Positions 1 to 64,000 of a DNA stretch of 64,000 nt are shown here, one piece after another. Numbering within the stretch: position 1 is the stretch's first letter; each line of letters begins with the position of its first letter. The stretch is from Ferrimicrobium sp. GTDB lineage: Bacteria > Actinomycetota > Acidimicrobiia > Acidimicrobiales > Acidimicrobiaceae. The DNA lies in the NCBI RefSeq assembly GCF_027364955.1, contig NZ_DAHXOI010000010.1, positions 1 to 64,000 of the forward strand. Direction: 5' to 3'. The notes under the pieces were generated by a model. The model was not told where the DNA came from. It was given only the letters and a program-made list of their open reading frames with translations, and did not search any database. Made by a program: the position numbers and the translations under genes.

Positions 1-78
1 TAACCCATGCAAAACCAGTGACCGTACCCGTGCAATTTAGGTGTCCGTGAGTGTGCAGGTTTTCGTGACCGTTAACAA

Positions 79-756
79 ATGGCGCGCCTTCAATCGAGAG
101 TTCCTCCGATCTTTCTCGATGACGACCCAAGTAAAACGAGGATTAATGTAGGACTTGCTCGCGGTGTTCTCCGGACAGTGTCGAGGGGGTTGCAACAGAA
201 TGATTGGATATTGAGTCCAGATGCTGCACGGATTTACCAAGTTGGTCGAATGATTGGTGATTACTCTTACGCCACAGGGGAGACATTGTCCCATCGGGGA
301 AGGGTTCAGTAGCTTGGGATTGGCATCCCGCGAACCACAATGAATGAGTTACTGCGAGGTGCTGTAGGATCGGCAAGTAGATTAGCTAACCTCACGGACT
401 ATCCAACTGAGATAGAGCGGTTAATCAACATCGGTGAGCCGACGTCTGCCTAAACGCTCGTCGCTAAGTAACCAGGCATTGAGGACCGGGGTACCTTTGC
501 TCTTGAGAGGCACCTTGAGGATTTTCTTGCTCGAAACTGGAGCCAACCCATCCTTGGCAAGGCGTATTCGATCTTCCAGAAAGACGGTGAGCTGGTGGGT
601 TTGCAATACTTTACGGACGCTGAGACAATTGACATTATCGTGGCAGCAAGGACAATTGTCGCCCTCTGGTCATCGAACCAAACTGGTCGGGCGAGAGATG
701 TGGTCGCTGGTCAAACCCTGTGTTATACGGGCTACCTTCAGAGCCTTAGCCATCAG
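79..756 (+). pseudogene. Decayed restriction-endonuclease-like gene (NucS C-terminal-like nuclease domain)
   Basis: One reading frame starting at the ATG at 79 recalls a family of bacterial proteins that end in a NucS-like PD-(D/E)XK nuclease domain. The N-terminal stretch contains FLDDDPSKTRINVGLARGV. After in-frame stops at 310-312 (TAG, where TGG would restore Trp) and near 451 and 469, the same frame continues with LERHLEDFLARNW, DGELVG and GRARDVVAGQ. These are typical of the NucS C-terminal domain. Around 660-690 the catalytic strand is only recoverable in another frame (LVIE), implying a local frameshift. It abuts a second restriction remnant. The family call is from memory of motifs, without a search. 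The gene is almost certainly inactive. Confidence 0.55.
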
Positions 757-1121
757 AGCCCTTGTGCCACCCAGTATCTATCGAAGAGCTCCTGTGGTTT
801 CGGGTACTCAATCAGCTCAGTCGCCATGCCAATGGCGAAGTTAAACCCGACTATTTCTTTGCTATTGGTCGAAAGTGCGAACTGAAAGCTTAGAGTCTTC
901 CCGTATTCCTCGGCTTGCTGGGGCGATCGGAAGGTCTCGAGCGTAGCGGAGAGGACGAAGTCAGTGTGTTTTCGCTTGCCACGCTTGATATCGTTCGACA
1001 CCGGAATGATCCGACCATCGGTGAATATGCGCTGCTCGGTAGACGAGTGAGGATTGTCGTCCCACTCTGAACGAACCAGGCGCGGCACTACATCCTTACG
1101 GCAAGTGTCAGCCTCGCTCAC
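753..1121 (-). pseudogene. N-terminal fragment of a type I restriction R subunit (HsdR/EcoEI-like)
   Basis: The 122-residue frame begins SEADTCRKDVVPRL, continues with DDNPHSSTEQR and TDGRIIPV, and ends with TELIEYPKPQELFDRY. This is the characteristic start of EcoEI-type HsdR proteins, which are normally several hundred residues longer and continue into the helicase motor. The frame stops right after this N-terminal portion. The nuclease strand that should carry the VEAKA-type catalytic motif is missing between FVLSATLETF and PQQAEEYGKTL, which suggests an internal deletion of about twenty codons. No helicase motifs follow. It is a remnant of an older restriction locus, distinct from the intact hsdR at 24070-27117. 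Confidence 0.6.
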
Positions 1122-1295
1122 GCCCGCACCCCTTTAGTGTGAAGTGCATCATGCTTTGCCGAAATGACGCGACATGGATCGGAGCCCGCCCAGAAGAGGC
1201 CGTCGGAGCCGATCCCCGAAAGTCCGCAACGCTCATGATGCTACGCCGGTGCTTACTCGTCCTCTCGAAGTGGTAAGCAGTTCGGGTTTTACTAT

Positions 1296-1733
1296 TTAGC
1301 GCCAGAACCGCTTGAGCCGCTGTAGCCAAGAGCGGCGCGATCGCTTATCTGTATCGGAGATCTCGGTCGGGCCGTTCTTTGCAGAGGTACGGTCCTCAAA
1401 GTAAGACTCCACGGCACGATGGTCGGCGAGCCGGCGTGACTGAGCGCTCTGTTTCGGGAGGCGTTCGACCCATTCCACCCGGTTATTCTGTATCACGTAG
1501 TGCGACTCACACGCGAACCCGTCGCTCTCGACTGATGGATGGAGGGAGACAGATTGTCCGTCGTAGGTTATCCGCCATTGTGCGGGACTTAATGGCGTTG
1601 ATACCGTTCGGCCGCAGCCGCAACAGCATAGATGAAGAACGGCCCCATACTCGATCGAGATGTACAGCTTGGCAGGCTGCAGCTCAGCCGGTATGACATC
1701 AAAGAATATCGGCTCGATGCTATTTACTCGCAT
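1296..1733 (-). CDS. DUF6527-like cysteine-rich protein of a ubiquitin-like operon
   Basis: The 145-residue protein starts at the ATG whose first base is 1733. That start overlaps the end of the E1 gene by 10 nt and suggests translational coupling. A longer frame opens at 1823 but would run far into the E1 gene. Near residue 35 there is LCCCGCG, and near residue 80 a CESH pair. Together they could make one Cys/His metal site of treble-clef type. The C-terminus is very basic (KRSRRSWLQRLKRFWR). Proteins of this type, which I recall as DUF6527, occur beside multiubiquitin and E1-like genes in bacteria. A role as a RING-like ligase or adaptor is speculation. The function is not established from this sequence. 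Confidence 0.6.
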   Translation of the reverse strand: MRVNSIEPIFFDVIPAELQPAKLYISIEYGAVLHLCCCGCGRTVSTPLSPAQWRITYDGQSVSLHPSVESDGFACESHYVIQNNRVEWVERLPKQSAQSRRLADHRAVESYFEDRTSAKNGPTEISDTDKRSRRSWLQRLKRFWR

Positions 1734-2911
1734 CTTGGACGGTCCACATTGATAAGAGCATTGCCGTCGATGGTGTAGGCACTGCAATGTTCGTGTTCTA
1801 AATCCAAGTATATGCCGGCCCACTTCTTCCAGCGAATCACCGCTAGGCTGGCCGAGAAGGCATTCAGTTCAGCAATTTGGATGTTCCGGTCGTAGAGCGC
1901 CTCTTGGTCCCGGTCGGTGAAGTCGATGCGAGTGCCGTTCAGTACGTGATCCTGTCGTTCTAGTGTGCTTGTCGTTACTCTGAGCACCCCAGCAAGCCGA
2001 TCGTCGGTTTCGTAGACTCCGATCCCGGTGTCGATGAAGGGGATGTTGCGGTCAGTAAGAAATCTGACGATCGCCTCCTTTGCGGGCCCGCTGTCCATCG
2101 AGAGGAAGGCAAAGCTGTAGCTATCCAATTCACCCAGGTTGGTCTCATTGATCGGGTAAGGGTGCGGGACGATCCCTTCCCGCATGGGGCCATACATATC
2201 CCTGTAGTAGTCCACCTTTTTCGGCGCCTCCCGGAGGGTTTCCAGCTTGGCGGCTCCGGGAGAGCGAAAGGCGTTATGGGAGTACAAGATGTCGCCGTCG
2301 AACAGGTGGATTTCTCGCACGGGCGTCTTGGCGACGAAGTCCAAGATGTATGAGCCTGTTCCGCCAAGCCCGACTATGGCGACTCTCATACCTTCGACCT
2401 TGCGGGTTATAGCGCTAACCCCCGAACGCCCCGGTCCAGTGTCCAGATACTTGAAGACAGAATCAGGATCGTCGTCCGCTATCTCCCTGTAAGTTCGGGC
2501 CGAAGGGCCGCCGATCGCCTGCGCCGGACCGTTGATCATGTTGGCGTAGTTGGTTATCTTCGCGTGGTAGTCCGGGAATGGAGTGCTTGGTCTACTTGAG
2601 AAGTGATGCGATTGCAGTGTCTGACCACGGAGCTTCATGTTTTCGCTCCGAGTGATGTGCGGTAGCTGCTTGCCGTAACGGTTACACGGGGTCGGACCGA
2701 CGAAGTCGACCTCGTGGTTGCCGGGAGGGCCAGTCCGATCACCGCTAAGGTTCAGCTCGCAGACCAGGCTGCCGGAACCCACCTTCCCCTCAGTCGTGAC
2801 ACAGGCGATGTTATCGACCACGAGGCGTCCATCATCGTCGATGGACACCTCGTAGCCGTCCTCACGGAGACGACGCAAGTCTGGACTATGACCGAGTGGT
2901 AGCTGTGACAT
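1724..2911 (-). CDS. E1-like (ThiF family) Ubl-activating enzyme with N-terminal extension
   Basis: This 395-residue protein has a Rossmann adenylation domain in its C-terminal half. VAIVGLGGTGSYILD is the nucleotide-binding loop, followed by HLFDGDILYSHNAFR with the acidic and arginine residues used by E1, ThiF and MoeB enzymes to adenylate the C-terminus of a ubiquitin-like protein. The first roughly 170 residues (GPPGNHEVDF, VGPTPCNRYG, FSSRP, YHAKITNY) match the extra domain I recall in E1 proteins paired with multiubiquitin proteins (DUF6791). It may stand in for an E2-like module, as no separate E2 gene is seen. The start overlaps the Ubl gene by 26 nt and the stop overlaps the next gene by 10 nt, so the three genes form one operon. 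The likely partner is the Ubl encoded just upstream. The identity of a catalytic cysteine is uncertain. Confidence 0.8.
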   Translation of the reverse strand: MSQLPLGHSPDLRRLREDGYEVSIDDDGRLVVDNIACVTTEGKVGSGSLVCELNLSGDRTGPPGNHEVDFVGPTPCNRYGKQLPHITRSENMKLRGQTLQSHHFSSRPSTPFPDYHAKITNYANMINGPAQAIGGPSARTYREIADDDPDSVFKYLDTGPGRSGVSAITRKVEGMRVAIVGLGGTGSYILDFVAKTPVREIHLFDGDILYSHNAFRSPGAAKLETLREAPKKVDYYRDMYGPMREGIVPHPYPINETNLGELDSYSFAFLSMDSGPAKEAIVRFLTDRNIPFIDTGIGVYETDDRLAGVLRVTTSTLERQDHVLNGTRIDFTDRDQEALYDRNIQIAELNAFSASLAVIRWKKWAGIYLDLEHEHCSAYTIDGNALINVDRPRCE

Positions 2912-3152
2912 TGAATACGGTCCGTTCCTTCACGGTCACGATGCCACCCTCCACCATGATCCCTTCATGCTCCGGTGCCTTGGCGTGCCGATAAGTAATG
3001 GTGTAAACGGTGTTCGGGTCCACTGCGCCGAAGGCCAGGATGACGACCTTGTCGAACGTCACCTCATCCGAGGGAACGGTCTTTTCCTGACCGTTTACGA
3101 TGATTACGAAGTCCTTCTCGGCCTCGGGTTTGATTGTTTCAGTGTCACTCAT
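2886..3152 (-). CDS. Multiubiquitin-family ubiquitin-like protein (single Ubl domain)
   Basis: This small protein of 88 residues matches the multiubiquitin domain pattern: VNGQEKTVPSDEVTFDKVVI, then NTVYTITYRHA, a glycine turn, and the terminal VKERTVFNVTATTRS. Many relatives carry several copies in tandem, but here there is one domain after an 18-residue polar leader. It lacks the C-terminal di-glycine of eukaryotic ubiquitin and ends in TTRS, which is usual for this family as I recall it. It is the first gene of the operon, preceded by a good ribosome site (AGGAGAG) and a promoter at 3202-3230. The presumed role is to be adenylated by the E1 and attached to a target. The target is unknown. 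Confidence 0.8.
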   Translation of the reverse strand: MSDTETIKPEAEKDFVIIVNGQEKTVPSDEVTFDKVVILAFGAVDPNTVYTITYRHAKAPEHEGIMVEGGIVTVKERTVFNVTATTRS

Positions 3153-3201
3153 ACACTCTCCTATGTCTCGAGTTGCGTTCTAGACGCTTGATTGTTAGAA
3201 T

Positions 3202-3230
3202 AGTATATCAGATTCGGTAAGTAATTGCAA
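3202..3230 (-). promoter_or_regulatory. Predicted sigma70 promoter of the Ubl operon
   Basis: Read on the minus strand, TTGCAA (3230-3225) is followed after exactly 17 nt by TATACT (3207-3202). Transcription would begin near 3195, leaving about 43 nt before the Ubl start codon. The -35 box lies inside the palindrome at 3224-3239. Confidence 0.55.
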
Positions 3231-3239
3231 GTGTGCAAT
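3224..3239. promoter_or_regulatory. Palindromic operator candidate between the Ubl operon and the XRE gene
   Basis: ATTGCA-AGTG-TGCAAT is a perfect inverted repeat. It covers the -35 element of the Ubl promoter and lies about 20 nt upstream of the XRE start codon. It is well placed for the XRE protein to repress the Ubl operon and itself. Confidence 0.5.
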
Positions 3240-3258
3240 CAGCCGGAGAAGGAGGAAC

Positions 3259-3624
3259 TTGATCGACGTGGAGAAGAAGGGATGGTTTGACGCGGGCGCC
3301 TTCTACGTGGCGGTGGATGCAGAACGGCAGGCCCGACGGCTTAACTGGAAGGAAGTGGCCGCCCAGTCGGGCGTGAGCGCCTCTACCCTCACCCGGATGG
3401 CGCAAGGAAAGCGGCCGGACGTGGACGGCCTGGCGGCCCTGGTGTCTTGGTCGGGGTTAGTCGCCGACGATTACATACGGTCAGAGGATGTCCGACGGGA
3501 AGCTGAGCCACTCGCGAAGATTTCCACCTACTTACGTTCCGATCGGAACCTCACGCCGGAAGCCGCGACCGCCCTAGATGAGCTGATCAAGACCATCTAT
3601 AACCGACTGAGGTTACCGGAGTAG
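3259..3624 (+). CDS. XRE-family helix-turn-helix regulator (CapH/ImmR-like position)
   Basis: A TTG start at 3259 has an ideal ribosome site (AAGGAGGA). The 121-residue protein has an HTH_3-type domain at about residues 20-75, with the recognition region WKEVAAQSGVSASTLTRMAQ and the following GKRPDVDGLAAL. The C-terminal half (LTPEAATALDELIKTIYNRL) is probably helical. The gene is followed 8 nt later by an ImmA/IrrE metalloprotease. In ICEs (ImmR-ImmA) and in regulated defence systems (CapH-CapP of CBASS) such pairs work as a repressor and its inactivating protease. It faces the Ubl operon across a 106-bp spacer with a shared palindrome, so control of that operon is likely. Control of the conjugation genes downstream is also possible. 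Confidence 0.8.
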   Translation: MIDVEKKGWFDAGAFYVAVDAERQARRLNWKEVAAQSGVSASTLTRMAQGKRPDVDGLAALVSWSGLVADDYIRSEDVRREAEPLAKISTYLRSDRNLTPEAATALDELIKTIYNRLRLPE

Positions 3625-3632
3625 GTGCAGAA

Positions 3633-4196
3633 ATGGGCTTCCAGCGGGGATTCAAGACCTGGGCCAGCTCGGTAGCGTTGGGGGCTCGGAATGAGCTTGG
3701 GATCGGCCAGTTCGACGCCCTAGACCCGTGGTTGCTAGCCGACCATCTCGACATCCCGGTTATTGGTCTCAGCTCGCTTGTAGGGGACGCTCCTGCCGTG
3801 GAGCACTTGTTGACCGTGGAGCCTGAGGCTTTCTCGGCAGTAACGGTCTTTGATGGCACTCGACGCATCGTCGTACATAACGACTCACACGCGGAGGTGC
3901 GACAGAACAGCAACATCTGCCATGAATTGAGTCACGGTCTCCTGAACCACCCTCCGACCCCAGCCTTGGACGATCGCGGGTGTCGGGTGTGGAGTCAGCG
4001 TATTGAGGACGAAGCAACGTGGTTAGCTGGCTGTCTCCTTGTCAGCGAGCCCGCAACCTTAGCCGTGGCCCGTGGCACGTTGAGCATCGCTGAGGCCGCT
4101 GTACGCCTTGGGGTAAGCCGGCAGATGATGCAGTTCCGGCTCAATGCAACCGGAGCGATCAAGCGGGTCTCACGTGCCGGAGCCGGGCGTCGATAG
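3633..4196 (+). CDS. ImmA/IrrE family metallo-endopeptidase
   Basis: The 187-residue protein carries the zinc-protease helix HELSHGLLNH (HExxH) near residue 98 and the downstream acidic segment IEDEATWLAGCLLVSE, which supplies the third ligand region in this family. The C-terminus has a helix-turn-helix-like stretch (VRLGVSRQMMQFRLNATGA), as is common in ImmA/IrrE proteins. The family cleaves XRE repressors after a signal such as DNA damage. The adjacent XRE gene is the obvious substrate. Gene order and spacing suggest co-transcription. Nothing in the sequence suggests inactivation. Confidence 0.85.
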   Translation: MGFQRGFKTWASSVALGARNELGIGQFDALDPWLLADHLDIPVIGLSSLVGDAPAVEHLLTVEPEAFSAVTVFDGTRRIVVHNDSHAEVRQNSNICHELSHGLLNHPPTPALDDRGCRVWSQRIEDEATWLAGCLLVSEPATLAVARGTLSIAEAAVRLGVSRQMMQFRLNATGAIKRVSRAGAGRR

Positions 4197-4633
4197 GCCG
4201 ACCAGGCGGTCGGAGGGTCCTGGCGGGTTCAAAAGTCATCGCAGGATCTCCTGGCGACGAGGCCTTTGTCTTCCTGTATCTCCTTTCGACGAGGTCATGC
4301 ATTCTCCATCCGTCGAGTCTTGGGTGCGCATTCTGGTTAGCAAGTCAGTTGTCGACCGACTGAGTAGCCATGCTCGCTGTAGTCAGAGGGGAGAAGATGA
4401 GTGCATTGTCAGCTTTGTTCCATTTGTTGAACAGCGCCCCACTCGACAAGGTGCCCAACGAATAGGTGATTATTAGCCCGGAGATGTGGCAGGGTTCGGA
4501 GAATAATGTTGGCTCTCTTTGCTCCGTCCTTGGGCATGGGAGGAAGATGGGGTCCGGTAACCCTTTGGGTTTGTCGGAACTTTCAACCAATCGGTGATGC
4601 GGCACAGCCTTGAGCTGGAGCCTCATTGGAATC

Positions 4634-4663
4634 ACCGAGTTGGATCTAGCGCTTCAACTCGGT
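4634..4663. repeat. Perfect 9-bp inverted repeat, possible oriT or operator
   Basis: ACCGAGTTG (4634-4642) and CAACTCGGT (4655-4663) are perfect complements separated by 12 nt. Such a repeat ahead of a transfer operon could be a relaxase or regulator site. No nick-site consensus was recognised. Confidence 0.35.
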
Positions 4664-4801
4664 TACTTCGAAGTGGCGCTCCTTCGCACACCCGCTGTTG
4701 TGCAAGCTGAAAGGAATGCGAATCTGGTCAGAGGAGTTCCGCTCCCATGCAACCCGATTAACAGGGACTCTTCCTGGCCCTGGAATCTCAGTATCGATAG
4801 C

Positions 4802-5001
4802 TTGCGCTACTTGCGCAACAACACATAGCAATTGAGCTGGGGAAATAGCGGAACTCTCCTCTTCCATGCTAAGAACAGGGAAAAAAGTAAGAGAAGATAA
4901 AAAAGGGGCGAATGCACACTTACGCATCAGTTTGCGCAAATTCCCTGATAGAGGCCGCGGACATCGAGCTGGACGTGGTCAGCGCCACACTCACTTGCGC
5001 A
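4802..5001. repeat. Recurring TTGCGCA(A) motifs
   Basis: TTGCGC occurs at 4802, TTGCGCAA at 4811-4818 and at 4932-4939 (the latter within the palindrome TTTGCGCAAA, 4931-4940), and TTGCGCA at 4995-5001. Four occurrences in 200 bp directly upstream of the conjugation genes suggest binding sites for a regulator or accessory protein. Confidence 0.35.
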
Positions 5002-5081
5002 CTCGATGCTCGGCGTTTGCCTGACTCTGTCTCGGTGATTTCAGGATTGGTGACGTTTTTCCTGCGCGTCATTGCAAGGTT

Positions 5082-6149
5082 GTGAACTATAGGGTCGTAC
5101 TTGGACTTGGCTTAGCCGCCCTCGCCGCCCTGATGGGCCTCGTTGTGTTGGCTGGAGGGGCAACAGGCGCCGTTGCCGAGCAAGCAACGCTTAGCACCTT
5201 GGTCAATATGGCCAGCTGTCAGTCGACGGGTACGATCGTTACCCTGGATCCCGAACAATCAGTGAATGCTGAAACAATTGTGTCGGTCACCGCAGCTGCC
5301 TCTGGTGAGTCTGCGCAGGCGGAGCAGATCGCGCTCATGGTGGCGATTACAGAGAGCGGTTTGCGCGACCTTGGAAACACGAGGGTTCCAGGTTCCAACA
5401 CAGGGGAGGGAATGGGCCAAGATGGTACGTCCGTGGGTCTCTTCCAGCAGCAAACTCAGGATGGATGGGGCACTGTATCCGAAGAGTCCAACCCCGCCGA
5501 TGCCACTGGCATGTTTGTGCAGCGTCTGCTTTCAGTCTCAGATTGGCAGACCAAGAAGCCATGGCGTGTCGCGGAGGAGGTTCAAGGGTCTCGTTTCGTT
5601 CGTGGCTCGAATTACAAAGCTCACTGGCTCGAAGCTGGTGTCGTGTTGGCGGACGTCACCGGGTCTTTCACCGTCGCTGGTTGTGGTGCGGGTCCCACGG
5701 GAGGGGTTACGGGGCCGGCGAGCTCGGATGGACTACCCGCTGGTTATGCGATCCCGCTTGGGACCACTCCTCAGGCGAGCCTTGCAATCACCTATGCGCT
5801 TTCAAAACTTGGAGATCGCTACGTTTGGGGAGCAGCGGGGCCGAATGCGTTTGACTGCTCAGGGCTCACGATGATGGCGTGGGCCCAGGCGGGTGTGACA
5901 CTCGACCACTACACGGTCGATCAGATGAACGAGGGCCAGATGGTCGCTGCTGGTGCCATGGCACCTGGTGATCTTGTCTTCGTCCCTGGGACGGATGCCC
6001 CGGGTCCAGGGTTGCCTGGTCATGTCGGGATCTATCTCGGCGATGGATTAGTTGAGTCGGCAGTAGATCCGCAGATGGGGGTTGTGGTTCAGTCCTGGAC
6101 CGCCTTCACTGCCGGGGGTCTTGATGCCATTGTGAATCCCGCAACCTAA
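5082..6149 (+). CDS. Conjugation-associated cell-wall hydrolase, NlpC/P60 (C40) family
   Basis: The GTG-initiated protein of 355 residues has a membrane-spanning signal anchor (about residues 5-30). A middle domain resembles lysozyme or transglycosylase modules (IALMVAITESGLRDLGN, SVGLFQQQ, WLEAGVVLADV). The C-terminal domain is NlpC/P60, with DCSGL carrying the catalytic cysteine and GHVGIYLG carrying the histidine. Two-domain hydrolases of this kind open peptidoglycan for the Gram-positive conjugation channel (VirB1, TcpG-like). It is the first gene of the transfer cluster, with an 80-nt gap to the pilin-like gene. No defect is visible. Confidence 0.85.
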   Translation: MNYRVVLGLGLAALAALMGLVVLAGGATGAVAEQATLSTLVNMASCQSTGTIVTLDPEQSVNAETIVSVTAAASGESAQAEQIALMVAITESGLRDLGNTRVPGSNTGEGMGQDGTSVGLFQQQTQDGWGTVSEESNPADATGMFVQRLLSVSDWQTKKPWRVAEEVQGSRFVRGSNYKAHWLEAGVVLADVTGSFTVAGCGAGPTGGVTGPASSDGLPAGYAIPLGTTPQASLAITYALSKLGDRYVWGAAGPNAFDCSGLTMMAWAQAGVTLDHYTVDQMNEGQMVAAGAMAPGDLVFVPGTDAPGPGLPGHVGIYLGDGLVESAVDPQMGVVVQSWTAFTAGGLDAIVNPAT

Positions 6150-6228
6150 TTTGTGACGGTTTTCCGCCGGGCGGGTTCTTGGGTAGTGGGGACCGAAGTG
6201 TGGGACCCTCGACAGAAAGGGAACAACA

Positions 6229-6513
6229 ATGCTTAACCTCCTCGCGGTCAACATCAGCCCTAATACGTCGGGCCTTCCGGGCATCACCGAGTTGGAAAAC
6301 ATCGTCGGTGCGCTATTGACGGTTGGCCTCGTCGCCGCTGTTGCTGGCGTTATTGTCTCCGCCATCGTGTGGGCACTCGGTCACCACTCCAGTAATCCAA
6401 ACCATACCTCGAGGGGCAAGACAGGCGTTCTCGCTAGCTTGATCGCCGCATTGTTAGTCGGAGGAGCTGATGTTCTCGTCAACTTCTTTGTCGGTGCTGG
6501 GCACGCGCTGTGA
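6229..6513 (+). CDS. Small two-helix membrane protein, DUF6112/VirB2-like
   Basis: This 94-residue protein has two hydrophobic helices (about residues 25-50 and 66-92) joined by a short basic polar loop (SSNPNHTSRGKTG). Its size, topology and place between the wall hydrolase and a TcpC/VirB8-like gene match the DUF6112 or TrbC/VirB2-like proteins of actinobacterial conjugative elements. Those proteins may be a pilin-like or channel component. A clear ribosome site (AGAAAGGGA) precedes the ATG. Its stop overlaps the next start (TGATG), indicating coupled translation. The family assignment rests on architecture and context. Confidence 0.65.
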   Translation: MLNLLAVNISPNTSGLPGITELENIVGALLTVGLVAAVAGVIVSAIVWALGHHSSNPNHTSRGKTGVLASLIAALLVGGADVLVNFFVGAGHAL

Positions 6514-7316
6514 TGAGATCGCGCTCGACTCGAGGATGGCTCATCGGTGGCGGTGGACTAGTCATCGTCGCAGTACTAGCGATCATCTTCGTCTTGGGGG
6601 CTCATGGCGGAAACGAGAAGGGAACCCGTGCCATCGCAAACAACGGGGGAGCGAGTCATACGTTGACGCCGCGCTATAGCGCTCCACCTGGGGAAGGGCA
6701 CACATCAGCCCAACAACTGGCCGATAATGCCAAGATCGCCGAGGCGAATCAGGCCAACGGTGCTGAATGGATCCAAGTGGAAGCGCTGAATCCTCCTCCT
6801 CCGACAGTCTCTGCTAGTTTCCCCGCGATCTCGAGTACCCTCCGACAGGGGTCAGACACGTATGCGACGACTTTTGTCACTGAGCTACTCGATATCAACT
6901 TTGCCAAAGACACTCGCTCTGCACTGCTCTCGTGGGCGCAGTCGGAACTTGCACCAGACTCCATGCCTGGGACTCCTTCGCTTGCTTCGACCCGGGTACT
7001 CTACGGCGACCTCGTTGGTGAGCCGTCACCTATCCCTACAGCCTCGACATGGTCGATGAATGCCAAGCATCGAGTCGTGTGGAGTGTCTCAGATGTGAGC
7101 GAATCAGTAAATCCGGAGTGGTCGTCGGCTCTTGCAACGGGTTGGCAACCCTCAGACCCACTGATGGTGGCCCTGGATGTAACGGGTACCCTAACGATTA
7201 ACCAGGCTAGCCATCAGGCGGTCAGCAAACCATTCTCGCTCGAACTTGGTCTCGCAAGTGCCGAATATCACCACGGCTATGGTGCCATGTCGGTTGACAA
7301 CTGGGCCGAGGGCTAG
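6513..7316 (+). CDS. Membrane-anchored conjugation protein (TcpC/VirB8-like position)
   Basis: Translation most likely starts at the ATG at 6513, overlapping the previous stop. The 267-residue product has one transmembrane helix near residues 10-30 and then a large extracellular region. A low-complexity linker of about 50 residues leads to a mixed alpha/beta domain ending with FSLELGLASAEYHHGYG. This layout is like the TcpC/VirB8 assembly factors of Gram-positive type IV secretion systems. The sequence itself gives no diagnostic motif. Its function is inferred from position between the pilin-like and TrbL-like genes. Confidence 0.55.
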   Translation: MRSRSTRGWLIGGGGLVIVAVLAIIFVLGAHGGNEKGTRAIANNGGASHTLTPRYSAPPGEGHTSAQQLADNAKIAEANQANGAEWIQVEALNPPPPTVSASFPAISSTLRQGSDTYATTFVTELLDINFAKDTRSALLSWAQSELAPDSMPGTPSLASTRVLYGDLVGEPSPIPTASTWSMNAKHRVVWSVSDVSESVNPEWSSALATGWQPSDPLMVALDVTGTLTINQASHQAVSKPFSLELGLASAEYHHGYGAMSVDNWAEG

Positions 7317-7321
7317 GCGCC

Positions 7322-8500
7322 ATGCCATCGGTACCCAATCCGTTCGCAGCACTTGGGAGCCTGCTCGACTCTGGTGCGAAGTCGTTGGCTGGTTCAGCAT
7401 TCTCAGCGATCGCGAAATACTTCTCCGAGGCGGCAACCAAGGTCTGCACCTGGCTGTGGGAGGAGATCGGGAGCGCCACCGCGATCCGTCTTGGAGGCTC
7501 GGGCTTTGATCGTCTTCTGGCGATGCTGATGGCTATTGCGGTCGTCGTGGGTATGGGGCTTTTTCTGATCCAGATCATCCAGTCAATTCTGCGCCGCGAC
7601 ATCGCTGGTCTTGGCCGCGCGGGCAAGGGGCTACTCATTGCCTTTATCGGTGGGGCTGCGGCGATCGCTGTCACGAATCTTTTACTTGCCGCCACCGACA
7701 GCCTCTCAAATGGGATGGTCCAGGCGGCCACCGGGGGAACCATGACGACCCTCGGCCAAGGCATCATGGGTAGTGCCGCGTTAGATTCCATTCAGAACCC
7801 CGCAGCACTGCTGATTCTTTCGTTGATTATCGTTGTGGCTGCCGTTATCATCTGGGCGGCACTCACGGTGCGAAAACTCTTGATAATCCTCGCGGCCGTC
7901 TTTGGTCCATTAGCTTTTGCTGGCTCATTAGCCGACATCTCAACTGGTTGGGTGAAGAAGTGGATCGAGGGGATGATTGCACTGATCGCCTCGAAGCTGA
8001 TTCTCGTAACGATTCTGATCACCGGCTTCTACACATTGTTTCGCGGCATTGGCGCTGTTGGGGTTGGTACAACGGCTGGAGCCCCCTCTGGTACTCAAGC
8101 GATCACCCAGATCGCCTCGGGGGGACTGCTCCTCCTGATGGGCGGACTCGCACCTTGGATTGCCTTAAAGACGGTTCATTTCACCTCTGATCACATGTCG
8201 CAATTACACGGCCATGCGAGCAGTGTGAAGTCGGTGACACAAACGGCCGTCGCCGCTCCACAGAAGGTCTCATCAATCGGAGGCCAATTTGGCATCACTG
8301 GGAGTTCCTCTAGGCCGGCCTCCATTTCCGGGCAACCAGGCCAGACTGGCCCAACTAGTCCGAGCGGCACCGGTGCTCCAGGCTCCACAAAGCCGAGCAC
8401 GAACGACCTCTTTGACCTCGCTTCCCATGGTCCAACGCAGGCTTCACCGTCGTCTCCAAACCCTCGTGCCCCGTCCGCTGCGAGTAGTTCATCGAGGTAG
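7322..8500 (+). CDS. TrbL/VirB6-like polytopic conjugation protein
   Basis: The 392-residue protein has about six or seven transmembrane helices. They include LLAMLMAIAVVVGMGLFLI, LLIAFIGGAAAIAVTNLLLA, LLILSLIIVVAAVIIWAAL and LLILAAVFGPLAFAGSL. The repeated Gly/Ala-rich helices and the segment before GWVKKWIEGMIALIASKLI are typical of TrbL/VirB6 channel proteins. The C-terminal hundred residues are Ser/Pro/Gly-rich and unstructured, as is common in actinobacterial versions. The start lies 5 nt after the previous stop. It would form the inner-membrane part of the DNA transfer channel. Confidence 0.75.
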   Translation: MPSVPNPFAALGSLLDSGAKSLAGSAFSAIAKYFSEAATKVCTWLWEEIGSATAIRLGGSGFDRLLAMLMAIAVVVGMGLFLIQIIQSILRRDIAGLGRAGKGLLIAFIGGAAAIAVTNLLLAATDSLSNGMVQAATGGTMTTLGQGIMGSAALDSIQNPAALLILSLIIVVAAVIIWAALTVRKLLIILAAVFGPLAFAGSLADISTGWVKKWIEGMIALIASKLILVTILITGFYTLFRGIGAVGVGTTAGAPSGTQAITQIASGGLLLLMGGLAPWIALKTVHFTSDHMSQLHGHASSVKSVTQTAVAAPQKVSSIGGQFGITGSSSRPASISGQPGQTGPTSPSGTGAPGSTKPSTNDLFDLASHGPTQASPSSPNPRAPSAASSSSR

Positions 8501-8519
8501 TTAACAGAAAGGTATCACC

Positions 8520-8837
8520 ATGACCGCTTCCTCCTCATCAGTCGAGCCAGCCACTGTCAGGTTCGGACGTCAATCGACGCGTGGTGTGCTGCTCGGGTTC
8601 TCATTGCTCCGGGTCGTCGCTCTCGGCTTGGTTGTCATCGTCGTAGTCGCCGCTCTTACCATTGCAGGCGAGACCGGGTTTGTCTTGTCGGGCTTGTTGT
8701 GGGTGCCCCTCTTGGCATCGGCAATGGTGAGTGTTCAGGGTAGACCTGCCATCGAATGGGTACCGGTGGCGGGCCACTATTGGGCTCGCAAACACGCAGG
8801 GCAGACAGAGTTTCGCTCCAAACCATCGAAGCCCTGA
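8520..8837 (+). pseudogene. N-terminal part of SCO6880-type conjugation protein, ended by an in-frame TGA
   Basis: This 105-residue frame holds the paired membrane helices (LRVVALGLVVIVVVAALTIA and GLLWVPLLASAMVSV) and the motif GRPAIEWVPVAGHYWARK that open SCO6880-family proteins. The frame closes with TGA at 8835-8837. Reading through gives PAGTLALPGDAGALRFYDDP, which leads straight into the rest of the family sequence from 8913 in the same frame. One base change (for example CGA or TGG to TGA) would explain the split. The fragment has its own good ribosome site (AGAAAGG). It could still be made as a separate membrane subunit, but the pattern looks like a recent nonsense mutation or a base-call error. 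Confidence 0.75.
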
Positions 8838-8912
8838 CCAGCAGGTACCCTTGCCCTACCCGGCGATGCGGGAGCCCTTCGCTTCTACGATGACCCTGTC
8901 ACTGGTTGTCTC

Positions 8913-9971
8913 ATGGTCCATGATCCTCATCGACAGACCCTCTCGGCAACGCTTCTGGTTGAACATCCTGCCTACGTCCTACTTTCGCCTGATGAGCAGG
9001 CTCAACGGGTGTCGGCTTGGGGTCGAACACTCGCCTCGCTGGCCCAGTCCGGTACCTGTGCTGCTTTGCAGGTATTGGAGGCGACGGTACCTGACCCAGG
9101 CGTTGGTGTGGCCGGTTGGTATGAGCATCAGGGCCTCCATGACGGCAGTTGGGCCGACGAGGCTTATCAGTCATTGCTCGATCAGACCTCAGTAGGTTCT
9201 TCAACGCATCGATCCACGATCACCATTGCCCTTGACATGAAGGCAGCTGGTAAGGCTATCGCCTCGGCTGGTCGAGGGATGCGCGGTGCAGCAGCAGTGC
9301 TATCAGCGGACATGGCCGCGATTGAACACAGCCTACGGACATCGGGACTCAGAGTCCAGCATTGGTTGGCGGCTGCCGAACTGGCTGCCATTGTTCGCTC
9401 TGCCTATGACCCTATGGAGAACATCGTGCCGGGCCAGCCTGGTTCAAAACTTGCTACTGCCGGACCGGTTGCGATCTCAGAGCACTGGGATCGTTTTCGT
9501 TCTGATTCAGGGTGGTCGACGGTCCTCTGGATCAGCGATTGGCCACGAATCGATGTACCGCCATCATTCCTCCATTCGTTGGTCTTCTCTCCAGGGGTTC
9601 GAAAGTCGATCTCCATTGTGGCCCATCCAGTCGGCACCACCGATGCGCTTAAGTCCATCCGCAAGGAAAAGACAGAGGCAGTCTCGGACTCCCTACAGAA
9701 GGCAAAGATCGGACAAATCGAGGATCTCGCCGATGCGCAAGAGTATCAGGACATTCTCGATCGAGAGCGAGCCCTCATCAGCGGGCACGCAGATGTACAG
9801 TTCTCTGGTTTCATCGCCATCTCTGCACCAAGTGAAGAGGCATTGTCAGCAGCGGTGTCACAGATTGAGCGAGCCGCTGCGCAATCTGCGTGTGAAACCC
9901 GGATCCTCTATGGCCGCCAGACCCAGGGTTTTGTCGTTGCAGCATTGCCGCTCGCACGAGAGGCGTTTTGA
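8913..9971 (+). pseudogene. C-terminal part of the interrupted SCO6880-type conjugation protein
   Basis: The frame resumes as MVHDPHRQTLSATLLVEHP, a well-conserved internal segment of SCO6880 proteins, and runs 352 residues. It is in the same frame as 8520-8837, so only the TGA at 8835-8837 separates the halves. The ATG at 8913 has no obvious ribosome site and lies inside a conserved region, so efficient independent initiation is doubtful. The intact gene would be 8520-9971, about 483 residues. SCO6880 proteins accompany the VirB4-like ATPase in actinobacterial transfer systems. Loss could cripple conjugation. Confidence 0.75.
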
Positions 9972-11632
9972 TGTTCAAGCGAAAGATTCTTGATCGTGCG
10001 GACATCCTGGATGGAGACGCCGTCGACGCTCAAGAGGTGCCGAGGGGAGGAGCAGGGTCATCTCGGCTCCTAGACGAGCCAAATGTTGCAGGGCGCTCAG
10101 CCACGGTGGCAAGGGCGCTGCACCCAGACGGTGGAAGAGCCCTTGGAGCGGCACTCTACACTCCGGCCACGGCATCTCGTCGGGAGCGCAAAGCGTCCGC
10201 AAAGGTCGCCGCTCGTGTCGCGGCTGATCATCGGAAGGCACTGACGGAGGAGCGGCGACAGGAGTTGGCGGCGCTGCGAGCGGAACGCAGAGATGCCCAA
10301 TATCTTCCCGCCCACGGTGAGCCCGGTCCCTTCGCCCTACGCTCGTGGCGGCCACTCCGCGTGAAGCCGCATCGCGCAACGACGGAGATCCTCTCTGGCG
10401 CCTATCCATTCCTTGCCGAAGCTGGACTCGGCTCGGAAGGGGTGCTGATCGGCCATGACTCATGGTCAGGAGCGGCCTTTGTCTTTGATCCGTGGGTACT
10501 GTATGCAAAGGGAGTACTGACCAACCCAAATGTGTTGCTTGCTGGGATTATCGGACGGGGAAAGAGTGCACTCGCAAAAAGTATCGCAACTCGTTCCATT
10601 GCCTTTGGTCGCAAGATCTATGTGCCTGGCGACCCGAAAGGGGAGTGGAGTGTGGTGGCACGAGCGGTTGGCGGTAGCGCTATCGAGCTCGGTGGTGGTC
10701 TGCCTGCCAGACTCAACCCCCTCGATGAGGGTCCACGACCGAGCTCCATGACTGATGCCGAGTGGATGGCAGTGACTCGCCAACGCCGGCGATCACTCAT
10801 CGGCGCCCTTACCGAATCGGCCCTAGGTCGTGAACTCTTGGCAGTAGAACACTCTGCCCTCGATGCAGCACTCGAGACCGCAGTCATGGAGAACACCACC
10901 CCTATTCTTCCCCATATTGTTGATGCGCTCTTTCGGCCAAGAAGAGCGGTAGCGGGTTCGAGCATTGAACAACTCGCCACCGACTCCAGGGAGATCGGCC
11001 ATGCACTTACCCGGACGGTATCGGGTGATCTCGCCGGACTCTTTGATGGCCCCTCGACCGTGAGGTTCGATCCAACGCTTCCCATGGTGAGTCTTGACCT
11101 TTCGAGGATCTCGGGATCAGATAGCTTGATAGGGATGGTGATGACGTGTGCGTCGAGCTGGATGGAGGCGGCGCTCACCGATCAAAATGCAGGCCAGCGA
11201 TGGGTCATCTACGATGAGGCCTGGCGACTCCTCGCCCAACCTGCACTGCTCGCAAGGATGCAATCCCAGTGGAAACTCTCGAGAGCACTTGGTATCGCCA
11301 ACATGATGGTCATCCACCGTCTCTCCGATCTTGATGCAGTGGGTGATGCCGGCAGCGAAGCGCGTGGGCTTGCGCTTGGCCTCCTCGCTGACTGTTCTAC
11401 CAAGATCATCTATGCCCAGGAGTCAGGTGAGGCAACCAAGACCGGCATCTCACTCGGCCTCTCAAGCACCGAGGTGGCCCAACTTCCTGATCTCGAACGC
11501 GGCGAGGGACTTTGGCGACTTGGCGAGCGAGCCTTTGTCGTCCGCCATGTCCTTACCCCAGCCGAACTCACTTGTTTCGACACTAATCAGCGGATGGTTG
11601 TTCAAGGTTCGCCGACACGAGGTGTGTGGTAG
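9971..11632 (+). CDS. VirB4/TraC-like ATPase of the conjugation apparatus
   Basis: The ATG at 9971 overlaps the preceding stop (TGATG). The product of 553 residues contains a P-loop in GIIGRGKSALAKSIATRS and a Walker B-like region WVIYDEAWRLL. The family-typical sequences VPGDPKGEWS and MVIHRLSDLDAVGD are also present. The first 130 residues are basic and probably extended. This is the motor ATPase that powers assembly of the conjugation channel, on the cytoplasmic side. All catalytic motifs appear intact, in contrast to the interrupted gene just upstream. Confidence 0.85.
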   Translation: MFKRKILDRADILDGDAVDAQEVPRGGAGSSRLLDEPNVAGRSATVARALHPDGGRALGAALYTPATASRRERKASAKVAARVAADHRKALTEERRQELAALRAERRDAQYLPAHGEPGPFALRSWRPLRVKPHRATTEILSGAYPFLAEAGLGSEGVLIGHDSWSGAAFVFDPWVLYAKGVLTNPNVLLAGIIGRGKSALAKSIATRSIAFGRKIYVPGDPKGEWSVVARAVGGSAIELGGGLPARLNPLDEGPRPSSMTDAEWMAVTRQRRRSLIGALTESALGRELLAVEHSALDAALETAVMENTTPILPHIVDALFRPRRAVAGSSIEQLATDSREIGHALTRTVSGDLAGLFDGPSTVRFDPTLPMVSLDLSRISGSDSLIGMVMTCASSWMEAALTDQNAGQRWVIYDEAWRLLAQPALLARMQSQWKLSRALGIANMMVIHRLSDLDAVGDAGSEARGLALGLLADCSTKIIYAQESGEATKTGISLGLSSTEVAQLPDLERGEGLWRLGERAFVVRHVLTPAELTCFDTNQRMVVQGSPTRGVW

Positions 11633-12288
11633 ATCCGAGAAGTGACTGGTTGCACTGACCATTTTGTGCGCGATTGAGAACCCCATACCCCAGATGCCTG
11701 AATCATCCTGAGTCTCCATAAACTCTCAGCGGTTGTGCTCTGTACTTTGGCCATTGAGGCTCGGGTCCAAACAGAGCACTACCGCGAGACTGAGAACGCC
11801 ACACAGGTCCGAGCCTCTCTTGGTTACCTGAGTTCCTCGCACTGAGCCCCACCAACCAGAGGATGGTTCCCACCCAATGAGTTAAACACCATAACCTCTC
11901 TGGCTACAGACTCCAAGGAGCACGTGAGCACCAACGGATAGAGCGAGAAACTGTCGGCTCATCGACCGGCCGGACCCAAAGCCGTGACGCGGTTCAGCTG
12001 TGCTTTCCGGTTAGATACCACCCCTGCCCTACGGGCACCGGTGCTGCTCGTTCGTCTTTTGCCGCCGCCCAAAGGGAGAAGCCTAGATCCCAAGAAAACC
12101 ACCCATGGTGGCATCGGAGTCTGTTCGAGTGAGAAATGACCTGAAGATCCGCTGTGATCGGTGAAATGACCGCTCAAACGTTTGCATGAGCCACCCCTAC
12201 CGCACGTTCTCATGCTACCTTGGAAGGACTGTGTGTTCGTAGCCTCCTTTGAGCGATCAAGGATGGGGAAGCTGAGAGGAGTGCTTCG
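11633..12288. other. 656-bp gap, possible IS21-like terminal remnant at about 12050-12210
   Basis: No gene is seen. Within 12130-12169 the motif GAAATGACC occurs twice about 31 nt apart, around TGATCGGTG. This resembles the multiple terminal repeats of IS21-family elements, but no transposase or helper ATPase frame is present. The identification is weak. The rest of the stretch shows no clear structure. Confidence 0.3.
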
Positions 12289-14859
12289 ATGAAGCTGTTG
12301 ACCATTCGATCAAAGAAGCGCTCTCTGCTACGCTTCGGTACCACGTTGGCCCTTGTCCTCGGAAGTGGTGCTTATGGGTCAATGGTCTTATCGATGTCGA
12401 CGCAAGACATCATGACGGCTGACTCGGTTGGATCGAGCCAAGTGCTCTATGCTTCGGTGGACCCGTTGAGCGCTAACGAATCATGCACGAGCTCTCCGGA
12501 TGCCTGCTCCCTTTCAACCGCCCTCAGTGATGTTACCAACCGAACAAACACCACCATCTACCTCATCACTCAAGGTTCTGGAGCGGTTCCACAATCCGAA
12601 CAGCAAGGCTATGCCCCATCCTCCAACGACTACAACGGCCCCTTCACGCTCGATATCCCGAGTAACGACACCGTGACGATCGAGAACTACAACAGTAATT
12701 CTCCTGTACTCAATGGTGATTACAACAACACCGTCTTGACCGTCCAAGGTTCAGGAACCCTCAATCTCTCCGGGGTCACCATAACCGGGGGAGTTGCAAG
12801 TGCTGGGGTCAACGTGAGCAACGGCAACGGCGGTAACGGCGGCAACGGTGGCGGGATCTCAACTAGCGCATCGCTTAGCATCACGAACTCCACGATCTCG
12901 GGTAACTCTGCGGGTGCGGGCGGCAACAGCAACGCGGGCAACGCCGGCAACGCCGGCAACGGTGGCGGGATCTCAACTAGCGCATCGCTCACCATCACGA
13001 ACTCCACGATCTCGGGCAGCTCTGCGGGCGCCGGCGGCGGTAGTCCCGAGGGCGGCCCCGGCGGTAACGGCGGCAACGGTGGAGGGATCTCTAGTACCGC
13101 TACTCTCACCATCACGAACTCCACGATCTCGGCAAACAATGCGGGCACCGGCGGCAGTCCCGAGGGCGGCAGCAACGGTGGCAACGGCGGCAACGGTGGC
13201 GGGATCTCAGCTAGCGCATCGCTCACCATCACGAACTCCACGATCTCGGCAAACAATGCGGGCACCGGCGGCAGTTCTAAGGGCGGCACCGCCGGCACCG
13301 CCGGCAACGGTGGCGGGATCTTCTCGTCCTCCTCCACCACCCTGACAGGAGACCTCCTCGCATCACCCGGCGTTTCTCCGACTGGTGGTGAATGTGCTTT
13401 GAGCGGGACCTTCACCGATGGTGGCTACAACTTCTCGGATGACAAATCATGTGGGTTTACCAATTCGACAAGTAATTCCGGCCTTACTGATCTCGACACC
13501 TATATCGCATCATCCTTGGCCTCTAGCGGTTGGCCGACCGCTATGTTAGTTTTTAGCCCCCCCTCAGGTTCACTGGCCGCGTCGATCCCGATCGCATCTT
13601 GCCCCCCGGTCGATCAGCGAGGTTATGTTCCTGCTTCTGGTGCAGTAACCTGTAACGCTGGGGCCTATCAGGCAAACTACGTCGAGCCTCAGATCAGGTT
13701 TGCTTCAGTACCTCCCACTGAGCCCCAAGTTGGACAGACCTACACCCCGAGTGCCACCGCGACCTCAGATCTACCGGTATCCTTCTTATCCTCCGGTTGT
13801 CTCATCAACTCCTCCAATGTCGTAACCTTCACGACTCCTGGAACCTGTGAGATCGTGGCCAGCCAGTCTGGTGGATTTTCTGGTGGCTACTACTACGCCC
13901 CAGCGAGTCAGGTTGTCGAATCGATCGACGTTGCACCCGCTCCAACTCCCATCACCCCAACTCAACCCACTACTCCCATAGCTCCCCATCACCTCACGCT
14001 TCCTGAGATCCCCTCAACCTCCCCAACCACCCAGTCTCCCACCCCCTTTGGCCTCATCACCGCCAACGGTGGGATCTTCACCCATGAGGTCACGTCCTTT
14101 GCCTCAAAGACTGGGAGTGGAGCCAGTGACATCGTTGGAGGAGCTGCGAGTGGTACCAATGGCTATTGGCTCGTCACTAAGTCTGGTACCGTTGAGAGCT
14201 TTGGAACCGCTCACTCCTATGGAAGTGTCACCCACCCAGTTGGTAGTGTCATCGGCATGGCCGCGACTCCCGATGACCAGGGCTACTGGGTCGTGACCAA
14301 TGCTGGGGTGATCTATAACTTCGGAGACGCCATGCGCTTTGTCGGTGTCTCGATCTATGGGATCACGGGCCTCACGGGAACCCATCCCTTAGCCGCCCCC
14401 ATCGTTGGACTTAGCCCAACCCCAGACGGCAAGGGTCTCTACCTGGTAGCAGCCGACGGGGGAGTCTTTAACTTCGGTGACGCCAAGTTCCTCGGCAACA
14501 CCTACACCCTTGGGATCACCGGCCTCACGGGAACCCATCCCTTAGCCGCCCCCATCGTTGGCATGACCCTTACCCCAGACGGCAATGGATATCTCCTCAT
14601 AGCAGCAGACGGAGGAGTCTTTAACTTCGGTGACGCCAAGTTCCTCGGCAACACCTACACCCTTGGGATCACCGGCCTAACCGGCACCCATCCTTTGAAT
14701 GCTCCAATCGTTGGTGGAACCTATGTTCCAGGGAGCCAAGCGGGCTATTACCTCTTTGGAGCAGATGGGGGAGTCTTTAACTTCGGTACCGCCCCCTTTG
14801 AGGGTTCCAATGCCAACACCCACCTTGGGGCTCCGGTTATTGGAGGGATTACGCTGTAG
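12289..14859 (+). CDS. Large secreted repeat protein (beta-helix repeats plus FNFGDA repeats)
   Basis: The 856-residue protein begins with a basic start and hydrophobic signal (FGTTLALVLGSGAYG). Residues 60-360 resemble polymorphic parallel beta-helix surface proteins, with repeats built on GGGISTSASLTITNSTIS and Gly/Asn-rich turns. A Pro/Thr-rich linker lies near residues 555-590. The last 270 residues hold repeats of the type ADGGVFNFGDAKFLGN, common in secreted actinobacterial proteins of unknown role. No sorting motif or C-terminal membrane helix is visible. It sits inside the transfer region, so it may help mating-pair contact or be an unrelated cargo adhesin. Either role is inference. 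Confidence 0.75.
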   Translation: MKLLTIRSKKRSLLRFGTTLALVLGSGAYGSMVLSMSTQDIMTADSVGSSQVLYASVDPLSANESCTSSPDACSLSTALSDVTNRTNTTIYLITQGSGAVPQSEQQGYAPSSNDYNGPFTLDIPSNDTVTIENYNSNSPVLNGDYNNTVLTVQGSGTLNLSGVTITGGVASAGVNVSNGNGGNGGNGGGISTSASLSITNSTISGNSAGAGGNSNAGNAGNAGNGGGISTSASLTITNSTISGSSAGAGGGSPEGGPGGNGGNGGGISSTATLTITNSTISANNAGTGGSPEGGSNGGNGGNGGGISASASLTITNSTISANNAGTGGSSKGGTAGTAGNGGGIFSSSSTTLTGDLLASPGVSPTGGECALSGTFTDGGYNFSDDKSCGFTNSTSNSGLTDLDTYIASSLASSGWPTAMLVFSPPSGSLAASIPIASCPPVDQRGYVPASGAVTCNAGAYQANYVEPQIRFASVPPTEPQVGQTYTPSATATSDLPVSFLSSGCLINSSNVVTFTTPGTCEIVASQSGGFSGGYYYAPASQVVESIDVAPAPTPITPTQPTTPIAPHHLTLPEIPSTSPTTQSPTPFGLITANGGIFTHEVTSFASKTGSGASDIVGGAASGTNGYWLVTKSGTVESFGTAHSYGSVTHPVGSVIGMAATPDDQGYWVVTNAGVIYNFGDAMRFVGVSIYGITGLTGTHPLAAPIVGLSPTPDGKGLYLVAADGGVFNFGDAKFLGNTYTLGITGLTGTHPLAAPIVGMTLTPDGNGYLLIAADGGVFNFGDAKFLGNTYTLGITGLTGTHPLNAPIVGGTYVPGSQAGYYLFGADGGVFNFGTAPFEGSNANTHLGAPVIGGITL
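12826..13320 (+). repeat. Gly/Asn-rich in-gene repeats encoding beta-helix rungs
   Basis: About five near-identical units, each encoding GGGISxSASLTITNSTISxN followed by a variable Gly-rich stretch. The units differ in length, as expected from unequal recombination or slippage. Confidence 0.7.
14461..14800 (+). repeat. 51-codon in-gene repeats (FNFGDAKFLGN type)
   Basis: Copies begin at 14461, 14614 and 14770, that is every 153-156 nt. The first two are nearly identical at the DNA level, implying recent duplication. An older, diverged copy precedes them. Confidence 0.7.
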
Positions 14860-15737
14860 GGCGATGCCGTGAGACTCCTGGTGTGTGACGCATCTCGAGG
14901 CCGTACGGCAGGGACCGCTCATCCGCGGGTAAGTAGCCAGTGCTGGACCGACTCCTCAACCGGAACCCCCAGCGCGCTCTTGCACAGATTAAGGTCTCGT
15001 TGGCCGAAGGGAACGTTTGGGTATCTGAATACCCCGGGGTTCTTCGTCCCTCCGCGCTATCACTTGACGGGTATCAAGGCGAGATGAGGACTTCTAGTCC
15101 TGGATAGAGACTTTTGGCCATAGAATTCATGGGAACGCTCCCTATAGTCCTTTAGCAAAGCCGTCCTCGATGGTGCGCTGGCTCAGCTCCTGCGCACCAA
15201 TCCCTTCCCACTTGTCAGTGGTTGTTGCGACCTGATTGGACAAGCTAGACCCGTTTAGTACAGAATTTCAGGGATCTACTTTCCCAGCCCCCTCTTGAGC
15301 AAAGACGTCCGTGGTGGGAGTTGAGCAAGAGCGCTGCGTTGTTGTCGGCCCAAGCTTGCTAGGTTTTGTCCCGGGAGCCCATCGGTCTCAATTGGGTGTG
15401 TGACAGGCCGCTGGACGGCGACAGCGGAGACTTCACTCACGGTCCTGTTTAGCCCCTGCGTGGTTGGTGAGCATTCGAATCGGAAATCTGCTCCTCCTAT
15501 CTCGGATGCGCGGAGTGAACCCACAGACGGCGGCCCAGCCTCGCTTCGGGGGGCCTTCATGGATAAAGGGCGATGACGAGGAGTCCGGTAATGATCGCGG
15601 ATGTCGAGCGCCGTCTTCGAGCTCGCTTTGTCGCCTCAGCGCAAAAGCCTGGTGGCGGTCGTTCTGACGCAATTCCTGGCTTCGCCATCTTGGGTGAGAG
15701 GTCAATGCCTTCTCGTCTGTCTGGAAAGGGGGCATTC
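14860..15737. other. 878-bp gap with coding-like fragments
   Basis: No full-length gene is recognised. One short frame at 14940-15107 looks coding (listed separately). A second coding-like fragment near 15160-15255 (SKAVLDGALAQLLRTNPFP) lacks a start. The 15573-15737 part is open in the frame of the following ArdC-like gene and might be an N-terminal extension of it. Confidence 0.4.
14940..15107 (+). CDS. Possible 55-residue ORF or gene fragment
   Basis: A GTG-initiated frame encodes a balanced sequence including RNPQRALAQIKVSLAEG and VWVSEYPGVLRPSALSLDG, ending in EMRTSSPG. The composition looks like real protein rather than a shadow frame. No ribosome site is seen, and a stop lies two codons upstream of the start. 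It could be the 3' remnant of a larger transfer-region gene. I do not recognise a family. Confidence 0.25.
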   Translation: MLDRLLNRNPQRALAQIKVSLAEGNVWVSEYPGVLRPSALSLDGYQGEMRTSSPG

Positions 15738-16817
15738 ATGGTTTTGGAGGACCTGCACACGGAGAGCGTGCAGCTGGCACAGACAGAGAAGGTACGAGCT
15801 GCCCAAGCTATCCTCGAGGCTGAGATTGTCAAGATCCGATCTGGAGACGACTGGCACCGTTATCTGGCGTTTGCGGCTGAGCTACACTCGTATACTCCAA
15901 ATAACGCTCAGCTCATCATTGCCCAGCACGCGATGGCTTACCAGCAGGGGCGTGTTCCCGATCTGAATCCTGGGTTCGTGGCTGGGTTCCACACCTGGAA
16001 GGCACTCGGACGCCAAGTTGAACGGGGACAAAAGGGCTACGCAATCCTGGCTCCGATTCGCTATAGCCGCCGTGTCGCGTCCAGCCCCGATGGGCCGACA
16101 AGAGTGCTTCGCCACGATGAACCCCCTGGTCCAGGCGAGCGCGAGACGATGGCGATGACCCTTGGTGGCTTCAAGATCGAGCACGTGTTTTCCCAGTTTC
16201 AGACCTCGGGTGATCCCTTGCCAGAAGTGGCGAGTCCCAAGCTGCTGAACGGTACAGCGCCCGTTGGTCTTGGAGAGGCGATCATGCACCTTGCCATAGA
16301 GCGTGGTTATGCAGTTGAGACCGCGGGGTCTGCAGCTGAGCTGGGCGGAGCTAATGGCATGACTGATGTTACGGCGCACACCATTCGGATTCGGGACGAC
16401 ATAGATGATGCAGCGATGGTGAAGACCATGATTCATGAGGTCGCTCACGTTCTGCTCCATGCCGAGGGTCCTGGCGCGACTCTTGAGCGGTCGCGCCAAG
16501 AGGTCGAGGCAGAGTCGACGGCCTTCATCGTGGCAGCTGCGCACGGTATGGCGAGCGACGACTACAGCTTTCCCTACATCGCCGCCTGGGCTGGAGCCGA
16601 CCCCGCGAAGGCTATCGCTCAAACGCAGGCTCGAGTCTCCTCGGCAGCCCGATTGATTCTGGAAGCGTCTCCAGCACCGAAGATCCCCGGAGGAAGAGTT
16701 TCAGGTGTCGAAGAGGCGATCGCACGTAAGAGAAACGAGCGAGCAGTAGGCACGCCTCAAAACGAGCGGTTTGTGGCTTCGTACGGAGTCGATCGTGAGT
16801 ACCTTGCCAATTCGTGA
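15738..16817 (+). CDS. ArdC-like antirestriction / ssDNA-binding protein with zincin domain
   Basis: The ATG at 15738 follows a strong ribosome site (GAAAGGGGG). An in-frame start at 15573 is possible but lacks one. The 359-residue product has the ArdC N-terminal domain (WHRYLAFAAELHSYTPNNAQ, then WKALGRQVERGQKGYAILAP), which binds single-stranded DNA. A metallopeptidase-like domain follows, with MIHEVAHVLLHAEG (HExxH). ArdC proteins protect incoming plasmid DNA from restriction in the recipient. Its presence next to the coupling protein fits a conjugative element, and the island itself carries a type I restriction operon. Confidence 0.85.
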   Translation: MVLEDLHTESVQLAQTEKVRAAQAILEAEIVKIRSGDDWHRYLAFAAELHSYTPNNAQLIIAQHAMAYQQGRVPDLNPGFVAGFHTWKALGRQVERGQKGYAILAPIRYSRRVASSPDGPTRVLRHDEPPGPGERETMAMTLGGFKIEHVFSQFQTSGDPLPEVASPKLLNGTAPVGLGEAIMHLAIERGYAVETAGSAAELGGANGMTDVTAHTIRIRDDIDDAAMVKTMIHEVAHVLLHAEGPGATLERSRQEVEAESTAFIVAAAHGMASDDYSFPYIAAWAGADPAKAIAQTQARVSSAARLILEASPAPKIPGGRVSGVEEAIARKRNERAVGTPQNERFVASYGVDREYLANS

Positions 16818-16841
16818 CTTTGGGGCCAATGGTGGTGCCAG

Positions 16842-18803
16842 GTGTTGGTTGCAGCAGGTGTCTTCGGTTTTCGTGTTGTATCGCACTGGGTTGTCCTCGC
16901 CACCGAAGCTGATGCTGACCCGACTCCCCTTTGGAATAATGTTGTTGGATCACTCATGTCTGCGAGGACCGATCGTGATGAACCAGGCTCTACCGGGATT
17001 GGCATGTTAGCTCCAACGCCCCAGCGACCAAATGCCGATCGCAATGTTGATGTTGCTCTGGTTGCGATCGCAATTGCCATGCTGGTGATGGGCGCACTCT
17101 ATGGTGGTGCGCTGGTGAGCGCGATCATCTCTGGTCATCAAGTTCCTCATCGTCTCGATGGTCCGATTAATGCGCTAGCCCACCCAACCGATCCTTCGTT
17201 GGCTTGGCGTTCCCCGGTTGGTTCACCTTGGGTCTATTGGAGCGCCGAGACGTTTTCGCTGGTGCTGGTTGTCATGGTGCTCTACTTCGGTTGGAGAGTA
17301 TTTAGGCCCCAAGCACCTCGCTCTGAAGTAGTATCTGCGGACCCGACACAAATAGAAGGCATGGCAGAGCGTGCGCACATCGCGGCACTGGCGGGGCCGA
17401 AGGTGCTGCTAAGCCAAGCCGGGGTACTTCGTCCTTCCATTGCTGCCGCCGAGCCACGCGACGTTGGCTTCTATCTCGGCACGAGTCGGGGGGTGGACTG
17501 TTGGATGGGCGTGCGTGACTCGCTTGTGATCCTCGGACCTCCCGGTTCGGGCAAGGGTCTCAACCTGATTATCCCCTCCATTCTTGATGCCCCAGGTGCG
17601 GTGATCACGACCTCTACTCGGCCGGACAATCTGGCGGTGACACTCACGCGGCGCGGATCTGATGGTCGGCCTGTTGGAGTGTTTGATCCACAAGGAATTG
17701 CCATCGGTGCTCCATCCACCTTGCGTTGGTCGCCGGTGAGAGGCTGTGAGCGAGCTCAGACCGCCATGGTCAGAGCGAAGGCACTTTGTGCCGACTCAGG
17801 TCGCGGTGTCACTGAGGCGAACTTTTGGCAGCAACAGACACAGACCGCAGTCCGGTGCATGCTCCATGCTGCGGCGATCGTGGGACAGCCTCCATCGGTG
17901 CTGTATGAGTGGAGTCTCTCGGCGGCTGCTGCGAGGGATGCGGTCGCCATCCTCTCCAATCATCCAAGGGCAACCCCGAGCTGGGATCGAGCACTTGATG
18001 CGATTGTGTCAGCCGATCCAAGACAACGCGACTCAGTCTGGTCGATGGTTGGCAATGCCTTCGCGCCCCTCGCGGATCCCGGAGTCCTTGAGGCGTTGTC
18101 GCCAGCTGAGGGAGAATCCTTTCACCCACGTGACTTTCTCAACGACCGTGGAACGCTGTTTCTGCTGGGGACTGCTAGTGGCGCTTCAGCGACCGCTGGC
18201 TTGGTCTCTGCATTGATTGAGGATGTCGTGGAGGTGGCACGTCGGATGGCTGCAGCCTCACCTGGCGCACGCCTTGATCCACCCTTGACGCTGATACTCG
18301 ATGAGGCAGCCAATTATCCACTTCCATCCCTTGGTTCCTTGATGTCCGAGGGAGGAGGGACGGGGATCCCGACGATGGTGGTTCTCCAGTCGCTAGCCCA
18401 GGCAAGAGACCGATGGGGGTCAGAGACCGCTGGGGCCATCTGGGACTCTGCCACCGCGAAGGTCATTCTTGGTGGGAGTTCGAATGCGAATGACCTGGCG
18501 GACATCTCGCGCTTGGTGGGCGAACGGGAGGTGCTGGAGTCAACTCAATCGTATCAGAGCGGTTCATCCTCGACCGGTCGGTCAATATCAACCTCCATTC
18601 GGCGCCAGAGCGTATTGGATCCAGCGACAATACGGACCTTGAAGCTCGGCTATGGCTTGCTCCTCTATCGCGCCTCACAACCGATCATGCTCACGTTGAG
18701 ACCTTGGACTAGACGTCATGACGCTGGCCTGTTGCAAAGTGATCGGATCCAGGTCGAGGCCCTACTCCGACAGGGCGCTGGTGGGATCTTCGGAGATGCG
18801 TAG
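16842..18803 (+). CDS. VirD4/TraG-like type IV coupling protein
   Basis: The GTG start at 16842 gives 653 residues. Two membrane helices occur near residues 65-90 and 137-155 (ALVAIAIAMLVMGALYGGA; FSLVLVVMVLYFGW). The soluble domain has a P-loop, GPPGSGKGLNLIIPS, and the Walker B region TLILDEAANYPLPSL. The family-typical GGGTGIPTMVVLQSLAQARD follows. It would link the DNA substrate to the secretion channel. The gene lies 25 nt after the ArdC-like gene, and its end overlaps the HNH gene by 8 nt. Alternative starts such as 16956 would remove part of the N-terminus but not the helices. Confidence 0.88.
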   Translation: MLVAAGVFGFRVVSHWVVLATEADADPTPLWNNVVGSLMSARTDRDEPGSTGIGMLAPTPQRPNADRNVDVALVAIAIAMLVMGALYGGALVSAIISGHQVPHRLDGPINALAHPTDPSLAWRSPVGSPWVYWSAETFSLVLVVMVLYFGWRVFRPQAPRSEVVSADPTQIEGMAERAHIAALAGPKVLLSQAGVLRPSIAAAEPRDVGFYLGTSRGVDCWMGVRDSLVILGPPGSGKGLNLIIPSILDAPGAVITTSTRPDNLAVTLTRRGSDGRPVGVFDPQGIAIGAPSTLRWSPVRGCERAQTAMVRAKALCADSGRGVTEANFWQQQTQTAVRCMLHAAAIVGQPPSVLYEWSLSAAAARDAVAILSNHPRATPSWDRALDAIVSADPRQRDSVWSMVGNAFAPLADPGVLEALSPAEGESFHPRDFLNDRGTLFLLGTASGASATAGLVSALIEDVVEVARRMAAASPGARLDPPLTLILDEAANYPLPSLGSLMSEGGGTGIPTMVVLQSLAQARDRWGSETAGAIWDSATAKVILGGSSNANDLADISRLVGEREVLESTQSYQSGSSSTGRSISTSIRRQSVLDPATIRTLKLGYGLLLYRASQPIMLTLRPWTRRHDAGLLQSDRIQVEALLRQGAGGIFGDA

Positions 18804-19185
18804 ACCACGGCCGGGCCTGTCCTGGTCTCCCCGGCGTTGTGCGATTCGCCAGCAGTATGCGACGTACATGCGATCTCGCGCGTGGTACCTGCGACGAGAA
18901 CAGTGGGTGGGGGAGTGGAGACGACTTGCAGGTGGTCGAGATCCCTTCTGTCTCATCTGCGGCGCTCTGTGGACGACACGAAGTGGCGATCTCCATCACC
19001 GCAGCTATGGGAGACTTGGACACGAGAGCTTTACTGATCTCATCGCCCTCTGTCGTTCCTGTCATGTCAGTCTTCACCAGTTGATGGAGATGAACCCTGA
19101 ATGGCGAAAACGCCCGCATGAGCAGGCAACAGATGTGCTGGTTGCCGAGCTACGTCGGCAGCGGACGCGCAGGGTGGGGATCTAG
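18796..19185 (+). CDS. HNH endonuclease
   Basis: The chosen ATG at 18796 overlaps the end of the coupling-protein gene. The longer frame from 18718 would run through it. The 129-residue protein has the HNH core: CLICGALW, DLHHRSYGRLGHE and ALCRSCHVSLHQL. Two CxxC pairs bind structural zinc, and the DLHH and late His residues form the catalytic centre. HNH nucleases are common in actinobacterial plasmids and phages. Lying right behind the coupling protein and lacking any recognisable relaxase nearby, it could take part in DNA processing for transfer, but that is speculative. Confidence 0.8.
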   Translation: MRRPRPGLSWSPRRCAIRQQYATYMRSRAWYLRREQWVGEWRRLAGGRDPFCLICGALWTTRSGDLHHRSYGRLGHESFTDLIALCRSCHVSLHQLMEMNPEWRKRPHEQATDVLVAELRRQRTRRVGI

Positions 19186-19187
19186 CA

Positions 19188-19757
19188 ATGGATTCAGACT
19201 CCGAGGATCGCGAGGGGTTAGTGCTTGATGAGCAGCTAGGAGACATGCTAGAGGATCCAGAGTGTGGCGGGTCAGAGACGATCGACTCACCAGACGTGGG
19301 CCTGACCCATGATGCCTATCGACAGCTCCTCGAAGAACTGGGAGACGAGGAAGACCCTGCCCTCAGCGCCCCAACTTGCTGGCCAGCTATCCGTGTTGGT
19401 GATCGGCGTAGCGAGTGGAATTCGCTTCGTGCTTGGGTGGAAGAGTTAGTGCACAGATATCCCCACCTTGATCATCATGTGATCCCTCGCTGCTGGTATC
19501 TGCACAATGGTCATGTCGAAGCGCTGGTCGCATTGCGAGATCACGAGAGAATCAGTTTTGCCCAGAGTTCACCGGCTACGAGTCCAGTCCAATGGCAGTG
19601 GGCGTTCGCTCAGATCGAGTCTCGTCTGCGTGAGTGGACTGCGCATGCGGGCTGTCTCTCAACTCATCGATCGACTCCAGCTCCACCTCGCGCCATTGAT
19701 GATGATGCGTGGGAGCACTTCTTAGTCCACGATGAGGAGGCTCATCGCCTCCTTTGA
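19188..19757 (+). CDS. DUF4913-like plasmid-type protein
   Basis: The 189-residue protein begins with a very acidic region (about residues 1-60). It continues with a Trp-rich segment, SLRAWVEELVHRYPHLDHHV, then CWYLHNGHVEALVALRDHER. The spacing of Trp, Arg and His resembles DUF4913 proteins found in actinobacterial integrative plasmids. It starts 2 nt after the HNH stop and is clearly co-transcribed. No enzymatic motif is visible and the function is unknown. The family call is moderate. Confidence 0.5.
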   Translation: MDSDSEDREGLVLDEQLGDMLEDPECGGSETIDSPDVGLTHDAYRQLLEELGDEEDPALSAPTCWPAIRVGDRRSEWNSLRAWVEELVHRYPHLDHHVIPRCWYLHNGHVEALVALRDHERISFAQSSPATSPVQWQWAFAQIESRLREWTAHAGCLSTHRSTPAPPRAIDDDAWEHFLVHDEEAHRLL

Positions 19758-19840
19758 GCCTGCTCCCGGCTTGACGAATTCCCTCTGGATTGACCCAGAA
19801 GTAAGTGACGCTTCATAGGGCACGAGGAAAGGAGCCAGGC

Positions 19841-20335
19841 ATGACGGTGAAGACGGAATGGTCGGTGGAGCACGCTTGTGGACACTCCCAAGATCACGAT
19901 CTCTCGGAGAAGCGGGCAAGTAGGCGCGCGGGTTATGCCCGATGGCTCGCCACCAAAGATTGTTCAGCGTGTTGGCACAGAGCTCAGGGCCGCCAACAGG
20001 GAAGCGATCAACAAGCTTGGCTCACCGAGCGCAGGTCACAGCAGATGGAACAGATCACCTCGTGGGAGGTAAGGGCCGACATGCCCTGCCTCGATGGTTC
20101 AGACAAGGCAGTCGAGTGGGCTCGGAGGGTTCGATTTGAGTTACTTCGGGCCGCCTATGAACTCCTCGATGCAGAGGAGGCCTACATCACTGAAGTGGAG
20201 CAACCCGCCCGGCTCATTACTTCGGCCTCGTGGTGGATCGATCAGCGAGATGCAGATGCGGGCGATGTCAGCGAACTCATTGTGGATCAGGCTGGCGATC
20301 CGCTGGCTTCCACCGGATCGGAGAATCCGTTCTGA
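19841..20335 (+). CDS. Hypothetical protein with N-terminal Cys/His cluster
   Basis: The start at 19841 is set by a strong ribosome site (GAAAGGAG). An upstream in-frame ATG at 19805 has none. The 164-residue product has an N-terminal Cys/His arrangement, VEHACGHSQDH then CSACWHR, compatible with a small zinc ribbon. The remainder is rich in Trp, Arg and Glu and probably helical. Similar short zinc-binding proteins occur in actinobacterial plasmid transfer regions. Specific function unknown. Confidence 0.6.
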   Translation: MTVKTEWSVEHACGHSQDHDLSEKRASRRAGYARWLATKDCSACWHRAQGRQQGSDQQAWLTERRSQQMEQITSWEVRADMPCLDGSDKAVEWARRVRFELLRAAYELLDAEEAYITEVEQPARLITSASWWIDQRDADAGDVSELIVDQAGDPLASTGSENPF

Positions 20336-20336
20336 G

Positions 20337-20669
20337 ATGACTACGTGGCTTGATCTTCATGACCACGCCCTCGTGGAGCGTGCCATCGCATCCCTTAGTG
20401 AGCAGGAGACTTCACGATGGGAGAAGGCACACATGCGTGCCAATGGCGACCCACGATTCGCGCTTTGGCTATCGCTTGTCGATGATCTCATTGAGACCTA
20501 TCCTGCCCTCCAGCATTTCTCTTCACCTGCCTCTTTGCCTATTTCCCAACTCAGAGAGAACTACCTCGCTGGTTGCTCGCCACTCGACGCTGCATCGCTC
20601 TCTCATCGCGCAGGCGAACTCTCTGACACCAATGAACTGCTCCAGCCGTCGCTCACACCTGGGAGGTGA
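20337..20669 (+). CDS. Hypothetical protein in the transfer operon
   Basis: Translation begins at the ATG at 20337, directly after the previous stop (TGAGATG). The product of 110 residues is mainly helical (HALVERAIASLSEQETSRWE, LSLVDDLIETYPALQHF), with no known motif. It contains SPLDAASLSHRAGEL near the end. Its stop overlaps the start of the primase-like gene, so it probably belongs to the same transcript. A longer frame from 20094 is open but overlaps the previous gene and has no ribosome site. Confidence 0.5.
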   Translation: MTTWLDLHDHALVERAIASLSEQETSRWEKAHMRANGDPRFALWLSLVDDLIETYPALQHFSSPASLPISQLRENYLAGCSPLDAASLSHRAGELSDTNELLQPSLTPGR

Positions 20670-21847
20670 TGATGTCACTTGACTTTGTGTCGATCCGCGC
20701 GCAACACTCACTCGCTGAGATAGTCGCTCGGACCGGACTCTTTGTGCCGCCCGGGGTAACGGATTACAAAGTCTGTTGTCCGATGCCCGATCACGATGAT
20801 CGGAATCCGTCGATGATGTTGCATTTGCGCACTGACCGCTTTCATTGCTTTGGTTGTGGTGCCCATGGCGACGTCATTCAGTGGGTCGAAAGCGTCTATC
20901 GCGTGAGTGTGGGTGAGGCTATTGGGATGATCGAGTCCGCGGCTGCCTTCCCTGCCATTGTCACAAGGTCTGTGGTCGAGTCCAGTGATCAGCGGAACAT
21001 CGGCACAAGACTCAGGTGCGAGGTGCCAGATCTTGAACGAACTTCGATCAAGCGGGTCAAGGCTGTCCTCAAAGAAGCCTGGTACTACTACAGCCATGGC
21101 CAACTTCACGACGAGGGACATCGCTATTTGCAGAGACGAAGGATCTTTGTGGACGCTCTTGAGGCAGAGGTTAGCGATCCTGTTGTCGGACATACTCCTT
21201 ATGGCGTGCCTGATCGGCTGCTTATCCATCTCCGAGGGCACGGATTCACTGACGACGAAGTTGTCGATGCAGGTCTGGCGAAGCGCAATGGGCGAGGAAT
21301 TATTGATACGTTTCGTGACCGGGTGATGATGCCTGTCAAGGACTGCGACGGAGATGTGGTTGGCTTCGTCGGGAGATACGTGGGTCAGCGCCCTGGAGCG
21401 CCGAAGTATCTGAACTGCACGAAGACGGTGGCCTATGATAAGTCGATCAACCTCTACCGCCCCAGTCGCCCAGTTCTTGGTCCGACGGCAAGGATCATTA
21501 TTTGCGAAGGAACGATCGATGCACTCGCAATCGCGGTGGTCGCAGCATCAGCTGGACGATCAACGGAGTTTGCCCCAGTAGCCGGGTCTGGGCTAGCCAT
21601 CTCTGATGCTCAGTGGGGTGCAATCGTCGATATCCATGCGGGCACCATCGTTCTATGTGCCGACGGGGATATACCTGGGCGTGAGGCAAACTTGCAGTGG
21701 TCGCACGCCTTGGCCAAGCGAGGGCGTGGGGGTCTCGTTGCTCCCTGGCCTGAAGGCGATGATCCTGCAAGCTTTCTTGGGGCCAATGGCGAAGTTGGTC
21801 TCGGGTCGATCACCCGCTCATCGACTTTGGTGCACATCTCGAACTAG
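20669..21847 (+). CDS. DnaG-like primase, short mobile-element form
   Basis: Three start codons are stacked at 20666-20674 behind GGGAGG. ATG at 20669 overlaps the previous stop. The 392-residue protein has a CHC2 zinc finger (CCPMPDHDDRNPSM, then HCFGCGAHGDVIQW), a primase catalytic core including GFVGRYVGQ, and a TOPRIM domain with IIICEGTIDALAI and VLCADGDIPGRE. It lacks the helicase-binding C-terminal domain of chromosomal DnaG, which is longer. Such primases are common on conjugative elements, where they prime the transferred or replicating strand. It is the last gene of the transfer block. Confidence 0.85.
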   Translation: MMSLDFVSIRAQHSLAEIVARTGLFVPPGVTDYKVCCPMPDHDDRNPSMMLHLRTDRFHCFGCGAHGDVIQWVESVYRVSVGEAIGMIESAAAFPAIVTRSVVESSDQRNIGTRLRCEVPDLERTSIKRVKAVLKEAWYYYSHGQLHDEGHRYLQRRRIFVDALEAEVSDPVVGHTPYGVPDRLLIHLRGHGFTDDEVVDAGLAKRNGRGIIDTFRDRVMMPVKDCDGDVVGFVGRYVGQRPGAPKYLNCTKTVAYDKSINLYRPSRPVLGPTARIIICEGTIDALAIAVVAASAGRSTEFAPVAGSGLAISDAQWGAIVDIHAGTIVLCADGDIPGREANLQWSHALAKRGRGGLVAPWPEGDDPASFLGANGEVGLGSITRSSTLVHISN

Positions 21848-22154
21848 CGAGCTGTATGTTTGTGCGAGACTTCCCTTGTCTAGGGAGAATAAAACCGCTC
21901 TCGATACGGGAGAGGGCTGGAGAGTGCTTACCAATGGATACACGCCTCTCTCCGGATAAAGAGCCGGCCCAAACTAACAGTTGGACCGAGGCGTGGTGAG
22001 GGTGGGAAGCATAGGGTGCCACAAACGGAGTGTTATTCGAGAAATGGCACGTGAGTCTGAGGAGGACTGACACGGATCTGTTTACTTTCTCGCATCGGTT
22101 CTGTGGGACTTGAGAGCTGTCGAAGCTGCGTACCGGCTTATCAAGTGCTCCCCA
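21848..22154. other. 307-bp gap between transfer block and membrane-protein pair
   Basis: No gene is seen. CTCTCGATACGGGAGAG at about 21898-21914 can form a short hairpin and may be a weak terminator after the primase gene. Confidence 0.3.
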
Positions 22155-22910
22155 CTACTCCCAAACTTTGGCGATCTTGATGCTGGTCAAACTTGTAGAA
22201 TTCGGGCTCTCCATCAGTACTGACCAAATCTCGCCGCTGGTGTTTATGTTCCCAACGAGCTGGTCGTCATTCGCACAAAATCCCCATACTGTGAGACCTG
22301 CAATGGCTGTGTTAGCCCCTGTTGATACACCACAGCGAGTTCCGTTGGTGAGCTGATAGGCCCAAGGGGTGGGGTTGGTCTGCGCATCGGACGGGGGATT
22401 CTCCATAGAGTAGGGTAGCGGCTGGGTGAGCTTGATAACCATAACTTGGTCTGGCGACGTGGCTTCAGGACACGCTACTTCACCATTACCATATGGATCG
22501 CTGAAGCAGGGGTCGTAGATGCCATTAGCTACAGTGCATCGCCAGGCGTCTGGACGGTTCGACGCAATGGACCCTTCCCAACAGCTTCCGGATTGTTGCG
22601 AGGTAACCTTGATACCCGGCGCGATACCGTTGATCGTGAAGGGTTCGTAGACGACAATTTTGGTTTGAGTGATGCGCTGGCTGCTAGTGGTTTCAGGGAG
22701 TTCGCTAGTTGATTTGGAATGCGTCAGTGATAGTGCAGCATTGTGCTTTGAATTTGTCGCCCGTCGACCGCGAATAATTGGTAACCCAACGACTACAGCC
22801 AGACTCGCTCCGATCAAGAATATCCCAGCCGTGATAGCGAACAGGGCGGTTCGATTCTTCGGCTTTTGATAGCTATCATCATCTGCCATCAGACTATCCT
22901 TTTCGCTCAA
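22155..22910 (-). CDS. Hypothetical single-pass membrane protein with Cys-rich extracellular domain
   Basis: The 251-residue protein has a short polar N-terminus, one transmembrane helix (ALFAITAGIFLIGASLAVVV, about residues 23-45) and an outside domain. That domain holds six or more cysteines in pairs (SCWEGS, WRCTVANG, DPCFSD, RCGVSTG, GFCAND), suggesting disulfides. I do not recognise the family. It follows the zinc-ribbon membrane gene by 6 nt, so the two are probably co-transcribed downstream of hsdR. Any link to restriction is only positional. Confidence 0.65.
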   Translation of the reverse strand: MSEKDSLMADDDSYQKPKNRTALFAITAGIFLIGASLAVVVGLPIIRGRRATNSKHNAALSLTHSKSTSELPETTSSQRITQTKIVVYEPFTINGIAPGIKVTSQQSGSCWEGSIASNRPDAWRCTVANGIYDPCFSDPYGNGEVACPEATSPDQVMVIKLTQPLPYSMENPPSDAQTNPTPWAYQLTNGTRCGVSTGANTAIAGLTVWGFCANDDQLVGNINTSGEIWSVLMESPNSTSLTSIKIAKVWE

Positions 22911-22916
22911 AGTAGC

Positions 22917-24008
22917 TCATCTGGTCACTGGCCTTCCACAACTCCAGCAGAACGACGCGTCGACCTCGAGTTCGGCCCCGCAGTAGGAGCAGTATTTGCG
23001 CCGCGAGGCGTCAGTAGCAGAGGCGAGGTCGCCAACGGAAGATGGATTGCTCTGAGGTTTAGTTGCAGCAACGTCGGTATGCAGCCGATGAGCGAGATTC
23101 CCATTTCCGGGTGTGTTGTAATCGGGGCGTGGCTGTGGTTCACCGCGAGCTGCGCTGGATGAGCTGGCTTGTGAATAGGCCTCGCTACCCGATGTTTGGT
23201 CCCCTATTTCTCCGATTCGGATCCATGCCGACAATATAAGGAGTGCCATCGCTACAGCGGCCAACCCAGCGGAGACTATGAAGGTCGTCTTGAAAGCGGT
23301 GACCCCATTCCCTGGAATGGAGTAGATGGCAGAAGCAATTAACCCGAGGCCAAAGATGGTCAATCCAGTAGCCACAGTTCCGAAGGATTTTGACTTGAGC
23401 TGGTCTCTGGCTCTCGCGACTCCCAAAGTCACGACAAGACCGCCAAAGCCAACCGCCCCAAGAATACTTGCCACAACCGCAGACGTTGATTGGAGGCTGC
23501 CACTACCTAACCCTTGGGCAACCGTAATCAGAATGAGTGACCCCGCTGCCACCAGCCAATAGGGTGCTTGGGATGTGGGCAAGGTCCCATTGTTATAGCT
23601 CATGGACTTTTGCAATGCGACAGCTATCGCTATCAACGCTAGTGTTCCGTAGCCCACAGAGATGAGATCGCTACCAGCGCTCGCGCTTCCTTGTGTCTCG
23701 ATAGCTTGCAAGAGCGCCCCTAAAGCCACGAATAGAGTGAACAGGCCAACGCCCACGAGCTCCCAGAGACTTTTGAACCGCTGAGCGAGAATGAAAGTCC
23801 AGATCAGACTGACAACCGCTACCAACCCAGTCAACCAACCTACAAACCTCACCCAGTAGGACGCAGTCAAGAGATTGGCTGTGGCCCCGGCATCTGCTCG
23901 AGAGAGGATGGCAATTCCAACCAGCGCTAGCAGGGAGCCCAGAACTAGCAACCCGCCCGCTACCATTCCAATAAACAACGTCAACCGAGATCTGAAGAGT
24001 TCAGTCAT
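22917..24008 (-). CDS. Polytopic membrane protein with C-terminal zinc ribbon
   Basis: About eight transmembrane helices span residues 8-280 (for example GLLVLGSLLALVGIAIL, LVAVVSLIWTFIL, LISVGYGTLALIAIAVAL). A polar linker of about 65 residues then leads to a C-terminal zinc ribbon, YCSYCGAELEVDASFCWSCG, with two CxxC knuckles. Such ribbons mark many bacterial membrane proteins without giving a function. The gene begins 61 nt after hsdR ends, on the same strand. It may be an accessory of the restriction island or an independent envelope protein. Confidence 0.65.
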   Translation of the reverse strand: MTELFRSRLTLFIGMVAGGLLVLGSLLALVGIAILSRADAGATANLLTASYWVRFVGWLTGLVAVVSLIWTFILAQRFKSLWELVGVGLFTLFVALGALLQAIETQGSASAGSDLISVGYGTLALIAIAVALQKSMSYNNGTLPTSQAPYWLVAAGSLILITVAQGLGSGSLQSTSAVVASILGAVGFGGLVVTLGVARARDQLKSKSFGTVATGLTIFGLGLIASAIYSIPGNGVTAFKTTFIVSAGLAAVAMALLILSAWIRIGEIGDQTSGSEAYSQASSSSAARGEPQPRPDYNTPGNGNLAHRLHTDVAATKPQSNPSSVGDLASATDASRRKYCSYCGAELEVDASFCWSCGRPVTR

Positions 24009-24069
24009 AAATTACCCCTCTGTCTCGCACATTCCAGGGGGTGGACCATTTTCCGTCTGGAAAGTAACC

Positions 24070-27000
24070 TCATATTTTACTTCCTATCCCGAGGCCAAGA
24101 AACCTCTCAAAGAACGCCCCGAGTCTCACGAGCACATGCTGTTTCTTATCGCTATGGCCCCCGCTGGGCGAGAAGCGTGACACTGGCGGAAGGATCTTCG
24201 TGATAGCGGTTCCGGCGGTTGAGATTGAACCGTCCCGAAAAGCACGGTCAATAAACTCCTTGGTCTCCTCTGGGTTCAGTCCCTCTTCGTTGATGATGTT
24301 CTCAAGTTCAGCAGTGCGACTCGCTTCGATGAATGCGCGCCACTCTTCGTCGATCTTGCCGCTGGCTGAGACTGAGTCGACAAAGCTCATGATGAGATCC
24401 TTCTTGTTGCGCAACGAGGGGCTGGAGTCGACGGCACGCCGAATCTGGCTAATGGAGTCGATCTCCTTGTCTGTCCCATCACCCCGGGTTTCACGCCACT
24501 TCTGAACCAGCATCAAAATGTAGTCCACGTTGATCTCAACCTGCTTGATGAGCTCGATCTCAAAGACGATGTCGTCGTTGATGGACTCCTTCTCGGTATC
24601 ACTGATGCGTCGGAAGTCTGCATAGAGATCGAGATACACGCTGCGGTAATCCTGGCCCTGTCGCTCGGTCAGGATCTCGTTGCCTTCAAACTCATCAAAG
24701 GCGCTCAAGATGTTCTGGAGTCGGAGTATGACGCCAAAGAGAGCGATGAAGTCCTTCTGTGCCGTTTCACCAACGATTTGGACACCCAGTGGGTACTTGG
24801 TCAGGAGCTCCTGAGTATGCTCGGCATACTCTACGTAGTAGTCGCCATAGGGCTTGAGTAACACGATCCCTTGAGCATCTCTGTTCCCGAACAACGCGAT
24901 GGCGTCGTTTGTCTCGGTTTCGAGGTTACGGAACGAGACGATGTTGCCGTAGGTCTTGACAGAGTTCAGAATCCGGTTGGTACGCGAGTAGGCCTGCAAG
25001 AGGCCATGATTGACGAGACGCTTGTCAACAAAGAGGGTGTTCAGAGTCGTTGCATCAAAGCCGGTCAAGAACATGTTCACGACGATGACGAGGTCGATCT
25101 CACGGTTCTTCAGCCGGAGGGAGAGATCCTTGTAGTAGTTCTGAAACTTATCCGAAGAGGTGTCAAAGCTGGTACCGAAGAAGGAGTTGTAGTCCTTGAT
25201 AGCGTCCTCAAGAAAGTCCCTTGATGGTCGGTCAAGCGCATTGGTCTCAAAACCCTCTTCATCGAGGTAATCGTCACCAACATCTTCGTTCGGAGCATAG
25301 GAGTAGATGATGCCCACCTTGAGCCTGCGATCAGAGGGCAAGCCTGCTTGCTGGCGCTTAAACTCGGCATAGTGGTTCTTTGCCGCGCTGATCGAAGCAG
25401 TTGCAAAGAGCGCGTTGAACCCGTGAACCCGTTTGCCCGCTAGCGAGTAGTGCTCAGCCCTCTTGGTCTTTTGGTCAAAGTGCTCTAAGGTATAGGCGAC
25501 GACCTGGCGGAGTCGTTCTGGAGCCAAGAGTGCTCGCTCGGTGTCGATGGACGAGACTTGCTTGTCGGTTAGACCTTCCGAGGGCCTGATAGTGTTCACG
25601 TAGTCGATGCGAAACGGGAGGACGTTCTTATCGTTGATCGCATCAACGATGGTGTAGGTGTGAAGCTTCTCGCCAAAGGCTTGTTCGGTGGTCTTGAGCT
25701 TCGGGTTCCCGCCGCTGCCAGCGTTGACTGCAAAGATCGGCGTGCCGGTGAAGCCGAACAGATTGTAGCGCTTGAAGGCCCTCGTGATTGAGGTGTGCAT
25801 GTCCCCAAACTGAGAACGGTGGCATTCATCAAAGATCAGTACGACATGCCCTCCATAGATGGCGTGACCCTTGTTGCCAGAGATGAAGGTCGAGAGCTTC
25901 TGAATGGTGGTGATAATGATCCTGGCATTTGGGTCCTCCAATTGCCGTTTCAAAACAGCCGTTGAAGTATTGGAGTTGGCAGCACCCTTCTCGAAGCGAT
26001 CGTACTCACGCATGGTCTGATAGTCGAGATCCTTACGATCAACGACAAAGAGCACCTTCTCGATATCAGCCAGCTTTGAGGCGAGCTGAGCAGCCTTGAA
26101 GCTTGTCAGGGTCTTGCCTGACCCCGTGGTGTGCCAAACGTAGCCACCAGCTTCGATCCTACCGAGCTGGCGGTAGTTGGTAGAGATCTCAATCTTTTGG
26201 AGGATCCGCTCGGTAGCGACGATCTGATAGGGTCGCATCACCAACAGCAGCCCGTCGGCAGTGAGTACGCAGTAACGAGTCAGAATGTTAAGTAAAGCAT
26301 GCTTGGCAAAGAAGGTCTTCGTGAACCCCGCGAGATCCTGTATTGGCTTATTGGTCGCATCAGCCCACCAGGAGGTGAACTCGAAGGAGTTGGAGGTCTT
26401 TCGAACCCTCTTCGATCCGGCGCTCTCGTCTAAGTGTTGACGCCGGGTGGTGTTGGAGTAGTACTTAGTCAATGTACCGTTGCTGATCACAAAGAGCTGT
26501 ACGTAGTCAAAGAGCCCAGAGCCCGCCCAGAAGCTGTCTCGCTGGTAGCGATCAATCTGGTGGAACGCCTCACGAATGTCAACGCCGCGGCGTTTGAGCT
26601 CAACATGGACAAGCGGTAGCCCGTTGACCAGAATCGTTACGTCATAGCGATTCGAGTGCGTGGCACCCGCTTCCTCTCCGATCTCGTACTGGTTGATGAC
26701 CTGGAGACGGTTGTTGTGGATGTTCTTCTTATCGAGTAGCGAAATATTCCTCGTCGAGTTGTCATCTCGCTTGAGTACCTGGATGTGGTCTTCTTGGATG
26801 CGATGGGTCTTCTCGGCCGGACCTTCATTCGCTCCAGCGATAGTCTCACCAAAGAACCGCTTCCACTCGTCATCGGAGAACAGAATTGAGTTCAGAGCCT
26901 CAAGCTGGGTGCGGAGGTTGCCAATAAGTTGGGCTTCACTCGTGACGGGAAGATACTCATATGCTTGGGACTCGAGCAGCTTGATGAACTCTCGTTCCAA

Positions 27001-27117
27001 AGCAGCCTCGGACTGATAGGCTGCTTCATTTGATGCATCCGGGATGAACTCAGAGACAACAGTGCTCTCGGAGCTGACTGCAATCGGCTCGTAATGTCTT
27101 GCCTTGGCCTCGCTCAC
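24070..27117 (-). CDS. hsdR: Type I restriction enzyme, R (restriction/translocase) subunit
   Basis: This 1015-residue protein is full length for HsdR. The N-terminal nuclease domain shows VTILVNGLPLVHVELKRRG (PD-(D/E)XK, ELK). The motor domain has WHTTGSGKTLTSFKAAQL (Walker A) and VVLIFDECHRSQFGDMH (DEAD-box-type motif II). FGFTGTPIF (motif III) and VVNMFLTGFDATTLNTLF (late helicase motif) are also present. It translocates DNA and cuts far from the recognition site in complex with HsdM and HsdS. Its start overlaps the second HsdS half by 4 nt. All motifs appear intact. Confidence 0.95.
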   Translation of the reverse strand: MSEAKARHYEPIAVSSESTVVSEFIPDASNEAAYQSEAALEREFIKLLESQAYEYLPVTSEAQLIGNLRTQLEALNSILFSDDEWKRFFGETIAGANEGPAEKTHRIQEDHIQVLKRDDNSTRNISLLDKKNIHNNRLQVINQYEIGEEAGATHSNRYDVTILVNGLPLVHVELKRRGVDIREAFHQIDRYQRDSFWAGSGLFDYVQLFVISNGTLTKYYSNTTRRQHLDESAGSKRVRKTSNSFEFTSWWADATNKPIQDLAGFTKTFFAKHALLNILTRYCVLTADGLLLVMRPYQIVATERILQKIEISTNYRQLGRIEAGGYVWHTTGSGKTLTSFKAAQLASKLADIEKVLFVVDRKDLDYQTMREYDRFEKGAANSNTSTAVLKRQLEDPNARIIITTIQKLSTFISGNKGHAIYGGHVVLIFDECHRSQFGDMHTSITRAFKRYNLFGFTGTPIFAVNAGSGGNPKLKTTEQAFGEKLHTYTIVDAINDKNVLPFRIDYVNTIRPSEGLTDKQVSSIDTERALLAPERLRQVVAYTLEHFDQKTKRAEHYSLAGKRVHGFNALFATASISAAKNHYAEFKRQQAGLPSDRRLKVGIIYSYAPNEDVGDDYLDEEGFETNALDRPSRDFLEDAIKDYNSFFGTSFDTSSDKFQNYYKDLSLRLKNREIDLVIVVNMFLTGFDATTLNTLFVDKRLVNHGLLQAYSRTNRILNSVKTYGNIVSFRNLETETNDAIALFGNRDAQGIVLLKPYGDYYVEYAEHTQELLTKYPLGVQIVGETAQKDFIALFGVILRLQNILSAFDEFEGNEILTERQGQDYRSVYLDLYADFRRISDTEKESINDDIVFEIELIKQVEINVDYILMLVQKWRETRGDGTDKEIDSISQIRRAVDSSPSLRNKKDLIMSFVDSVSASGKIDEEWRAFIEASRTAELENIINEEGLNPEETKEFIDRAFRDGSISTAGTAITKILPPVSRFSPSGGHSDKKQHVLVRLGAFFERFLGLGIGSKI

Positions 27118-27698
27118 GCTGGGGCCTCCTCAAAAGTCAACAGTCGGTCACGGTAGTACTCGTACTGTTTGCGGCGAGCATTGAGTTCGGCGGGAAGGCC
27201 GACTGAGAGATCGTTTACCAGGGAATCGAACTTGTCGAGAATGTCGACGATGCGATCTTGTTCTTGTCGCGAAGGAACGGGAATCGCTATTTTCGCGAGA
27301 CTCTCACCAGATATGCGACGCACCTTAGTTCCAGTGATATGGCGCTTCTTGTGCAACTGGAATTCATTGGTTTGGAAAAAGTACGAGACATATTTTGGCG
27401 CAAGAGCATGACGGAAGATGAACGCATCGCCGCTTACTGCAATTTTGTCGTCACCAATCCAAGCGACAGCTTTGCCGACGGCTTCGTCGTCTTCGCTCGT
27501 CGTGGCGATCACAAGATCTCCGGGGTTAGCCCTGCGAGATCGTCTCGCTAACTCCTCATCAACAAAAGATATGGTCTCAGTCGCAGCCGTGCCATAGTGA
27601 GTGTGTATCTGACCATAGTGAATCGCACCAACGCCCATCTCGCGTAGGTTATCTTTCTGGATTCCGTTACCACGTATGAACTCACCAAGCTCACCCAT
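27114..27698 (-). CDS. hsdS: Type I restriction specificity subunit, second half (TRD2)
   Basis: This 194-residue frame begins MGELGEFIRGNGIQKDNL, a typical start of a target-recognition domain, and includes AIHYGQIHTHYG. It ends with the conserved dimerising helix region QEQDRIVDILDKFDSLV and ELNARRKQYEYYRDRLLTF. It is half the length of a normal HsdS (about 400 residues). The other half is encoded just upstream and joined by a 9-nt G tract (coding strand). With one G fewer, both frames would fuse through GGVRRIPMGELG. A ribosome site (GGAGG) before the ATG means it may also be translated separately as a half-subunit. Confidence 0.85.
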   Translation of the reverse strand: MGELGEFIRGNGIQKDNLREMGVGAIHYGQIHTHYGTAATETISFVDEELARRSRRANPGDLVIATTSEDDEAVGKAVAWIGDDKIAVSGDAFIFRHALAPKYVSYFFQTNEFQLHKKRHITGTKVRRISGESLAKIAIPVPSRQEQDRIVDILDKFDSLVNDLSVGLPAELNARRKQYEYYRDRLLTFEEAPA

Positions 27699-28293
27699 AG
27701 GGATCCTCCGTACCCCCCCCCGTTTCAGGGAAGCTCAGCAGCGAATCCCGGTAGTAGGCATACTGCCGACGACGGGCTTCCAGCTCTGCTTCCAGCTCTG
27801 CTTCCAGCTCTGTAAATGTATCTAGGATGCGTACGATCTCTTGTTGGATTTCGAGGGGAGGGACGGGGATGCGGAAGTCTGAATAGGTAGTAATCCATTG
27901 ACGCGCATGATCTTGAGGGCGGTACTTGATCGTCTGCATGATGAAATAAACGAATCGTAAAGATACACGATCTGAAGATTTGACTTGGAGCATCTTCATC
28001 GCTGATGATTTTGCCTTGAATGGAAAGTCCACCCACTTGAACGCGGTTGTAAAGTCATCGAATATAACAACCGGTCTCTCATTTGATGCGTAGTAAATTC
28101 CTTCCTCTTCATCTGTATAGCCCAGAACGAAGGTTTGTCCTGCAGTTAGTACTGGTGTTGGATATGAGTCGTCATAACGAGTTGAGCTAACGAGATATTT
28201 ACCTGGTTGCTCATATTGTAGTAAGTCTCCCAGCCTCGCGAATTGCACCCCATGCGGGCACAGTTCTGTGATCAGTTGATCGATCCGGCTCAT
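27691..28293 (-). CDS. hsdS: Type I restriction specificity subunit, first half (TRD1 plus central helix)
   Basis: The 200-residue frame starts MSRIDQLITELCPHGVQF, the normal N-terminus of this HsdS group. It carries TRD1 and the central helix IQQEIVRILDTFTELEAE with three ELEA units, then RRRQYAYYRDSLLSFPETGG. After the G tract it shifts into a short tail (GTEDPYG) and stops, overlapping the second half by 8 nt. The start overlaps the nuclease-like gene by 4 nt. Together with the second half it would set the DNA sequence recognised by the methylase and nuclease. Confidence 0.85.
   Translation of the reverse strand: MSRIDQLITELCPHGVQFARLGDLLQYEQPGKYLVSSTRYDDSYPTPVLTAGQTFVLGYTDEEEGIYYASNERPVVIFDDFTTAFKWVDFPFKAKSSAMKMLQVKSSDRVSLRFVYFIMQTIKYRPQDHARQWITTYSDFRIPVPPLEIQQEIVRILDTFTELEAELEAELEARRRQYAYYRDSLLSFPETGGGTEDPYG
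27713..27721 (-). repeat. Nine-nucleotide G/C homopolymer at the HsdS half junction
   Basis: Nine consecutive C on the plus strand (G on the coding strand) lie between the last conserved residues of the first HsdS half and the start of the second. A tract of eight (or eleven) would restore one continuous HsdS frame. This is a classic slippage-prone phase-variation configuration, but homopolymers are also frequent sequencing-error sites. Confidence 0.7.
27775..27810 (-). repeat. Three tandem 12-bp repeats encoding (ELEA)3 in HsdS
   Basis: Three copies of a 12-bp unit (coding GAGCTGGAAGC followed by A or C) encode ELEA-ELEA-ELEA in the helical linker between the recognition domains. In EcoR124-type enzymes the number of four-residue repeats at this place sets the spacing of the two half-sites. 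Confidence 0.75.
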
Positions 28294-28754
28294 ACCATAA
28301 CCTCAGTAATATCAGTCGATGGGTTCGCATCCGAAGCATGTGGCCCCACCGGGAAGACAACGGCAAAGGCAAACTGATAGCCATACTCAGCGATAAATGC
28401 CTTGAGCTTCTCTGTGTCTGCAACCGCCCTCGTGCTACTGGTCTTCTTCGCCTCAATCACAACGAGGTTTTTCTTGGTGTTTCTGTGATGGACAATGATG
28501 TCTGGAAATACAGTATGAGCATCTGTGTCGTCGGTGACAGTAGTTTGAACCTGCAGCCGTTTCGGGATATCCCCGTTTCGGTTATATTCGCAGTCTACGT
28601 CCCAGTCTGTAAATTCAGCCTGCAGGTACTCGGCAAGCTTGTGAGTCAGACTGCGCTCGTTCACGTCTAGCTCAAGGAGAACTCGATCACGCTTCAGGAA
28701 AGTCTTGTACGCCGAAAAGAGTCGGCGTTGCACTTCTTCCCTCTCAGGGCTCAT
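28290..28754 (-). CDS. PD-(D/E)XK nuclease-like accessory protein of the type I operon
   Basis: The 154-residue protein carries a compact restriction-nuclease fold signature: VFPDIIVHHRNTKKNLVVIE followed by AKK, that is D...(D/E)xK. The first part (LLELDVNERSLTHKLAEYLQ) is helical and resembles small nuclease-like proteins often found beside restriction genes. It overlaps hsdM and hsdS by 4 nt each, so it is translated in step with the restriction subunits. It may be a nuclease or a regulatory subunit. The role is not known. Confidence 0.7.
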   Translation of the reverse strand: MSPEREEVQRRLFSAYKTFLKRDRVLLELDVNERSLTHKLAEYLQAEFTDWDVDCEYNRNGDIPKRLQVQTTVTDDTDAHTVFPDIIVHHRNTKKNLVVIEAKKTSSTRAVADTEKLKAFIAEYGYQFAFAVVFPVGPHASDANPSTDITEVMV

Positions 28755-30316
28755 GCGTCTGCCTCCAGATCCGCGACAATCGTATCGATCTGCTCCCGTA
28801 GCTCCTGCTGGCGCTTGACGATTCTTGCAATTTCGGCATTGAGTTCGATAATGTCAACGGCCTCGCTGGTATCCTCTCTTGCTACATAGGAGGAGACGGC
28901 GATGTTGTAGTTGTTTGCCTGAGTCTCTTCGTAAGGTACAAGCTTGGCGAAGTACTCCTCAGACCTGCGAGCGGTGAAGGCACCGAGAATCCTCTGCTGG
29001 TTGTTAGCGCTCAGCTTGTTCTTGTTGCCACCACGGACGAACTCAGCCGAGGCGTCAATGAACAGAATCGAATTGTCGGACTTTGACTTCTTGAGGACGA
29101 GGATGCAGGTTGCGATGGTGGTACCAAAGAACAGGTCTGGCGGAAGCTGGATGACTGTGTCAACGTAGTTGTTGTCAACCAAATACTTACGGATCTTCTG
29201 TTCCGCACCGCCACGATAGAGCACGCCCGGGAACTCGACAATCGCTGCGGTGCCATTCACGGCCAACCAGCTGAGCATGTGCATCGTGAAGGCGAGGTCA
29301 GCCTTGGACTTGGGCGCGAGTACTCCAGCTGGGGCATAGCGGGGATCGTTAATCAGCAGGGGATTGCTGTCACCCTCCCACTTCGTCGAATACGGCGGAT
29401 TCGAGACGATCGCCTCGAAGGGCTCCTCATTCCAGTGGGCTGGATCGATCAGCGTATCCCCGTGGGCGAGATCAAACTTCTCATAGTTCACATCATGGAG
29501 GAACATGTTGATCCGGGCAAGGTTGTAGGTGGTCAGGTTGATCTCCTGACCGAAGAAGCCCAAGCGGACGTTGTCTTTGCCGAGAACCTTGGCGAACTTC
29601 AACAACAGAGAGCCAGATCCGCAAGCGGGGTCATAGACCTTGTTCACGGAGGTCTTGCCGACTACCGTGATGCGAGCAAGTAATTCAGAGACCTCCTGGG
29701 GGGTGTAGTACTCCCCACCTGACTTGCCAGCACTTGAGGCATACATTTGCATGAGATACTCGTAGGCATCCCCAAAGGCATCGATGGTGTGATCAGAGAA
29801 ACTCCCCAAGTCGAGATCACCAATGGCATCGAGGAGCTTGACCAGCTTCTCGTTACGTTTGGCAACGCTCGGCCCGAGCTTGGCACTATTGACATCGAGA
29901 TCATCAAAGAGCCCCTTTAAGTCATCTTCTGAATCAGCCCCGATGGCGGATCCCTCGATGTTCTTAAAGACTCGTTCCAGCGTTTCGTTTAGGTTCTCAT
30001 CGTGTGGGGCACGCCTTCGAACGTTGGCAAAGAGTTCGCTTGGAAGGATGTAGAAGCCCTTTTCGGCCACCGTCTCTCTCCGCCCAACCTCTGCCTCAGC
30101 ATCACTCAGCATGGCGTAGTCGAAATCAGGCTGCCCAGCCTTGCGTTCTCCGGTGTTGATGTAGTCGGTGAGGTTCTCGGAGATGAACCGGTAGAAGAGG
30201 AAGCCGAGCACATAGGTCTTGAAGTCCCAGCCATCAACACTTCCTCGCAAGTCATTGGCGATGCGCCAGATGGTCTTGTGGAGTTCGGCGCGTTGTGATT
30301 CCTTGGTGTTACTCAT
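28751..30316 (-). CDS. hsdM: Type I restriction enzyme, M (adenine-N6 methyltransferase) subunit
   Basis: The 521-residue protein starts with the HsdM N-terminal helical domain (LHKTIWRIANDLRGSVDGWD, FKTYVLGFLFYRF). The methylase core contains YYTPQEVSELL, DPACGSGSLLLKF (motif I, SAM binding) and the catalytic NPPYS (motif IV), typical of N6-adenine methylation. It modifies the host recognition sequence together with HsdS. It overlaps the Mrr-like gene by 4 nt and the small nuclease-like gene by 4 nt. No defect is visible. Confidence 0.95.
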   Translation of the reverse strand: MSNTKESQRAELHKTIWRIANDLRGSVDGWDFKTYVLGFLFYRFISENLTDYINTGERKAGQPDFDYAMLSDAEAEVGRRETVAEKGFYILPSELFANVRRRAPHDENLNETLERVFKNIEGSAIGADSEDDLKGLFDDLDVNSAKLGPSVAKRNEKLVKLLDAIGDLDLGSFSDHTIDAFGDAYEYLMQMYASSAGKSGGEYYTPQEVSELLARITVVGKTSVNKVYDPACGSGSLLLKFAKVLGKDNVRLGFFGQEINLTTYNLARINMFLHDVNYEKFDLAHGDTLIDPAHWNEEPFEAIVSNPPYSTKWEGDSNPLLINDPRYAPAGVLAPKSKADLAFTMHMLSWLAVNGTAAIVEFPGVLYRGGAEQKIRKYLVDNNYVDTVIQLPPDLFFGTTIATCILVLKKSKSDNSILFIDASAEFVRGGNKNKLSANNQQRILGAFTARRSEEYFAKLVPYEETQANNYNIAVSSYVAREDTSEAVDIIELNAEIARIVKRQQELREQIDTIVADLEADA

Positions 30317-31224
30317 TCAAAAAAGTCCTCATCTATATCGACAATTTGAAGTGTCCGCTTTACCTGGACTCCCACTCGATAACGGATCATCAGCTCAGCC
30401 AAGCGAGGTCCGTCAATCAAGACAACCCGAGTCGGCACGCTTCTCGCGTACTCTCTCGCCCCAGAGCTGAAACGACCCGTGGTAATAAAGACACCCTGAT
30501 TTGCCTGCTGCCCTTGGAGTGCGCCAACAAATGACTGGATATCGGGGCGTTGTACTGAACTATCCAACGAGTAACGCTTCGCTTGCAGGTAAACCCGACT
30601 AAGTCCTAGAACGTCCTGATCGATGATGCCATCAATTCCACCATCATTTGAAAGCTGCGTTCTCGTTGCACGAGCATCAGAGCCTCCGTAGCCCATCGCA
30701 ACAACTAGGTCAACAACGGCCTGTTCGAAGAAGGCTGGATCCTGTGCATGGAGGCGATCCAAGAGATTGTTCGCTACTTCACTGTTGATACGCGCAATGC
30801 CTTGCTCGACAAGCTCGTAAGGATCGAGGGCTTCAGATACCGACGGGCTTGGAGCCTCGTGGGCGTGCTTCTTTCGTCCATCGTCATAACCATCGATCAG
30901 CCGAAGATCGGCCTCCCTCAGTCCGTTGGGATGACCCTCGAGGAGCACCCGACCGGACTCGGTAATCATGTGTTGGCCGCGAGAGGGTCGCATAACGGCA
31001 TTGGCCTTAACAATATAGGTGATTGCCCAGCTAATCCGATTTTCGAACCTTCGTTCCCCTGAATCGAGCACCTCGGCTCGCTGTTCGTCAGTGAGGCGTG
31101 TTTCGCGAGCTACCAAGTCGTAGAGTTCTCGACGACTCAAGACCTTACGGTCAGACAGAACCCTCAGGACTGGAACCATAAACTGATCCCAAGTAGGCAA
31201 CACCTCATGTTCTAAGGCCACCAT
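30313..31224 (-). CDS. Mrr-like restriction endonuclease
   Basis: The 303-residue protein has a winged-helix N-terminal domain (about residues 1-105: VLRVLSDRKVLSRRELYDLV) and a C-terminal Mrr catalytic domain. The motif GGIDGIIDQDVLGLSRVYLQ then AKRY matches the D-(Q/E)xK core, and GVFITTGRFSSGAREYA is typical of Mrr proteins. Mrr enzymes cut methylated DNA. Here the gene is first in the type I operon and overlaps hsdM by 4 nt, an unusual embedding. It may add a second activity against modified phage DNA. An extended -10 promoter lies about 60 nt upstream. Confidence 0.85.
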   Translation of the reverse strand: MVALEHEVLPTWDQFMVPVLRVLSDRKVLSRRELYDLVARETRLTDEQRAEVLDSGERRFENRISWAITYIVKANAVMRPSRGQHMITESGRVLLEGHPNGLREADLRLIDGYDDGRKKHAHEAPSPSVSEALDPYELVEQGIARINSEVANNLLDRLHAQDPAFFEQAVVDLVVAMGYGGSDARATRTQLSNDGGIDGIIDQDVLGLSRVYLQAKRYSLDSSVQRPDIQSFVGALQGQQANQGVFITTGRFSSGAREYARSVPTRVVLIDGPRLAELMIRYRVGVQVKRTLQIVDIDEDFFE

Positions 31225-31284
31225 TATCTAGCGTCCTTCCAGATAGTCTCGAACTGTTGCCTAAACTTTTGCATAATTGACCTA

Positions 31285-31293
31285 ATTATAACA
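31285..31293 (-). promoter_or_regulatory. Extended -10 promoter of the restriction operon
   Basis: On the minus strand TGTTATAAT is a perfect TATAAT with a TGn extension. No good -35 is found, which fits an extended -10 promoter. Transcription would start near 31278, giving a leader of about 54 nt to the mrr-like start codon. Confidence 0.5.
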
Positions 31294-31501
31294 CTTCATG
31301 CAAGATTCCCCCGGGCAACACAGCATAAGGTCATCCGATGCTGACGTATAGTTAGCTCGCACTGGCACGGTTTTGTTCCGCTGTTAGTGGGTCAGTTGTG
31401 ATCCGCTGTCTACACGGCTAAGAACTGCGATTGGAGATGGACGCAATTCATACGTCAACCGTGCGACTGCCCTTGACCAGATCGATGCTAGCCTTTCGAC
31501 T

Positions 31502-32236
31502 GTGGTGGTAGATAGGTGGCCGGTCGACTTTCGTTACATTTCGAGTCGACTTGTGCGTCAGATTGTCCAGCAGGACCAAGCCCGTCGCCCTGCCTGGAGG
31601 TTCCGGACAGTCTCATTACTGCACGGCATCCTTGGCTTCCAAAGAGATGCACCTGATCGTGACAATGAGTTCGCGCTTTGCCGACAGGCCACCGAGGCAG
31701 TTCGGGACTGGACGGGCACGATCTCGAAGTATGGATCTCCTTATATTCGGGCACAGTGTGACCTAACGATGGGGTTCGTGACGGTCCACATGGGCTGGGA
31801 AACTGCAAGCAATGTAGAGATTGCAGTCATGAAGGCTGAAGTAAATGATCCCGATATTGGCAAGGTGCTCGTGGCACTTTTTGGCTCTGCGTCCAACTAC
31901 CGGGGTAGAAAGCCCGTGAGTGATGGCTCAGCCGAAATCCCTAGCGATGTTGACGGACTTTACGGCATTTTGGAAAGAACACGAGAGTCGGCAGACCCAC
32001 GGATAGATAACTATGAGCTCGACCGCGATCTAGGACATTCATCGGACAGCCGAGCTGATACGGCGGTTAGTTTACTTAACGACCGCTTCAAGGGCTTTAA
32101 GCAGAGGCGCTTGGATGTGCTCATGCAGACCTTTTGTCTCGCTGAAGATATTGAGCCGTACGATCTAGTCATTCTGGGTGCTCCAATATGGGTAGCCACT
32201 CCTGAGCCAGGCCCGATAAACACCTCTACCGGTTAG
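31502..32236 (+). CDS. Hypothetical protein, possibly 5'-truncated
   Basis: The first usual start codon in this frame is the GTG at 31502, giving 244 residues. The frame is open back to a stop at 31385-31387 and looks coding before 31502 (ATALDQIDASLSTVVVDRW), so the true N-terminus may be lost. Conserved-looking stretches are SPYIRAQCDLTMGFVTVHMG, VLVALFGSASNYRGR and PYDLVILGAPIWVATP. It might relate to DUF7019-type proteins, but I am not confident. It lies alone between the restriction operon and the tRNA. Confidence 0.4.
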   Translation: MVVDRWPVDFRYISSRLVRQIVQQDQARRPAWRFRTVSLLHGILGFQRDAPDRDNEFALCRQATEAVRDWTGTISKYGSPYIRAQCDLTMGFVTVHMGWETASNVEIAVMKAEVNDPDIGKVLVALFGSASNYRGRKPVSDGSAEIPSDVDGLYGILERTRESADPRIDNYELDRDLGHSSDSRADTAVSLLNDRFKGFKQRRLDVLMQTFCLAEDIEPYDLVILGAPIWVATPEPGPINTSTG

Positions 32237-32835
32237 CTGGAGTAGCCTCATACTCTAACAACCAGTCGATGGACGACAAGGTATCGTGGTTCCAAGTCCC
32301 CTCGGCTCTCTGCGCTTTGGCGAAGATTCCCAACTTCTTAATGCAGCATCGTCAGCGCTTGTTTTCCCACCACCCGATCGATCTAAGGGTTTGCTATCGG
32401 AAATTTGGTCGACCTGCGGCGATTCGTCACGAGAGATGTAGCAGTTAAGGGGCAATCGAGAGGTCAGCATCAACTAGGAACCCGTAGACCGAGAATTTTG
32501 CGGCGTCAGTGAGTGTTGCCGAGCACCCGCCAATTGCCTGCGATAACCTATAATCCTTTGGAGGCTGTCCATCAACGACGATCAACCAAGATGAGTAGGC
32601 TCAAGGCGGCCACCCTTCACGGTTCTGCTAAGGGTTCGGGCCGAGACTCGGATCCTGGACTTGCCATTAGACCATTGGAGACCCGTGCTCAAGTGAGTCG
32701 AATCGCGGTGGCTAATGGGGTGTCAGCGCGACCTGTCAGAGTGACCACCGAGATGATAGGCAATCGTATAGGCAATCATGTTTGGTTTGCCAATAGGATA
32801 GGGAGGAGAACAACGGCCTCTGAGCTGGTGTTTGT
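32237..32835. other. 599-bp gap between hypothetical gene and tRNA-Ala
   Basis: No gene is seen. This is where the right end of an island integrated at the tRNA would lie. I found no integrase and no copy of the tRNA 3' end here. Confidence 0.4.
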
Positions 32836-32912
32836 TGGTGGAGGTGATGGGACTCGAACCCACGAACCTCTTGACTGCCAGTCAAGCGCTCTACCAGCTG
32901 AGCTACACCCCC
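32836..32912 (-). tRNA. tRNA-Ala(GGC)
   Basis: Reading the minus strand gives the acceptor stem GGGGGTG paired with CACCTCC, then discriminator A and an encoded CCA. The D arm is GCTCAGCTGGTAGAGC. The anticodon arm is CTTGA-CTGGCAG-TCAAG with anticodon GGC, and the T arm is GTGGG-TTCGAGT-CCCAT. All four stems pair. The gene is divergent from leuS. Its 3' end points toward the accessory island, as expected for a tRNA used as an integration site. Confidence 0.95.
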
Positions 32913-33013
32913 AAAGGTCGTCCACCACAGTGTAGTATCCGAGCGTCGATCTCAGGTCAGTGCTGCGTGTCAACTGGGGTACGAGCGTCATGCGTGTACT
33001 AGGCTTTTCGGAC

Positions 33014-35449
33014 ATGACCGACCGATACGATCCGCCAGCGATAGAGACAACTTGGCAAGCAAAATGGAGCCAAGCTGAGACCTATCATGTCAGCAATGAT
33101 GACCCGCGGCCCAAGTCGTATGTGCTCTGCATGTATCCGTATCCGTCTGGACCCGCCCATCAGGGACACGTGCGAAACTACACCTTTGGCGATCTCAATG
33201 TCCGCTATCGAACGATGAACGGCGAGGCTGTGCTGTCTCCGATCGGGTTTGATTCTTTTGGTCTGCCTGCGGAGAACGCCGCCATCAAGACTGGCGTCCA
33301 TCCGCGGGTCTTTACCGAGGCTCGTATGGCGGAACTGAAGACCTCGCTCGCGAGGCTCGGTGCGGCCTACGATTGGCGCCGTGAAATCTATAGCCATGAT
33401 CCCAGCTACATCCGGTGGTCGCAATATCTGTTCATTCAGTTCTACCGTGCGGGTCTGGTCTATCGAGGAGATGCCCCAGTCAACTGGTGCCCTGGCTGCA
33501 AAACGGTGCTGGCCAACGAGCAGGTACTCGCTGATGGCACCTGTGAGCGCTCCGGCGACCTGGTAATTCGTCGAGAACTAACTCAGTGGTTCTTTAAGAT
33601 TACCCAGTACGCCGACGAACTTCTTGCTGGACTCGACGAACTTGAGTGGCCCCAACGAGTGAAGACTATGCAGCGCAACTGGATCGGTCGGTCCGTTGGG
33701 GCAGAGATCTCCTTCGACGTGGAAGGGCTTGATGGATATCGCCTAAAAGTCTTCACTACGCGTCCAGATACAATCTTTGGTGCCACATTTGCGGTGGTGG
33801 CTCCAGAACACCCTGATGTTTCGCGATTGACCACTCCCGATCGCAAGGCAGAGGTTGCCGCCTTCATCGAGGAGGTGGCGACCCGGAGTGAACTAGAGCG
33901 GATGGCTGGGGAGGACGCATCCAAGCGAGGTGTCTTCTTAGGTACTTATGCGATCAACCCGGTCTCCGGTCACCGTCTGCCCATCTATGCGGCAGATTAC
34001 GTGCTTGGACAATATGGTACCGGCGCGATCATGGCGGTTCCAGGCGAGGATGAGCGCGACTACGCCTTTGCTCAAAACTTTTCTCTCCCAGTCGTTGAGA
34101 CGGTGCAGCGTCCCGAAGGTTTTGAAGGTTCTGTCTATACAGGAGCCGGCGTCAAGATCAACAGCGAGTTCCTCGATGGTCTCACGATCGATGAGGCGAA
34201 AGACAAGATCATCCAACGTCTTCAGGAGTTGGGGGCTGGCGAGGGTTCGGTCAAGTATCGGCTGCGCGACTGGTTGGTATCGAGGCAACGTTTTTGGGGT
34301 TGCCCGATCCCGATCCTCTACTGCGATCGTTGCGGTACGGTTCCGGTCCCCGAGGACCAGCTTCCCGTGTTGGCACCAGATGATGTCGAGTTCCGGCCGA
34401 CGGGGGAGTCGCCCCTACTTCACAGCGATGCGTTCCGATTCACGACCTGTCCCAACTGTGGAGGGCCAGCGACTCGCGAGACCGATACCATGGACACCTT
34501 TGTCGACTCCTCCTGGTACTACCTGCGCTTTTGTGATCCGTTTTCGGAGGATCGCCCCTTCGATAAGAGAGCGGTCCAAGATTGGATGCCGGTCGATCAG
34601 TACATCGGTGGGGTCGAGCATGCCATCTTGCACCTCCTCTATGCGCGGTTCTTCACCAGGGCTCTTTCGGACCTTGGTATCATCCCCTCGACGCTGCGAG
34701 AGCCCTTCAAGCGGCTCTTTACGCAAGGGATGATTCGCTTGGGTGGGTCCAAGATGTCAAAGTCCAAGGGCAACCTGGTGACTCCGCAGCGTTACTTCGA
34801 CACCGTTGGTGCAGACGCTCTGCGACTCTTTCATCTCTTTGTAGGGCCACCTGCTGATGACTTCGATTGGACCGATCAGACTGACGAGATGATCGAGGGC
34901 TGCCACCGCTTCTTGCAGCGAGTCTGGGCACTTGCGGATCGGATTCCTGTCGCCGTTGGTGATCCTGATCGTAATGCTGCTGTCTACCTCATTATCTCGC
35001 AGCTCATCACTCGTGCGACTGATGGTATCGAACGCTGGGCGTATAACACCTCAGTGGCCGCGCTCATGGAGTTGACGAATGGATTGTCGAAGGCTGAGAG
35101 TGAGGGTACTGACGCAGCGACTCTCGATTATGGCTATCGGACACTCCTTGAGCTACTCGCCCCGATGGCCCCCCATATCGCCAGCGAGCTCTATGAGCGG
35201 CGCTACCAGGCCGACGTGCATGTGCAGAGCTGGCCGAAGGCCGACCAGGCCATCTTGGCGGCAGCGACGGCCACGCTTGTCATCCAAGTCAACGGGAAGA
35301 CTCGAGGGACACTCGCCATCGATCCGAGTGCCACGGAGGAGATGATTCTCCCCTTGGCTGAGGAGGCTATCGCAACTCATCTCGACGGTGTCGCGATCAA
35401 GAGAGTGATCGCCAAGTTGCCCAGAGTCATTAACTTCGTCGTCGGTTAG
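33014..35449 (+). CDS. leuS: Leucyl-tRNA synthetase
   Basis: The chosen start, ATG at 33014, gives [18 protein letters not shown], the normal N-terminus. In-frame starts at 32960 and 32990 would add unmatched residues. The 811-residue enzyme has the HIGH-type motif [15 protein letters not shown] and the conserved [19 protein letters not shown]. The editing domain includes [11 protein letters not shown] and [18 protein letters not shown]. The KMSKS motif lies in [11 protein letters not shown]. It charges tRNA-Leu with leucine. It marks the beginning of the core-genome side of the window. Confidence 0.97.
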
Positions 35450-35662
35450 GTACCCTAGAGGCTGAACAGCGCCTTAGCTGGACGAAGCGATGAGTGGCTC
35501 GCCACCAAAGCTCTGTTGGTGTCCGGTGCATTCGTGTCGCCAGCAAGCTAGTGAATAACTCAACCGACCACGAGGGATGCGAGACATGAGAAATATTTCG
35601 ACATGGTATTGTCAGTAAGGGTTGTCTCTGATAGGGTAGTAGCGGCGAAAGGTGGGGAATCG

Positions 35663-36517
35663 ATGAGCCGTCACACTCCAAGCGAGCAGTTGGTACCTAT
35701 TACAGCGGTCGAGGCGATGTTTGGTGCGCGGGGCCGGGGGATGCGTGAGGAAACGCTCCGCTACATGGCCGTCCCAAACCTGGGAGTGCCACTACCGCTT
35801 CCCCATGATGCTCTTGAGGTGCTCTCGCGCTATCAGCGCTTAGAGGACGAAGAGGAACACATCGTGGTGACCTGTCTTTCCGCTCAGGGGGTGCAAGAAC
35901 TGGCGGCGATGTATCGATCTGTGCTCCAGCGAGAAGGAATGGAGGAGATCACCAGTTCGAAGGTACCGCACTTTCGAAAATTGCCGTTGGAGGAAGGAAC
36001 GATCCAGCTCCGCTTCGCATCACTGGAGCTGGGCCGAGGATGGGATGTGACTCTCTACCCCGAGGGCGAGATGACCAGATCGTTGGTGCGGACAATGAAC
36101 CGGCGCATGATCGAGATGGAACTCGGAGACGGCCGTCGTCATCCCGAGATGCTGGAGCTCCCGCAATTGAGCGCACTGATGCGCTCGCCACAGGTGACGA
36201 TGGCTCGCGGTGGTGGTGGCAGCGGCAGCGATGGACACGCGCAACAGTCATGGTCAGTGGAGACCAAGGCTGACCTTGCAACAATCGTCTCCCTTGTGGA
36301 GACGAGTCTCATCGAGGAAGACATCAGCGTGGATGAGGTCGAGGCGGCACGTCGGGTCGGAGTCGTATTTTGGAGTCGGTCAGGGGGAACAGTGGGAGGC
36401 TCTATCACGATCGTGAACGAAGATGTCACCGATCGTTACCAAATAAATGTCGTTGGCCGCACCAGGCGACCACACTCATCCGCTGACCGCGAGGTTGGCT
36501 GGATCCCGATGCACTGA
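35663..36517 (+). CDS. Hypothetical protein, 284 residues
   Basis: The start at ATG 35663 follows GAAAGGTGGGG. The protein has no recognised domain. It contains VEAMFGARGRGMREETLRYM, a Gly/Ser-rich linker near residue 186 (MARGGGGSGSDGHAQQ), and a C-terminal half with QINVVGRTRRPHSSADREVG. It seems soluble and has no signal peptide or membrane helix. It stands alone between leuS and a convergent phosphotransferase gene. Codon use and composition look native. Confidence 0.55.
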   Translation: MSRHTPSEQLVPITAVEAMFGARGRGMREETLRYMAVPNLGVPLPLPHDALEVLSRYQRLEDEEEHIVVTCLSAQGVQELAAMYRSVLQREGMEEITSSKVPHFRKLPLEEGTIQLRFASLELGRGWDVTLYPEGEMTRSLVRTMNRRMIEMELGDGRRHPEMLELPQLSALMRSPQVTMARGGGGSGSDGHAQQSWSVETKADLATIVSLVETSLIEEDISVDEVEAARRVGVVFWSRSGGTVGGSITIVNEDVTDRYQINVVGRTRRPHSSADREVGWIPMH

Positions 36518-36662
36518 ACGGCAGAGGTCAGTCGAGAGTCCGCTTGGTAAACCAAGGAAATAGTGGGTATTGCCAACGAGGTGTCGGGTGGTGAACCAGT
36601 TCAGTACCTCGCCGGTAGGCCTCTTGCGGCAGCGAAAGGCTGGGGGAGCTGGGTTTCGTTGG

Positions 36663-37685
36663 TCATCGGCTGAGCTGGGCCGCCCCAAGCAGTTCGTCGA
36701 TGAGTGCTGGATAGCCGTCGACACTAGAGCTATCTCCCCCTGTGGCACCCATGCGGTAACGCTCAACGACGCCGATGAGGATGCAAGCCAGCTTCCAGCT
36801 CCCAAAGTGTTGATAGTAGCTAATACGTGCGGGATCGATCCGTCGAAGTTCCCCATAGAGCGCATAAAGCTCCACCCTGGAGGCGAAACCCTCAAGCTTG
36901 GTCGCACTGTTGATGCCGTTCATGCGAGTGTCGTCGGCGTCCATCCAGTAGACCCCAAAGATGCCGATGTCGGCGAGCGGGTCGCCGATAGAGGCGATCT
37001 CCCAATCGAGCACGGCCTGTATCGTCCCATCGGAGTTGACCACGACGTTATCGAGTCGAAAGTCGCCATGAACGATACCGACCTGGGTGGTCGCCGGTAG
37101 CTGTTCGAGGAGATCAGCACCCACCCGGGTCACCGTCTCCGTCACTCTCGGGGCGAACGTGGTGACCTTTGTGACCTGTCGGAGCCATCGGTCGATTTGG
37201 CGCGTGAGATACTCCCGAGGATCGCCCCCTCCCGTCAGCCCCAGTGCCGTTGGATCGTAGGAGTGGAGTAGTGCAAGGGTGGCGATCAGGTTTGGTCCAA
37301 TCGCTGCTCGCGTTGCAACGGTAAGGTGTTGTGCACCCTCCTGGTTGCGAAGGATCAACCCTTGGGCCTCGCTCATCAGGTAGAAGGGTGCCCCAAGCAA
37401 GGATGAGTCATTACAGAAGGCGATAGGTGTGGGGACTGGAAAGTCGAGCGGAGCCAGAGCCGAGAGGAAACGGAATTCCCTCGCCATATCGTGGGCGGTG
37501 GGGAGTACCATGCCTTGTGGTGGGCGTCGCACAATAACGGCATGCCCATTGGCGTCGTGCACGCGGTAGGTGAGATTGGAGCGTCCCCCTGGGCACAGTT
37601 GGGCCTCAAGGTGGCCTGTGAGATTTGCGTTCTGTCGGATCCACTCCTGTGCCTCGTCGGGGAGGGGACTGTCATGTGTGGCCAT
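36663..37685 (-). CDS. Phosphotransferase of the APH/choline-kinase superfamily
   Basis: The 340-residue protein has the kinase-like motif HGDFRLDNVVVNSDGTIQAV followed by LDWEIASIGDPLADIG, the two catalytic aspartate regions. An N-terminal lobe carries LTYRVHDANGHAVIVRRPP. It is closest in feel to the ACAD10/ACAD11-type or FadE36-like phosphotransferases common in actinobacteria, not to drug-resistance enzymes. The substrate is unknown. It is divergent from the CnoX-like gene, 75 nt away. Confidence 0.8.
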   Translation of the reverse strand: MATHDSPLPDEAQEWIRQNANLTGHLEAQLCPGGRSNLTYRVHDANGHAVIVRRPPQGMVLPTAHDMAREFRFLSALAPLDFPVPTPIAFCNDSSLLGAPFYLMSEAQGLILRNQEGAQHLTVATRAAIGPNLIATLALLHSYDPTALGLTGGGDPREYLTRQIDRWLRQVTKVTTFAPRVTETVTRVGADLLEQLPATTQVGIVHGDFRLDNVVVNSDGTIQAVLDWEIASIGDPLADIGIFGVYWMDADDTRMNGINSATKLEGFASRVELYALYGELRRIDPARISYYQHFGSWKLACILIGVVERYRMGATGGDSSSVDGYPALIDELLGAAQLSR

Positions 37686-37759
37686 GGTCTCATGGTACCC
37701 GATTCTGCTCCTCCCGGAAGGTCATGACCTTGAGAGCCGTTGCATTCCGAATAGAATCC

Positions 37760-38473
37760 ATGGCTATGGACGTAACTGATGCTACCTTTGAGCAGGATGT
37801 GATTGAGGCCTCCAAGGAACGACCGGTGGTGGTCGATCTCTGGGCACCCTGGTGTGGACCGTGTAGAACCCTGAGCCCGATCATCGAGAAGGTGGTCGCT
37901 GAGACCGACGGCAAGGTTGAGCTCGTCAAGATCAACGTCGACGATAACCCCGCCTCTGCCCAAGCCTTCAAGGTCCAAGGTATCCCAGCGGTCTTTGCAA
38001 TCAAGGATGGCAAGATCGTCGATAGCTTTGTGGGTGCCTACCCAGAGTCTGCGGTTCGCGAGTTTGTTGCCAAGCTTGCACCGGCCAAGACGGTGGTCGA
38101 TGTCCTGATCGAGGAGGGGAATGAGCCAGCGCTCAGGCAAGCCCTTGAGCTTGAACCAGCCAATGAGGTCGCCGGCTTCTCGCTCTCCAAGCTCTTGGCT
38201 GATCGAGGGGAACTCGACGAAGCGGAGGTCATTCTCGCTCGGTTCCCAGAGACCCCAGAGATCGCAAAGCTCAAGGCCAAGATCCGACTCGCCAAGGAGG
38301 GCGATGCTGGGCTGAGTGAGGACGAGATCACCAGAGAGCTCGATGAGCTCCTTGAGGCGGTCAAGAACGATGAGGATGCGCGCCAACGTTTCCTAGATCT
38401 GCTCAATTTACTGCCCGACGGTGATGCCAGGATCAGCCAGTATCGGCGACGTTTTACCTCTCGACTCTTTTAG
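37760..38473 (+). CDS. CnoX/YbbN-like thioredoxin-fold chaperone
   Basis: Starts at 37760 or 37766 (ATG twice) are plausible. The 237-residue protein has a thioredoxin domain (residues 1-110) with the active site WAPWCGPC (C32 and C35) and the cis-proline region GIPAVFAI. A helical TPR-like C-terminal domain (LIEEGNEPALRQALELEP and repeats rich in Glu and Leu) follows. This architecture is that of YbbN/CnoX proteins, which protect substrates from oxidation and hand them to chaperones. It is followed by folP and holA in the same orientation with short gaps, suggesting one transcript. Confidence 0.85.
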   Translation: MAMDVTDATFEQDVIEASKERPVVVDLWAPWCGPCRTLSPIIEKVVAETDGKVELVKINVDDNPASAQAFKVQGIPAVFAIKDGKIVDSFVGAYPESAVREFVAKLAPAKTVVDVLIEEGNEPALRQALELEPANEVAGFSLSKLLADRGELDEAEVILARFPETPEIAKLKAKIRLAKEGDAGLSEDEITRELDELLEAVKNDEDARQRFLDLLNLLPDGDARISQYRRRFTSRLF

Positions 38474-38484
38474 CGAGGCCCCTG

Positions 38485-39339
38485 TTGGACCGTTTGCGTC
38501 TCAGAGATCGTTCCCTTGATCTCGCTCGACCGATCGTCATGGGTATCTTGAACCGAACGACCGACTCCTTCTATGACAAGGGCAGCTACTTTGCGTTCGA
38601 TCGTTTTCTCGACAAGGCTGATAGCCTTGTCGCTGCGGGTGCCGATATTCTCGACATCGGTGGCGTGAAGGCAGGCCCTGGTGAGGAGATCACCCTCGAG
38701 GCAGAGCTTGAGCGGGTGGTGCCAGCGGTCGAGGCTATAGCTAGCAGGCTCGACGTTGCGATCTCGGTGGATACCTGGAGATCAGAGGTGCTCGATGCGG
38801 TGCTGACGGCGGGTGCCCATCTAGGCAATGACATCTCCGGATTCGGCGATCGAGAGTATACGAAGATCGCCGCACGCCATGGAGCAGGAGTCGTGGCTAC
38901 CCATATTCGTCTCAAACCCCGGGTGCCCGATCCGAATCCGATCTATGATGACCTCGTCACAGATGTGCGCGATTTCCTGAGTCGGCGGGTCGAACAGGCA
39001 CTCGCAGACGGTGTGGATCCCACCTCAATCGTCATCGATGCAGGGTTCGACCTCGGCAAGACGACCACGCAGTCGCTCGTTCTCCTCAGAGAAACGAAGG
39101 AACTTGTTGCGACGGGATACCCGGTGTTGATCTCCGCCTCCAATAAGGGCTTCCTCGGCGAAGCGCTTGGCCTCGAGATTGGTCAGCGGCGGCTGGCCTC
39201 GATCGCAGCGGCAAGTTTTGCCATGATTCAGGGGGCATCGATCTTTCGAGTGCATGATGTCCTCGGCACCGTGAAGGCCCTCGATACCATCGCCGCGCTC
39301 CGCGGGGACCGTATCCATGCGACCTCGCTCGAGTCTTAG
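38485..39339 (+). CDS. Dihydropteroate synthase-like protein, FolP2 type
   Basis: A TTG start lies 11 nt after the CnoX-like stop. The 284-residue TIM-barrel protein has MGILNRTTDSFYDKGSYFAF, DIGGVKAGPGEE, SVDTWRSEVLDAV and ISASNKGFLGEALGLE. The NRTxDSFYDKG form and the SNKxFxGE loop (in place of the usual SRKxF) match the actinobacterial FolP2 paralogue, not classic FolP1. The M. tuberculosis FolP2 is known to lack normal dihydropteroate synthase activity. The main FolP should therefore be elsewhere in the genome, and this protein's role in folate or another pathway is uncertain. Confidence 0.8.
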   Translation: MDRLRLRDRSLDLARPIVMGILNRTTDSFYDKGSYFAFDRFLDKADSLVAAGADILDIGGVKAGPGEEITLEAELERVVPAVEAIASRLDVAISVDTWRSEVLDAVLTAGAHLGNDISGFGDREYTKIAARHGAGVVATHIRLKPRVPDPNPIYDDLVTDVRDFLSRRVEQALADGVDPTSIVIDAGFDLGKTTTQSLVLLRETKELVATGYPVLISASNKGFLGEALGLEIGQRRLASIAAASFAMIQGASIFRVHDVLGTVKALDTIAALRGDRIHATSLES

Positions 39340-40314
39340 GTGGCGGCGCGTACGATAGCTCTGGTGGTCGCGGCCGACCCGATCGTTCTCGAGGAGCGTA
39401 TCGTCCAGGAGATGAACTGCTTTGATCCCGCCAGCGAGGAACTCAGGGTCTTTGATTTGCGAGAAGATGAGATCGCTGACCTTGTCGGCATGCTGTCGCA
39501 GGTGCCGATGTTCGTCAACCGGTTTCGGATCCTCGTTCGCTCCTTCGAGGTTGTGAAGGCCGAGGACGCGCCCTTCCTTGCGGAGGGCTTTGCCGCGATG
39601 GCCAAGGAGCATATCGTCACGCTCTACAGCACCGACAAGCGATTGCCGAAGGCTCTGAGCAGCCTGCAGGATCCAGTGATCGAGAAGGTGGAGCTCTCCG
39701 TCACCAAGGAGGCCGAACGACGCAGCTTCATCGGCTCAGTTTTCCAGGCAGCTGGCGTTCGTTTGACGAACCAGGCACTGGCGCTCGTCACCGAACACGC
39801 AGGTGTCGACCTCTCACAGGTCAATCCGCTGGCTCAAGTGCTGGCAGGGCTCCAGCGCCCCAACACGAGCTTTGACGTCGAGGACGTTCGCCCCTATCTC
39901 GGTCAGGCGCGAGAGGTCCCACTCTGGAATTTGACCGACGCGATCGAACGCGGTGATGTCGGGAAAGCGATGGGCACGCTGGAGCGGCTCCTCGCCGCAG
40001 AGAAGGCCCCGCAGCTCCTTATCACGGTGCTACAGCGCCGCTACCTCGACATCGCAGTGTTGGTGTCGCCAGGGGTGCGCAGTATTGAGCAGGCCAAGGC
40101 GGCCCTTGACGCGGTAGGCGCACGCAAACCGCCCGACTTTGCCCTGCGCAACATGCTGAACGCTGCCAGACGTCTCAACTACCGATCAGTCGGATTGATC
40201 GTTGGCTGGCTCGCCGATGCGGCCCGGGATCTGCGCGGTGCATCCATGCTCGATCCCGACACCGTTCTTGAACTGCTCGTTGCACGTATCACCCGGCTGT
40301 TTGTCGGGGCGTGA
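39340..40314 (+). CDS. holA: DNA polymerase III delta subunit
   Basis: The GTG start follows the FolP2 stop without a gap. The 324-residue protein has the HolA layout: an N-terminal partially degenerate AAA+ domain (ADPIVLEERIVQEMNCFDPA, FRILVRSFEVVKAEDAPFL) and a C-terminal helical collar domain (LWNLTDAIERGDVGKAMGTL then ERLLAAEKAPQLLITVLQRR). It loads the sliding clamp with delta-prime and tau/gamma. HolA is often the last gene of small cell-cycle or repair operons. Here it ends the CnoX-FolP2-HolA set. Confidence 0.85.
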   Translation: MAARTIALVVAADPIVLEERIVQEMNCFDPASEELRVFDLREDEIADLVGMLSQVPMFVNRFRILVRSFEVVKAEDAPFLAEGFAAMAKEHIVTLYSTDKRLPKALSSLQDPVIEKVELSVTKEAERRSFIGSVFQAAGVRLTNQALALVTEHAGVDLSQVNPLAQVLAGLQRPNTSFDVEDVRPYLGQAREVPLWNLTDAIERGDVGKAMGTLERLLAAEKAPQLLITVLQRRYLDIAVLVSPGVRSIEQAKAALDAVGARKPPDFALRNMLNAARRLNYRSVGLIVGWLADAARDLRGASMLDPDTVLELLVARITRLFVGA

Positions 40315-40383
40315 ACGGTGCCTTCGCGGTGGTTCTCGTTCGTTTTCGCCCAACCCTCCTTGAGGCGGGGGCGTGGACGGTCG

Positions 40384-40890
40384 TCAGTGGCGTTGGGTTC
40401 CTGGCTCGGGTGCGCTTCGCGGTGCCTCTTCATTGAGGCGTGCGAGTATCTGTGTGAAAAAGACACGTTCGTCGACGGTGAGCGCTGCGAAGAAGGTGGC
40501 ATCCGCCTCCTCGACCGCACTATTGGCGCGGTTCGCTACCGCGACTCCCTCCGGCGTGGCGATCAGCGCTCTGGCTCGTGCATCACCTGGATGACGCTCG
40601 CGGCGGAGCAGCCCCTTCTTCTCTAATGCGCGAAGGACCTGAGAGGTCATCATCGGATCGACGTGGGCGAAGTGTGCGAGTTGGTTTTGGGTAATCGGCG
40701 TATCTCCTTCCAGCCAAACGAGCGATGCGAGGAGGACAAACTGGACGTGGGTGAGACCAAAGGGCACAAGGGCTCGTCGCTGGTGGGCTTGCCAGGTGTT
40801 GCTGAGTCGCCAAAGACCAAGGCCAGGGCTCTCTTGATCAGTTGAGAAGTTGCTCGCTAGCCTTCGCTTGTGCGGGGTGTTATTGCCCAC
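40384..40890 (-). CDS. MarR-family transcriptional regulator
   Basis: The 168-residue protein has the MarR winged helix: ITQNQLAHFAHVDPMMTSQV followed by LRALEKKGLLRRERHPGDAR, with the wing around RARALIATPEG. Long N- and C-terminal helices for dimerisation are present (TWQAHQRRALVPFGLTHVQF). It lies 12 nt downstream of the EVE-domain gene on the same strand, so the SRPBCC-EVE-MarR genes are probably one operon. A palindrome at 41755-41765 near the operon promoter could be its operator. Confidence 0.8.
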   Translation of the reverse strand: MGNNTPHKRRLASNFSTDQESPGLGLWRLSNTWQAHQRRALVPFGLTHVQFVLLASLVWLEGDTPITQNQLAHFAHVDPMMTSQVLRALEKKGLLRRERHPGDARARALIATPEGVAVANRANSAVEEADATFFAALTVDERVFFTQILARLNEEAPRSAPEPGTQRH

Positions 40891-40902
40891 GATTCGTTCC
40901 CA

Positions 40903-41313
40903 TCAGCTGATCACCATCCGTTGCCAGAGGAGCTCGCGGTCGTGCGGTGTGAGTGGGACGAGACCACGACGGAGCTGGTAGCCCCAATGGGCATCCGCGG
41001 TCAGATCCAGGAGCGAGCTGACCTCTTGGAGGGGGAGTGGACGTATGGACTCGTACCGTATGCGGCGACGATAGGGTTTGAAGTCGCCCTCATCGGCTTG
41101 CCATATCTCGCTGTTAGCGACCGTTCCAAGAGCGGTGAAGTGTTGCAGCTTCACCGGATCGCCCAGACGCTTGGTGGGTGAGTAGTACACCAGGATGTCA
41201 CCTTCGGCCATCCTCGCCAGTCCCGCACGCTTGCCATGTCCGATCTGTGCGATGCCAGCGCCTACGCCCCGTCGCACATGCTCGGCGGAGACCACCCCGA
41301 GCCAGGCGTTCAT
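40903..41313 (-). CDS. EVE-domain protein
   Basis: The 136-residue protein shows an EVE/PUA-like fold pattern: AWLGVVSAEHVRRGVGAGIA, then ILVYYSPT and VKLQHFTALGTVANSEIWQ. EVE domains bind modified bases or RNA. The set of EVE proteins includes DNA-modification readers. It overlaps the SRPBCC gene by 4 nt (ATGA) and precedes the MarR gene. Its function in this operon is not evident from the sequence. Confidence 0.75.
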   Translation of the reverse strand: MNAWLGVVSAEHVRRGVGAGIAQIGHGKRAGLARMAEGDILVYYSPTKRLGDPVKLQHFTALGTVANSEIWQADEGDFKPYRRRIRYESIRPLPLQEVSSLLDLTADAHWGYQLRRGLVPLTPHDRELLWQRMVIS

Positions 41314-41735
41314 GGTGCCTCGACAAGCGCTACGAGCCGGTCAAGGCTTGCTCCCACCGATCTCTTGAATCCAGGACCGAGGATCCTTGCCCACACAAAG
41401 GCGAGTGGTCCCTCGATCGTGACGGCGACGTCGAGTCGAGAGCCACGATTGTCCTCATCGGGCTCAACCCAGTGCGCAAAGACAAGTGTTGCACCAAAGA
41501 GCTTCGTCGTGTCAGCGTACTCGTGATCGGGGATACAGGCGCTGATGACGAACTTCGTTTTTGGTGCGCCTTTTGACTTCATCACCCCACGGGTTCCCGT
41601 CGCCACTGGACCCATGAGACGCACCCACTCGGTATCGGTGTCCCATTCTGCCCAGGTTGCATGATCCACCCAACGGGCGAAGATGGCTGAGGGTTGTGCC
41701 TTTGCGTTGACACTTGCGCCAGTGATCTCAATCAT
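41310..41735 (-). CDS. SRPBCC (START/polyketide cyclase-like) family protein
   Basis: The 141-residue protein begins MIEITGASVNAKAQPSAIFA then RWVDHATWAEWD, a typical SRPBCC N-terminus for small-molecule binding pockets. It ends with EGPLAFVWARILGPGFKRSV. It is first in the SRPBCC-EVE-MarR set. The ligand is unknown. Confidence 0.75.
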   Translation of the reverse strand: MIEITGASVNAKAQPSAIFARWVDHATWAEWDTDTEWVRLMGPVATGTRGVMKSKGAPKTKFVISACIPDHEYADTTKLFGATLVFAHWVEPDEDNRGSRLDVAVTIEGPLAFVWARILGPGFKRSVGASLDRLVALVEAP

Positions 41736-41754
41736 GCAGATAGTATATATGCTT

Positions 41755-41765
41755 ACTAAATTAGT
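41755..41765. promoter_or_regulatory. Palindrome near the SRPBCC-EVE-MarR operon start
   Basis: ACTAA-A-TTAGT is a perfect inverted repeat 20 nt upstream of the first start codon. On the minus strand a TATACT box lies at 41747-41742. A MarR protein encoded in the operon is the natural binding candidate. Confidence 0.4.
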
Positions 41766-41815
41766 GGTGACGCACGCAGGTTCCTGTCTGGATTCATTCG
41801 CTGTGGCGAGTTGGG

Positions 41816-43171
41816 TCAGTCCGATCGTTTCGCTACCTCATAGCGTGCCAAGGTGATTTGGCGCTCGATGCGATGGTCAACGATTGGGGTGGCGTAGTCG
41901 ATGCTGGTCGGATCGAGATGCTCGAACGGAGCGTGGATCGCATCTGCACTGAGTCCAGCCAGCTCTGGCACCCACCGTCTAATGTAGTTACCATCGGGGT
42001 CAAACTTTTTCGATTGCAGTATCGGATTGAAGACACGAAAATACGGGGCAGCATCTGTCCCTGTGCCGGCAACCCACTGCCAGTTCATCCGGTTAGAGGC
42101 GAGATCGCCGTCGAGGAGTTGTTCCTCGAAGTAACGGGCGCCGATGCGCCAGTCAAAGTGGAGATCCTTGATCAAGAAGGAGGCGGTGACCATGCGGACA
42201 CGGTTATGCATCAGATGGGTTGCGCGCAACTCCCGCATCCCCGCATCGACCAGCGGGTAGCCGGTTCGCCCCTGTTTCCAGGCCGCCAGGAGCTCAGGTT
42301 CGTCATCGTCCTGTCTCCATTGCATCGATCGAAAGCGAGGATCGAGCTCCGTCGTTGTCGCGCTTGGATGGTGATGGAGCACATCGGCGTAGAACTCCCT
42401 CCAGGCGAGTTCGGCGAGAAACTTCTCATCATCTGGACCAAGGGCGGCGATAATCGTGCGTGGATGCAGGGTGCCAAAGTGCAGATGCGTGCTCAGAGCC
42501 GAGGTGGCCGCCCGATCGGGAAAGTCTCGATCTGATCGGTAGCGAGTGCGTCGTTCATGGAGGAAACGCTCGAGATCGGCATGAGCGACACGTTCACCCC
42601 CAGCCTCGGTGGGTGTGCCGAGTGTAAAGTCGCGAGTGATCCGTTCGGGGGGGATGGTGAGAGGAGCCTCGATGGGTTCGGTTCCAAGTGCCAGTGGGCG
42701 CCAGGCTCGATAGAAGGGAGTATAGACACGATAACCCTGTGCCACTGGCGCATCGGATGCTGATGGGCCCTGCACTCGTAGGGTGCCCGGGGGCACAGCG
42801 TAGGCGGTATCGAGCGCCTCCAAGGTGATGCCTTGGTTGCGAAAGGCCTTGGCGGCACGGTTGAGTTGGCGTCGCATGCCGGGACCGACCGAGCCATGGG
42901 TGTAGACGGTGTCGATGCCGTACCTTGCGAAGATCCCCGGTAATGCCGTTACGGGGTCGACAGACAGCAGACTCAGTCCTCCGCTGAGGCGTTCGTCGAG
43001 GTCTCCCAGTGCTGACATGAGGTACGTACGCTTGTGGGGTGTCAGTGCGTGTGCAAGCGATGGGTCCAGGTTGAAAAACGCGACCCAAGGCTCGGTTTGT
43101 TGGGACATCAACGCAAAACCAGCGTGATCGGAGAGTCGGAGATCGCCACGGAGCCAGAGAGCACAGGTCAT
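41816..43171 (-). CDS. phr: DNA photolyase (cryptochrome/photolyase class I)
   Basis: The 451-residue protein starts with the antenna-binding alpha/beta domain (MTCALWLRGDLRLSDHAGFA). It continues with the FAD domain: LSTHLHFGTLHPRTI, ELAWREFYADVLHHHP, DAGMRELRATHLMHNRVRMV, and the signature SNRMNWQWVAGTGTDAAPYF. These are diagnostic of CPD photolyases that repair UV dimers with blue light. The whole length and all FAD motifs are present. It is convergent with nothing close and divergent from nothing. It is probably monocistronic. Confidence 0.9.
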   Translation of the reverse strand: MTCALWLRGDLRLSDHAGFALMSQQTEPWVAFFNLDPSLAHALTPHKRTYLMSALGDLDERLSGGLSLLSVDPVTALPGIFARYGIDTVYTHGSVGPGMRRQLNRAAKAFRNQGITLEALDTAYAVPPGTLRVQGPSASDAPVAQGYRVYTPFYRAWRPLALGTEPIEAPLTIPPERITRDFTLGTPTEAGGERVAHADLERFLHERRTRYRSDRDFPDRAATSALSTHLHFGTLHPRTIIAALGPDDEKFLAELAWREFYADVLHHHPSATTTELDPRFRSMQWRQDDDEPELLAAWKQGRTGYPLVDAGMRELRATHLMHNRVRMVTASFLIKDLHFDWRIGARYFEEQLLDGDLASNRMNWQWVAGTGTDAAPYFRVFNPILQSKKFDPDGNYIRRWVPELAGLSADAIHAPFEHLDPTSIDYATPIVDHRIERQITLARYEVAKRSD

Positions 43172-43216
43172 ATGCGAGTGCTAACGCGAGGACTCGGTGA
43201 ATCGTTCCCCGGAGCG

Positions 43217-44062
43217 TCAGTGCTCGGCCGCTACGGTCTCAAGGAGCCGAGCGGTTCTGTTGAGGATGAGGCGGACCAGTGGAGCAGGATCGATCGATCT
43301 ATTGGTACGGATCTTGGCGTGTCCTTTGAGCTCCACTCGTTGGGGGTCGATCGCGATAGGCTCGAGATTGAGCTCAAGGCGTATGGTCTCTTCACCGGAG
43401 CTGATCAGCTCAAGGATGAGCCGCCGCCCACCTTCGAGGAGATAGGCCATTGCGAGATTCGTAGTGCCGATGGATTCAATACTGTGGAGCGGGTCGCGTA
43501 GTTCCTCGAGGAGTTGCTGGTCGCGAAGGTGTCCAAGTGACTCTTCGAGCCTAGGAAGTGGTAGTTCGACAAAGCTAGAGTCCTCTGCTTCGATGCTATG
43601 GAAGAAACGGTGACCATCGACGGGTTCCTCGTGTTTGCCTTCAAGACGGATGTCTTCCTCAACAATCGTGGCGAGGGTGATCGTGGTGAGCTGTTCGCGT
43701 ACGGCGGCGACGGTCGACTGCCAGCTGGCATGCAGTGGGCAGACGGTATCCCATCGACAGGGTCCATTGCCAAGCGCGCAGTGATCGGCGCGAAGCGGAC
43801 CCTCACCAGCCTCGACGAGCTCGAGGAGGGTGATCGATCCGGGATCTCGTTTTAGCCGATAACCGCCGTCGCGTCCAGGTTTGGACGTTGCGATATCGGT
43901 GCGTACCAAGTCGGCGAGGATCTGAGAGGCAAAGCTGGCGGGTATCCCCATCTCTGCCACGATCTCTTTGACCTTCGTCGCCTCGGTGCGCTCCGCAGTC
44001 CTTGCGAGATAGAGCGCTGCTCGTACGCAATAGTCGCTGCGGCGTGACATCGATAAGTTCAT
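43217..44062 (-). CDS. Rrf2-family regulator with C-terminal extension
   Basis: The first ~130 of 281 residues form an Rrf2 regulator: SRRSDYCVRAALYLARTAE, FASQILADLVRTDIATSKPG then GRDGGYRLKR (wing). Three cysteines (C95, C102, C108, in HCALGNGPCRWDTVCPL) could hold a [2Fe-2S] or [4Fe-4S] cluster, as in IscR or NsrR. The remaining ~140 residues are unlike normal Rrf2 proteins (about 150 residues in all) and have no known motif. They contain LLELISSGEETIRLELNLE-like beta/alpha text. It is divergent from the polyferredoxin gene with an operator candidate between them. Redox or NO sensing is likely. Confidence 0.75.
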   Translation of the reverse strand: MNLSMSRRSDYCVRAALYLARTAERTEATKVKEIVAEMGIPASFASQILADLVRTDIATSKPGRDGGYRLKRDPGSITLLELVEAGEGPLRADHCALGNGPCRWDTVCPLHASWQSTVAAVREQLTTITLATIVEEDIRLEGKHEEPVDGHRFFHSIEAEDSSFVELPLPRLEESLGHLRDQQLLEELRDPLHSIESIGTTNLAMAYLLEGGRRLILELISSGEETIRLELNLEPIAIDPQRVELKGHAKIRTNRSIDPAPLVRLILNRTARLLETVAAEH

Positions 44063-44082
44063 AGCTAAAGGTTACCCTTCGA

Positions 44083-44112
44083 CTTGACAAAGTAAAATCA
44101 CTCAACTACACT
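44083..44112 (+). promoter_or_regulatory. Predicted promoter of the polyferredoxin operon
   Basis: TTGACA (44083-44088) is spaced 18 nt from TACACT (44107-44112). It is close to consensus and faces the polyferredoxin gene. Confidence 0.6.
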
Positions 44113-44139
44113 AACCATTAGTCCGACGCTAATGATTAG
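44111..44139. promoter_or_regulatory. Inverted repeat operator candidate for the Rrf2 regulator
   Basis: CTAACCATTAG (44111-44121) and CTAATGATTAG (44129-44139) are inverted copies matching at 10 of 11 positions with a 7-nt spacer. They sit at the transcription start of the promoter at 44083-44112 and upstream of the divergent Rrf2 gene. Confidence 0.5.
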
Positions 44140-44178
44140 TACGGATTGTGTTGAGCAAGTGTGCTGAGGAGGGAAGCG

Positions 44179-45726
44179 GTGACAAAAGTCGAACCGACAA
44201 AAGTAAAATTGGTAACTGATGATGTGATCTCGAAGCGTCTTCACATACCAGTGGTGGCGAGTGAGGATCGCTTCAAGGCGACGGATCCATCGAAATCGGC
44301 CAATGTGGCGAGTCACCCCGTAATCGCCCGGATTCTCTCCAAGCGGGCCACGCAGTTTTTGATGATCATCCCGAACCAGATCATCTTCTGGCTGGTGATC
44401 TTCCTCGGGTTCCTTGGTGTTGCCGATCCAGGGATCAACTTTGCAACGGCTATCACCTGGTATCTCTGGTTCTGTCTCGTCTTTGTGATGATGGCCGTGA
44501 TCGGTCGTGCCTGGTGTTCGATGTGTCCCTTTGGTGGTTTTGCCGAGTGGATCCAACGGCGAACGTTCTTTAAGCGCCTGCAGAAACCGCTCGGCCTTGG
44601 CCGCAAGCTTCCTGAGAGTTGGGCCCAGTGGGGCTTTACCCTCTCAGTGGGAACCTTTGTCTTCCTCACCTTTCTAGAGGAGTACTTCAACATCGCTGGA
44701 CCAGGGACACCGCGCGACACCTCATGGATGGTGCTCGGTATCGTGGTCTCAGCGGTGACCTTCTATCTGGTCTTCGAACGCCGCACCTTCTGCCGCTACT
44801 TCTGCCCACTGTCTGCCCTGATCGGTTCGGTTGGTTCGATGGGGTCAGTGGCTGGTTTCCGAACCAACGATCGGGCGGTCTGTCTTGCCTGCACCACGAA
44901 GGACTGCATGCGGGGTGGTAGCTCTGGCTATGGATGTCCATGGTATACCTGGCCAGGCTCTGCCGAGTCGAATGCCGCCTGTGGACTTTGCACGGAGTGC
45001 TACAAAGCTTGCCCCTCAAATAACGTAGGCTTCTATCTACAGAGCCCACTCACCTCGGTCATTGCGCCGAAGCGTCGTCGTGCTGACATCGCCTGGGCTG
45101 TCGCCTTGCTGTGGGGGTTGGTCCTGTTCCAGCAGGTCAACGCTACCAACGTCTATACCAGTCTTGATAACTATCTCAACCGGATGACGGGGTGGAACCA
45201 CTATCCAAATCCGATCGACTATTTGGTGATCATCGTCCTTGGTGCGGTGCTCACGGCGGCACTCTTCAAGGGCTATCAGATGCTCTTCCTTGATCCTGCC
45301 CGAGGGGTTCATGCAGAAGGCAACTTCATGGAGAAGGTGAATCCATTCCGCCAGGTCTTCCTTCCGCTATCGTACGCGCTGATCCCGATTGTTGGCATGG
45401 ATTATTTTGCCCGACAGCTACCGAAGTTCTTTAAGCACGTTCCACGACTGATACCAGCCATTGTGCAGATCTTTGGCGTGAACACCTCAAAGTGGTCGCT
45501 GGTGAACTATCACCTGATCTCCAACCCGGCGATCGTCGATGTGCAGTTGGTGGTGATGGCGATTGGCATCATCGGAAGTATCTACGCAGTGCTCAAGATC
45601 TTTCGCCGCGATCTCGCTCCACTGACCCAACATGTGGTAGGGGCGAAGGTTGCAGCGGTCACGCTCATGGTGGCTCTCGGTGGGGTTGCCGGTTGGTTGT
45701 ACATCATTATGCATGCGGCGTCTTAG
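44179..45726 (+). CDS. Membrane polyferredoxin (NapH/NosR/CcoG-like)
   Basis: The GTG at 44179 follows GAGGAGGGA. A GTG at 44161 would add six residues. The 515-residue protein has about eight membrane helices. Cysteine motifs are WCSMCPFGG, FCRYFCPLSA, VCLACTTKDCMRGG and CGLCTECYKACPSNN, the last two able to carry [4Fe-4S] clusters. It resembles the NapH/NosR/CcoG group that passes electrons between quinone, clusters and periplasmic or cytoplasmic partners. No FMN-binding domain is seen. It is followed 11 nt later by a large flavoprotein, so together they may form a membrane electron-transfer module controlled by the Rrf2 protein. Confidence 0.8.
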   Translation: MTKVEPTKVKLVTDDVISKRLHIPVVASEDRFKATDPSKSANVASHPVIARILSKRATQFLMIIPNQIIFWLVIFLGFLGVADPGINFATAITWYLWFCLVFVMMAVIGRAWCSMCPFGGFAEWIQRRTFFKRLQKPLGLGRKLPESWAQWGFTLSVGTFVFLTFLEEYFNIAGPGTPRDTSWMVLGIVVSAVTFYLVFERRTFCRYFCPLSALIGSVGSMGSVAGFRTNDRAVCLACTTKDCMRGGSSGYGCPWYTWPGSAESNAACGLCTECYKACPSNNVGFYLQSPLTSVIAPKRRRADIAWAVALLWGLVLFQQVNATNVYTSLDNYLNRMTGWNHYPNPIDYLVIIVLGAVLTAALFKGYQMLFLDPARGVHAEGNFMEKVNPFRQVFLPLSYALIPIVGMDYFARQLPKFFKHVPRLIPAIVQIFGVNTSKWSLVNYHLISNPAIVDVQLVVMAIGIIGSIYAVLKIFRRDLAPLTQHVVGAKVAAVTLMVALGGVAGWLYIIMHAAS

Positions 45727-45737
45727 GGGTGATTGAC

Positions 45738-48110
45738 ATGACAATAAGCGAATTTCCAAAAGTTACGGTTTTGAAGGATCGGTGTTCCGGGTGTCAGGAG
45801 TGCCTCGTGCGATGCCCAGTCGAGGCGATCAGCCTGGACGAGTTCACCTACACGGTCGATGTCGATGGGTCGGTATGTGTTGCCTGTCGCCAATGCGAGC
45901 GTACCTGCCCCTTCTCTGCGATTCACGTCGAGGGAGCGGTTCGGGTGGACGCACGAGTTCCGGCGCATCTGTTTGAGCCAGAAGATGTTCGAGCGGATTT
46001 GCATGAAGTTCGTGTGGGCTTCTTGAATGATGATGAGCTGATCGCAGAGGCGAGCCGTTGCTTGAACTGCCCGGATGCGACGTGTGTTCGTGGCTGCCCA
46101 ACCCATAATGACATCCCTGCGTTTATTGCGGCAGCCCGCAACCTCGACTTCGATGGTGCCCGGGCGGTGCTCGCGGCGACATCGTCGATGCCGGAGATCT
46201 GTTCGCGGGTCTGTGATACTGGAACCCAATGCGAGGGTGCCTGTTCGTTCGCACTCGCGGGTGACATGCCGGTTGCGATTCATGAGATCGAGCGCTATCT
46301 AGCGGATCGGAGTACGCCAGTATCGACGAAGGCGGAGCCAGTGGGGCTCTCGGTCGCGGTCATTGGTGGAGGACCTGCAGGCATCGGTGTCGCCGACGTC
46401 GTCGCAAGAGGTGGGGGTCAAGTCACCATCTTTGAGGCTGGCGCCGAGATCGGTGGTCTGTTGCGCTCTGGAATTCCCGAGTTTACCCTGCCTAATGCGG
46501 TGGTGTCACGCGTAGCTTCGCAACTCGAAGACCTTGGCGTCGAGGTCGTCCCCAACACGCGGGTGTCGTTAGAGGTTCTTGAGGATCTGACGCGCTCATT
46601 CGACGCGGTTATCATCGCACAAGGTGCGAACGCTCCGTTGCCCATCACCGCAGCAGGTAAAGAGAACGTGCACGTGACCGAGGCCAATGATTTTCTTGAT
46701 CGCGCCTACCATACCATCATGGATCACTCAGATGATCCTGTGGAACTGACGGGTCCAAAGAATGTCCTCGTCGTAGGTGCTGGTAATACCGCCATGGATG
46801 TCGCTCGCATGACCCGTCGCCTTGGCGGCTCGGCGACCTGTGTTGACTGGATGGATCGTCGGTTCTCGCTTGTCCGCCCGGATGAACTTGGGGAGGCGGA
46901 ACACGAGGGCGTTGAAGTCCTGTTCTCGGTGACGGTAGCCAGTCTTCGACCGTTGGCGAATGGTCGTATCGCGGCGACCTTGGTGGCCACGGTACAGGAA
47001 GATCGGCAACAGCGTCCCAAGGTGACGGATAAGGTCTTCCGGGTCATGGAGGTAGATGAGGTCGTTGCAGCCCTCGGTTATCGCATTGAACCCGATCTAT
47101 TAGCCACGTTTCCGTCGCTGCCAGTTCGCAAAGAGGTTCCAATTATTAAGGATCGCCATTGGGTGGCCAGTGGCATCTTTAACGGTCTCGCCAATGATGT
47201 CTCTCGACGGATGGCCGTCGGTGATCTATCCGTCGGCCGAGAACATGCTCGGGCTCGGGCACAGATAGCCTTGAAGGATCATATCTACGTGGTTGGAGAT
47301 TCCTTGATTGGACCCTCGACGGTCGTCGAGGCGATGGCCCAAGGACGTAAGTTGGGTAGGAGCCTGTTGGATCGCTCCTCGAGGCTCGCCCCGTCGGTGG
47401 TAGGGCGACTACGTCCACCGAGAGTGCTCATCAGCATTGACTCGCCCGGGGGTACGACGCGAGCATTGGCGTTGAGGCTTGCCGATCTGTTGAGTTCAGT
47501 AACGAATGAGATTGTTGCGGTTCCAGTTGATCAGGTTAGCTCGGACATGGTGGCAGATTTTGATCTTTTGGTGCTGGCTACTTGGGTGGATGGTCTGGTC
47601 GTCGGCGGGCAGCATGCGAGCCCGGCGACGGAGAGGCTAGTTGGTCAGCTACCCGTTGGTGCCGCGACCCAGGTAGCGGTTCTCATGACCTATGGATTTG
47701 ACCCTGGGCATTCGCTGGATCGTCTCGAAGCTCTGGTTGTGCAGAGAGGGTTGAGGGTAGTTGCGCAATGTGCCATGAAGAGTCACGGCGATGGTCTCTT
47801 CGGGTTTGTACACGACCTGAGTGTGGCGACTTGGCCCGATATTGACGCGGCTGGGTTGGCTAAGGCGGTTCTCGTGGCTGGCGAAATTCTTCCCTCGGAA
47901 GTTGGTGCCACGATTGGTATCCGACCAGAGTTGGCTGCTGCGGTAGCTCGGAGTGTCAATGAATTGCGTGCGCTCCGTGGAACCGACGAACTGATGACCA
48001 AGGTGATGAACAGCGTGAATGAACTGCAGGTGGTCATCGATGGCTGGAGACGACAGGACAAGTCGGTTGCTCAACACCATAGCGCACGAACGAGCGTGCT
48101 GGCCCAATGA
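45738..48110 (+). CDS. Ferredoxin/GltD-like/flavodoxin-like fusion oxidoreductase
   Basis: The start ATG at 45738 lies 11 nt after the polyferredoxin stop. The 790-residue protein is modular. It begins with a 2[4Fe-4S] ferredoxin (CSGCQECLVRCPVEAI and CVACRQCERTCPFSAI). A GltD/DPYD-type Fe-S domain follows (CLNCPDATCVRGCPTHND, CSRVCDTGTQCEGAC). Next is a FAD/NAD(P)H oxidoreductase (VIGGGPAGIG; VVGAGNTAMD). A C-terminal ~210 residues (from PPRVLISIDSPGGTT) look flavodoxin-like. It could move electrons between NAD(P)H, ferredoxin and the membrane partner. The exact reaction is unknown. Confidence 0.8.
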   Translation: MTISEFPKVTVLKDRCSGCQECLVRCPVEAISLDEFTYTVDVDGSVCVACRQCERTCPFSAIHVEGAVRVDARVPAHLFEPEDVRADLHEVRVGFLNDDELIAEASRCLNCPDATCVRGCPTHNDIPAFIAAARNLDFDGARAVLAATSSMPEICSRVCDTGTQCEGACSFALAGDMPVAIHEIERYLADRSTPVSTKAEPVGLSVAVIGGGPAGIGVADVVARGGGQVTIFEAGAEIGGLLRSGIPEFTLPNAVVSRVASQLEDLGVEVVPNTRVSLEVLEDLTRSFDAVIIAQGANAPLPITAAGKENVHVTEANDFLDRAYHTIMDHSDDPVELTGPKNVLVVGAGNTAMDVARMTRRLGGSATCVDWMDRRFSLVRPDELGEAEHEGVEVLFSVTVASLRPLANGRIAATLVATVQEDRQQRPKVTDKVFRVMEVDEVVAALGYRIEPDLLATFPSLPVRKEVPIIKDRHWVASGIFNGLANDVSRRMAVGDLSVGREHARARAQIALKDHIYVVGDSLIGPSTVVEAMAQGRKLGRSLLDRSSRLAPSVVGRLRPPRVLISIDSPGGTTRALALRLADLLSSVTNEIVAVPVDQVSSDMVADFDLLVLATWVDGLVVGGQHASPATERLVGQLPVGAATQVAVLMTYGFDPGHSLDRLEALVVQRGLRVVAQCAMKSHGDGLFGFVHDLSVATWPDIDAAGLAKAVLVAGEILPSEVGATIGIRPELAAAVARSVNELRALRGTDELMTKVMNSVNELQVVIDGWRRQDKSVAQHHSARTSVLAQ

Positions 48111-48112
48111 AA

Positions 48113-48236
48113 GACCTCATCCCCTCGGCACACAACCCTAGGATGGTTTCGGCCGTCCTAGGGGAGGGGCACCAACCCTGTGCTCCCACTCGGGAGCACC
48201 ACGACCTCATCCCCTCGGCACACAACCCTAGGATGG
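48113..48236. repeat. 34-bp exact direct repeat with hairpins between copies
   Basis: The 34-bp sequence at 48113-48146 recurs exactly at 48203-48236 (90-bp period). The 3' end of the first copy pairs with 48153-48163 to form an 11-bp stem (48136-48146, loop 6 nt). GTGCTCCC-ACTC-GGGAGCAC (48180-48199) forms a perfect hairpin, possibly a terminator for the flavoprotein gene. The origin is unknown. Confidence 0.7.
48180..48199 (+). terminator. Hairpin downstream of the flavoprotein gene
   Basis: Perfect 8-bp stem with a 4-nt loop, about 70 nt after the stop codon. There is no U tract, so termination is only likely, not sure. Confidence 0.4.
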
Positions 48237-48898
48237 AATTAGAGCAACTCTAACTCTATTGGGTGTACTTTGTCAAGCGGGACTCATTGTGCCTGGTTGG
48301 CGCGCTGTCTGTTTGGAGTCGTTGAGAGTTTATGGCGATGATTCGGCAGAGGTAATGCGGCCTGCGACTTGTGCTTGTCGGGTGCATGTTGACTGTTGCT
48401 TCTGGGGCCGTAGCGCATTTTCTTGACGCGGTGGTTCGATCAAGGTTTGAAGGAGCGTTCGGTCCGCAAGGATCGCAATGCAGCTTTTTAATGATGGTCA
48501 TAGACTTCACCACTCGCTTGTTCACGTGTGTTCGAGTGCGAGGAGCCTGCATTGTTTTCCAGTTTTGCGACAACCCAAGACCGCGCCAGGATGGTTGCTC
48601 TGACCATACTTCAGGCGGCCGGAGAGCATGAGTGATGTTGATTTCCTGGGTGCGAGTTGGCAAGCTGGGAGGTGCCGACAGATCGCGATCTGAACGGTGC
48701 ATCGCGTCGGCCGCTGCGATAGCTTGTCAGTCTTCTACTCCGAGGTCACCTTTAGGATGCTCTCCTGGTGCGTTCTAATATCGAACGTTTCCTGAGACAC
48801 CTGTCTGCAGTAGGCATGTAGAAAGGTTTTCCATCCGAGGTGAAGTGGCGCTAGGGTGGCTTCGGTCTCTCCTTGATTGCGAGTATCTTATGACATCG
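48237..48898. other. 662-bp gap downstream of amtB
   Basis: No supported gene. A minus-strand frame at 48256-48702 is Thr/Arg/Pro-rich with no motif. It looks like shadow coding or debris. Confidence 0.4.
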
Positions 48899-50176
48899 TC
48901 AGTTGTTCGCAGGAGCGGGCTCAGACTCATAGGCCACCTGGTCAAACAGGGAGTTCAAGCCGGTTGCGCCAACCTCCTCGACCTCAGGGACTCGAAGGCC
49001 GTTCGCTGCCTTGATCACGATCAGTATGACGAACGTTACCACAGCAGTAAACGCGATAACAGCGATAACAGCGATTGCCTGATCTCCGAGGGAGGCCCAG
49101 TGCCCGAAGATCAATCCGTTGATATGCGAGCCGTTTGTTCTTACTAAACCGGCGGGGTTGGAGCGATAATCCGCAAAGATGCCAACGAGCAGCATGCCGA
49201 AGGATCCACCTACTCCATGGCACGCGACTACGCCAAAGGCGTCATCGAATCGCTTCCAACGCAGCAAGAGGCGAGCCGCCGAGAAGCTCACGACCCCTGC
49301 AAGGGCGCCGATGAGCAGCGCTGGCATTGGGCCTACAAAGCCGGACGCTGGTGTGATGGTGGCGAGACCTACCACGCCACCGGTGGCGATCCCGATGACC
49401 GTGACCCGACCGGTAACGGCTCGCTCCATGAACGCCCAGAGAATACTTGCACTGGCTGCTGCCAGCTGAGTGGCCACGAAGGCGTTTGCGGCAAGCTGGC
49501 CGGAGCCGAGAGCCGACCCCGCATTAAAGCCAAACCAGCCGAACCAAAGGATACCTGCACCGAGGAGCACCAAGGGGACTGAATGTGGTGCATAGGTCGC
49601 ACGGGACTGCTTGATTCTTGGGCCTAACATCAAGACGAAGATCAGGGCGGCGGTACCAGCACTCGCGTGTACTACCGCGCCACCGGCGAAGTCTCGTGCG
49701 CCCAGTCGATAAAGCCAACCACTTGAGTCAAAAAGCCAGTGTGCAAGGAGAGGGTAGACGACGATACTCCAAGCGAGGACGAAGGCGACCCAAGAACTGA
49801 ACTTCACGCGTCCAGCGATAGCACCACTGACCAATGCTGGCGTGATGATCGCAAACATCAACTGGAACGCCATAAAGGCGAGCTTGGGTACATGCGTGCC
49901 AGGCCAGACTCCGCCCATGTGCATCAAGAAGGCATAATGCAGATCGCCGATGAAGCCATGGCCCATGTCAGGGCCGAAGGCGAGGCTAAACCCTATGCTC
50001 ACCCATGAGACGGTCACCAGGGAGATGGAAAAGAAGTTCATCATTAACATGTGTAGGACGTTTCGTTGAGGTTCTAGACCTCCGTAAAAGAAGGCTAGCC
50101 CCACCGTCATGAACATCACTAGCGCAGCACTGGCCAAGAGCCATGCGGTATCTCCTGCGTTCACAGAAATCTCCAA
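48899..50176 (-). CDS. amtB: Ammonium transporter, AmtB family
   Basis: The 425-residue protein has about eleven transmembrane helices. Motifs are MTVGLAFFYGGLEPQRN, ARDFAGGAVVHASAGTAALI with the conserved His of the pore, and GVVACHGVGGSFGMLLVG with the second His. The end has no long tail. It imports ammonium. No glnK gene is adjacent, which is unusual but not rare. The upstream region is very AT-rich (50180-50250), suggesting regulated promoters. Confidence 0.95.
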   Translation of the reverse strand: MEISVNAGDTAWLLASAALVMFMTVGLAFFYGGLEPQRNVLHMLMMNFFSISLVTVSWVSIGFSLAFGPDMGHGFIGDLHYAFLMHMGGVWPGTHVPKLAFMAFQLMFAIITPALVSGAIAGRVKFSSWVAFVLAWSIVVYPLLAHWLFDSSGWLYRLGARDFAGGAVVHASAGTAALIFVLMLGPRIKQSRATYAPHSVPLVLLGAGILWFGWFGFNAGSALGSGQLAANAFVATQLAAASASILWAFMERAVTGRVTVIGIATGGVVGLATITPASGFVGPMPALLIGALAGVVSFSAARLLLRWKRFDDAFGVVACHGVGGSFGMLLVGIFADYRSNPAGLVRTNGSHINGLIFGHWASLGDQAIAVIAVIAFTAVVTFVILIVIKAANGLRVPEVEEVGATGLNSLFDQVAYESEPAPANN

Positions 50177-50904
50177 TCATCCACTGAATATAAATAATAC
50201 TACACCTGGATACTTTCAAATATATAATCATATACGCGAGAAATATTTGTTTCAGTCGAGATTGATACTCGTCTTGGGCCAAGTAGTAATGGGTCTCGCC
50301 TGCTTCTGAACTGTCTATGGTTAGCTTGTAATTGATGAGGCTATTGATGTGTGTGTTTAGGTCATAATATTAGCCCCGCAGTGGCATGTACTTAGCACAT
50401 CCAACCTATGAGGTTAGCAGTAGTCGTACGCTGGTGAGGAATTACTTGTTAGGTAGAGGTGGTAATAGACTGGCCTGTGTTTCGAGGTGAGCTCCCATCA
50501 TGTGGGTTCAATTGTGTATGCTGCCAACGCGGCAGGGTAGTCTTAAGAGATGATGGTTTGCGACCAAGCACTCCAATATATTGAGCGTGAGCAGTGCGCT
50601 CTCGTGGTCGCATCGAGGTTTGAAGAGCTCGAGTTGTTCTGGCTGAGCTCGGCGGGGTATGCGAGGAGGAGGGCACCAACGGTCGGCACCTCAACTGACT
50701 GCAAGCAGCTTGGCATCGTTAATCGAGCGTAAAACGCTGCGAAACGATCACGATCCCAGCCCAGGCTAGTGACCGCTCTCGACCTCAGTAGGCGTCCGTG
50801 CCGATCACCACAGCGTCCCGCGCATGGCAGGACGCTCGCTGTTGGCAGGAGTGACCCAGAAGCTAGAGTGACTTCGTCATTGCTTAGCCCTAGCGTTGGT
50901 GCTG
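50177..50904. other. 728-bp gap upstream of amtB
   Basis: No gene seen. The 80 bp next to amtB are AT-rich and probably contain its promoter. The rest shows only short frames without domains. Confidence 0.4.
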
Positions 50905-51699
50905 CTAGGAGTCAGACCGAGCGTCTGCCCTCCCCACGACCCTCTTGGCTCGGAGGACGACCAAACCTGCGACGCCTAGGCTTGCCACCCCTATGCCGAT
51001 CGGCAGAAGGGGTGAGCCGCCCGGGGCTTGTGGAGGTCCGGTGACCAAGCGTGTCGGTGAGGGGGTACTCGTTGATGACGGTGGGGTGCTCGATGATGAC
51101 GGTGGAGTCGTTGGACTCGGTGAGGTCACCGTCGTGCTAGCGATGGTCTCGGCCTGTGGTACGGTGCAGGAACTCTTAATGGTGTTTTCGACAGTGAACT
51201 GCACCCCGGTTGTTGGAACGGAGAAGGCCAAGGTTCCGGGTGCGGTGGCGGTGGTAGTGGCAGTCGATGGTGATGCAGGTAACGAGATGGAGACCGACGC
51301 AGGGGTTGCTGGTATGGGGAGATTGCCGGCGAAGGTCTCATCAATAGTGGATGGCGATCCACTTGTTGTCACCACCGGGATGACGAACGAAAGAGGAAGT
51401 GTCTTGAGTTTGAACTGTACTCCAAGCTCTACCAAATTCTTTGGAACGGTTACATCGAGGGTAAGTCCATTCAGTGAGACGGTCGAACCTTTGCTTGCGG
51501 TACTGGGAGTAGCTGTACCTACGAGGGTTGCCGTGAATGGAACGGTACCAGCCACCGGAATGTCGGGACAGGTAAGTGTGAAGCTTGGAGTACTAGCATA
51601 AGCCTGGGCTCCAAAACCAAGAATCGTCGCCGCTGCTGTAGTGCCAGCTGTCAATGCTGCAACACTTGTTAGTCCTAGAATCGTTTTCGTCAGTTTCAT
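50905..51699 (-). CDS. Secreted surface protein with C-terminal membrane anchor
   Basis: The 264-residue protein has a signal peptide (MKLTKTILGLTSVAALTAGT through about residue 35). An all-beta middle region rich in Thr, Ser and Val follows, then a Ser/Thr/Pro-rich wall-spanning segment (about residues 195-220). It ends with a membrane helix (LLPIGIGVASLGVAGLVVL) and a basic tail (RAKRVVGR). There is no clear LPXTG motif before the helix. It is probably exposed at the cell surface. Function unknown. Confidence 0.7.
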   Translation of the reverse strand: MKLTKTILGLTSVAALTAGTTAAATILGFGAQAYASTPSFTLTCPDIPVAGTVPFTATLVGTATPSTASKGSTVSLNGLTLDVTVPKNLVELGVQFKLKTLPLSFVIPVVTTSGSPSTIDETFAGNLPIPATPASVSISLPASPSTATTTATAPGTLAFSVPTTGVQFTVENTIKSSCTVPQAETIASTTVTSPSPTTPPSSSSTPPSSTSTPSPTRLVTGPPQAPGGSPLLPIGIGVASLGVAGLVVLRAKRVVGRADARSDS

Positions 51700-52306
51700 G
51701 ATTGTACTCCTATCCCATAAGCCTTACTACCGCGTCTACGCTCACGATAAGTTGATTATAGTGTGTCTTCAAAATGGTTGCCAGGGCCAAAGGTCCTTTA
51801 CTTTGTGCACATTACCTTGCCGTGCATTGGGCTAGCAATGCGACCTGGACGAGCATTCGGCTGTTGTGTGGTTTGGATGCAGAGCACCGTGCTCTGCACG
51901 CTCCACCAATGCCGCTTCCGACGAATTCAGCGCTGGGACGTGCACGAGGATACTCCTGATGCGGGTTCTTCACTACCGTGCCGACTGGTGAGCCTATGGA
52001 GATCTGGGCGGTTGGCGACCGGCACTACATTGTCTCCTCTTGGCGGGGTTGATGCCAGGCAGGGGCCGTCTTGCCGATGATGCTGCTCGCGGGTGAGGAC
52101 CCGCCAAACGATGGTGAGTGGCCCAAAGTTACGGCGAAGTCGCAGATAGCGGTGGCCTGGTAAGCGAGAAGGCTTTACCGCGACTGTGGTTGCCTTCCGA
52201 GAGATGGTGCTACCCAAATGTTTGGGTGATGCAGTGTTGGTGCGTTACCTGTGGGGCGTAGCACAGGAGGCGTTCGAATGAGCGGTGGTGGGCTACTTGT
52301 CGTGGG
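51700..52306. other. 607-bp gap with a 21-nt palindrome
   Basis: No gene recognised. TGCAGAGCAC-C-GTGCTCTGCA (51878-51898) is a perfect 10-bp palindrome with a one-base centre, which could be a protein-binding site. Confidence 0.4.
51878..51898. repeat. 21-nt palindrome
   Basis: A perfect 10-bp inverted repeat around a single C in a gene-free region. As a stem it has no loop, so a protein-binding site is likelier than a terminator. About 180 bp from the start codon of the surface-protein gene. Confidence 0.5.
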
Positions 52307-52543
52307 TCAATCGTTTGGGGGCGGCGGTGGTAGGTGGTACAGGCAACTGCGCTTTTTGATCACGAACACCGTCACAGCGATGGCGAGCGGTATCCCGAGC
52401 CACAGGCTACCTATTGTCAGGGCAAGCAGAATGGAGACTAATACCAGGGCGGTCACTCCGATACGGCTTGTCAGTGTCGAACGACTCAGTGTCGAACGAC
52501 CCTGGCAATTCGCCTGGCTGCGCTGGGATTTGGGAAAAACCAC
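52307..52543 (-). CDS. Possible small membrane protein downstream of lepA
   Basis: This 78-residue frame contains two hydrophobic helices (IGVTALVLVSILLALTIG and LGIPLAIAVTVFVI), then a basic Cys-containing tail and Pro-rich end. A 14-bp direct duplication encodes SRSTLSRSTL. It lies 86 nt downstream of lepA on the same strand. The coding potential is plausible but unproven. Confidence 0.4.
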   Translation of the reverse strand: MVFPKSQRSQANCQGRSTLSRSTLTSRIGVTALVLVSILLALTIGSLWLGIPLAIAVTVFVIKKRSCLYHLPPPPPND

Positions 52544-52629
52544 GTCACTAGTCTAGTGCCTTTGCGATGTTGTGGTGGGTGGCCGTGGTCATCGCGCGCC
52601 GGGCCGGATCGGTAGCGACGATCGATGCG

Positions 52630-54417
52630 CTAGCTTCCGATGCTGAGCGCGGAGACGAACGCCTCCTGTGGGATCTCGACGCGACCGACTGATTTCATAC
52701 GACGCTTGCCCTCCTTCTGTTTCTCAAGGAGTTTGCGTTTACGGGTGATATCACCCCCATAGCACTTGGCGATAACGTCTTTGCGATAGGCCTTGACCGT
52801 CTCTCGCGCGATGACCTTGGTGCCGATAGCGGCCTGTATCGGAACATCGAATGACTGACGTGGAATGAGTTCACGCAGTTTGGCAACCAGCCGACGCCCA
52901 TAGTCATAGGCTTTGTCACGGTGGATGATGGTAGAAAACGCATCGACTGGTTCACCAGCGATGAGGATATCGAGTTTGGTCAGGTTGGCCGGCTGATACC
53001 CATCGGGCTCGTAGTCGAGCGAGGCGTATCCCTTTGTTCTGCTCTTTAACGTATCGAAGAAGTCGATCACGATCTCCGCTAATGGCAGGCGATAGTTGAT
53101 CTCGACCCGCTCGGGAGAGAGGTAATCCATCTTTACCAGCTCACCCCGTTTTGACTGGGCAAGTTCCATGATGGTACCGATGTACGTGGCCGGTGTGATG
53201 ATGTTGACCTTCAGCATGGGTTCTGCGATCTCGGTGATGAGGTTCGCTGCTGGCATCGCGGATGGATTGGCGACCTCGAGGAGCTCACCCTTGGTGTCAA
53301 GTACGCGATAGCCCACACTTGGCGTTGTAGCGATTAACGAGAGGCCGAACTCGCGCTCCAGACGTTCACGAACGATCTCCATATGGAGGAGTCCAAGAAA
53401 GCCGCAACGGAAACCGAAGCCAAGGGCGGCTGATGTCTCCGGTTCGAAAGTGAAGCTGGCATCGTTGAGCATGAGCTTGTCAAGGGAGTCCCTCAGCTCC
53501 TCAAACTCGTCACCGTCGATCGGGTAGAGGCCACAGAACACCATCGGCTTTGGGTGTTCATAGCCTGGTAGTGGGGCTTGTGCTGGCCGATGCGCTTGGG
53601 TGATCGTCTCACCCGAACGTGCCTCCCCAACGTCTTTGATCCCCGCGATCAGGTAACCGACCTCGCCGGGACCGAGTTCAGCGACCGGTGTCATGACTGG
53701 ACGGCGTGCCCCGATCTCCTCGACGTCGTGGCTGCGCTGGGCTTGCATGAAGGTGACACGGTCGTGGGAGCGAATCACTCCGTTCATGACCCTGAGGGAG
53801 CTAACGACCCCTCGATATTGATCGTAGAGCGAGTCAAAGATGAGCGCCTGGAGTGGGGCATCACGATCCCCGGTTGGTGGTGGTACCCGTTCGATGACGG
53901 CGTCAAGGAGCTCGGCCACACCTTGACCGGTCTTGGCTGAGATGCGCAGAATACTGGTGCGATCGATACCAAGCACGTTCTCGATCTCACTGGCATACAG
54001 ATCGGGTTCGGCGGCTGGGAGATCAATCTTGTTGAGTACGGCCACGATCTCGAGGTCGTGTTCGAGGGCTAGATAGCAGTTTGCTAGGGTTTGGGCCTCG
54101 ATGCCTTGAGAGGCGTCCACCAACAAGACGACGCCTTCGCAGGCGGCAAGGGATCGACTCACCTCATAGCCAAAATCGACGTGCCCAGGTGTGTCGATCA
54201 GATTGATCCGGTGGCCCCCCCACTCAACGCTAGCGTTCTGTGCTTTGATGGTGATGCCGCGCTCACGCTCGATATCCATCGAGTCGAGGTACTGTTCGCG
54301 CATCAGTCGAGGGTCCACGGCTTTGGTGAGCTCCAGAATCCTATCAGAGAGGGTCGATTTGCCATGATCGATATGGGCGATGATTGAGATGTTACGGATG
54401 TGAGATTGGTCCAGCAT
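52630..54417 (-). CDS. lepA: Elongation factor 4 (back-translocase)
   Basis: The 595-residue GTPase has [15 protein letters not shown] (G1), [16 protein letters not shown] (G3), [14 protein letters not shown] (G4) and the LepA C-terminal domain ([40 protein letters not shown]). Length and motifs are normal. LepA acts on ribosomes and is thought to help stalled or misassembled ribosomes. It is divergent from rpsT. Confidence 0.97.
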
Positions 54418-54516
54418 GCGCAGGTAAGCTTAGGCCCACGGCGCGTCCAGTCATGACCTGATGCTATGCTGGGAGATCGGATTTTTAAGCGGTGAACGCA
54501 ACTGGGAGAGTCAACC

Positions 54517-54762
54517 TTGGCAAATATTAAGAGTCAGATCAAGCGCATTGGTCAGAATGAGCGTCGGCGCGAGCGAAACAAGGCAGTGCGTTCAGAGCTC
54601 AAGACCCGTGTCAAGAATGCCGTCACCACCCAGGATGATGCATCCGTGCGCCTCGCACTGAAGCGCCTCGACAAGGCCGCATCTCAGGGTGTGATTCATA
54701 AGAATCAGGCGGCGCGCCGTAAGTCGCGTCTCATGGCCCAGTTGGCCCACGCCAAGGATTAG
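54517..54762 (+). CDS. rpsT: 30S ribosomal protein S20
   Basis: Translation starts at TTG 54517 after GGGAGAG. The 81-residue basic protein [20 protein letters not shown] is characteristic of S20, with the helical C-terminus [20 protein letters not shown]. It binds 16S rRNA during small-subunit assembly. It is divergent from lepA, a frequent neighbour. Confidence 0.95.
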
Positions 54763-55333
54763 CAGCTACCGCTTCTCTATTGGGAGTTGAGGCCGGTCCA
54801 CGGTGGTATCGTCGTGGCGGTGCGAGACAGTTCTTTCGTGGATCGAATTCGTCCTAGGGCCGAGCCTGTCGGTGTCGGAATGGTCCGGTGTCGGTCAGTG
54901 GTTTGCTCCGTTGCTTGGACTCGTTTCTGTTCTGGCATATTGCCATTGTTTGGTGGCGGTTGCTGGGGATCTCAAGTGGGTTAACCTCTCGGTCACCGAG
55001 TCGAATGAACCACCTGACCGTGGTAGGGCCTGTTCACGGCTCTATTGGTTCGACCCTCTCTAGTCAGTGCTTCGCGGCGTATCGGTAACGTGTCGATGTT
55101 CCCTCGCCTACGGCACAGAGTGGCATGCGGCACAGAATGGAATGTAACAGAAGCGGCCACCCTTGCGATGTAGCGCGCCCGATGCGCCCGATTCGTGCAG
55201 TTACGGGCAAAAAACCAACCCGGGTCTGTTGAAAGCTAGACTATAGAACAAGCCACTGAGTGCGACAGCACCTAGTGGGGTAATCCAGTGGGATAGCGTA
55301 GTCAAAGATTTTGTTGAGGTCAGGTTCTCGGTT
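54763..55333. other. 571-bp gap before hrcA
   Basis: No supported gene; a frame at 54803-55063 has a hydrophobic stretch but no motif. An imperfect inverted repeat (CCACTGAGTGC, 55253-55263, and GCACCTAGTGG, 55268-55278) lies 56 nt before hrcA. It is not the canonical CIRCE. Confidence 0.4.
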
Positions 55334-56392
55334 ATGGTTGATCAGTCACTAGGCGCACGCAAAGAGGCGATTCTTCTCGCGGTCATTGTTGAGTACATTC
55401 GTACTGCTTCTCCAGTGGGGTCCCAGCACGTCCTGGAGTCAGCTGAACTCGACCTGTCACCGGCATCGGTACGCTCCCAGATGGCCAATCTGGAACGAGA
55501 GGGCTATTTAACCCAACCGCATGTCTCCGCAGGACGTATCCCCTCGATCCGTGGGTATCGTTATTTTGTTGATCGGCTTCTGCGTTTCGATCCTGTTGAG
55601 TTGGCCAAGATTGAACATGACGTCGCTGACTTTTTGCGTACGGCAAAGGGCGCACTTGAGGATGTGCTTGAGCGGTCACTGACCTTCTTGTCACAGCAGA
55701 CCAACTACACCGCAGTGATGACGACGTGGGCTGTGTCGACGGAGGATTATAAGGCGATTCAGGTGCTCTGCCTTGGTCCAGATACGTTGTTGGTAGTGGT
55801 GGTGGGGTCCAAGGGCACGGTCGAACGCACGACGGTGCACCCCAGCGTTGAGGTGAGTGACGAGGTAGCGAGTCACGTCAGTGCGCGCCTGTCGGCGACG
55901 TTGGTGGGTACCGACATGAGCGCACTCATCGACCTCGACACGGTTTCCGGCCCGGACGCGAGTACTGCTGGTGTGGTCCCACTGTTGGACGACCAAGCAC
56001 CGTTGGTCACCACCGTCACCCGCGAAGTAGCTGCAGCGCTACGCGAACTGCGGGTACGCGAAGAGGTTGGACTGCGCGTACGTGAGCTTTCGAAGACGGC
56101 TGCCGCTCTCGAACAGCTCGATCAGGTTGCGAGAGTACTTGAGACGCTTGAACACGATGTGCATGTTGTGGACCTGATCCGTACGTTGATCGAGACCGGC
56201 AGCATGGTCAGCATCGGTGATGAAGGCGGAGTTGAGGCACTCAATGAGTGTTCGCTCGTGGTGGCACCCTGTGAGATCGATGGCGAACTCGTAGGCTCTA
56301 TCGGATTGATTGGACCTACTCGGATGGATTACTCGCGAGCACTAGCGGCGGTTGAGGCACTGAGTGCGCAAGTCGCGCGTGCGGTGCGATAA
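55334..56392 (+). CDS. hrcA: Heat-inducible transcription repressor
   Basis: The 352-residue protein matches HrcA: a winged helix at the N-terminus (AILLAVIVEYIRTASPVGSQ; LSPASVRSQMANLEREGYLT; QPHVSAGRIPS) and the conserved late segment (DYSRALAAVEALSAQVARAV). HrcA represses groE and dnaK genes at CIRCE operators and depends on GroEL for activity. It is followed by dnaJ after 8 nt. A CIRCE element is not found within the immediate upstream region, so it may act elsewhere. Confidence 0.95.
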   Translation: MVDQSLGARKEAILLAVIVEYIRTASPVGSQHVLESAELDLSPASVRSQMANLEREGYLTQPHVSAGRIPSIRGYRYFVDRLLRFDPVELAKIEHDVADFLRTAKGALEDVLERSLTFLSQQTNYTAVMTTWAVSTEDYKAIQVLCLGPDTLLVVVVGSKGTVERTTVHPSVEVSDEVASHVSARLSATLVGTDMSALIDLDTVSGPDASTAGVVPLLDDQAPLVTTVTREVAAALRELRVREEVGLRVRELSKTAAALEQLDQVARVLETLEHDVHVVDLIRTLIETGSMVSIGDEGGVEALNECSLVVAPCEIDGELVGSIGLIGPTRMDYSRALAAVEALSAQVARAVR

Positions 56393-56400
56393 GGAGGAAC

Positions 56401-57519
56401 GTGGTCGACTACTACGAGGTATTGGGCGTTGCACGCAGCGCAACTGCCGAGGATATCAAGCGTTCGTATCGGAAGCTGGCTCGGCAGCTACATCCGGATG
56501 TGAACGGCGGCGATAAGGACGCCGAGAACCGCTTCAAGCTTGTAACCGAGGCCTACGACACGCTGAGCGATCCTGAGAAGCGTCGCCAGTACGATCTCTA
56601 TGGCTCCTCCGGTGGGGCGGGCAGCGATCCCTTTGGTGGTGGCCCATTCCAACCAAACTTCACCGATATCTTCCAGACGGTCTTTGGCCAAGGGTTTGGT
56701 GGCCAGGAGGCGCCAGGTCCGCGCCGTGGCGAGGACATGGAGACGGCGGTCAATCTCGCCTTCGAGGAGGCCGTCTTCGGCTGCCAGAAGGAGATCTCCT
56801 TAAAGATGCCGACCACGTGCCCGACCTGTAGTGGATCAGGTGCGAAGGTGGGTACCTCTCCAACGGTCTGTGCTCAGTGCCAGGGGAGTGGTTCAGTCAA
56901 GCGGGTGACGCAGTCATTCCTCGGTCGGATGGTGACAACCATGACCTGTGACGTCTGTCATGGTGAGGGCAAGGTGATCACCGATCTCTGTCCTGACTGC
57001 CGTGGTGAGGGTCGCAAAACCCTTGAACGTCACTTCACGATCGAGGTGCCGCCAGGCGCTGATAACGGTCTTGTGCTCCGTCTCACTGGTAAGGGTGCCG
57101 CTGCGCCGCGAGGTGGTCAGCCAGGGAGTCTCTATGTGCATGTCAACGTCGCGCCCTCGCAGAGATTTGAACGACAGGGCAATGATCTGTGGATGCAGCT
57201 ACCGCTCTCCTACGTGCAGGCGGCGCTCGGTGCGCAGGTGGACTTCGAAAGCCTCGATGGACCCGAGACGATCGAGGTCGCCCCAGGTACGCAGCCGGGG
57301 GCCACGGTGCACCTCAAGGGCAAGGGAGTTCCTGTCCTCTCAGGTCGAGGTCGCGGTCGTGGTGACTTGATTGTAGCGATGGATGTGCAGATGCCAAAAG
57401 AGCTCAGCGAAGAGGAGGAGGGGTTGCTTCGTCAGCTCGCAGAGTTGCGTGGCGAACAGGTCCTCGGTCACCATGAGCATGGTATCTTCTCGAAGTTGAA
57501 GTCGGCGTTTAAGCCGTAG
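56401..57519 (+). CDS. dnaJ: Molecular chaperone DnaJ
   Basis: The GTG-initiated 372-residue protein has the J domain (HPD in LARQLHPDVNGGDKD), a short G/F region, four CxxCxGxG zinc repeats (CPTCSGSG, CAQCQGSG, CDVCHGEG, CPDCRGEG) and the C-terminal substrate domains. It stimulates DnaK. It lies between hrcA and rsmE, a common actinobacterial arrangement. Confidence 0.97.
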   Translation: MVDYYEVLGVARSATAEDIKRSYRKLARQLHPDVNGGDKDAENRFKLVTEAYDTLSDPEKRRQYDLYGSSGGAGSDPFGGGPFQPNFTDIFQTVFGQGFGGQEAPGPRRGEDMETAVNLAFEEAVFGCQKEISLKMPTTCPTCSGSGAKVGTSPTVCAQCQGSGSVKRVTQSFLGRMVTTMTCDVCHGEGKVITDLCPDCRGEGRKTLERHFTIEVPPGADNGLVLRLTGKGAAAPRGGQPGSLYVHVNVAPSQRFERQGNDLWMQLPLSYVQAALGAQVDFESLDGPETIEVAPGTQPGATVHLKGKGVPVLSGRGRGRGDLIVAMDVQMPKELSEEEEGLLRQLAELRGEQVLGHHEHGIFSKLKSAFKP

Positions 57520-57525
57520 CGGAGG

Positions 57526-58227
57526 ATGGAGCGCCTCCACCCTTTTATCATTGTTGACGATCTTTCGACTCTCGTCGTTTCGCGGCAGCTCGCTCATCAC
57601 CTTGTGTCGGTGCGTCGCCTGCGCAACGGTGATCACCTGTTTGCTGGAGACGGTCATGGCCGGTTCCGTGCAGTGGCGATTGAGGCGATTCAGGACCACG
57701 CGCGATTGGTTCCGCTCTCGGATATCTCGATTGTTCCCCGCGAGGAACCCGACATTGGGATTGCCATGTTCTTGCCCTCAAGTGAGCGCCTGTCGTGGGC
57801 GGTGCAAAAACTGACCGAAACGGGTATTGATCGTATCCATCTACTCTCGGATGTCCATGATCGGCGCGGTGGTGCCCAGTTGTCGCCAGCGCATCTGGAA
57901 CGCCTCGAGCGCGTGGCTCGTGAAGCAGCCCAGCAGTCGGAGCGTCTGTGGCTGCCAGCGATTGATCCTCCGATTCCAGCGCATGAGTACTTTGCCAGAG
58001 CAGGACAAGGAGTGGCGATTCTCGATCCCGCTGGAGGCCCCTTGCCCAAGGGGGTGACCACGCTGGTGGTTGGGCCCGAATCAGGTGCGATTGTTGCACC
58101 TGATTCCATACCAAGAGTGAGTCTTGGGCTACCGATTTTGCGGATTGAGACGGCAGCAGTAGCAGGTTCGATACTTTTGGCGACATTACGGGCATCACTG
58201 GTATGTATTTGCGATAAACCCTGGTAG
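57526..58227 (+). CDS. rsmE: 16S rRNA (uracil1498-N3)-methyltransferase
   Basis: The 233-residue SPOUT enzyme begins MERLHPFIIVDDL and includes the conserved substrate-binding segment SSERLSWAVQKLTETGIDRI. VVGPESGAIVA and LGLPILRIETAAVAGSILLA form the trefoil-knot cofactor site. The usual GPEGG is GPESG here, a small change. It methylates U1498 of 16S rRNA. Its start follows dnaJ by 6 nt. Confidence 0.9.
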   Translation: MERLHPFIIVDDLSTLVVSRQLAHHLVSVRRLRNGDHLFAGDGHGRFRAVAIEAIQDHARLVPLSDISIVPREEPDIGIAMFLPSSERLSWAVQKLTETGIDRIHLLSDVHDRRGGAQLSPAHLERLERVAREAAQQSERLWLPAIDPPIPAHEYFARAGQGVAILDPAGGPLPKGVTTLVVGPESGAIVAPDSIPRVSLGLPILRIETAAVAGSILLATLRASLVCICDKPW

Positions 58228-58283
58228 TATACGGCTACACGGAGTAAACGCGTGACCTCTGTGGGATGGAGCGAGGAGTGTCA

Positions 58284-58874
58284 ATGGATCAGGCGGAGCG
58301 AGACTACGCACGCGAAGTAGGGAAGCGGTTGCGATCCGTACGCAAGCAGCAGCGTTACTCGCTGCAAGCAGTCGAGGCGATCTCTGAAAAAGAGTTTAAG
58401 GCGTCTGTTCTCGGGGCCTATGAACGTGGTGAGCGGTCAATTTCAGTACCGCGACTACAGCGTCTCGCGGAGTTCTACCATGTCGGTGTCGATCAACTAT
58501 TGCCACCAGAACTCGCTGGTCGAGAATTCTTCGCACTCAGCAATCGGGACCGGGTGGCCTCGTTGACTGATGATCAGAGCCGTATTGATTTAGCAGGGCT
58601 TGAACGACAGATAAGTGCCGGTGTGGCACGGTCACGGGTTACTGGATCGGTCAAGTGTACGATCGACCTTGCCAGGCTTTCGTCGATGATTGGACCTGAA
58701 CGCGATCTCATCAGCCGTTATCTGTCGATGATCCAGGTCTCACGGCAGGATTTCAACGGTCGCGTGATGACCGTACGTTCCGATGATCTCAAAATCATCG
58801 GTGCCGTTCTTGGGCTGTCCTTCGAGGATATGATCGCTTTCCTTGATGATCTAGGCCTCCGCGTTTCGAGTTAG
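58284..58874 (+). CDS. BldD-like regulator with c-di-GMP signature
   Basis: The start ATG at 58284 follows GGAGTG; an in-frame ATG at 58266 adds six residues. The 196-residue protein has an N-terminal helix-turn-helix (YAREVGKRLRSVRKQQRYSL) and a C-terminal domain with RQD (154-156), eight residues, then RSDD (165-168). This fits RxD-x8-RxxD, the BldD c-di-GMP-binding signature. In Streptomyces BldD with c-di-GMP represses development. Here it could link second-messenger levels to gene control. Two small genes follow. Confidence 0.8.
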   Translation: MDQAERDYAREVGKRLRSVRKQQRYSLQAVEAISEKEFKASVLGAYERGERSISVPRLQRLAEFYHVGVDQLLPPELAGREFFALSNRDRVASLTDDQSRIDLAGLERQISAGVARSRVTGSVKCTIDLARLSSMIGPERDLISRYLSMIQVSRQDFNGRVMTVRSDDLKIIGAVLGLSFEDMIAFLDDLGLRVSS

Positions 58875-58889
58875 TCGACGGATCCTCCC

Positions 58890-59189
58890 ATGGGTGTGAG
58901 GATCTCGAAGAAGACCGCCCTCGCTCTTGGAGGTGTGCTCGATGAGGTAGGTCGTGGCGAATGTCAGCCTGCTGAGCGGATCTCGGTAGTGCTCGGTCTG
59001 TTAACGGGTCAGGCCGACCGGAATGATCTTGAGAATCTTGAGGCGCTATCGCGATCGGTTGGCGTCACGCTCGATGATCCGGGGATGTTGCTTGACCGGC
59101 TCCGGTGGAGCAGCGAGGAGCAGTTTTGCGATCTCCTAGTCACATTGATTGAGCTGCGAGATCCAAAGTATGTCATTTTGCTACCTTGA
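58890..59189 (+). CDS. Small hypothetical protein after the BldD-like gene
   Basis: The 99-residue protein is acidic and helical (ALALGGVLDEVGRGECQPAE; NLEALSRSVGVTLDDPGMLL). No known motif is present. It starts 15 nt after the BldD-like stop and is probably co-transcribed. An 18-nt unit is duplicated just after it (about 59187-59223). Confidence 0.5.
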   Translation: MGVRISKKTALALGGVLDEVGRGECQPAERISVVLGLLTGQADRNDLENLEALSRSVGVTLDDPGMLLDRLRWSSEEQFCDLLVTLIELRDPKYVILLP

Positions 59190-59278
59190 TGCTACGTTGA
59201 CGGTGATGCTACGTTGACAGTGATGACGTATCCGCGAACGAGATGCGGGTAGCGTCGGTTCGGGATAAGGGGGTCGAG

Positions 59279-59566
59279 ATGGACGGTCAACGACAGCGCG
59301 AGGTGATCAGTGCACTTGACCGGTCCTTGCGCTGTGCGATCGCGGGTGATTTCGCCGGTCTCGGCCAAGGTGCTGTTGCGATACGTCGCCTGAATCAACT
59401 CCCCGTCTATGAGGCAGTGCCAGACCTGCTTGAAGAGCTCGCGGTGTGCCTGAGGGAGCCGGATCGCGCTGCTGCGCACGAGACCGCGTCTCGTCTCTAC
59501 CAGATACTCAAGGGCGGTCCCTTTGAGCCGCTGATCGCCACGCTGGTGCGCTCGCTGTCCAGTTGA
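59279..59566 (+). CDS. Small hypothetical protein
   Basis: ATG at 59279 follows AAGGGGG. An in-frame ATG at 59243 would add twelve residues. The 95-residue product contains AVPDLLEELAVCLREPDRAA and TASRLYQILKGGPFEPLIAT. It is helical, with no known motif. A 12-bp-stem hairpin downstream likely ends its transcript. Confidence 0.5.
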   Translation: MDGQRQREVISALDRSLRCAIAGDFAGLGQGAVAIRRLNQLPVYEAVPDLLEELAVCLREPDRAAAHETASRLYQILKGGPFEPLIATLVRSLSS

Positions 59567-59650
59567 ACACTCTGATAGTTCCCGGCAGCGGTGGAGCCGG
59601 ACCTGATCGGGAACCGGCGCTGATGTGGTTCGCTGTCTCTCTTGCAAACG

Positions 59651-59687
59651 CCAGTGGCCGACATCCATGAAGGACGTCGGCCACTGG
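59651..59687. terminator. Bidirectional terminator between convergent genes
   Basis: CCAGTGGCCGAC (59651-59662) and GTCGGCCACTGG (59676-59687) pair perfectly over 12 bp with a 13-nt loop. It lies between the plus-strand hypothetical gene and the minus-strand satP. Confidence 0.7.
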
Positions 59688-59736
59688 TTGGACCAGGGAG
59701 AGGGGTTAGGGTCTCTCTCTGTTGACGGTTGGTAGA

Positions 59737-60372
59737 TCAGCGATCTACTGGTGACATCACATGGTGTGGGTCCTGATCTGGTGGGACCATCGGTTTTGGT
59801 GTGAGTGGTCCAATTGGTAGCAGTACCTTCCCCCAGGTCGAAGCGATCGTGCCGGAGGCTGCATGGTAGAAGCCGAGGACAGCGAAGATGATGGTTGCCC
59901 AACCGCCGGCTTCCGTCAGGCTTGTCGAGTTCATTCCTTGTCCGAGGGCAAGAAGCACGAAGGTGACCACCAGTAGGAAGAGGATGATCGCGAGGACGAC
60001 GTCGGTCTTGAGCGATGCGATAAAGAGATAGAGGGAGATGATCGCGAACATCCACAGGAAGAGCGCAAAGGCAGTGCCGACGCTTGCCGGAGCTACGGTC
60101 TTGGCGTAGAACTGTAGATAGAGGCCGACGATGATCCAAAATGGACCATATGATCCAAAGGCCACTGCCCCAAAGGTGCTGCCACGCGCAATTTCGATGA
60201 TGGCGGCGATGATCTGGACAATGCCACCGAAGATGAAGGCTGTTGGGATGATAATGCCGACGGCTGTTCCATTGATGAGATGGGCATTAATAATACCCAG
60301 CATCAATGAAGTGGCCGAGAATGCGGTAACCGCCCAATGTCCGGGATCCGCATAGGTTTCCTTAGCTGACAT
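59737..60372 (-). CDS. satP: Acetate/succinate transporter, SatP (YaaH/GPR1/FUN34) family
   Basis: The 211-residue membrane protein has six helices and the family start TYADPGHWAVTAFSATSLML. Other typical segments are FIFGGIVQIIAAIIEIARGS, FGAVAFGSYGPFWIIVGLY and LQFY. It takes up acetate or succinate. Acetyl-CoA synthetase is encoded upstream on the same strand, so uptake and activation are linked. Confidence 0.9.
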   Translation of the reverse strand: MSAKETYADPGHWAVTAFSATSLMLGIINAHLINGTAVGIIIPTAFIFGGIVQIIAAIIEIARGSTFGAVAFGSYGPFWIIVGLYLQFYAKTVAPASVGTAFALFLWMFAIISLYLFIASLKTDVVLAIILFLLVVTFVLLALGQGMNSTSLTEAGGWATIIFAVLGFYHAASGTIASTWGKVLLPIGPLTPKPMVPPDQDPHHVMSPVDR

Positions 60373-60870
60373 GTACGTTCCTTTCTTCTATGAGAAGGTA
60401 CTTACGTGTTCCTGTACGACAGGAACGATGACTTGGTGTAGATGATCAGATTCTTGTAGGTCCTGACTCTGTGGTCTTCGAAGGCTACTGCGATAGGCAC
60501 CCCCCAGTCGCTGGTTCTCGAGCGTTGGTCGGCCTGTCGCTTGGGCCTCCCGCGACGGTTGCCTGGGGCAGTGCGTTCCGTCGTTGGGATCGCACATCGA
60601 CGGGCAAACCTGAGTGCTGTCGTTGCGGTTGAAGGCCTTGTGGTTGAAAGCCTTGTCTCTGCTGTTGGCGTAGCGTGTGTGGAACTAGCTCGTCCATTTC
60701 CCCCCTGTTTGGACCCATCGGTGTTGGCGATGGGCGCTTAGCCCTTGTGACAGATTGCCCTTACGGGTTCGTCAATCATGACCCGCAAGGTACCAATATG
60801 TCCTGGTCGAATTTGTTGTCTTCATCTGCAATCCCCCATCCCCTGGCGCGGTGAGACTGATGATGAGGTG
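60373..60870. other. 498-bp gap between acs and satP
   Basis: No supported gene. A perfect inverted repeat, GTTCCTGT-ACG-ACAGGAAC (60408-60426), lies 36 nt upstream of the satP start codon and may be a regulatory site. Confidence 0.5.
60408..60426. promoter_or_regulatory. Inverted repeat upstream of satP
   Basis: Perfect 8-bp inverted repeat with a 3-nt centre, 36 nt before the satP start. It is in a typical operator position. Confidence 0.5.
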
Positions 60871-62850
60871 CTACTCCTCAGTCGAGGCCTTCATCGACTG
60901 TGCTCGATCAGCGATCTCTTGCACGACATCGGCGTTGGCGAGTGTGGTGACGTCGCCGAGTTTTCGTTGCTCGGAGATGTCGCGGAGCAGTCGCCGCATG
61001 ATTTTTCCTGAGCGGGTCTTTGGCAGCTCATCGGTAAAGACGATGGAAGCTGGCCGCGCTATTTTCCCGATCTTGTCTGCAACATGATCGCGGAGCTCAA
61101 GTATGAGGGCTTCGCTCCCAACGATTCCCGATCGAAGGGTGACAAAGGCCGCAATCGCCTGCCCGGTGATAGGATCGTTGCGTCCAATGACTGCTGCTTC
61201 AGCAACCGATGGATGATCGACGAGTGCGGATTCCACCTCGAGTGTCGAGATCCGGTGGCCGGAGACGTTCATGACATCATCGACGCGCCCGAGGAGCCAG
61301 TAGTAGCCATCCTCGTCACGCTTGGCTCCGTCGCCAGCAAAGTAGCGCCAAACCCCCGCGCTCGGGTTTGAAAACCGTGACCAATACGTATCGACAAATC
61401 GCTCAGGGTCTCCGAAGATCGTGCGAGCCATGGCGGGCCACGGGTGGGTCAATACGAGGTAGCCTCCGCCACCCAGTGGGACCGAGTCCCCCTCTTCATT
61501 GACGATGTCAGCACCTATTCCAGGCAGGGGGATCGTAGCTGATCCAGGCTTTGCGGCGGTGATAGCCGGTAGGGGAGAGATCATCATATTGCCTGTCTCT
61601 GTCTGCCACCAAGTATCCACGACCGGGCATCGATCTCCGCCAATGACCCGCCGGTACCACATCCATGCCTCTGGGTTGATGGGTTCTCCGACGGTGCCGA
61701 TGATGCGTAATGACTCCATATTGTGGCGGTCGGGGAACTCCGTTCCCCACTTCATGAAGGTACGGATTGAGGTAGGGGCGGTGTAGAGCTGGGTTACCCG
61801 GTACTTTTCGATGATCGCCCAGTAGCGGTCCTTGTCCGGATAGTCGGGTACCCCTTCATAGAGGACGCTCGTTGCTCCGTTGGCCAAGGGTCCATAGACG
61901 ATATAGCTATGGCCGGTGACCCATCCGATGTCAGCAGTGCACCAGTAGACGTCGTCGGGTCGAAGGTCAAAGACCTGCGCATGCGTAGTTGCTACACCGA
62001 CGAGATACCCTCCAGTGGTGTGGAGGATGCCCTTCGGGCGTCCCGTGGTACCGGAGGTATAGAGGATGTAGAGCGGGTCCTCGCTTGAGGTTTCGGTCGC
62101 TTCGCGGACCGAGGGCTGGCTCTCGGTCAGTGCCCGATAGGTGATATCTCGGCCCTCTTGCATGGCGACATCGTTGCCGGTACGCTCGACGACGACGACA
62201 TGCTCGACTGATGGAGCGTTCTCAAGTGCCCGATCGGCAAAAGCCTTGAGTTCAACGAGTTGGCCTTTGCGCCGAGACTGATCACAGGTGATGAGCACCT
62301 TGGCTTGAGCATCGTTGATGCGATCGGCGAGTGCCTCCGGAGAGAAGCCGCCAAAGACGACTGAATGAATCGCGCCGAGTCGCGCACAAGCGAGTAATGC
62401 GATCGGAAATTCCGGGATCATGCCCATGTAGATCGCCACACGATCACCCTTGGTGACCCCAAGCGAACTCAACCCGTTGGCAAGCCGAGATACCTCAGCT
62501 AAGAGGTCGGCATAGGTGAGGGTCCTGGTGTCACCCTCCTCTCCCTCAAAGTAGTAGGCCACCTTATCGGGGGTCGCGGCCGCATGCCGGTCGAGACAGC
62601 TCTCGGTGATGTTGAGGGTGGCTCCGTCAAACCACCGTGCGAAGGGAGGATTCGACCAATCAAGCACTCGGTCCCACCGTCGCCTCCACAACACTCGTTC
62701 GGCTTGGTTGGCCCAGTAGGTCTCGTAGTCCTCGCCTTCGCGATAGATTGCAGGCGAGTTGATCGCTGCCGTCTCTCGCAGATGTGCTGGCGGCTCGAAT
62801 TTTCGCCCCTCAGAAAACAGTGCCTCAATTGTTGCGCCATCGTCGGCCAT
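60871..62850 (-). CDS. acs: Acetyl-CoA synthetase (acetate-CoA ligase)
   Basis: The 659-residue enzyme has the AMP-binding motif YTSGTTGRPKGILHTTGG, the adenylate-binding WWQTETG and the C-terminal hinge. The regulatory lysine lies in PKTRSGKIMRRLLRDI, the site acetylated in Acs proteins. It converts acetate, ATP and CoA to acetyl-CoA. Length is normal. Confidence 0.97.
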   Translation of the reverse strand: MADDGATIEALFSEGRKFEPPAHLRETAAINSPAIYREGEDYETYWANQAERVLWRRRWDRVLDWSNPPFARWFDGATLNITESCLDRHAAATPDKVAYYFEGEEGDTRTLTYADLLAEVSRLANGLSSLGVTKGDRVAIYMGMIPEFPIALLACARLGAIHSVVFGGFSPEALADRINDAQAKVLITCDQSRRKGQLVELKAFADRALENAPSVEHVVVVERTGNDVAMQEGRDITYRALTESQPSVREATETSSEDPLYILYTSGTTGRPKGILHTTGGYLVGVATTHAQVFDLRPDDVYWCTADIGWVTGHSYIVYGPLANGATSVLYEGVPDYPDKDRYWAIIEKYRVTQLYTAPTSIRTFMKWGTEFPDRHNMESLRIIGTVGEPINPEAWMWYRRVIGGDRCPVVDTWWQTETGNMMISPLPAITAAKPGSATIPLPGIGADIVNEEGDSVPLGGGGYLVLTHPWPAMARTIFGDPERFVDTYWSRFSNPSAGVWRYFAGDGAKRDEDGYYWLLGRVDDVMNVSGHRISTLEVESALVDHPSVAEAAVIGRNDPITGQAIAAFVTLRSGIVGSEALILELRDHVADKIGKIARPASIVFTDELPKTRSGKIMRRLLRDISEQRKLGDVTTLANADVVQEIADRAQSMKASTEE

Positions 62851-63226
62851 TCTTCCCCCTTAGAAGCGGTCTGGAACGCTGCTCGTTCTCTGCTGCGACA
62901 TCCGTGGTCGCTGACCAAAGCGTAGTGCTTTGTTACGACCTTGTCAATTAGGCACGTGACGCTGTGGCCGTCATGGTGTCGGCGATCGAAAATATCGCAC
63001 TCTAGCAGGACGTTGGCGAGCCGATAGGAGATGCTTGGGGGAACAAGTGCCAGTCGTTGCACTCGCAAATAATGCTACAGGGAGTTGCAATTGCGCCAAA
63101 TGTGTCGACTCGATCAAGGCGGGCGATCCCGCCTTTCATGCCCCTTGATACCCCCGTAAGCGTGGTGGGTACACGGTCACTTATCGTCGGGAAAGCAGAT
63201 GAGAACGCCCCTGGGCGTTCCTGGCT
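62851..63226. other. 376-bp gap between the phosphatase gene and acs
   Basis: No gene. An 8-bp stem hairpin (AAGGCGGG-CGAT-CCCGCCTT, 63116-63135) lies about 90 nt after the phosphatase stop and may terminate it. Confidence 0.5.
63116..63135 (-). terminator. Hairpin downstream of the phosphatase gene
   Basis: A perfect 8-bp GC-rich stem with a 4-nt loop, without a U tract on the minus strand. Likely a terminator, not certain. Confidence 0.4.
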
Positions 63227-63970
63227 TCACCAATCGCCGTGTCGTTGGCGGTACCCAAACTCGTTCAAGTCGAGTGCCGCGAGGGCCGCCGCCAGCGAAG
63301 CGTTCTGGGTTGAAAGGTAGCTGTGGATGTTGCGTGGGTCGACATCGGCGGCGAGGAGATCTGGCCGAAGAGTCAAGAAACGTGGTAACGTCCGATAGAG
63401 GGACGAGAGGCGATAGTCCTCCATTATGTCTCGCATGCTGACGCCCTGTGAGAGCTGCCAAAGTGCCACGACGATACCGGTGCGATCCTTCCCGGCTGTG
63501 CAGTGCACAAGGACGGGTTGGTTGTGGTCGCGATAGAGCTCGAAGGCGGTCATGAGATCTTTTTCGTGTTGAGCAACGAGGTCGAGATACATCGCCTTCA
63601 TCGCCACATCGTCGATTCGATCGACTAGACCCTCCAGGAGTGCACGCGTGGCATCTATATGACCCGCGAGGTTGCCAACGATTGGGATCTGCACGATGGT
63701 GATGTGACCGGGTGCCTTCGACGGTGCAAGGTCAGACTCGTCTGCGTGGCGAAGATCGATGATCAGGTCAATGCCAAGACGTTCGATGCTCTCCCAATCA
63801 TGTGTGGAGAGCCTGGCCAGGTTCTCAGAGCGGTAGTGGGTGCGCCAGTCGACCAAGGCACCGCCGGAGCCTTGTCGACCACCAGCGTCGCGGAAGTTGG
63901 TCGCCCCGTCGAGGAGTATTCGTCGATTTGCGATGACATACCGTACGTCATTCGCCTCGCGCTCAATCAC
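63227..63970 (-). CDS. Tyrosine/serine-type protein phosphatase
   Basis: The GTG-initiated 247-residue protein has the N-terminal pattern LLDGATNFRDAGG. The phosphatase loop is VLVHCTAGKDRTGIVVAL (HCx5R with catalytic Cys and Arg). It belongs to the Y_phosphatase3 group of bacterial dual-specificity enzymes, some of which act on phosphotyrosine or phosphoinositides. The general acid region is upstream. The substrate is unknown. Confidence 0.85.
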   Translation of the reverse strand: MIEREANDVRYVIANRRILLDGATNFRDAGGRQGSGGALVDWRTHYRSENLARLSTHDWESIERLGIDLIIDLRHADESDLAPSKAPGHITIVQIPIVGNLAGHIDATRALLEGLVDRIDDVAMKAMYLDLVAQHEKDLMTAFELYRDHNQPVLVHCTAGKDRTGIVVALWQLSQGVSMRDIMEDYRLSSLYRTLPRFLTLRPDLLAADVDPRNIHSYLSTQNASLAAALAALDLNEFGYRQRHGDW

Positions 63971-64000
63971 GGGGGCAAGCGAAGGTTGACTGAGTTCTAG

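Follow-up and report, generated by a model that had tools for sequence, protein, structure and literature searches.

Bacterial operons that encode ubiquitin-like proteins (UBLs) are of interest for how the eukaryotic ubiquitin system arose, and some kinds of them have been tied to phage defence. The PolyUbl operons of type 6e were described as combining a UBL of one to three repeats with an E1 and a cysteine-rich metal-binding protein, and in a subset of type 6e the E1 has, at its N-terminus, an uncharacterized domain where others have JAB (Iyer 2006, PMC1779556). According to a paper of 2016, 70% of multiubiquitin proteins adjoin Xre/COG2856 pairs, and one such pair, Slr6056-Slr6057 of the multiubiquitin cassette on Synechocystis pSYSX, was interpreted as toxin and antitoxin (PMC4963859). 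For the Bub operons, CapW or CapH plus CapP was reported in 219 of 544 cases, and according to the same paper antiphage protection has not been shown even for these operons (PMC13373217, 2026). Activation of CapP and PprI by ssDNA has also been published (PMC13373217; PMC10904395).

The window analysed here is a stretch of 64,000 nucleotides from Ferrimicrobium sp., and all five genes of the locus fall inside positions 1296-4196, the coordinates of the earlier note. Three of them lie on the minus strand: the UBL gene (3152-2886; 88 aa with one Multi_ubiq, or beta-grasp, domain; PF14452 at 1.5e-11, above the cut-off), the gene of an E1-like enzyme (2911-1724; 395 aa, with DUF6791 at about residues 1-158 and a ThiF adenylation domain at about 162-393) and the gene of a DUF6527 protein (1733-1296; 145 aa; PF20137 at 1.7e-22). 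Divergent from this operon, across a gap of 106 bp, the plus strand carries genes for an XRE-family repressor in a CapH-like position (3259-3624; 121 aa, TTG start; HTH_31 at 2.1e-6) and a CapP-like M78 metallopeptidase of the ImmA/IrrE type (3633-4196; 187 aa; PF06114 Peptidase_M78 at 1.2e-15). The UBL gene shares 26 nt with the E1 gene, which in turn shares 10 nt with the DUF6527 gene. Of the 91 non-redundant loci, 89 have an overlap of exactly 26 nt between the UBL and E1 genes when the aligned E1 start is used; L020 and L023 have an E1 annotated from a more upstream start and hence an overlap of 41 nt. The mechanical open reading frame of the DUF6527 protein starts at 1823, and the ATG at 1733 was taken as the start because it fits the family alignment. 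The start of the window is the end of contig C10, and the downstream side of the DUF6527 gene is covered for 1.3 kb only. The locus adjoins conjugation genes. The gene identities proposed in the earlier note (multiubiquitin, E1-like, DUF6527, XRE and ImmA) are thus borne out by profile matches to all five proteins, including those to PF14452, ThiF (PF00899), DUF6527 (PF20137) and M78 (PF06114) in the HMM searches that it had suggested, and the coordinates and overlaps agree with its description of a compact overlapping operon divergent from XRE/ImmA.

In the E1, residues 10-158 match PF20590 DUF6791 (2.6e-39), which confirms the extra N-terminal domain noticed earlier, and residues 170-300 match PF00899 ThiF (3.1e-8); the protein reaches 446 bits against NCBIfam PRK06153.1-4 (cut-off 352). 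When the E1 structure model (pLDDT 90.4) was compared with solved folds, Citrobacter BubCD was the best match (Z 24.6, 228 residues, rmsd 2.9, model residues 162-393), with ThiF effectively tied (Z 24.0 vs 24.6) and MccB close. BubCD is also the top solved fold for the ThiF domain in Foldseek, and a sequence search of this domain gives a tie between TcdA (8.7e-11) and BubCD (1.1e-10), so that BubCD, a Bub E1 whose structure was determined together with E2 and UBL, comes first or tied first in both sequence and fold searches. The fold-match list spanned model residues 146-393 only. No JAB match was found in the E1 up to E 1, with a profile library that recognises Prok-JAB in all 5 of the JAB-type E1s searched, and the same kind of search gave no E2 match in the five proteins of the locus, whose contig ends 1.3 kb past the DUF6527 gene. 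Across the 91 non-redundant loci the ThiF domain lacks a well-conserved cysteine (best column 46/91), and the one well-conserved cysteine of the E1, C76 in DUF6791, is kept in 81 and missing in 10; a standard thioester relay is therefore doubtful. H66 of DUF6791 is kept in all 91. The HPN...C motif of E2 enzymes has an H-x9-C spacing, and H66 and C76 are spaced in the same way. The E1 model starts with one helix followed by four strands, and alignment of the DUF6791 profile with seven Bub-type E2s by hhalign showed no similarity (E 0.29); a possible E2-like nature of DUF6791 is kept as a lead. The invariant Y340 of the E1 was considered as a counterpart of BubCD Y370, the residue changed in the mutant structure PDB 9eav; both tyrosines belong to one loop region but to different alignment columns, and the equivalence is not claimed.

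The UBL of the window ends in T-T-R-S, and a T-x-x-S tail with serine as the final residue is found in 90 of the 91 non-redundant loci. The window UBL aligns with the last part (144-222) of PDB 9cd2 (E 0.0013), a multi-ubiquitin domain protein of solved structure that carries a T-D-K-S tail. A UBL match is present in 106 of 106 E1 loci examined; these loci were collected by E1, hence the presence of E1 across them is uninformative. Should the serine-ended UBL indeed be attached to proteins, this would mean a chemistry other than that of Gly-ended systems. All but one of the 91 non-redundant loci have the DUF6527 protein, L003 being truncated by a contig end, and each of the 90 non-redundant sequences keeps the four residues of the putative metal site, C36-x3-C40 and C75-x2-H78. 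The model of the DUF6527 protein (pLDDT 89.3) found no fold match (best Foldseek E 0.29, best VIA Z 3.1), which does not amount to a new fold. DUF6527 is common to Bub-type operons too, and a protein of the Synechocystis cassette is also annotated as DUF6527. No mention of DUF6791, DUF6527, PF20590 or PF20137 was met in the open-licence literature searched.

The DUF6791 branch is widespread, with at least 569 relatives in GTDB genomes and 108 of 72,556 plasmid records matching over at least 80% of the E1. No relative of the E1 was detected in IMG/VR viral contigs by the patterns used, and no match was found among 50,697 phage records. PF14461 (E2) occurs in 5 of 296 genomes of the phylum.

The M78 genes keep to one side of these operons. 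Within 2.5 kb, an M78 gene lies upstream of the UBL gene in 42 of 77 non-redundant loci and downstream in 0 of 70, and for this reason the coupling is not due to chance. The count left out open reading frames longer than 500 aa (the UvrD fusions), matches below 20 bits and those lacking HExxH. It is based on 106 loci reduced to 91 by leaving out 15 with at least 90% E1 identity to a kept locus, and the own-genome duplicates L001 and L007 were also left out; the 80 loci from genomes are no random sample but the best 80 of at least 569 relatives. With neither the redundancy filter nor the length filter applied, the figures are 50/91 upstream and 0/80 downstream. The genome-contig loci alone, which played no part in training the M78 model, give 34/60 and 0/55 within the same distance, and a limit of 3 kb gives 42/74 and 1/70, the single downstream case being L049 (its near-twin L058 was left out as redundant). 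An XRE model also matched in 29 of the 42 loci with an upstream M78 gene. M78-UvrD fusions sit upstream of long-UBL operons; elsewhere, some loci have a WYL protein or a HATPase protein as the neighbour, with one case of a winged-HTH partner. The neighbourhood survey proposed in the earlier note therefore shows recurrent XRE-ImmA co-occurrence. Because the gene identities hold and this association is found in other genomes, neither of the observations named there as speaking against its reading, a lack of homologous regulator-paired operons or of multiubiquitin and E1 profile matches, was made.

The palindrome ATTGCA-N4-TGCAAT at 3224-3239 is a candidate operator for the XRE protein. A candidate promoter of the UBL operon lies at 3202-3230 on the minus strand (TTGCAA-17-TATACT, with an extended -10), and its -35 falls inside the palindrome. 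The promoter consensus scan found 1 against a shuffle mean of 0.2, by itself not evidence of function, and inverted repeats of such size are fairly common by chance, 414 of 2000 shuffled versions of the 106-bp gap having one. The palindrome is the only exact copy in the 3.08-Mb genome, and with at most one mismatch it occurs in 6 of 8 other loci with a close XRE versus 1 of 36 with distant XREs, where close and other XREs were divided once the palindrome table had been seen and the one distant match, L009, helped to set the motif. The two close-XRE loci outside this limit have two (L002) and three (L040) mismatches. The motif was derived from the window, L009 and L054; L034 and L059 were found by the scan, and the cyanobacterial regions were examined afterwards. 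The palindrome accompanies the XRE type of the window into cyanobacterial JAB-type operons, and this XRE-ImmA type also serves such operons in Synechocystis, Nostoc and Pseudanabaena. In a permuted half-site control, 5 of 91 loci (window included) had at most one mismatch versus a mean of 0.085 for 200 permuted palindromes, one of which also gave 5 and is perhaps the original motif, which the draw did not bar. At up to two mismatches the palindrome is found in 8 of 91 upstream regions versus 2 of 87 downstream regions, and per-region shuffles reached one mismatch in 0-4 of 300. The sharing of this palindrome over a predicted UBL promoter lends support to the word "regulated" in the earlier note, whose interpretation overall, of a regulated and possibly antiphage system, is partly supported.

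Taken together, we consider it probable that the three genes form a mobile operon for ubiquitin-like conjugation, within the DUF6791 branch, which XRE silences and ImmA opens after DNA damage, and which tags proteins. An autoregulated XRE repressor would keep the operon silent, presumably as a dimer bound to the conserved palindrome that spans the -35 element of the predicted UBL promoter. By analogy with CapH-CapP and PprI-DdrO, ssDNA arising from damage, phage infection or incoming DNA would activate the partner ImmA protease, which would cut XRE and so free the promoter. The UBL would be made already mature, with a free T-x-x-S end, and the ThiF domain, as its predicted fold suggests, may adenylate the C-terminal serine. 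DUF6791 could then help to pass the UBL on, in place of the JAB and E2 of sister operons, so that it becomes attached to target proteins, while the zinc-type DUF6527 protein may select or hold the target. Tagging triggered by stress would in this way shield the element or the host from invading DNA.

Several of these observations could be read in other ways. The XRE-ImmA genes might serve as toxin and antitoxin, with no regulatory role and with the sole effect of stabilising the plasmid- or element-borne multiubiquitin cassette, as in the published reading of Slr6056-Slr6057 (PMC4963859), and many cassettes are indeed on plasmids or, in the window, beside conjugation genes. However, this is quite unlikely, given the one-sided position of the M78 genes on the promoter side, the overlap of the palindrome common to the window XRE type with the predicted UBL promoter, and the presence of a WYL or HATPase protein at the position of the pair in some pair-less loci. 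A role of the ThiF protein in activating the UBL for small-molecule, RNA or sulfur transfer (ThiS/MoaD-, TcdA- or MccB-like) instead of protein tagging would agree with the lack of a well-conserved cysteine in its ThiF domain, with the ties of BubCD to TcdA by sequence and to ThiF by fold (MccB being close), and with a C-terminal Ser in place of Gly-Gly. Yet the first or tied-first rank of BubCD throughout and the sharing of DUF6527 with Bub-type operons render this role improbable, and no thiazole or molybdopterin genes were seen in 18 annotated plasmid stretches.

The regulation could also be as proposed with the UBL serving as a scaffold or filament, which the enzymes modify or assemble without tagging other proteins. 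Multi-ubiquitin domain proteins have solved structures, one of them (9cd2) with the serine-ended tail mentioned above, and Gong in 2025 reportedly described filaments of three-domain UBLs; the UBL of the window, however, has one domain only and is encoded with an ATP-dependent activating enzyme, and we regard a scaffold as very unlikely. A more novel and rather doubtful reading is that the DUF6791 branch has its own chemistry, in which a UBL lacking a propeptide would have its conserved C-terminal Ser activated by an E1 domain devoid of a catalytic Cys and be handed over by DUF6791, a separate E2 and a tag-removing JAB both being absent, and that one interchangeable XRE-ImmA switch and operator would serve, across phyla, both the DUF6791 operons and those with JAB, whose tagging is presumably reversible. 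The candidate operator, the compact trio and the unusual UBL tail make the conjugation, chemistry and timing of the branch experimentally tractable.

Among the known systems, PolyUbl 6e is similar in its multiubiquitin UBL, E1-like enzyme and cysteine-rich, putatively metal-binding protein (here DUF6527), and DUF6791 fits the E1 subset in which another, uncharacterized domain replaces JAB; the usual JAB fused to E1 and the E2/RWD-like protein were not found in the window, and the metal signature is C-x3-C-x34-C-x2-H as against C-x3-C-x35-38-H-x2-C (PMC1779556). The Bub operons encode BubA, BubB and BubCD (PDB 9ea4, 9ea5, 9ea8, 9eae and 9eav). Among solved folds the ThiF domain of the window E1 is nearest to BubCD, in a tie with ThiF by Z, and a plasmid operon of Enterobacter roggenkampii, whose E1 matches BubCD at 844 bits, has the same order of UBL, E1 and DUF6527. 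Its E1, however, carries Prok-JAB where the window E1 has DUF6791, and BubCD was solved with an E2 (BubB), whereas the window shows neither a separate nor a UBL-fused E2 and its UBL ends in Ser. The Synechocystis pSYSX cassette shares the divergent layout, the palindrome (with one mismatch) and the regulators (XRE 66/113 and ImmA 82/179 identical residues), but it has an E1 with Prok-JAB (40/132 local identity), a separate Prok-E2_E gene and a UBL ending in T-T-T-E-G. As with CapH-CapP and DdrO-PprI, an HTH repressor and an M78 protease adjoin the operon that they control or, in the window, would control. Like CapH-CapP, the pair lies on the promoter side and has HExxH (HELSH at residue 97 of ImmA); the short ImmA of 187 aa matches only positions 41-149 of the 242-position PADLOC capP profile (1.2e-6). 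BilABCD is likewise a bacterial E1-UBL operon, but no JAB or E2 match is seen in the five proteins here, on a contig that ends 1.3 kb past DUF6527 and beyond which such genes could lie, and a PADLOC search, in a library that may lack Bil models, gave no match named Bil; as far as seen, the locus does not appear to be a Bil operon. The type of locus is already known, the link of XRE-ImmA to multiubiquitin and Bub operons being in print (PMC4963859; PMC13373217), and the new points are the palindrome as candidate operator, the T-x-x-S tail, the ThiF domain without a well-conserved cysteine and the M78-UvrD fusions.

Pfam searches confirm the five genes described in the earlier note, all within the coordinates given there: an 88-aa ubiquitin-like protein (UBL; Multi_ubiq; 3152-2886, minus strand), a 395-aa E1 (DUF6791 and ThiF; 2911-1724, minus), a 145-aa DUF6527 protein (1733-1296, minus) and, divergently on the plus strand, a 121-aa HTH protein (XRE; 3259-3624) and a 187-aa Peptidase_M78 protein (ImmA; 3633-4196). 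The E1 is assigned to NCBIfam PRK06153.1-4 with a score above the cut-off. PADLOC matches the protease to capP (1.2e-6) and the XRE weakly to capH (0.019), and its E1-E2 matches to the window E1 are confined to the ThiF part. The locus is real: a ubiquitin-like operon, probably regulated, that adds a member to a kind already known.

To survey the neighbourhood, we retrieved 106 loci, every one of them via E1, namely the window, 7 further genome loci, 18 annotated plasmid loci and the best 80 of at least 569 matching stretches in GTDB genomes. A UBL match is present in all 106 of these E1-retrieved loci, and among the 91 that remain at <90% E1 identity DUF6527 is found in 90, the sole exception (L003) being truncated by a contig end. 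XRE-ImmA genes recur in this survey. Counting M78 genes that have HExxH and encode no more than 500 aa, and scoring only loci with enough flanking sequence, we found that 42 of 77 loci have one upstream of the UBL at a distance of up to 2.5 kb, 38 of the 42 being divergent, and that none of 70 has one as close on the downstream side; a 3-kb limit gives 42/74 upstream vs 1/70 downstream. The genome_contigs loci, which took no part in training the M78 model, alone give 34/60 vs 0/55 (P = 4e-13, Fisher's exact test). The XRE model matches in 29 of the 42 loci with an upstream M78 gene, and M78 is commoner beside short UBLs (28/42 for UBLs up to 130 aa, 7/9 for 131-190 aa and 7/26 for >190 aa). 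The coupling of XRE-ImmA to a ubiquitin-like operon claimed in the earlier note is therefore genuine, yet it has been published before.

The 106-bp divergent gap holds a candidate operator, ATTGCA-AGTG-TGCAAT (3224-3239), which is the sole exact match to the palindrome pattern genome-wide. A consensus scan predicts a single promoter directed at the UBL, of the extended -10 type, whose -35 element, TTGCAA (3230-3225), falls within the palindrome. The comparison covered 45 loci, including the window, in which an XRE gene lies close to that of the UBL. With one mismatch at most, the palindrome occurs in 6 of 8 other loci with a close XRE (51-75% identity to the window XRE, a cut set after seeing the counts) vs 1 of the 36 whose XREs are less similar to it (P = 2.7e-5, Fisher's exact test), the motif itself having been picked from the window, L009 and L054. 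Three of the six, in Synechocystis, Nostoc and Pseudanabaena, were examined after the motif was fixed, and the E1s of these operons carry Prok-JAB. Between the window and Synechocystis, 66 of 113 residues are identical in XRE and 82 of 179 in ImmA; the E1s share 40 of 132, over a local stretch only. The shared palindrome and the XRE and ImmA identities, set against the divergent E1s, indicate at the sequence level that one predicted XRE-ImmA switch is common to two differing enzyme sets. Upstream of the UBL in L088, L038 and L026, which have another XRE type, a different repeat is found with AGAGGTAT in common; it forms a perfect palindrome in L088 only, and is perhaps the operator of that XRE type.

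The two enzyme sets also differ at the UBL tail. The last UBL residue is Ser in 90 of 91 loci and position -4 is Thr in 89, and none of the 91 has Gly at the final two positions, whereas T-T-T-E-G is the C-terminal sequence of the UBLs from Synechocystis and Nostoc. The E1 start codon falls within the codons of UBL residues -8 and -7 (a 26-nt overlap in 89/91), so conservation at these two residues partly reflects shared coding; the start codon does not account for the conservation of Ser -1 and Thr -4. A multi-ubiquitin domain protein (PDB 9cd2) has the same tail, T-D-K-S, and its match to the window UBL has an E-value of 0.0013.

In a Foldseek search, the predicted E1 model (pLDDT 90.4) retrieves Citrobacter BubCD, an E1 of the JAB/E2-type Bub operons, at the top (1.5e-14), followed by MccB (6.3e-11). 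Residues 162-393 align best by Z with BubCD 9eae_B (Z 24.6, rmsd 2.9, 228 aligned), with which ThiF (24.0) ties, and SUMO E1 comes next (23.2); in the sequence profile, TcdA (8.7e-11) and BubCD (1.1e-10) are likewise tied. Invariant in the 91 E1s are G181, G183, G184, G186, D205, D207, R216, K232 and Y340. Their most conserved cysteine is C76, in DUF6791 (81/91), and the second-best cysteine column, position 271 in the ThiF part, reaches 46/91 and is Ser in the window. Unlike these DUF6791-type E1s, ten E1s from other ubiquitin-like operons, five of them demonstrated Prok-JAB carriers, have two CxxC pairs (Cys in 8, 8, 8 and 9 of 10 per column). As for the DUF6527 protein, C36, C40, C75 and H78 are invariant in 90/90 sequences, and its predicted model is confident, yet matches no solved fold in structure searches.

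Inspection of the neighbours in the 35 loci lacking a qualifying M78 gene was partial, and the cases vary. WYL proteins are found in L014, L018 and L027. L072 and L032 have HATPase proteins resembling CapK/CapS, the one in L032 accompanied by a winged-HTH protein. SMC/Rad50-like ATPases replace XRE-ImmA before the UBL operon in L029 (3831-5594) and L030 (3575-5590), both actinobacterial (one Acidimicrobiales MAG and one Actinomycetes MAG). Pfam also reveals single large proteins in which an M78 domain is fused to a UvrD helicase, with a PD-(D/E)XK nuclease of varying strength. Such fusions occur in eight DUF6791-type loci (L012, L013, L067, L084, L086, L090, L096 and L105), all with long, probably three-domain UBLs, and in one other ubiquitin-like locus, L123. 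All lie upstream of, and co-directional with, the operon, for example at L012:1920-5312, L013:2798-6208, L067:1817-5200 and L123:450-3803. The fusion may place an ImmA-like protease that senses damage inside a machine for end processing. TrmB (L046), a Panacea/HTH protein (L106) and sigma-70 region 4 (L080) lie outside a DNA-damage theme, and 9 of 20 scanned neighbour proteins have no Pfam match. That several neighbour classes have known relatives sensing or processing DNA points to DNA damage as the input, without proving it. Another ubiquitin-like locus, on a Celeribacter plasmid (L120:4888-6159), has its E2 and E1 genes separated by one for an IS256-type transposase.

The source genome comprises 3.08 Mb in 84 contigs, and the window starts at a contig end. 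DUF6791 is distributed patchily: counting the source genome each time, 6 of the 198 genomes from its order have the domain, as do 3 of the 396 from its phylum. Of 72,556 plasmid records, 115 contain an E1 relative (in 108, over at least 80% of the query), and no phage record does. The operon seems to be housed in a conjugative-type element, because about 5-32 kb of the window encodes a T4SS coupling protein, a DnaG-type primase and an ArdC-like protein (15573-21847), then type I restriction genes (HsdR, HsdM and a specificity domain) with an Mrr-like protein (24070-31224), followed by tRNA-Ala (32836-32912) and the leucyl-tRNA synthetase gene. The restriction and Mrr-like genes thus share one element with the operon, and the tRNA-Ala is a possible integration site. 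The window has three M78 matches; the ArdC-like protein itself scores weakly as M78. Between the contig end and DUF6527 (1-1290) lie short ORFs only, of which 753-1121 (minus), with no match in a Pfam search, may be a remnant gene.

In a search of an open-licence literature library with the names DUF6527, DUF6791 and Multi_ubiq and their accessions, PF14452 was the only term matched, in one paper. Iyer 2006 (PMC1779556) predicts this operon kind, some of its E1s bearing an uncharacterized domain at the N-terminus, and describes a C-x3-C...H-x2-C protein, close to the DUF6527 Cys/His pattern, with Synechocystis sll6052 given as a Zn finger example; a cassette gene of the Synechocystis locus, possibly sll6052 itself, carries the DUF6527 annotation. 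According to a 2016 Synechocystis paper (PMC4963859), 70% of PF14452 proteins adjoin Xre/COG2856 loci, which are taken as toxin-antitoxin pairs. Chambers 2026 (PMC13373217) reports CapW or CapH+CapP with 219 of 544 Bub operons and CapK+CapS with 59, and describes phage protection by Bub as undemonstrated. Activation of PprI by ssDNA is reported in, and that of CapP cited by, PMC10904395. To these known systems we add three observations: the palindrome accompanies the regulator in different phyla and beside different enzyme types; a UBL that ends in Ser is paired with an E1 domain poor in cysteine; and M78 and UvrD are fused in single proteins at some loci.
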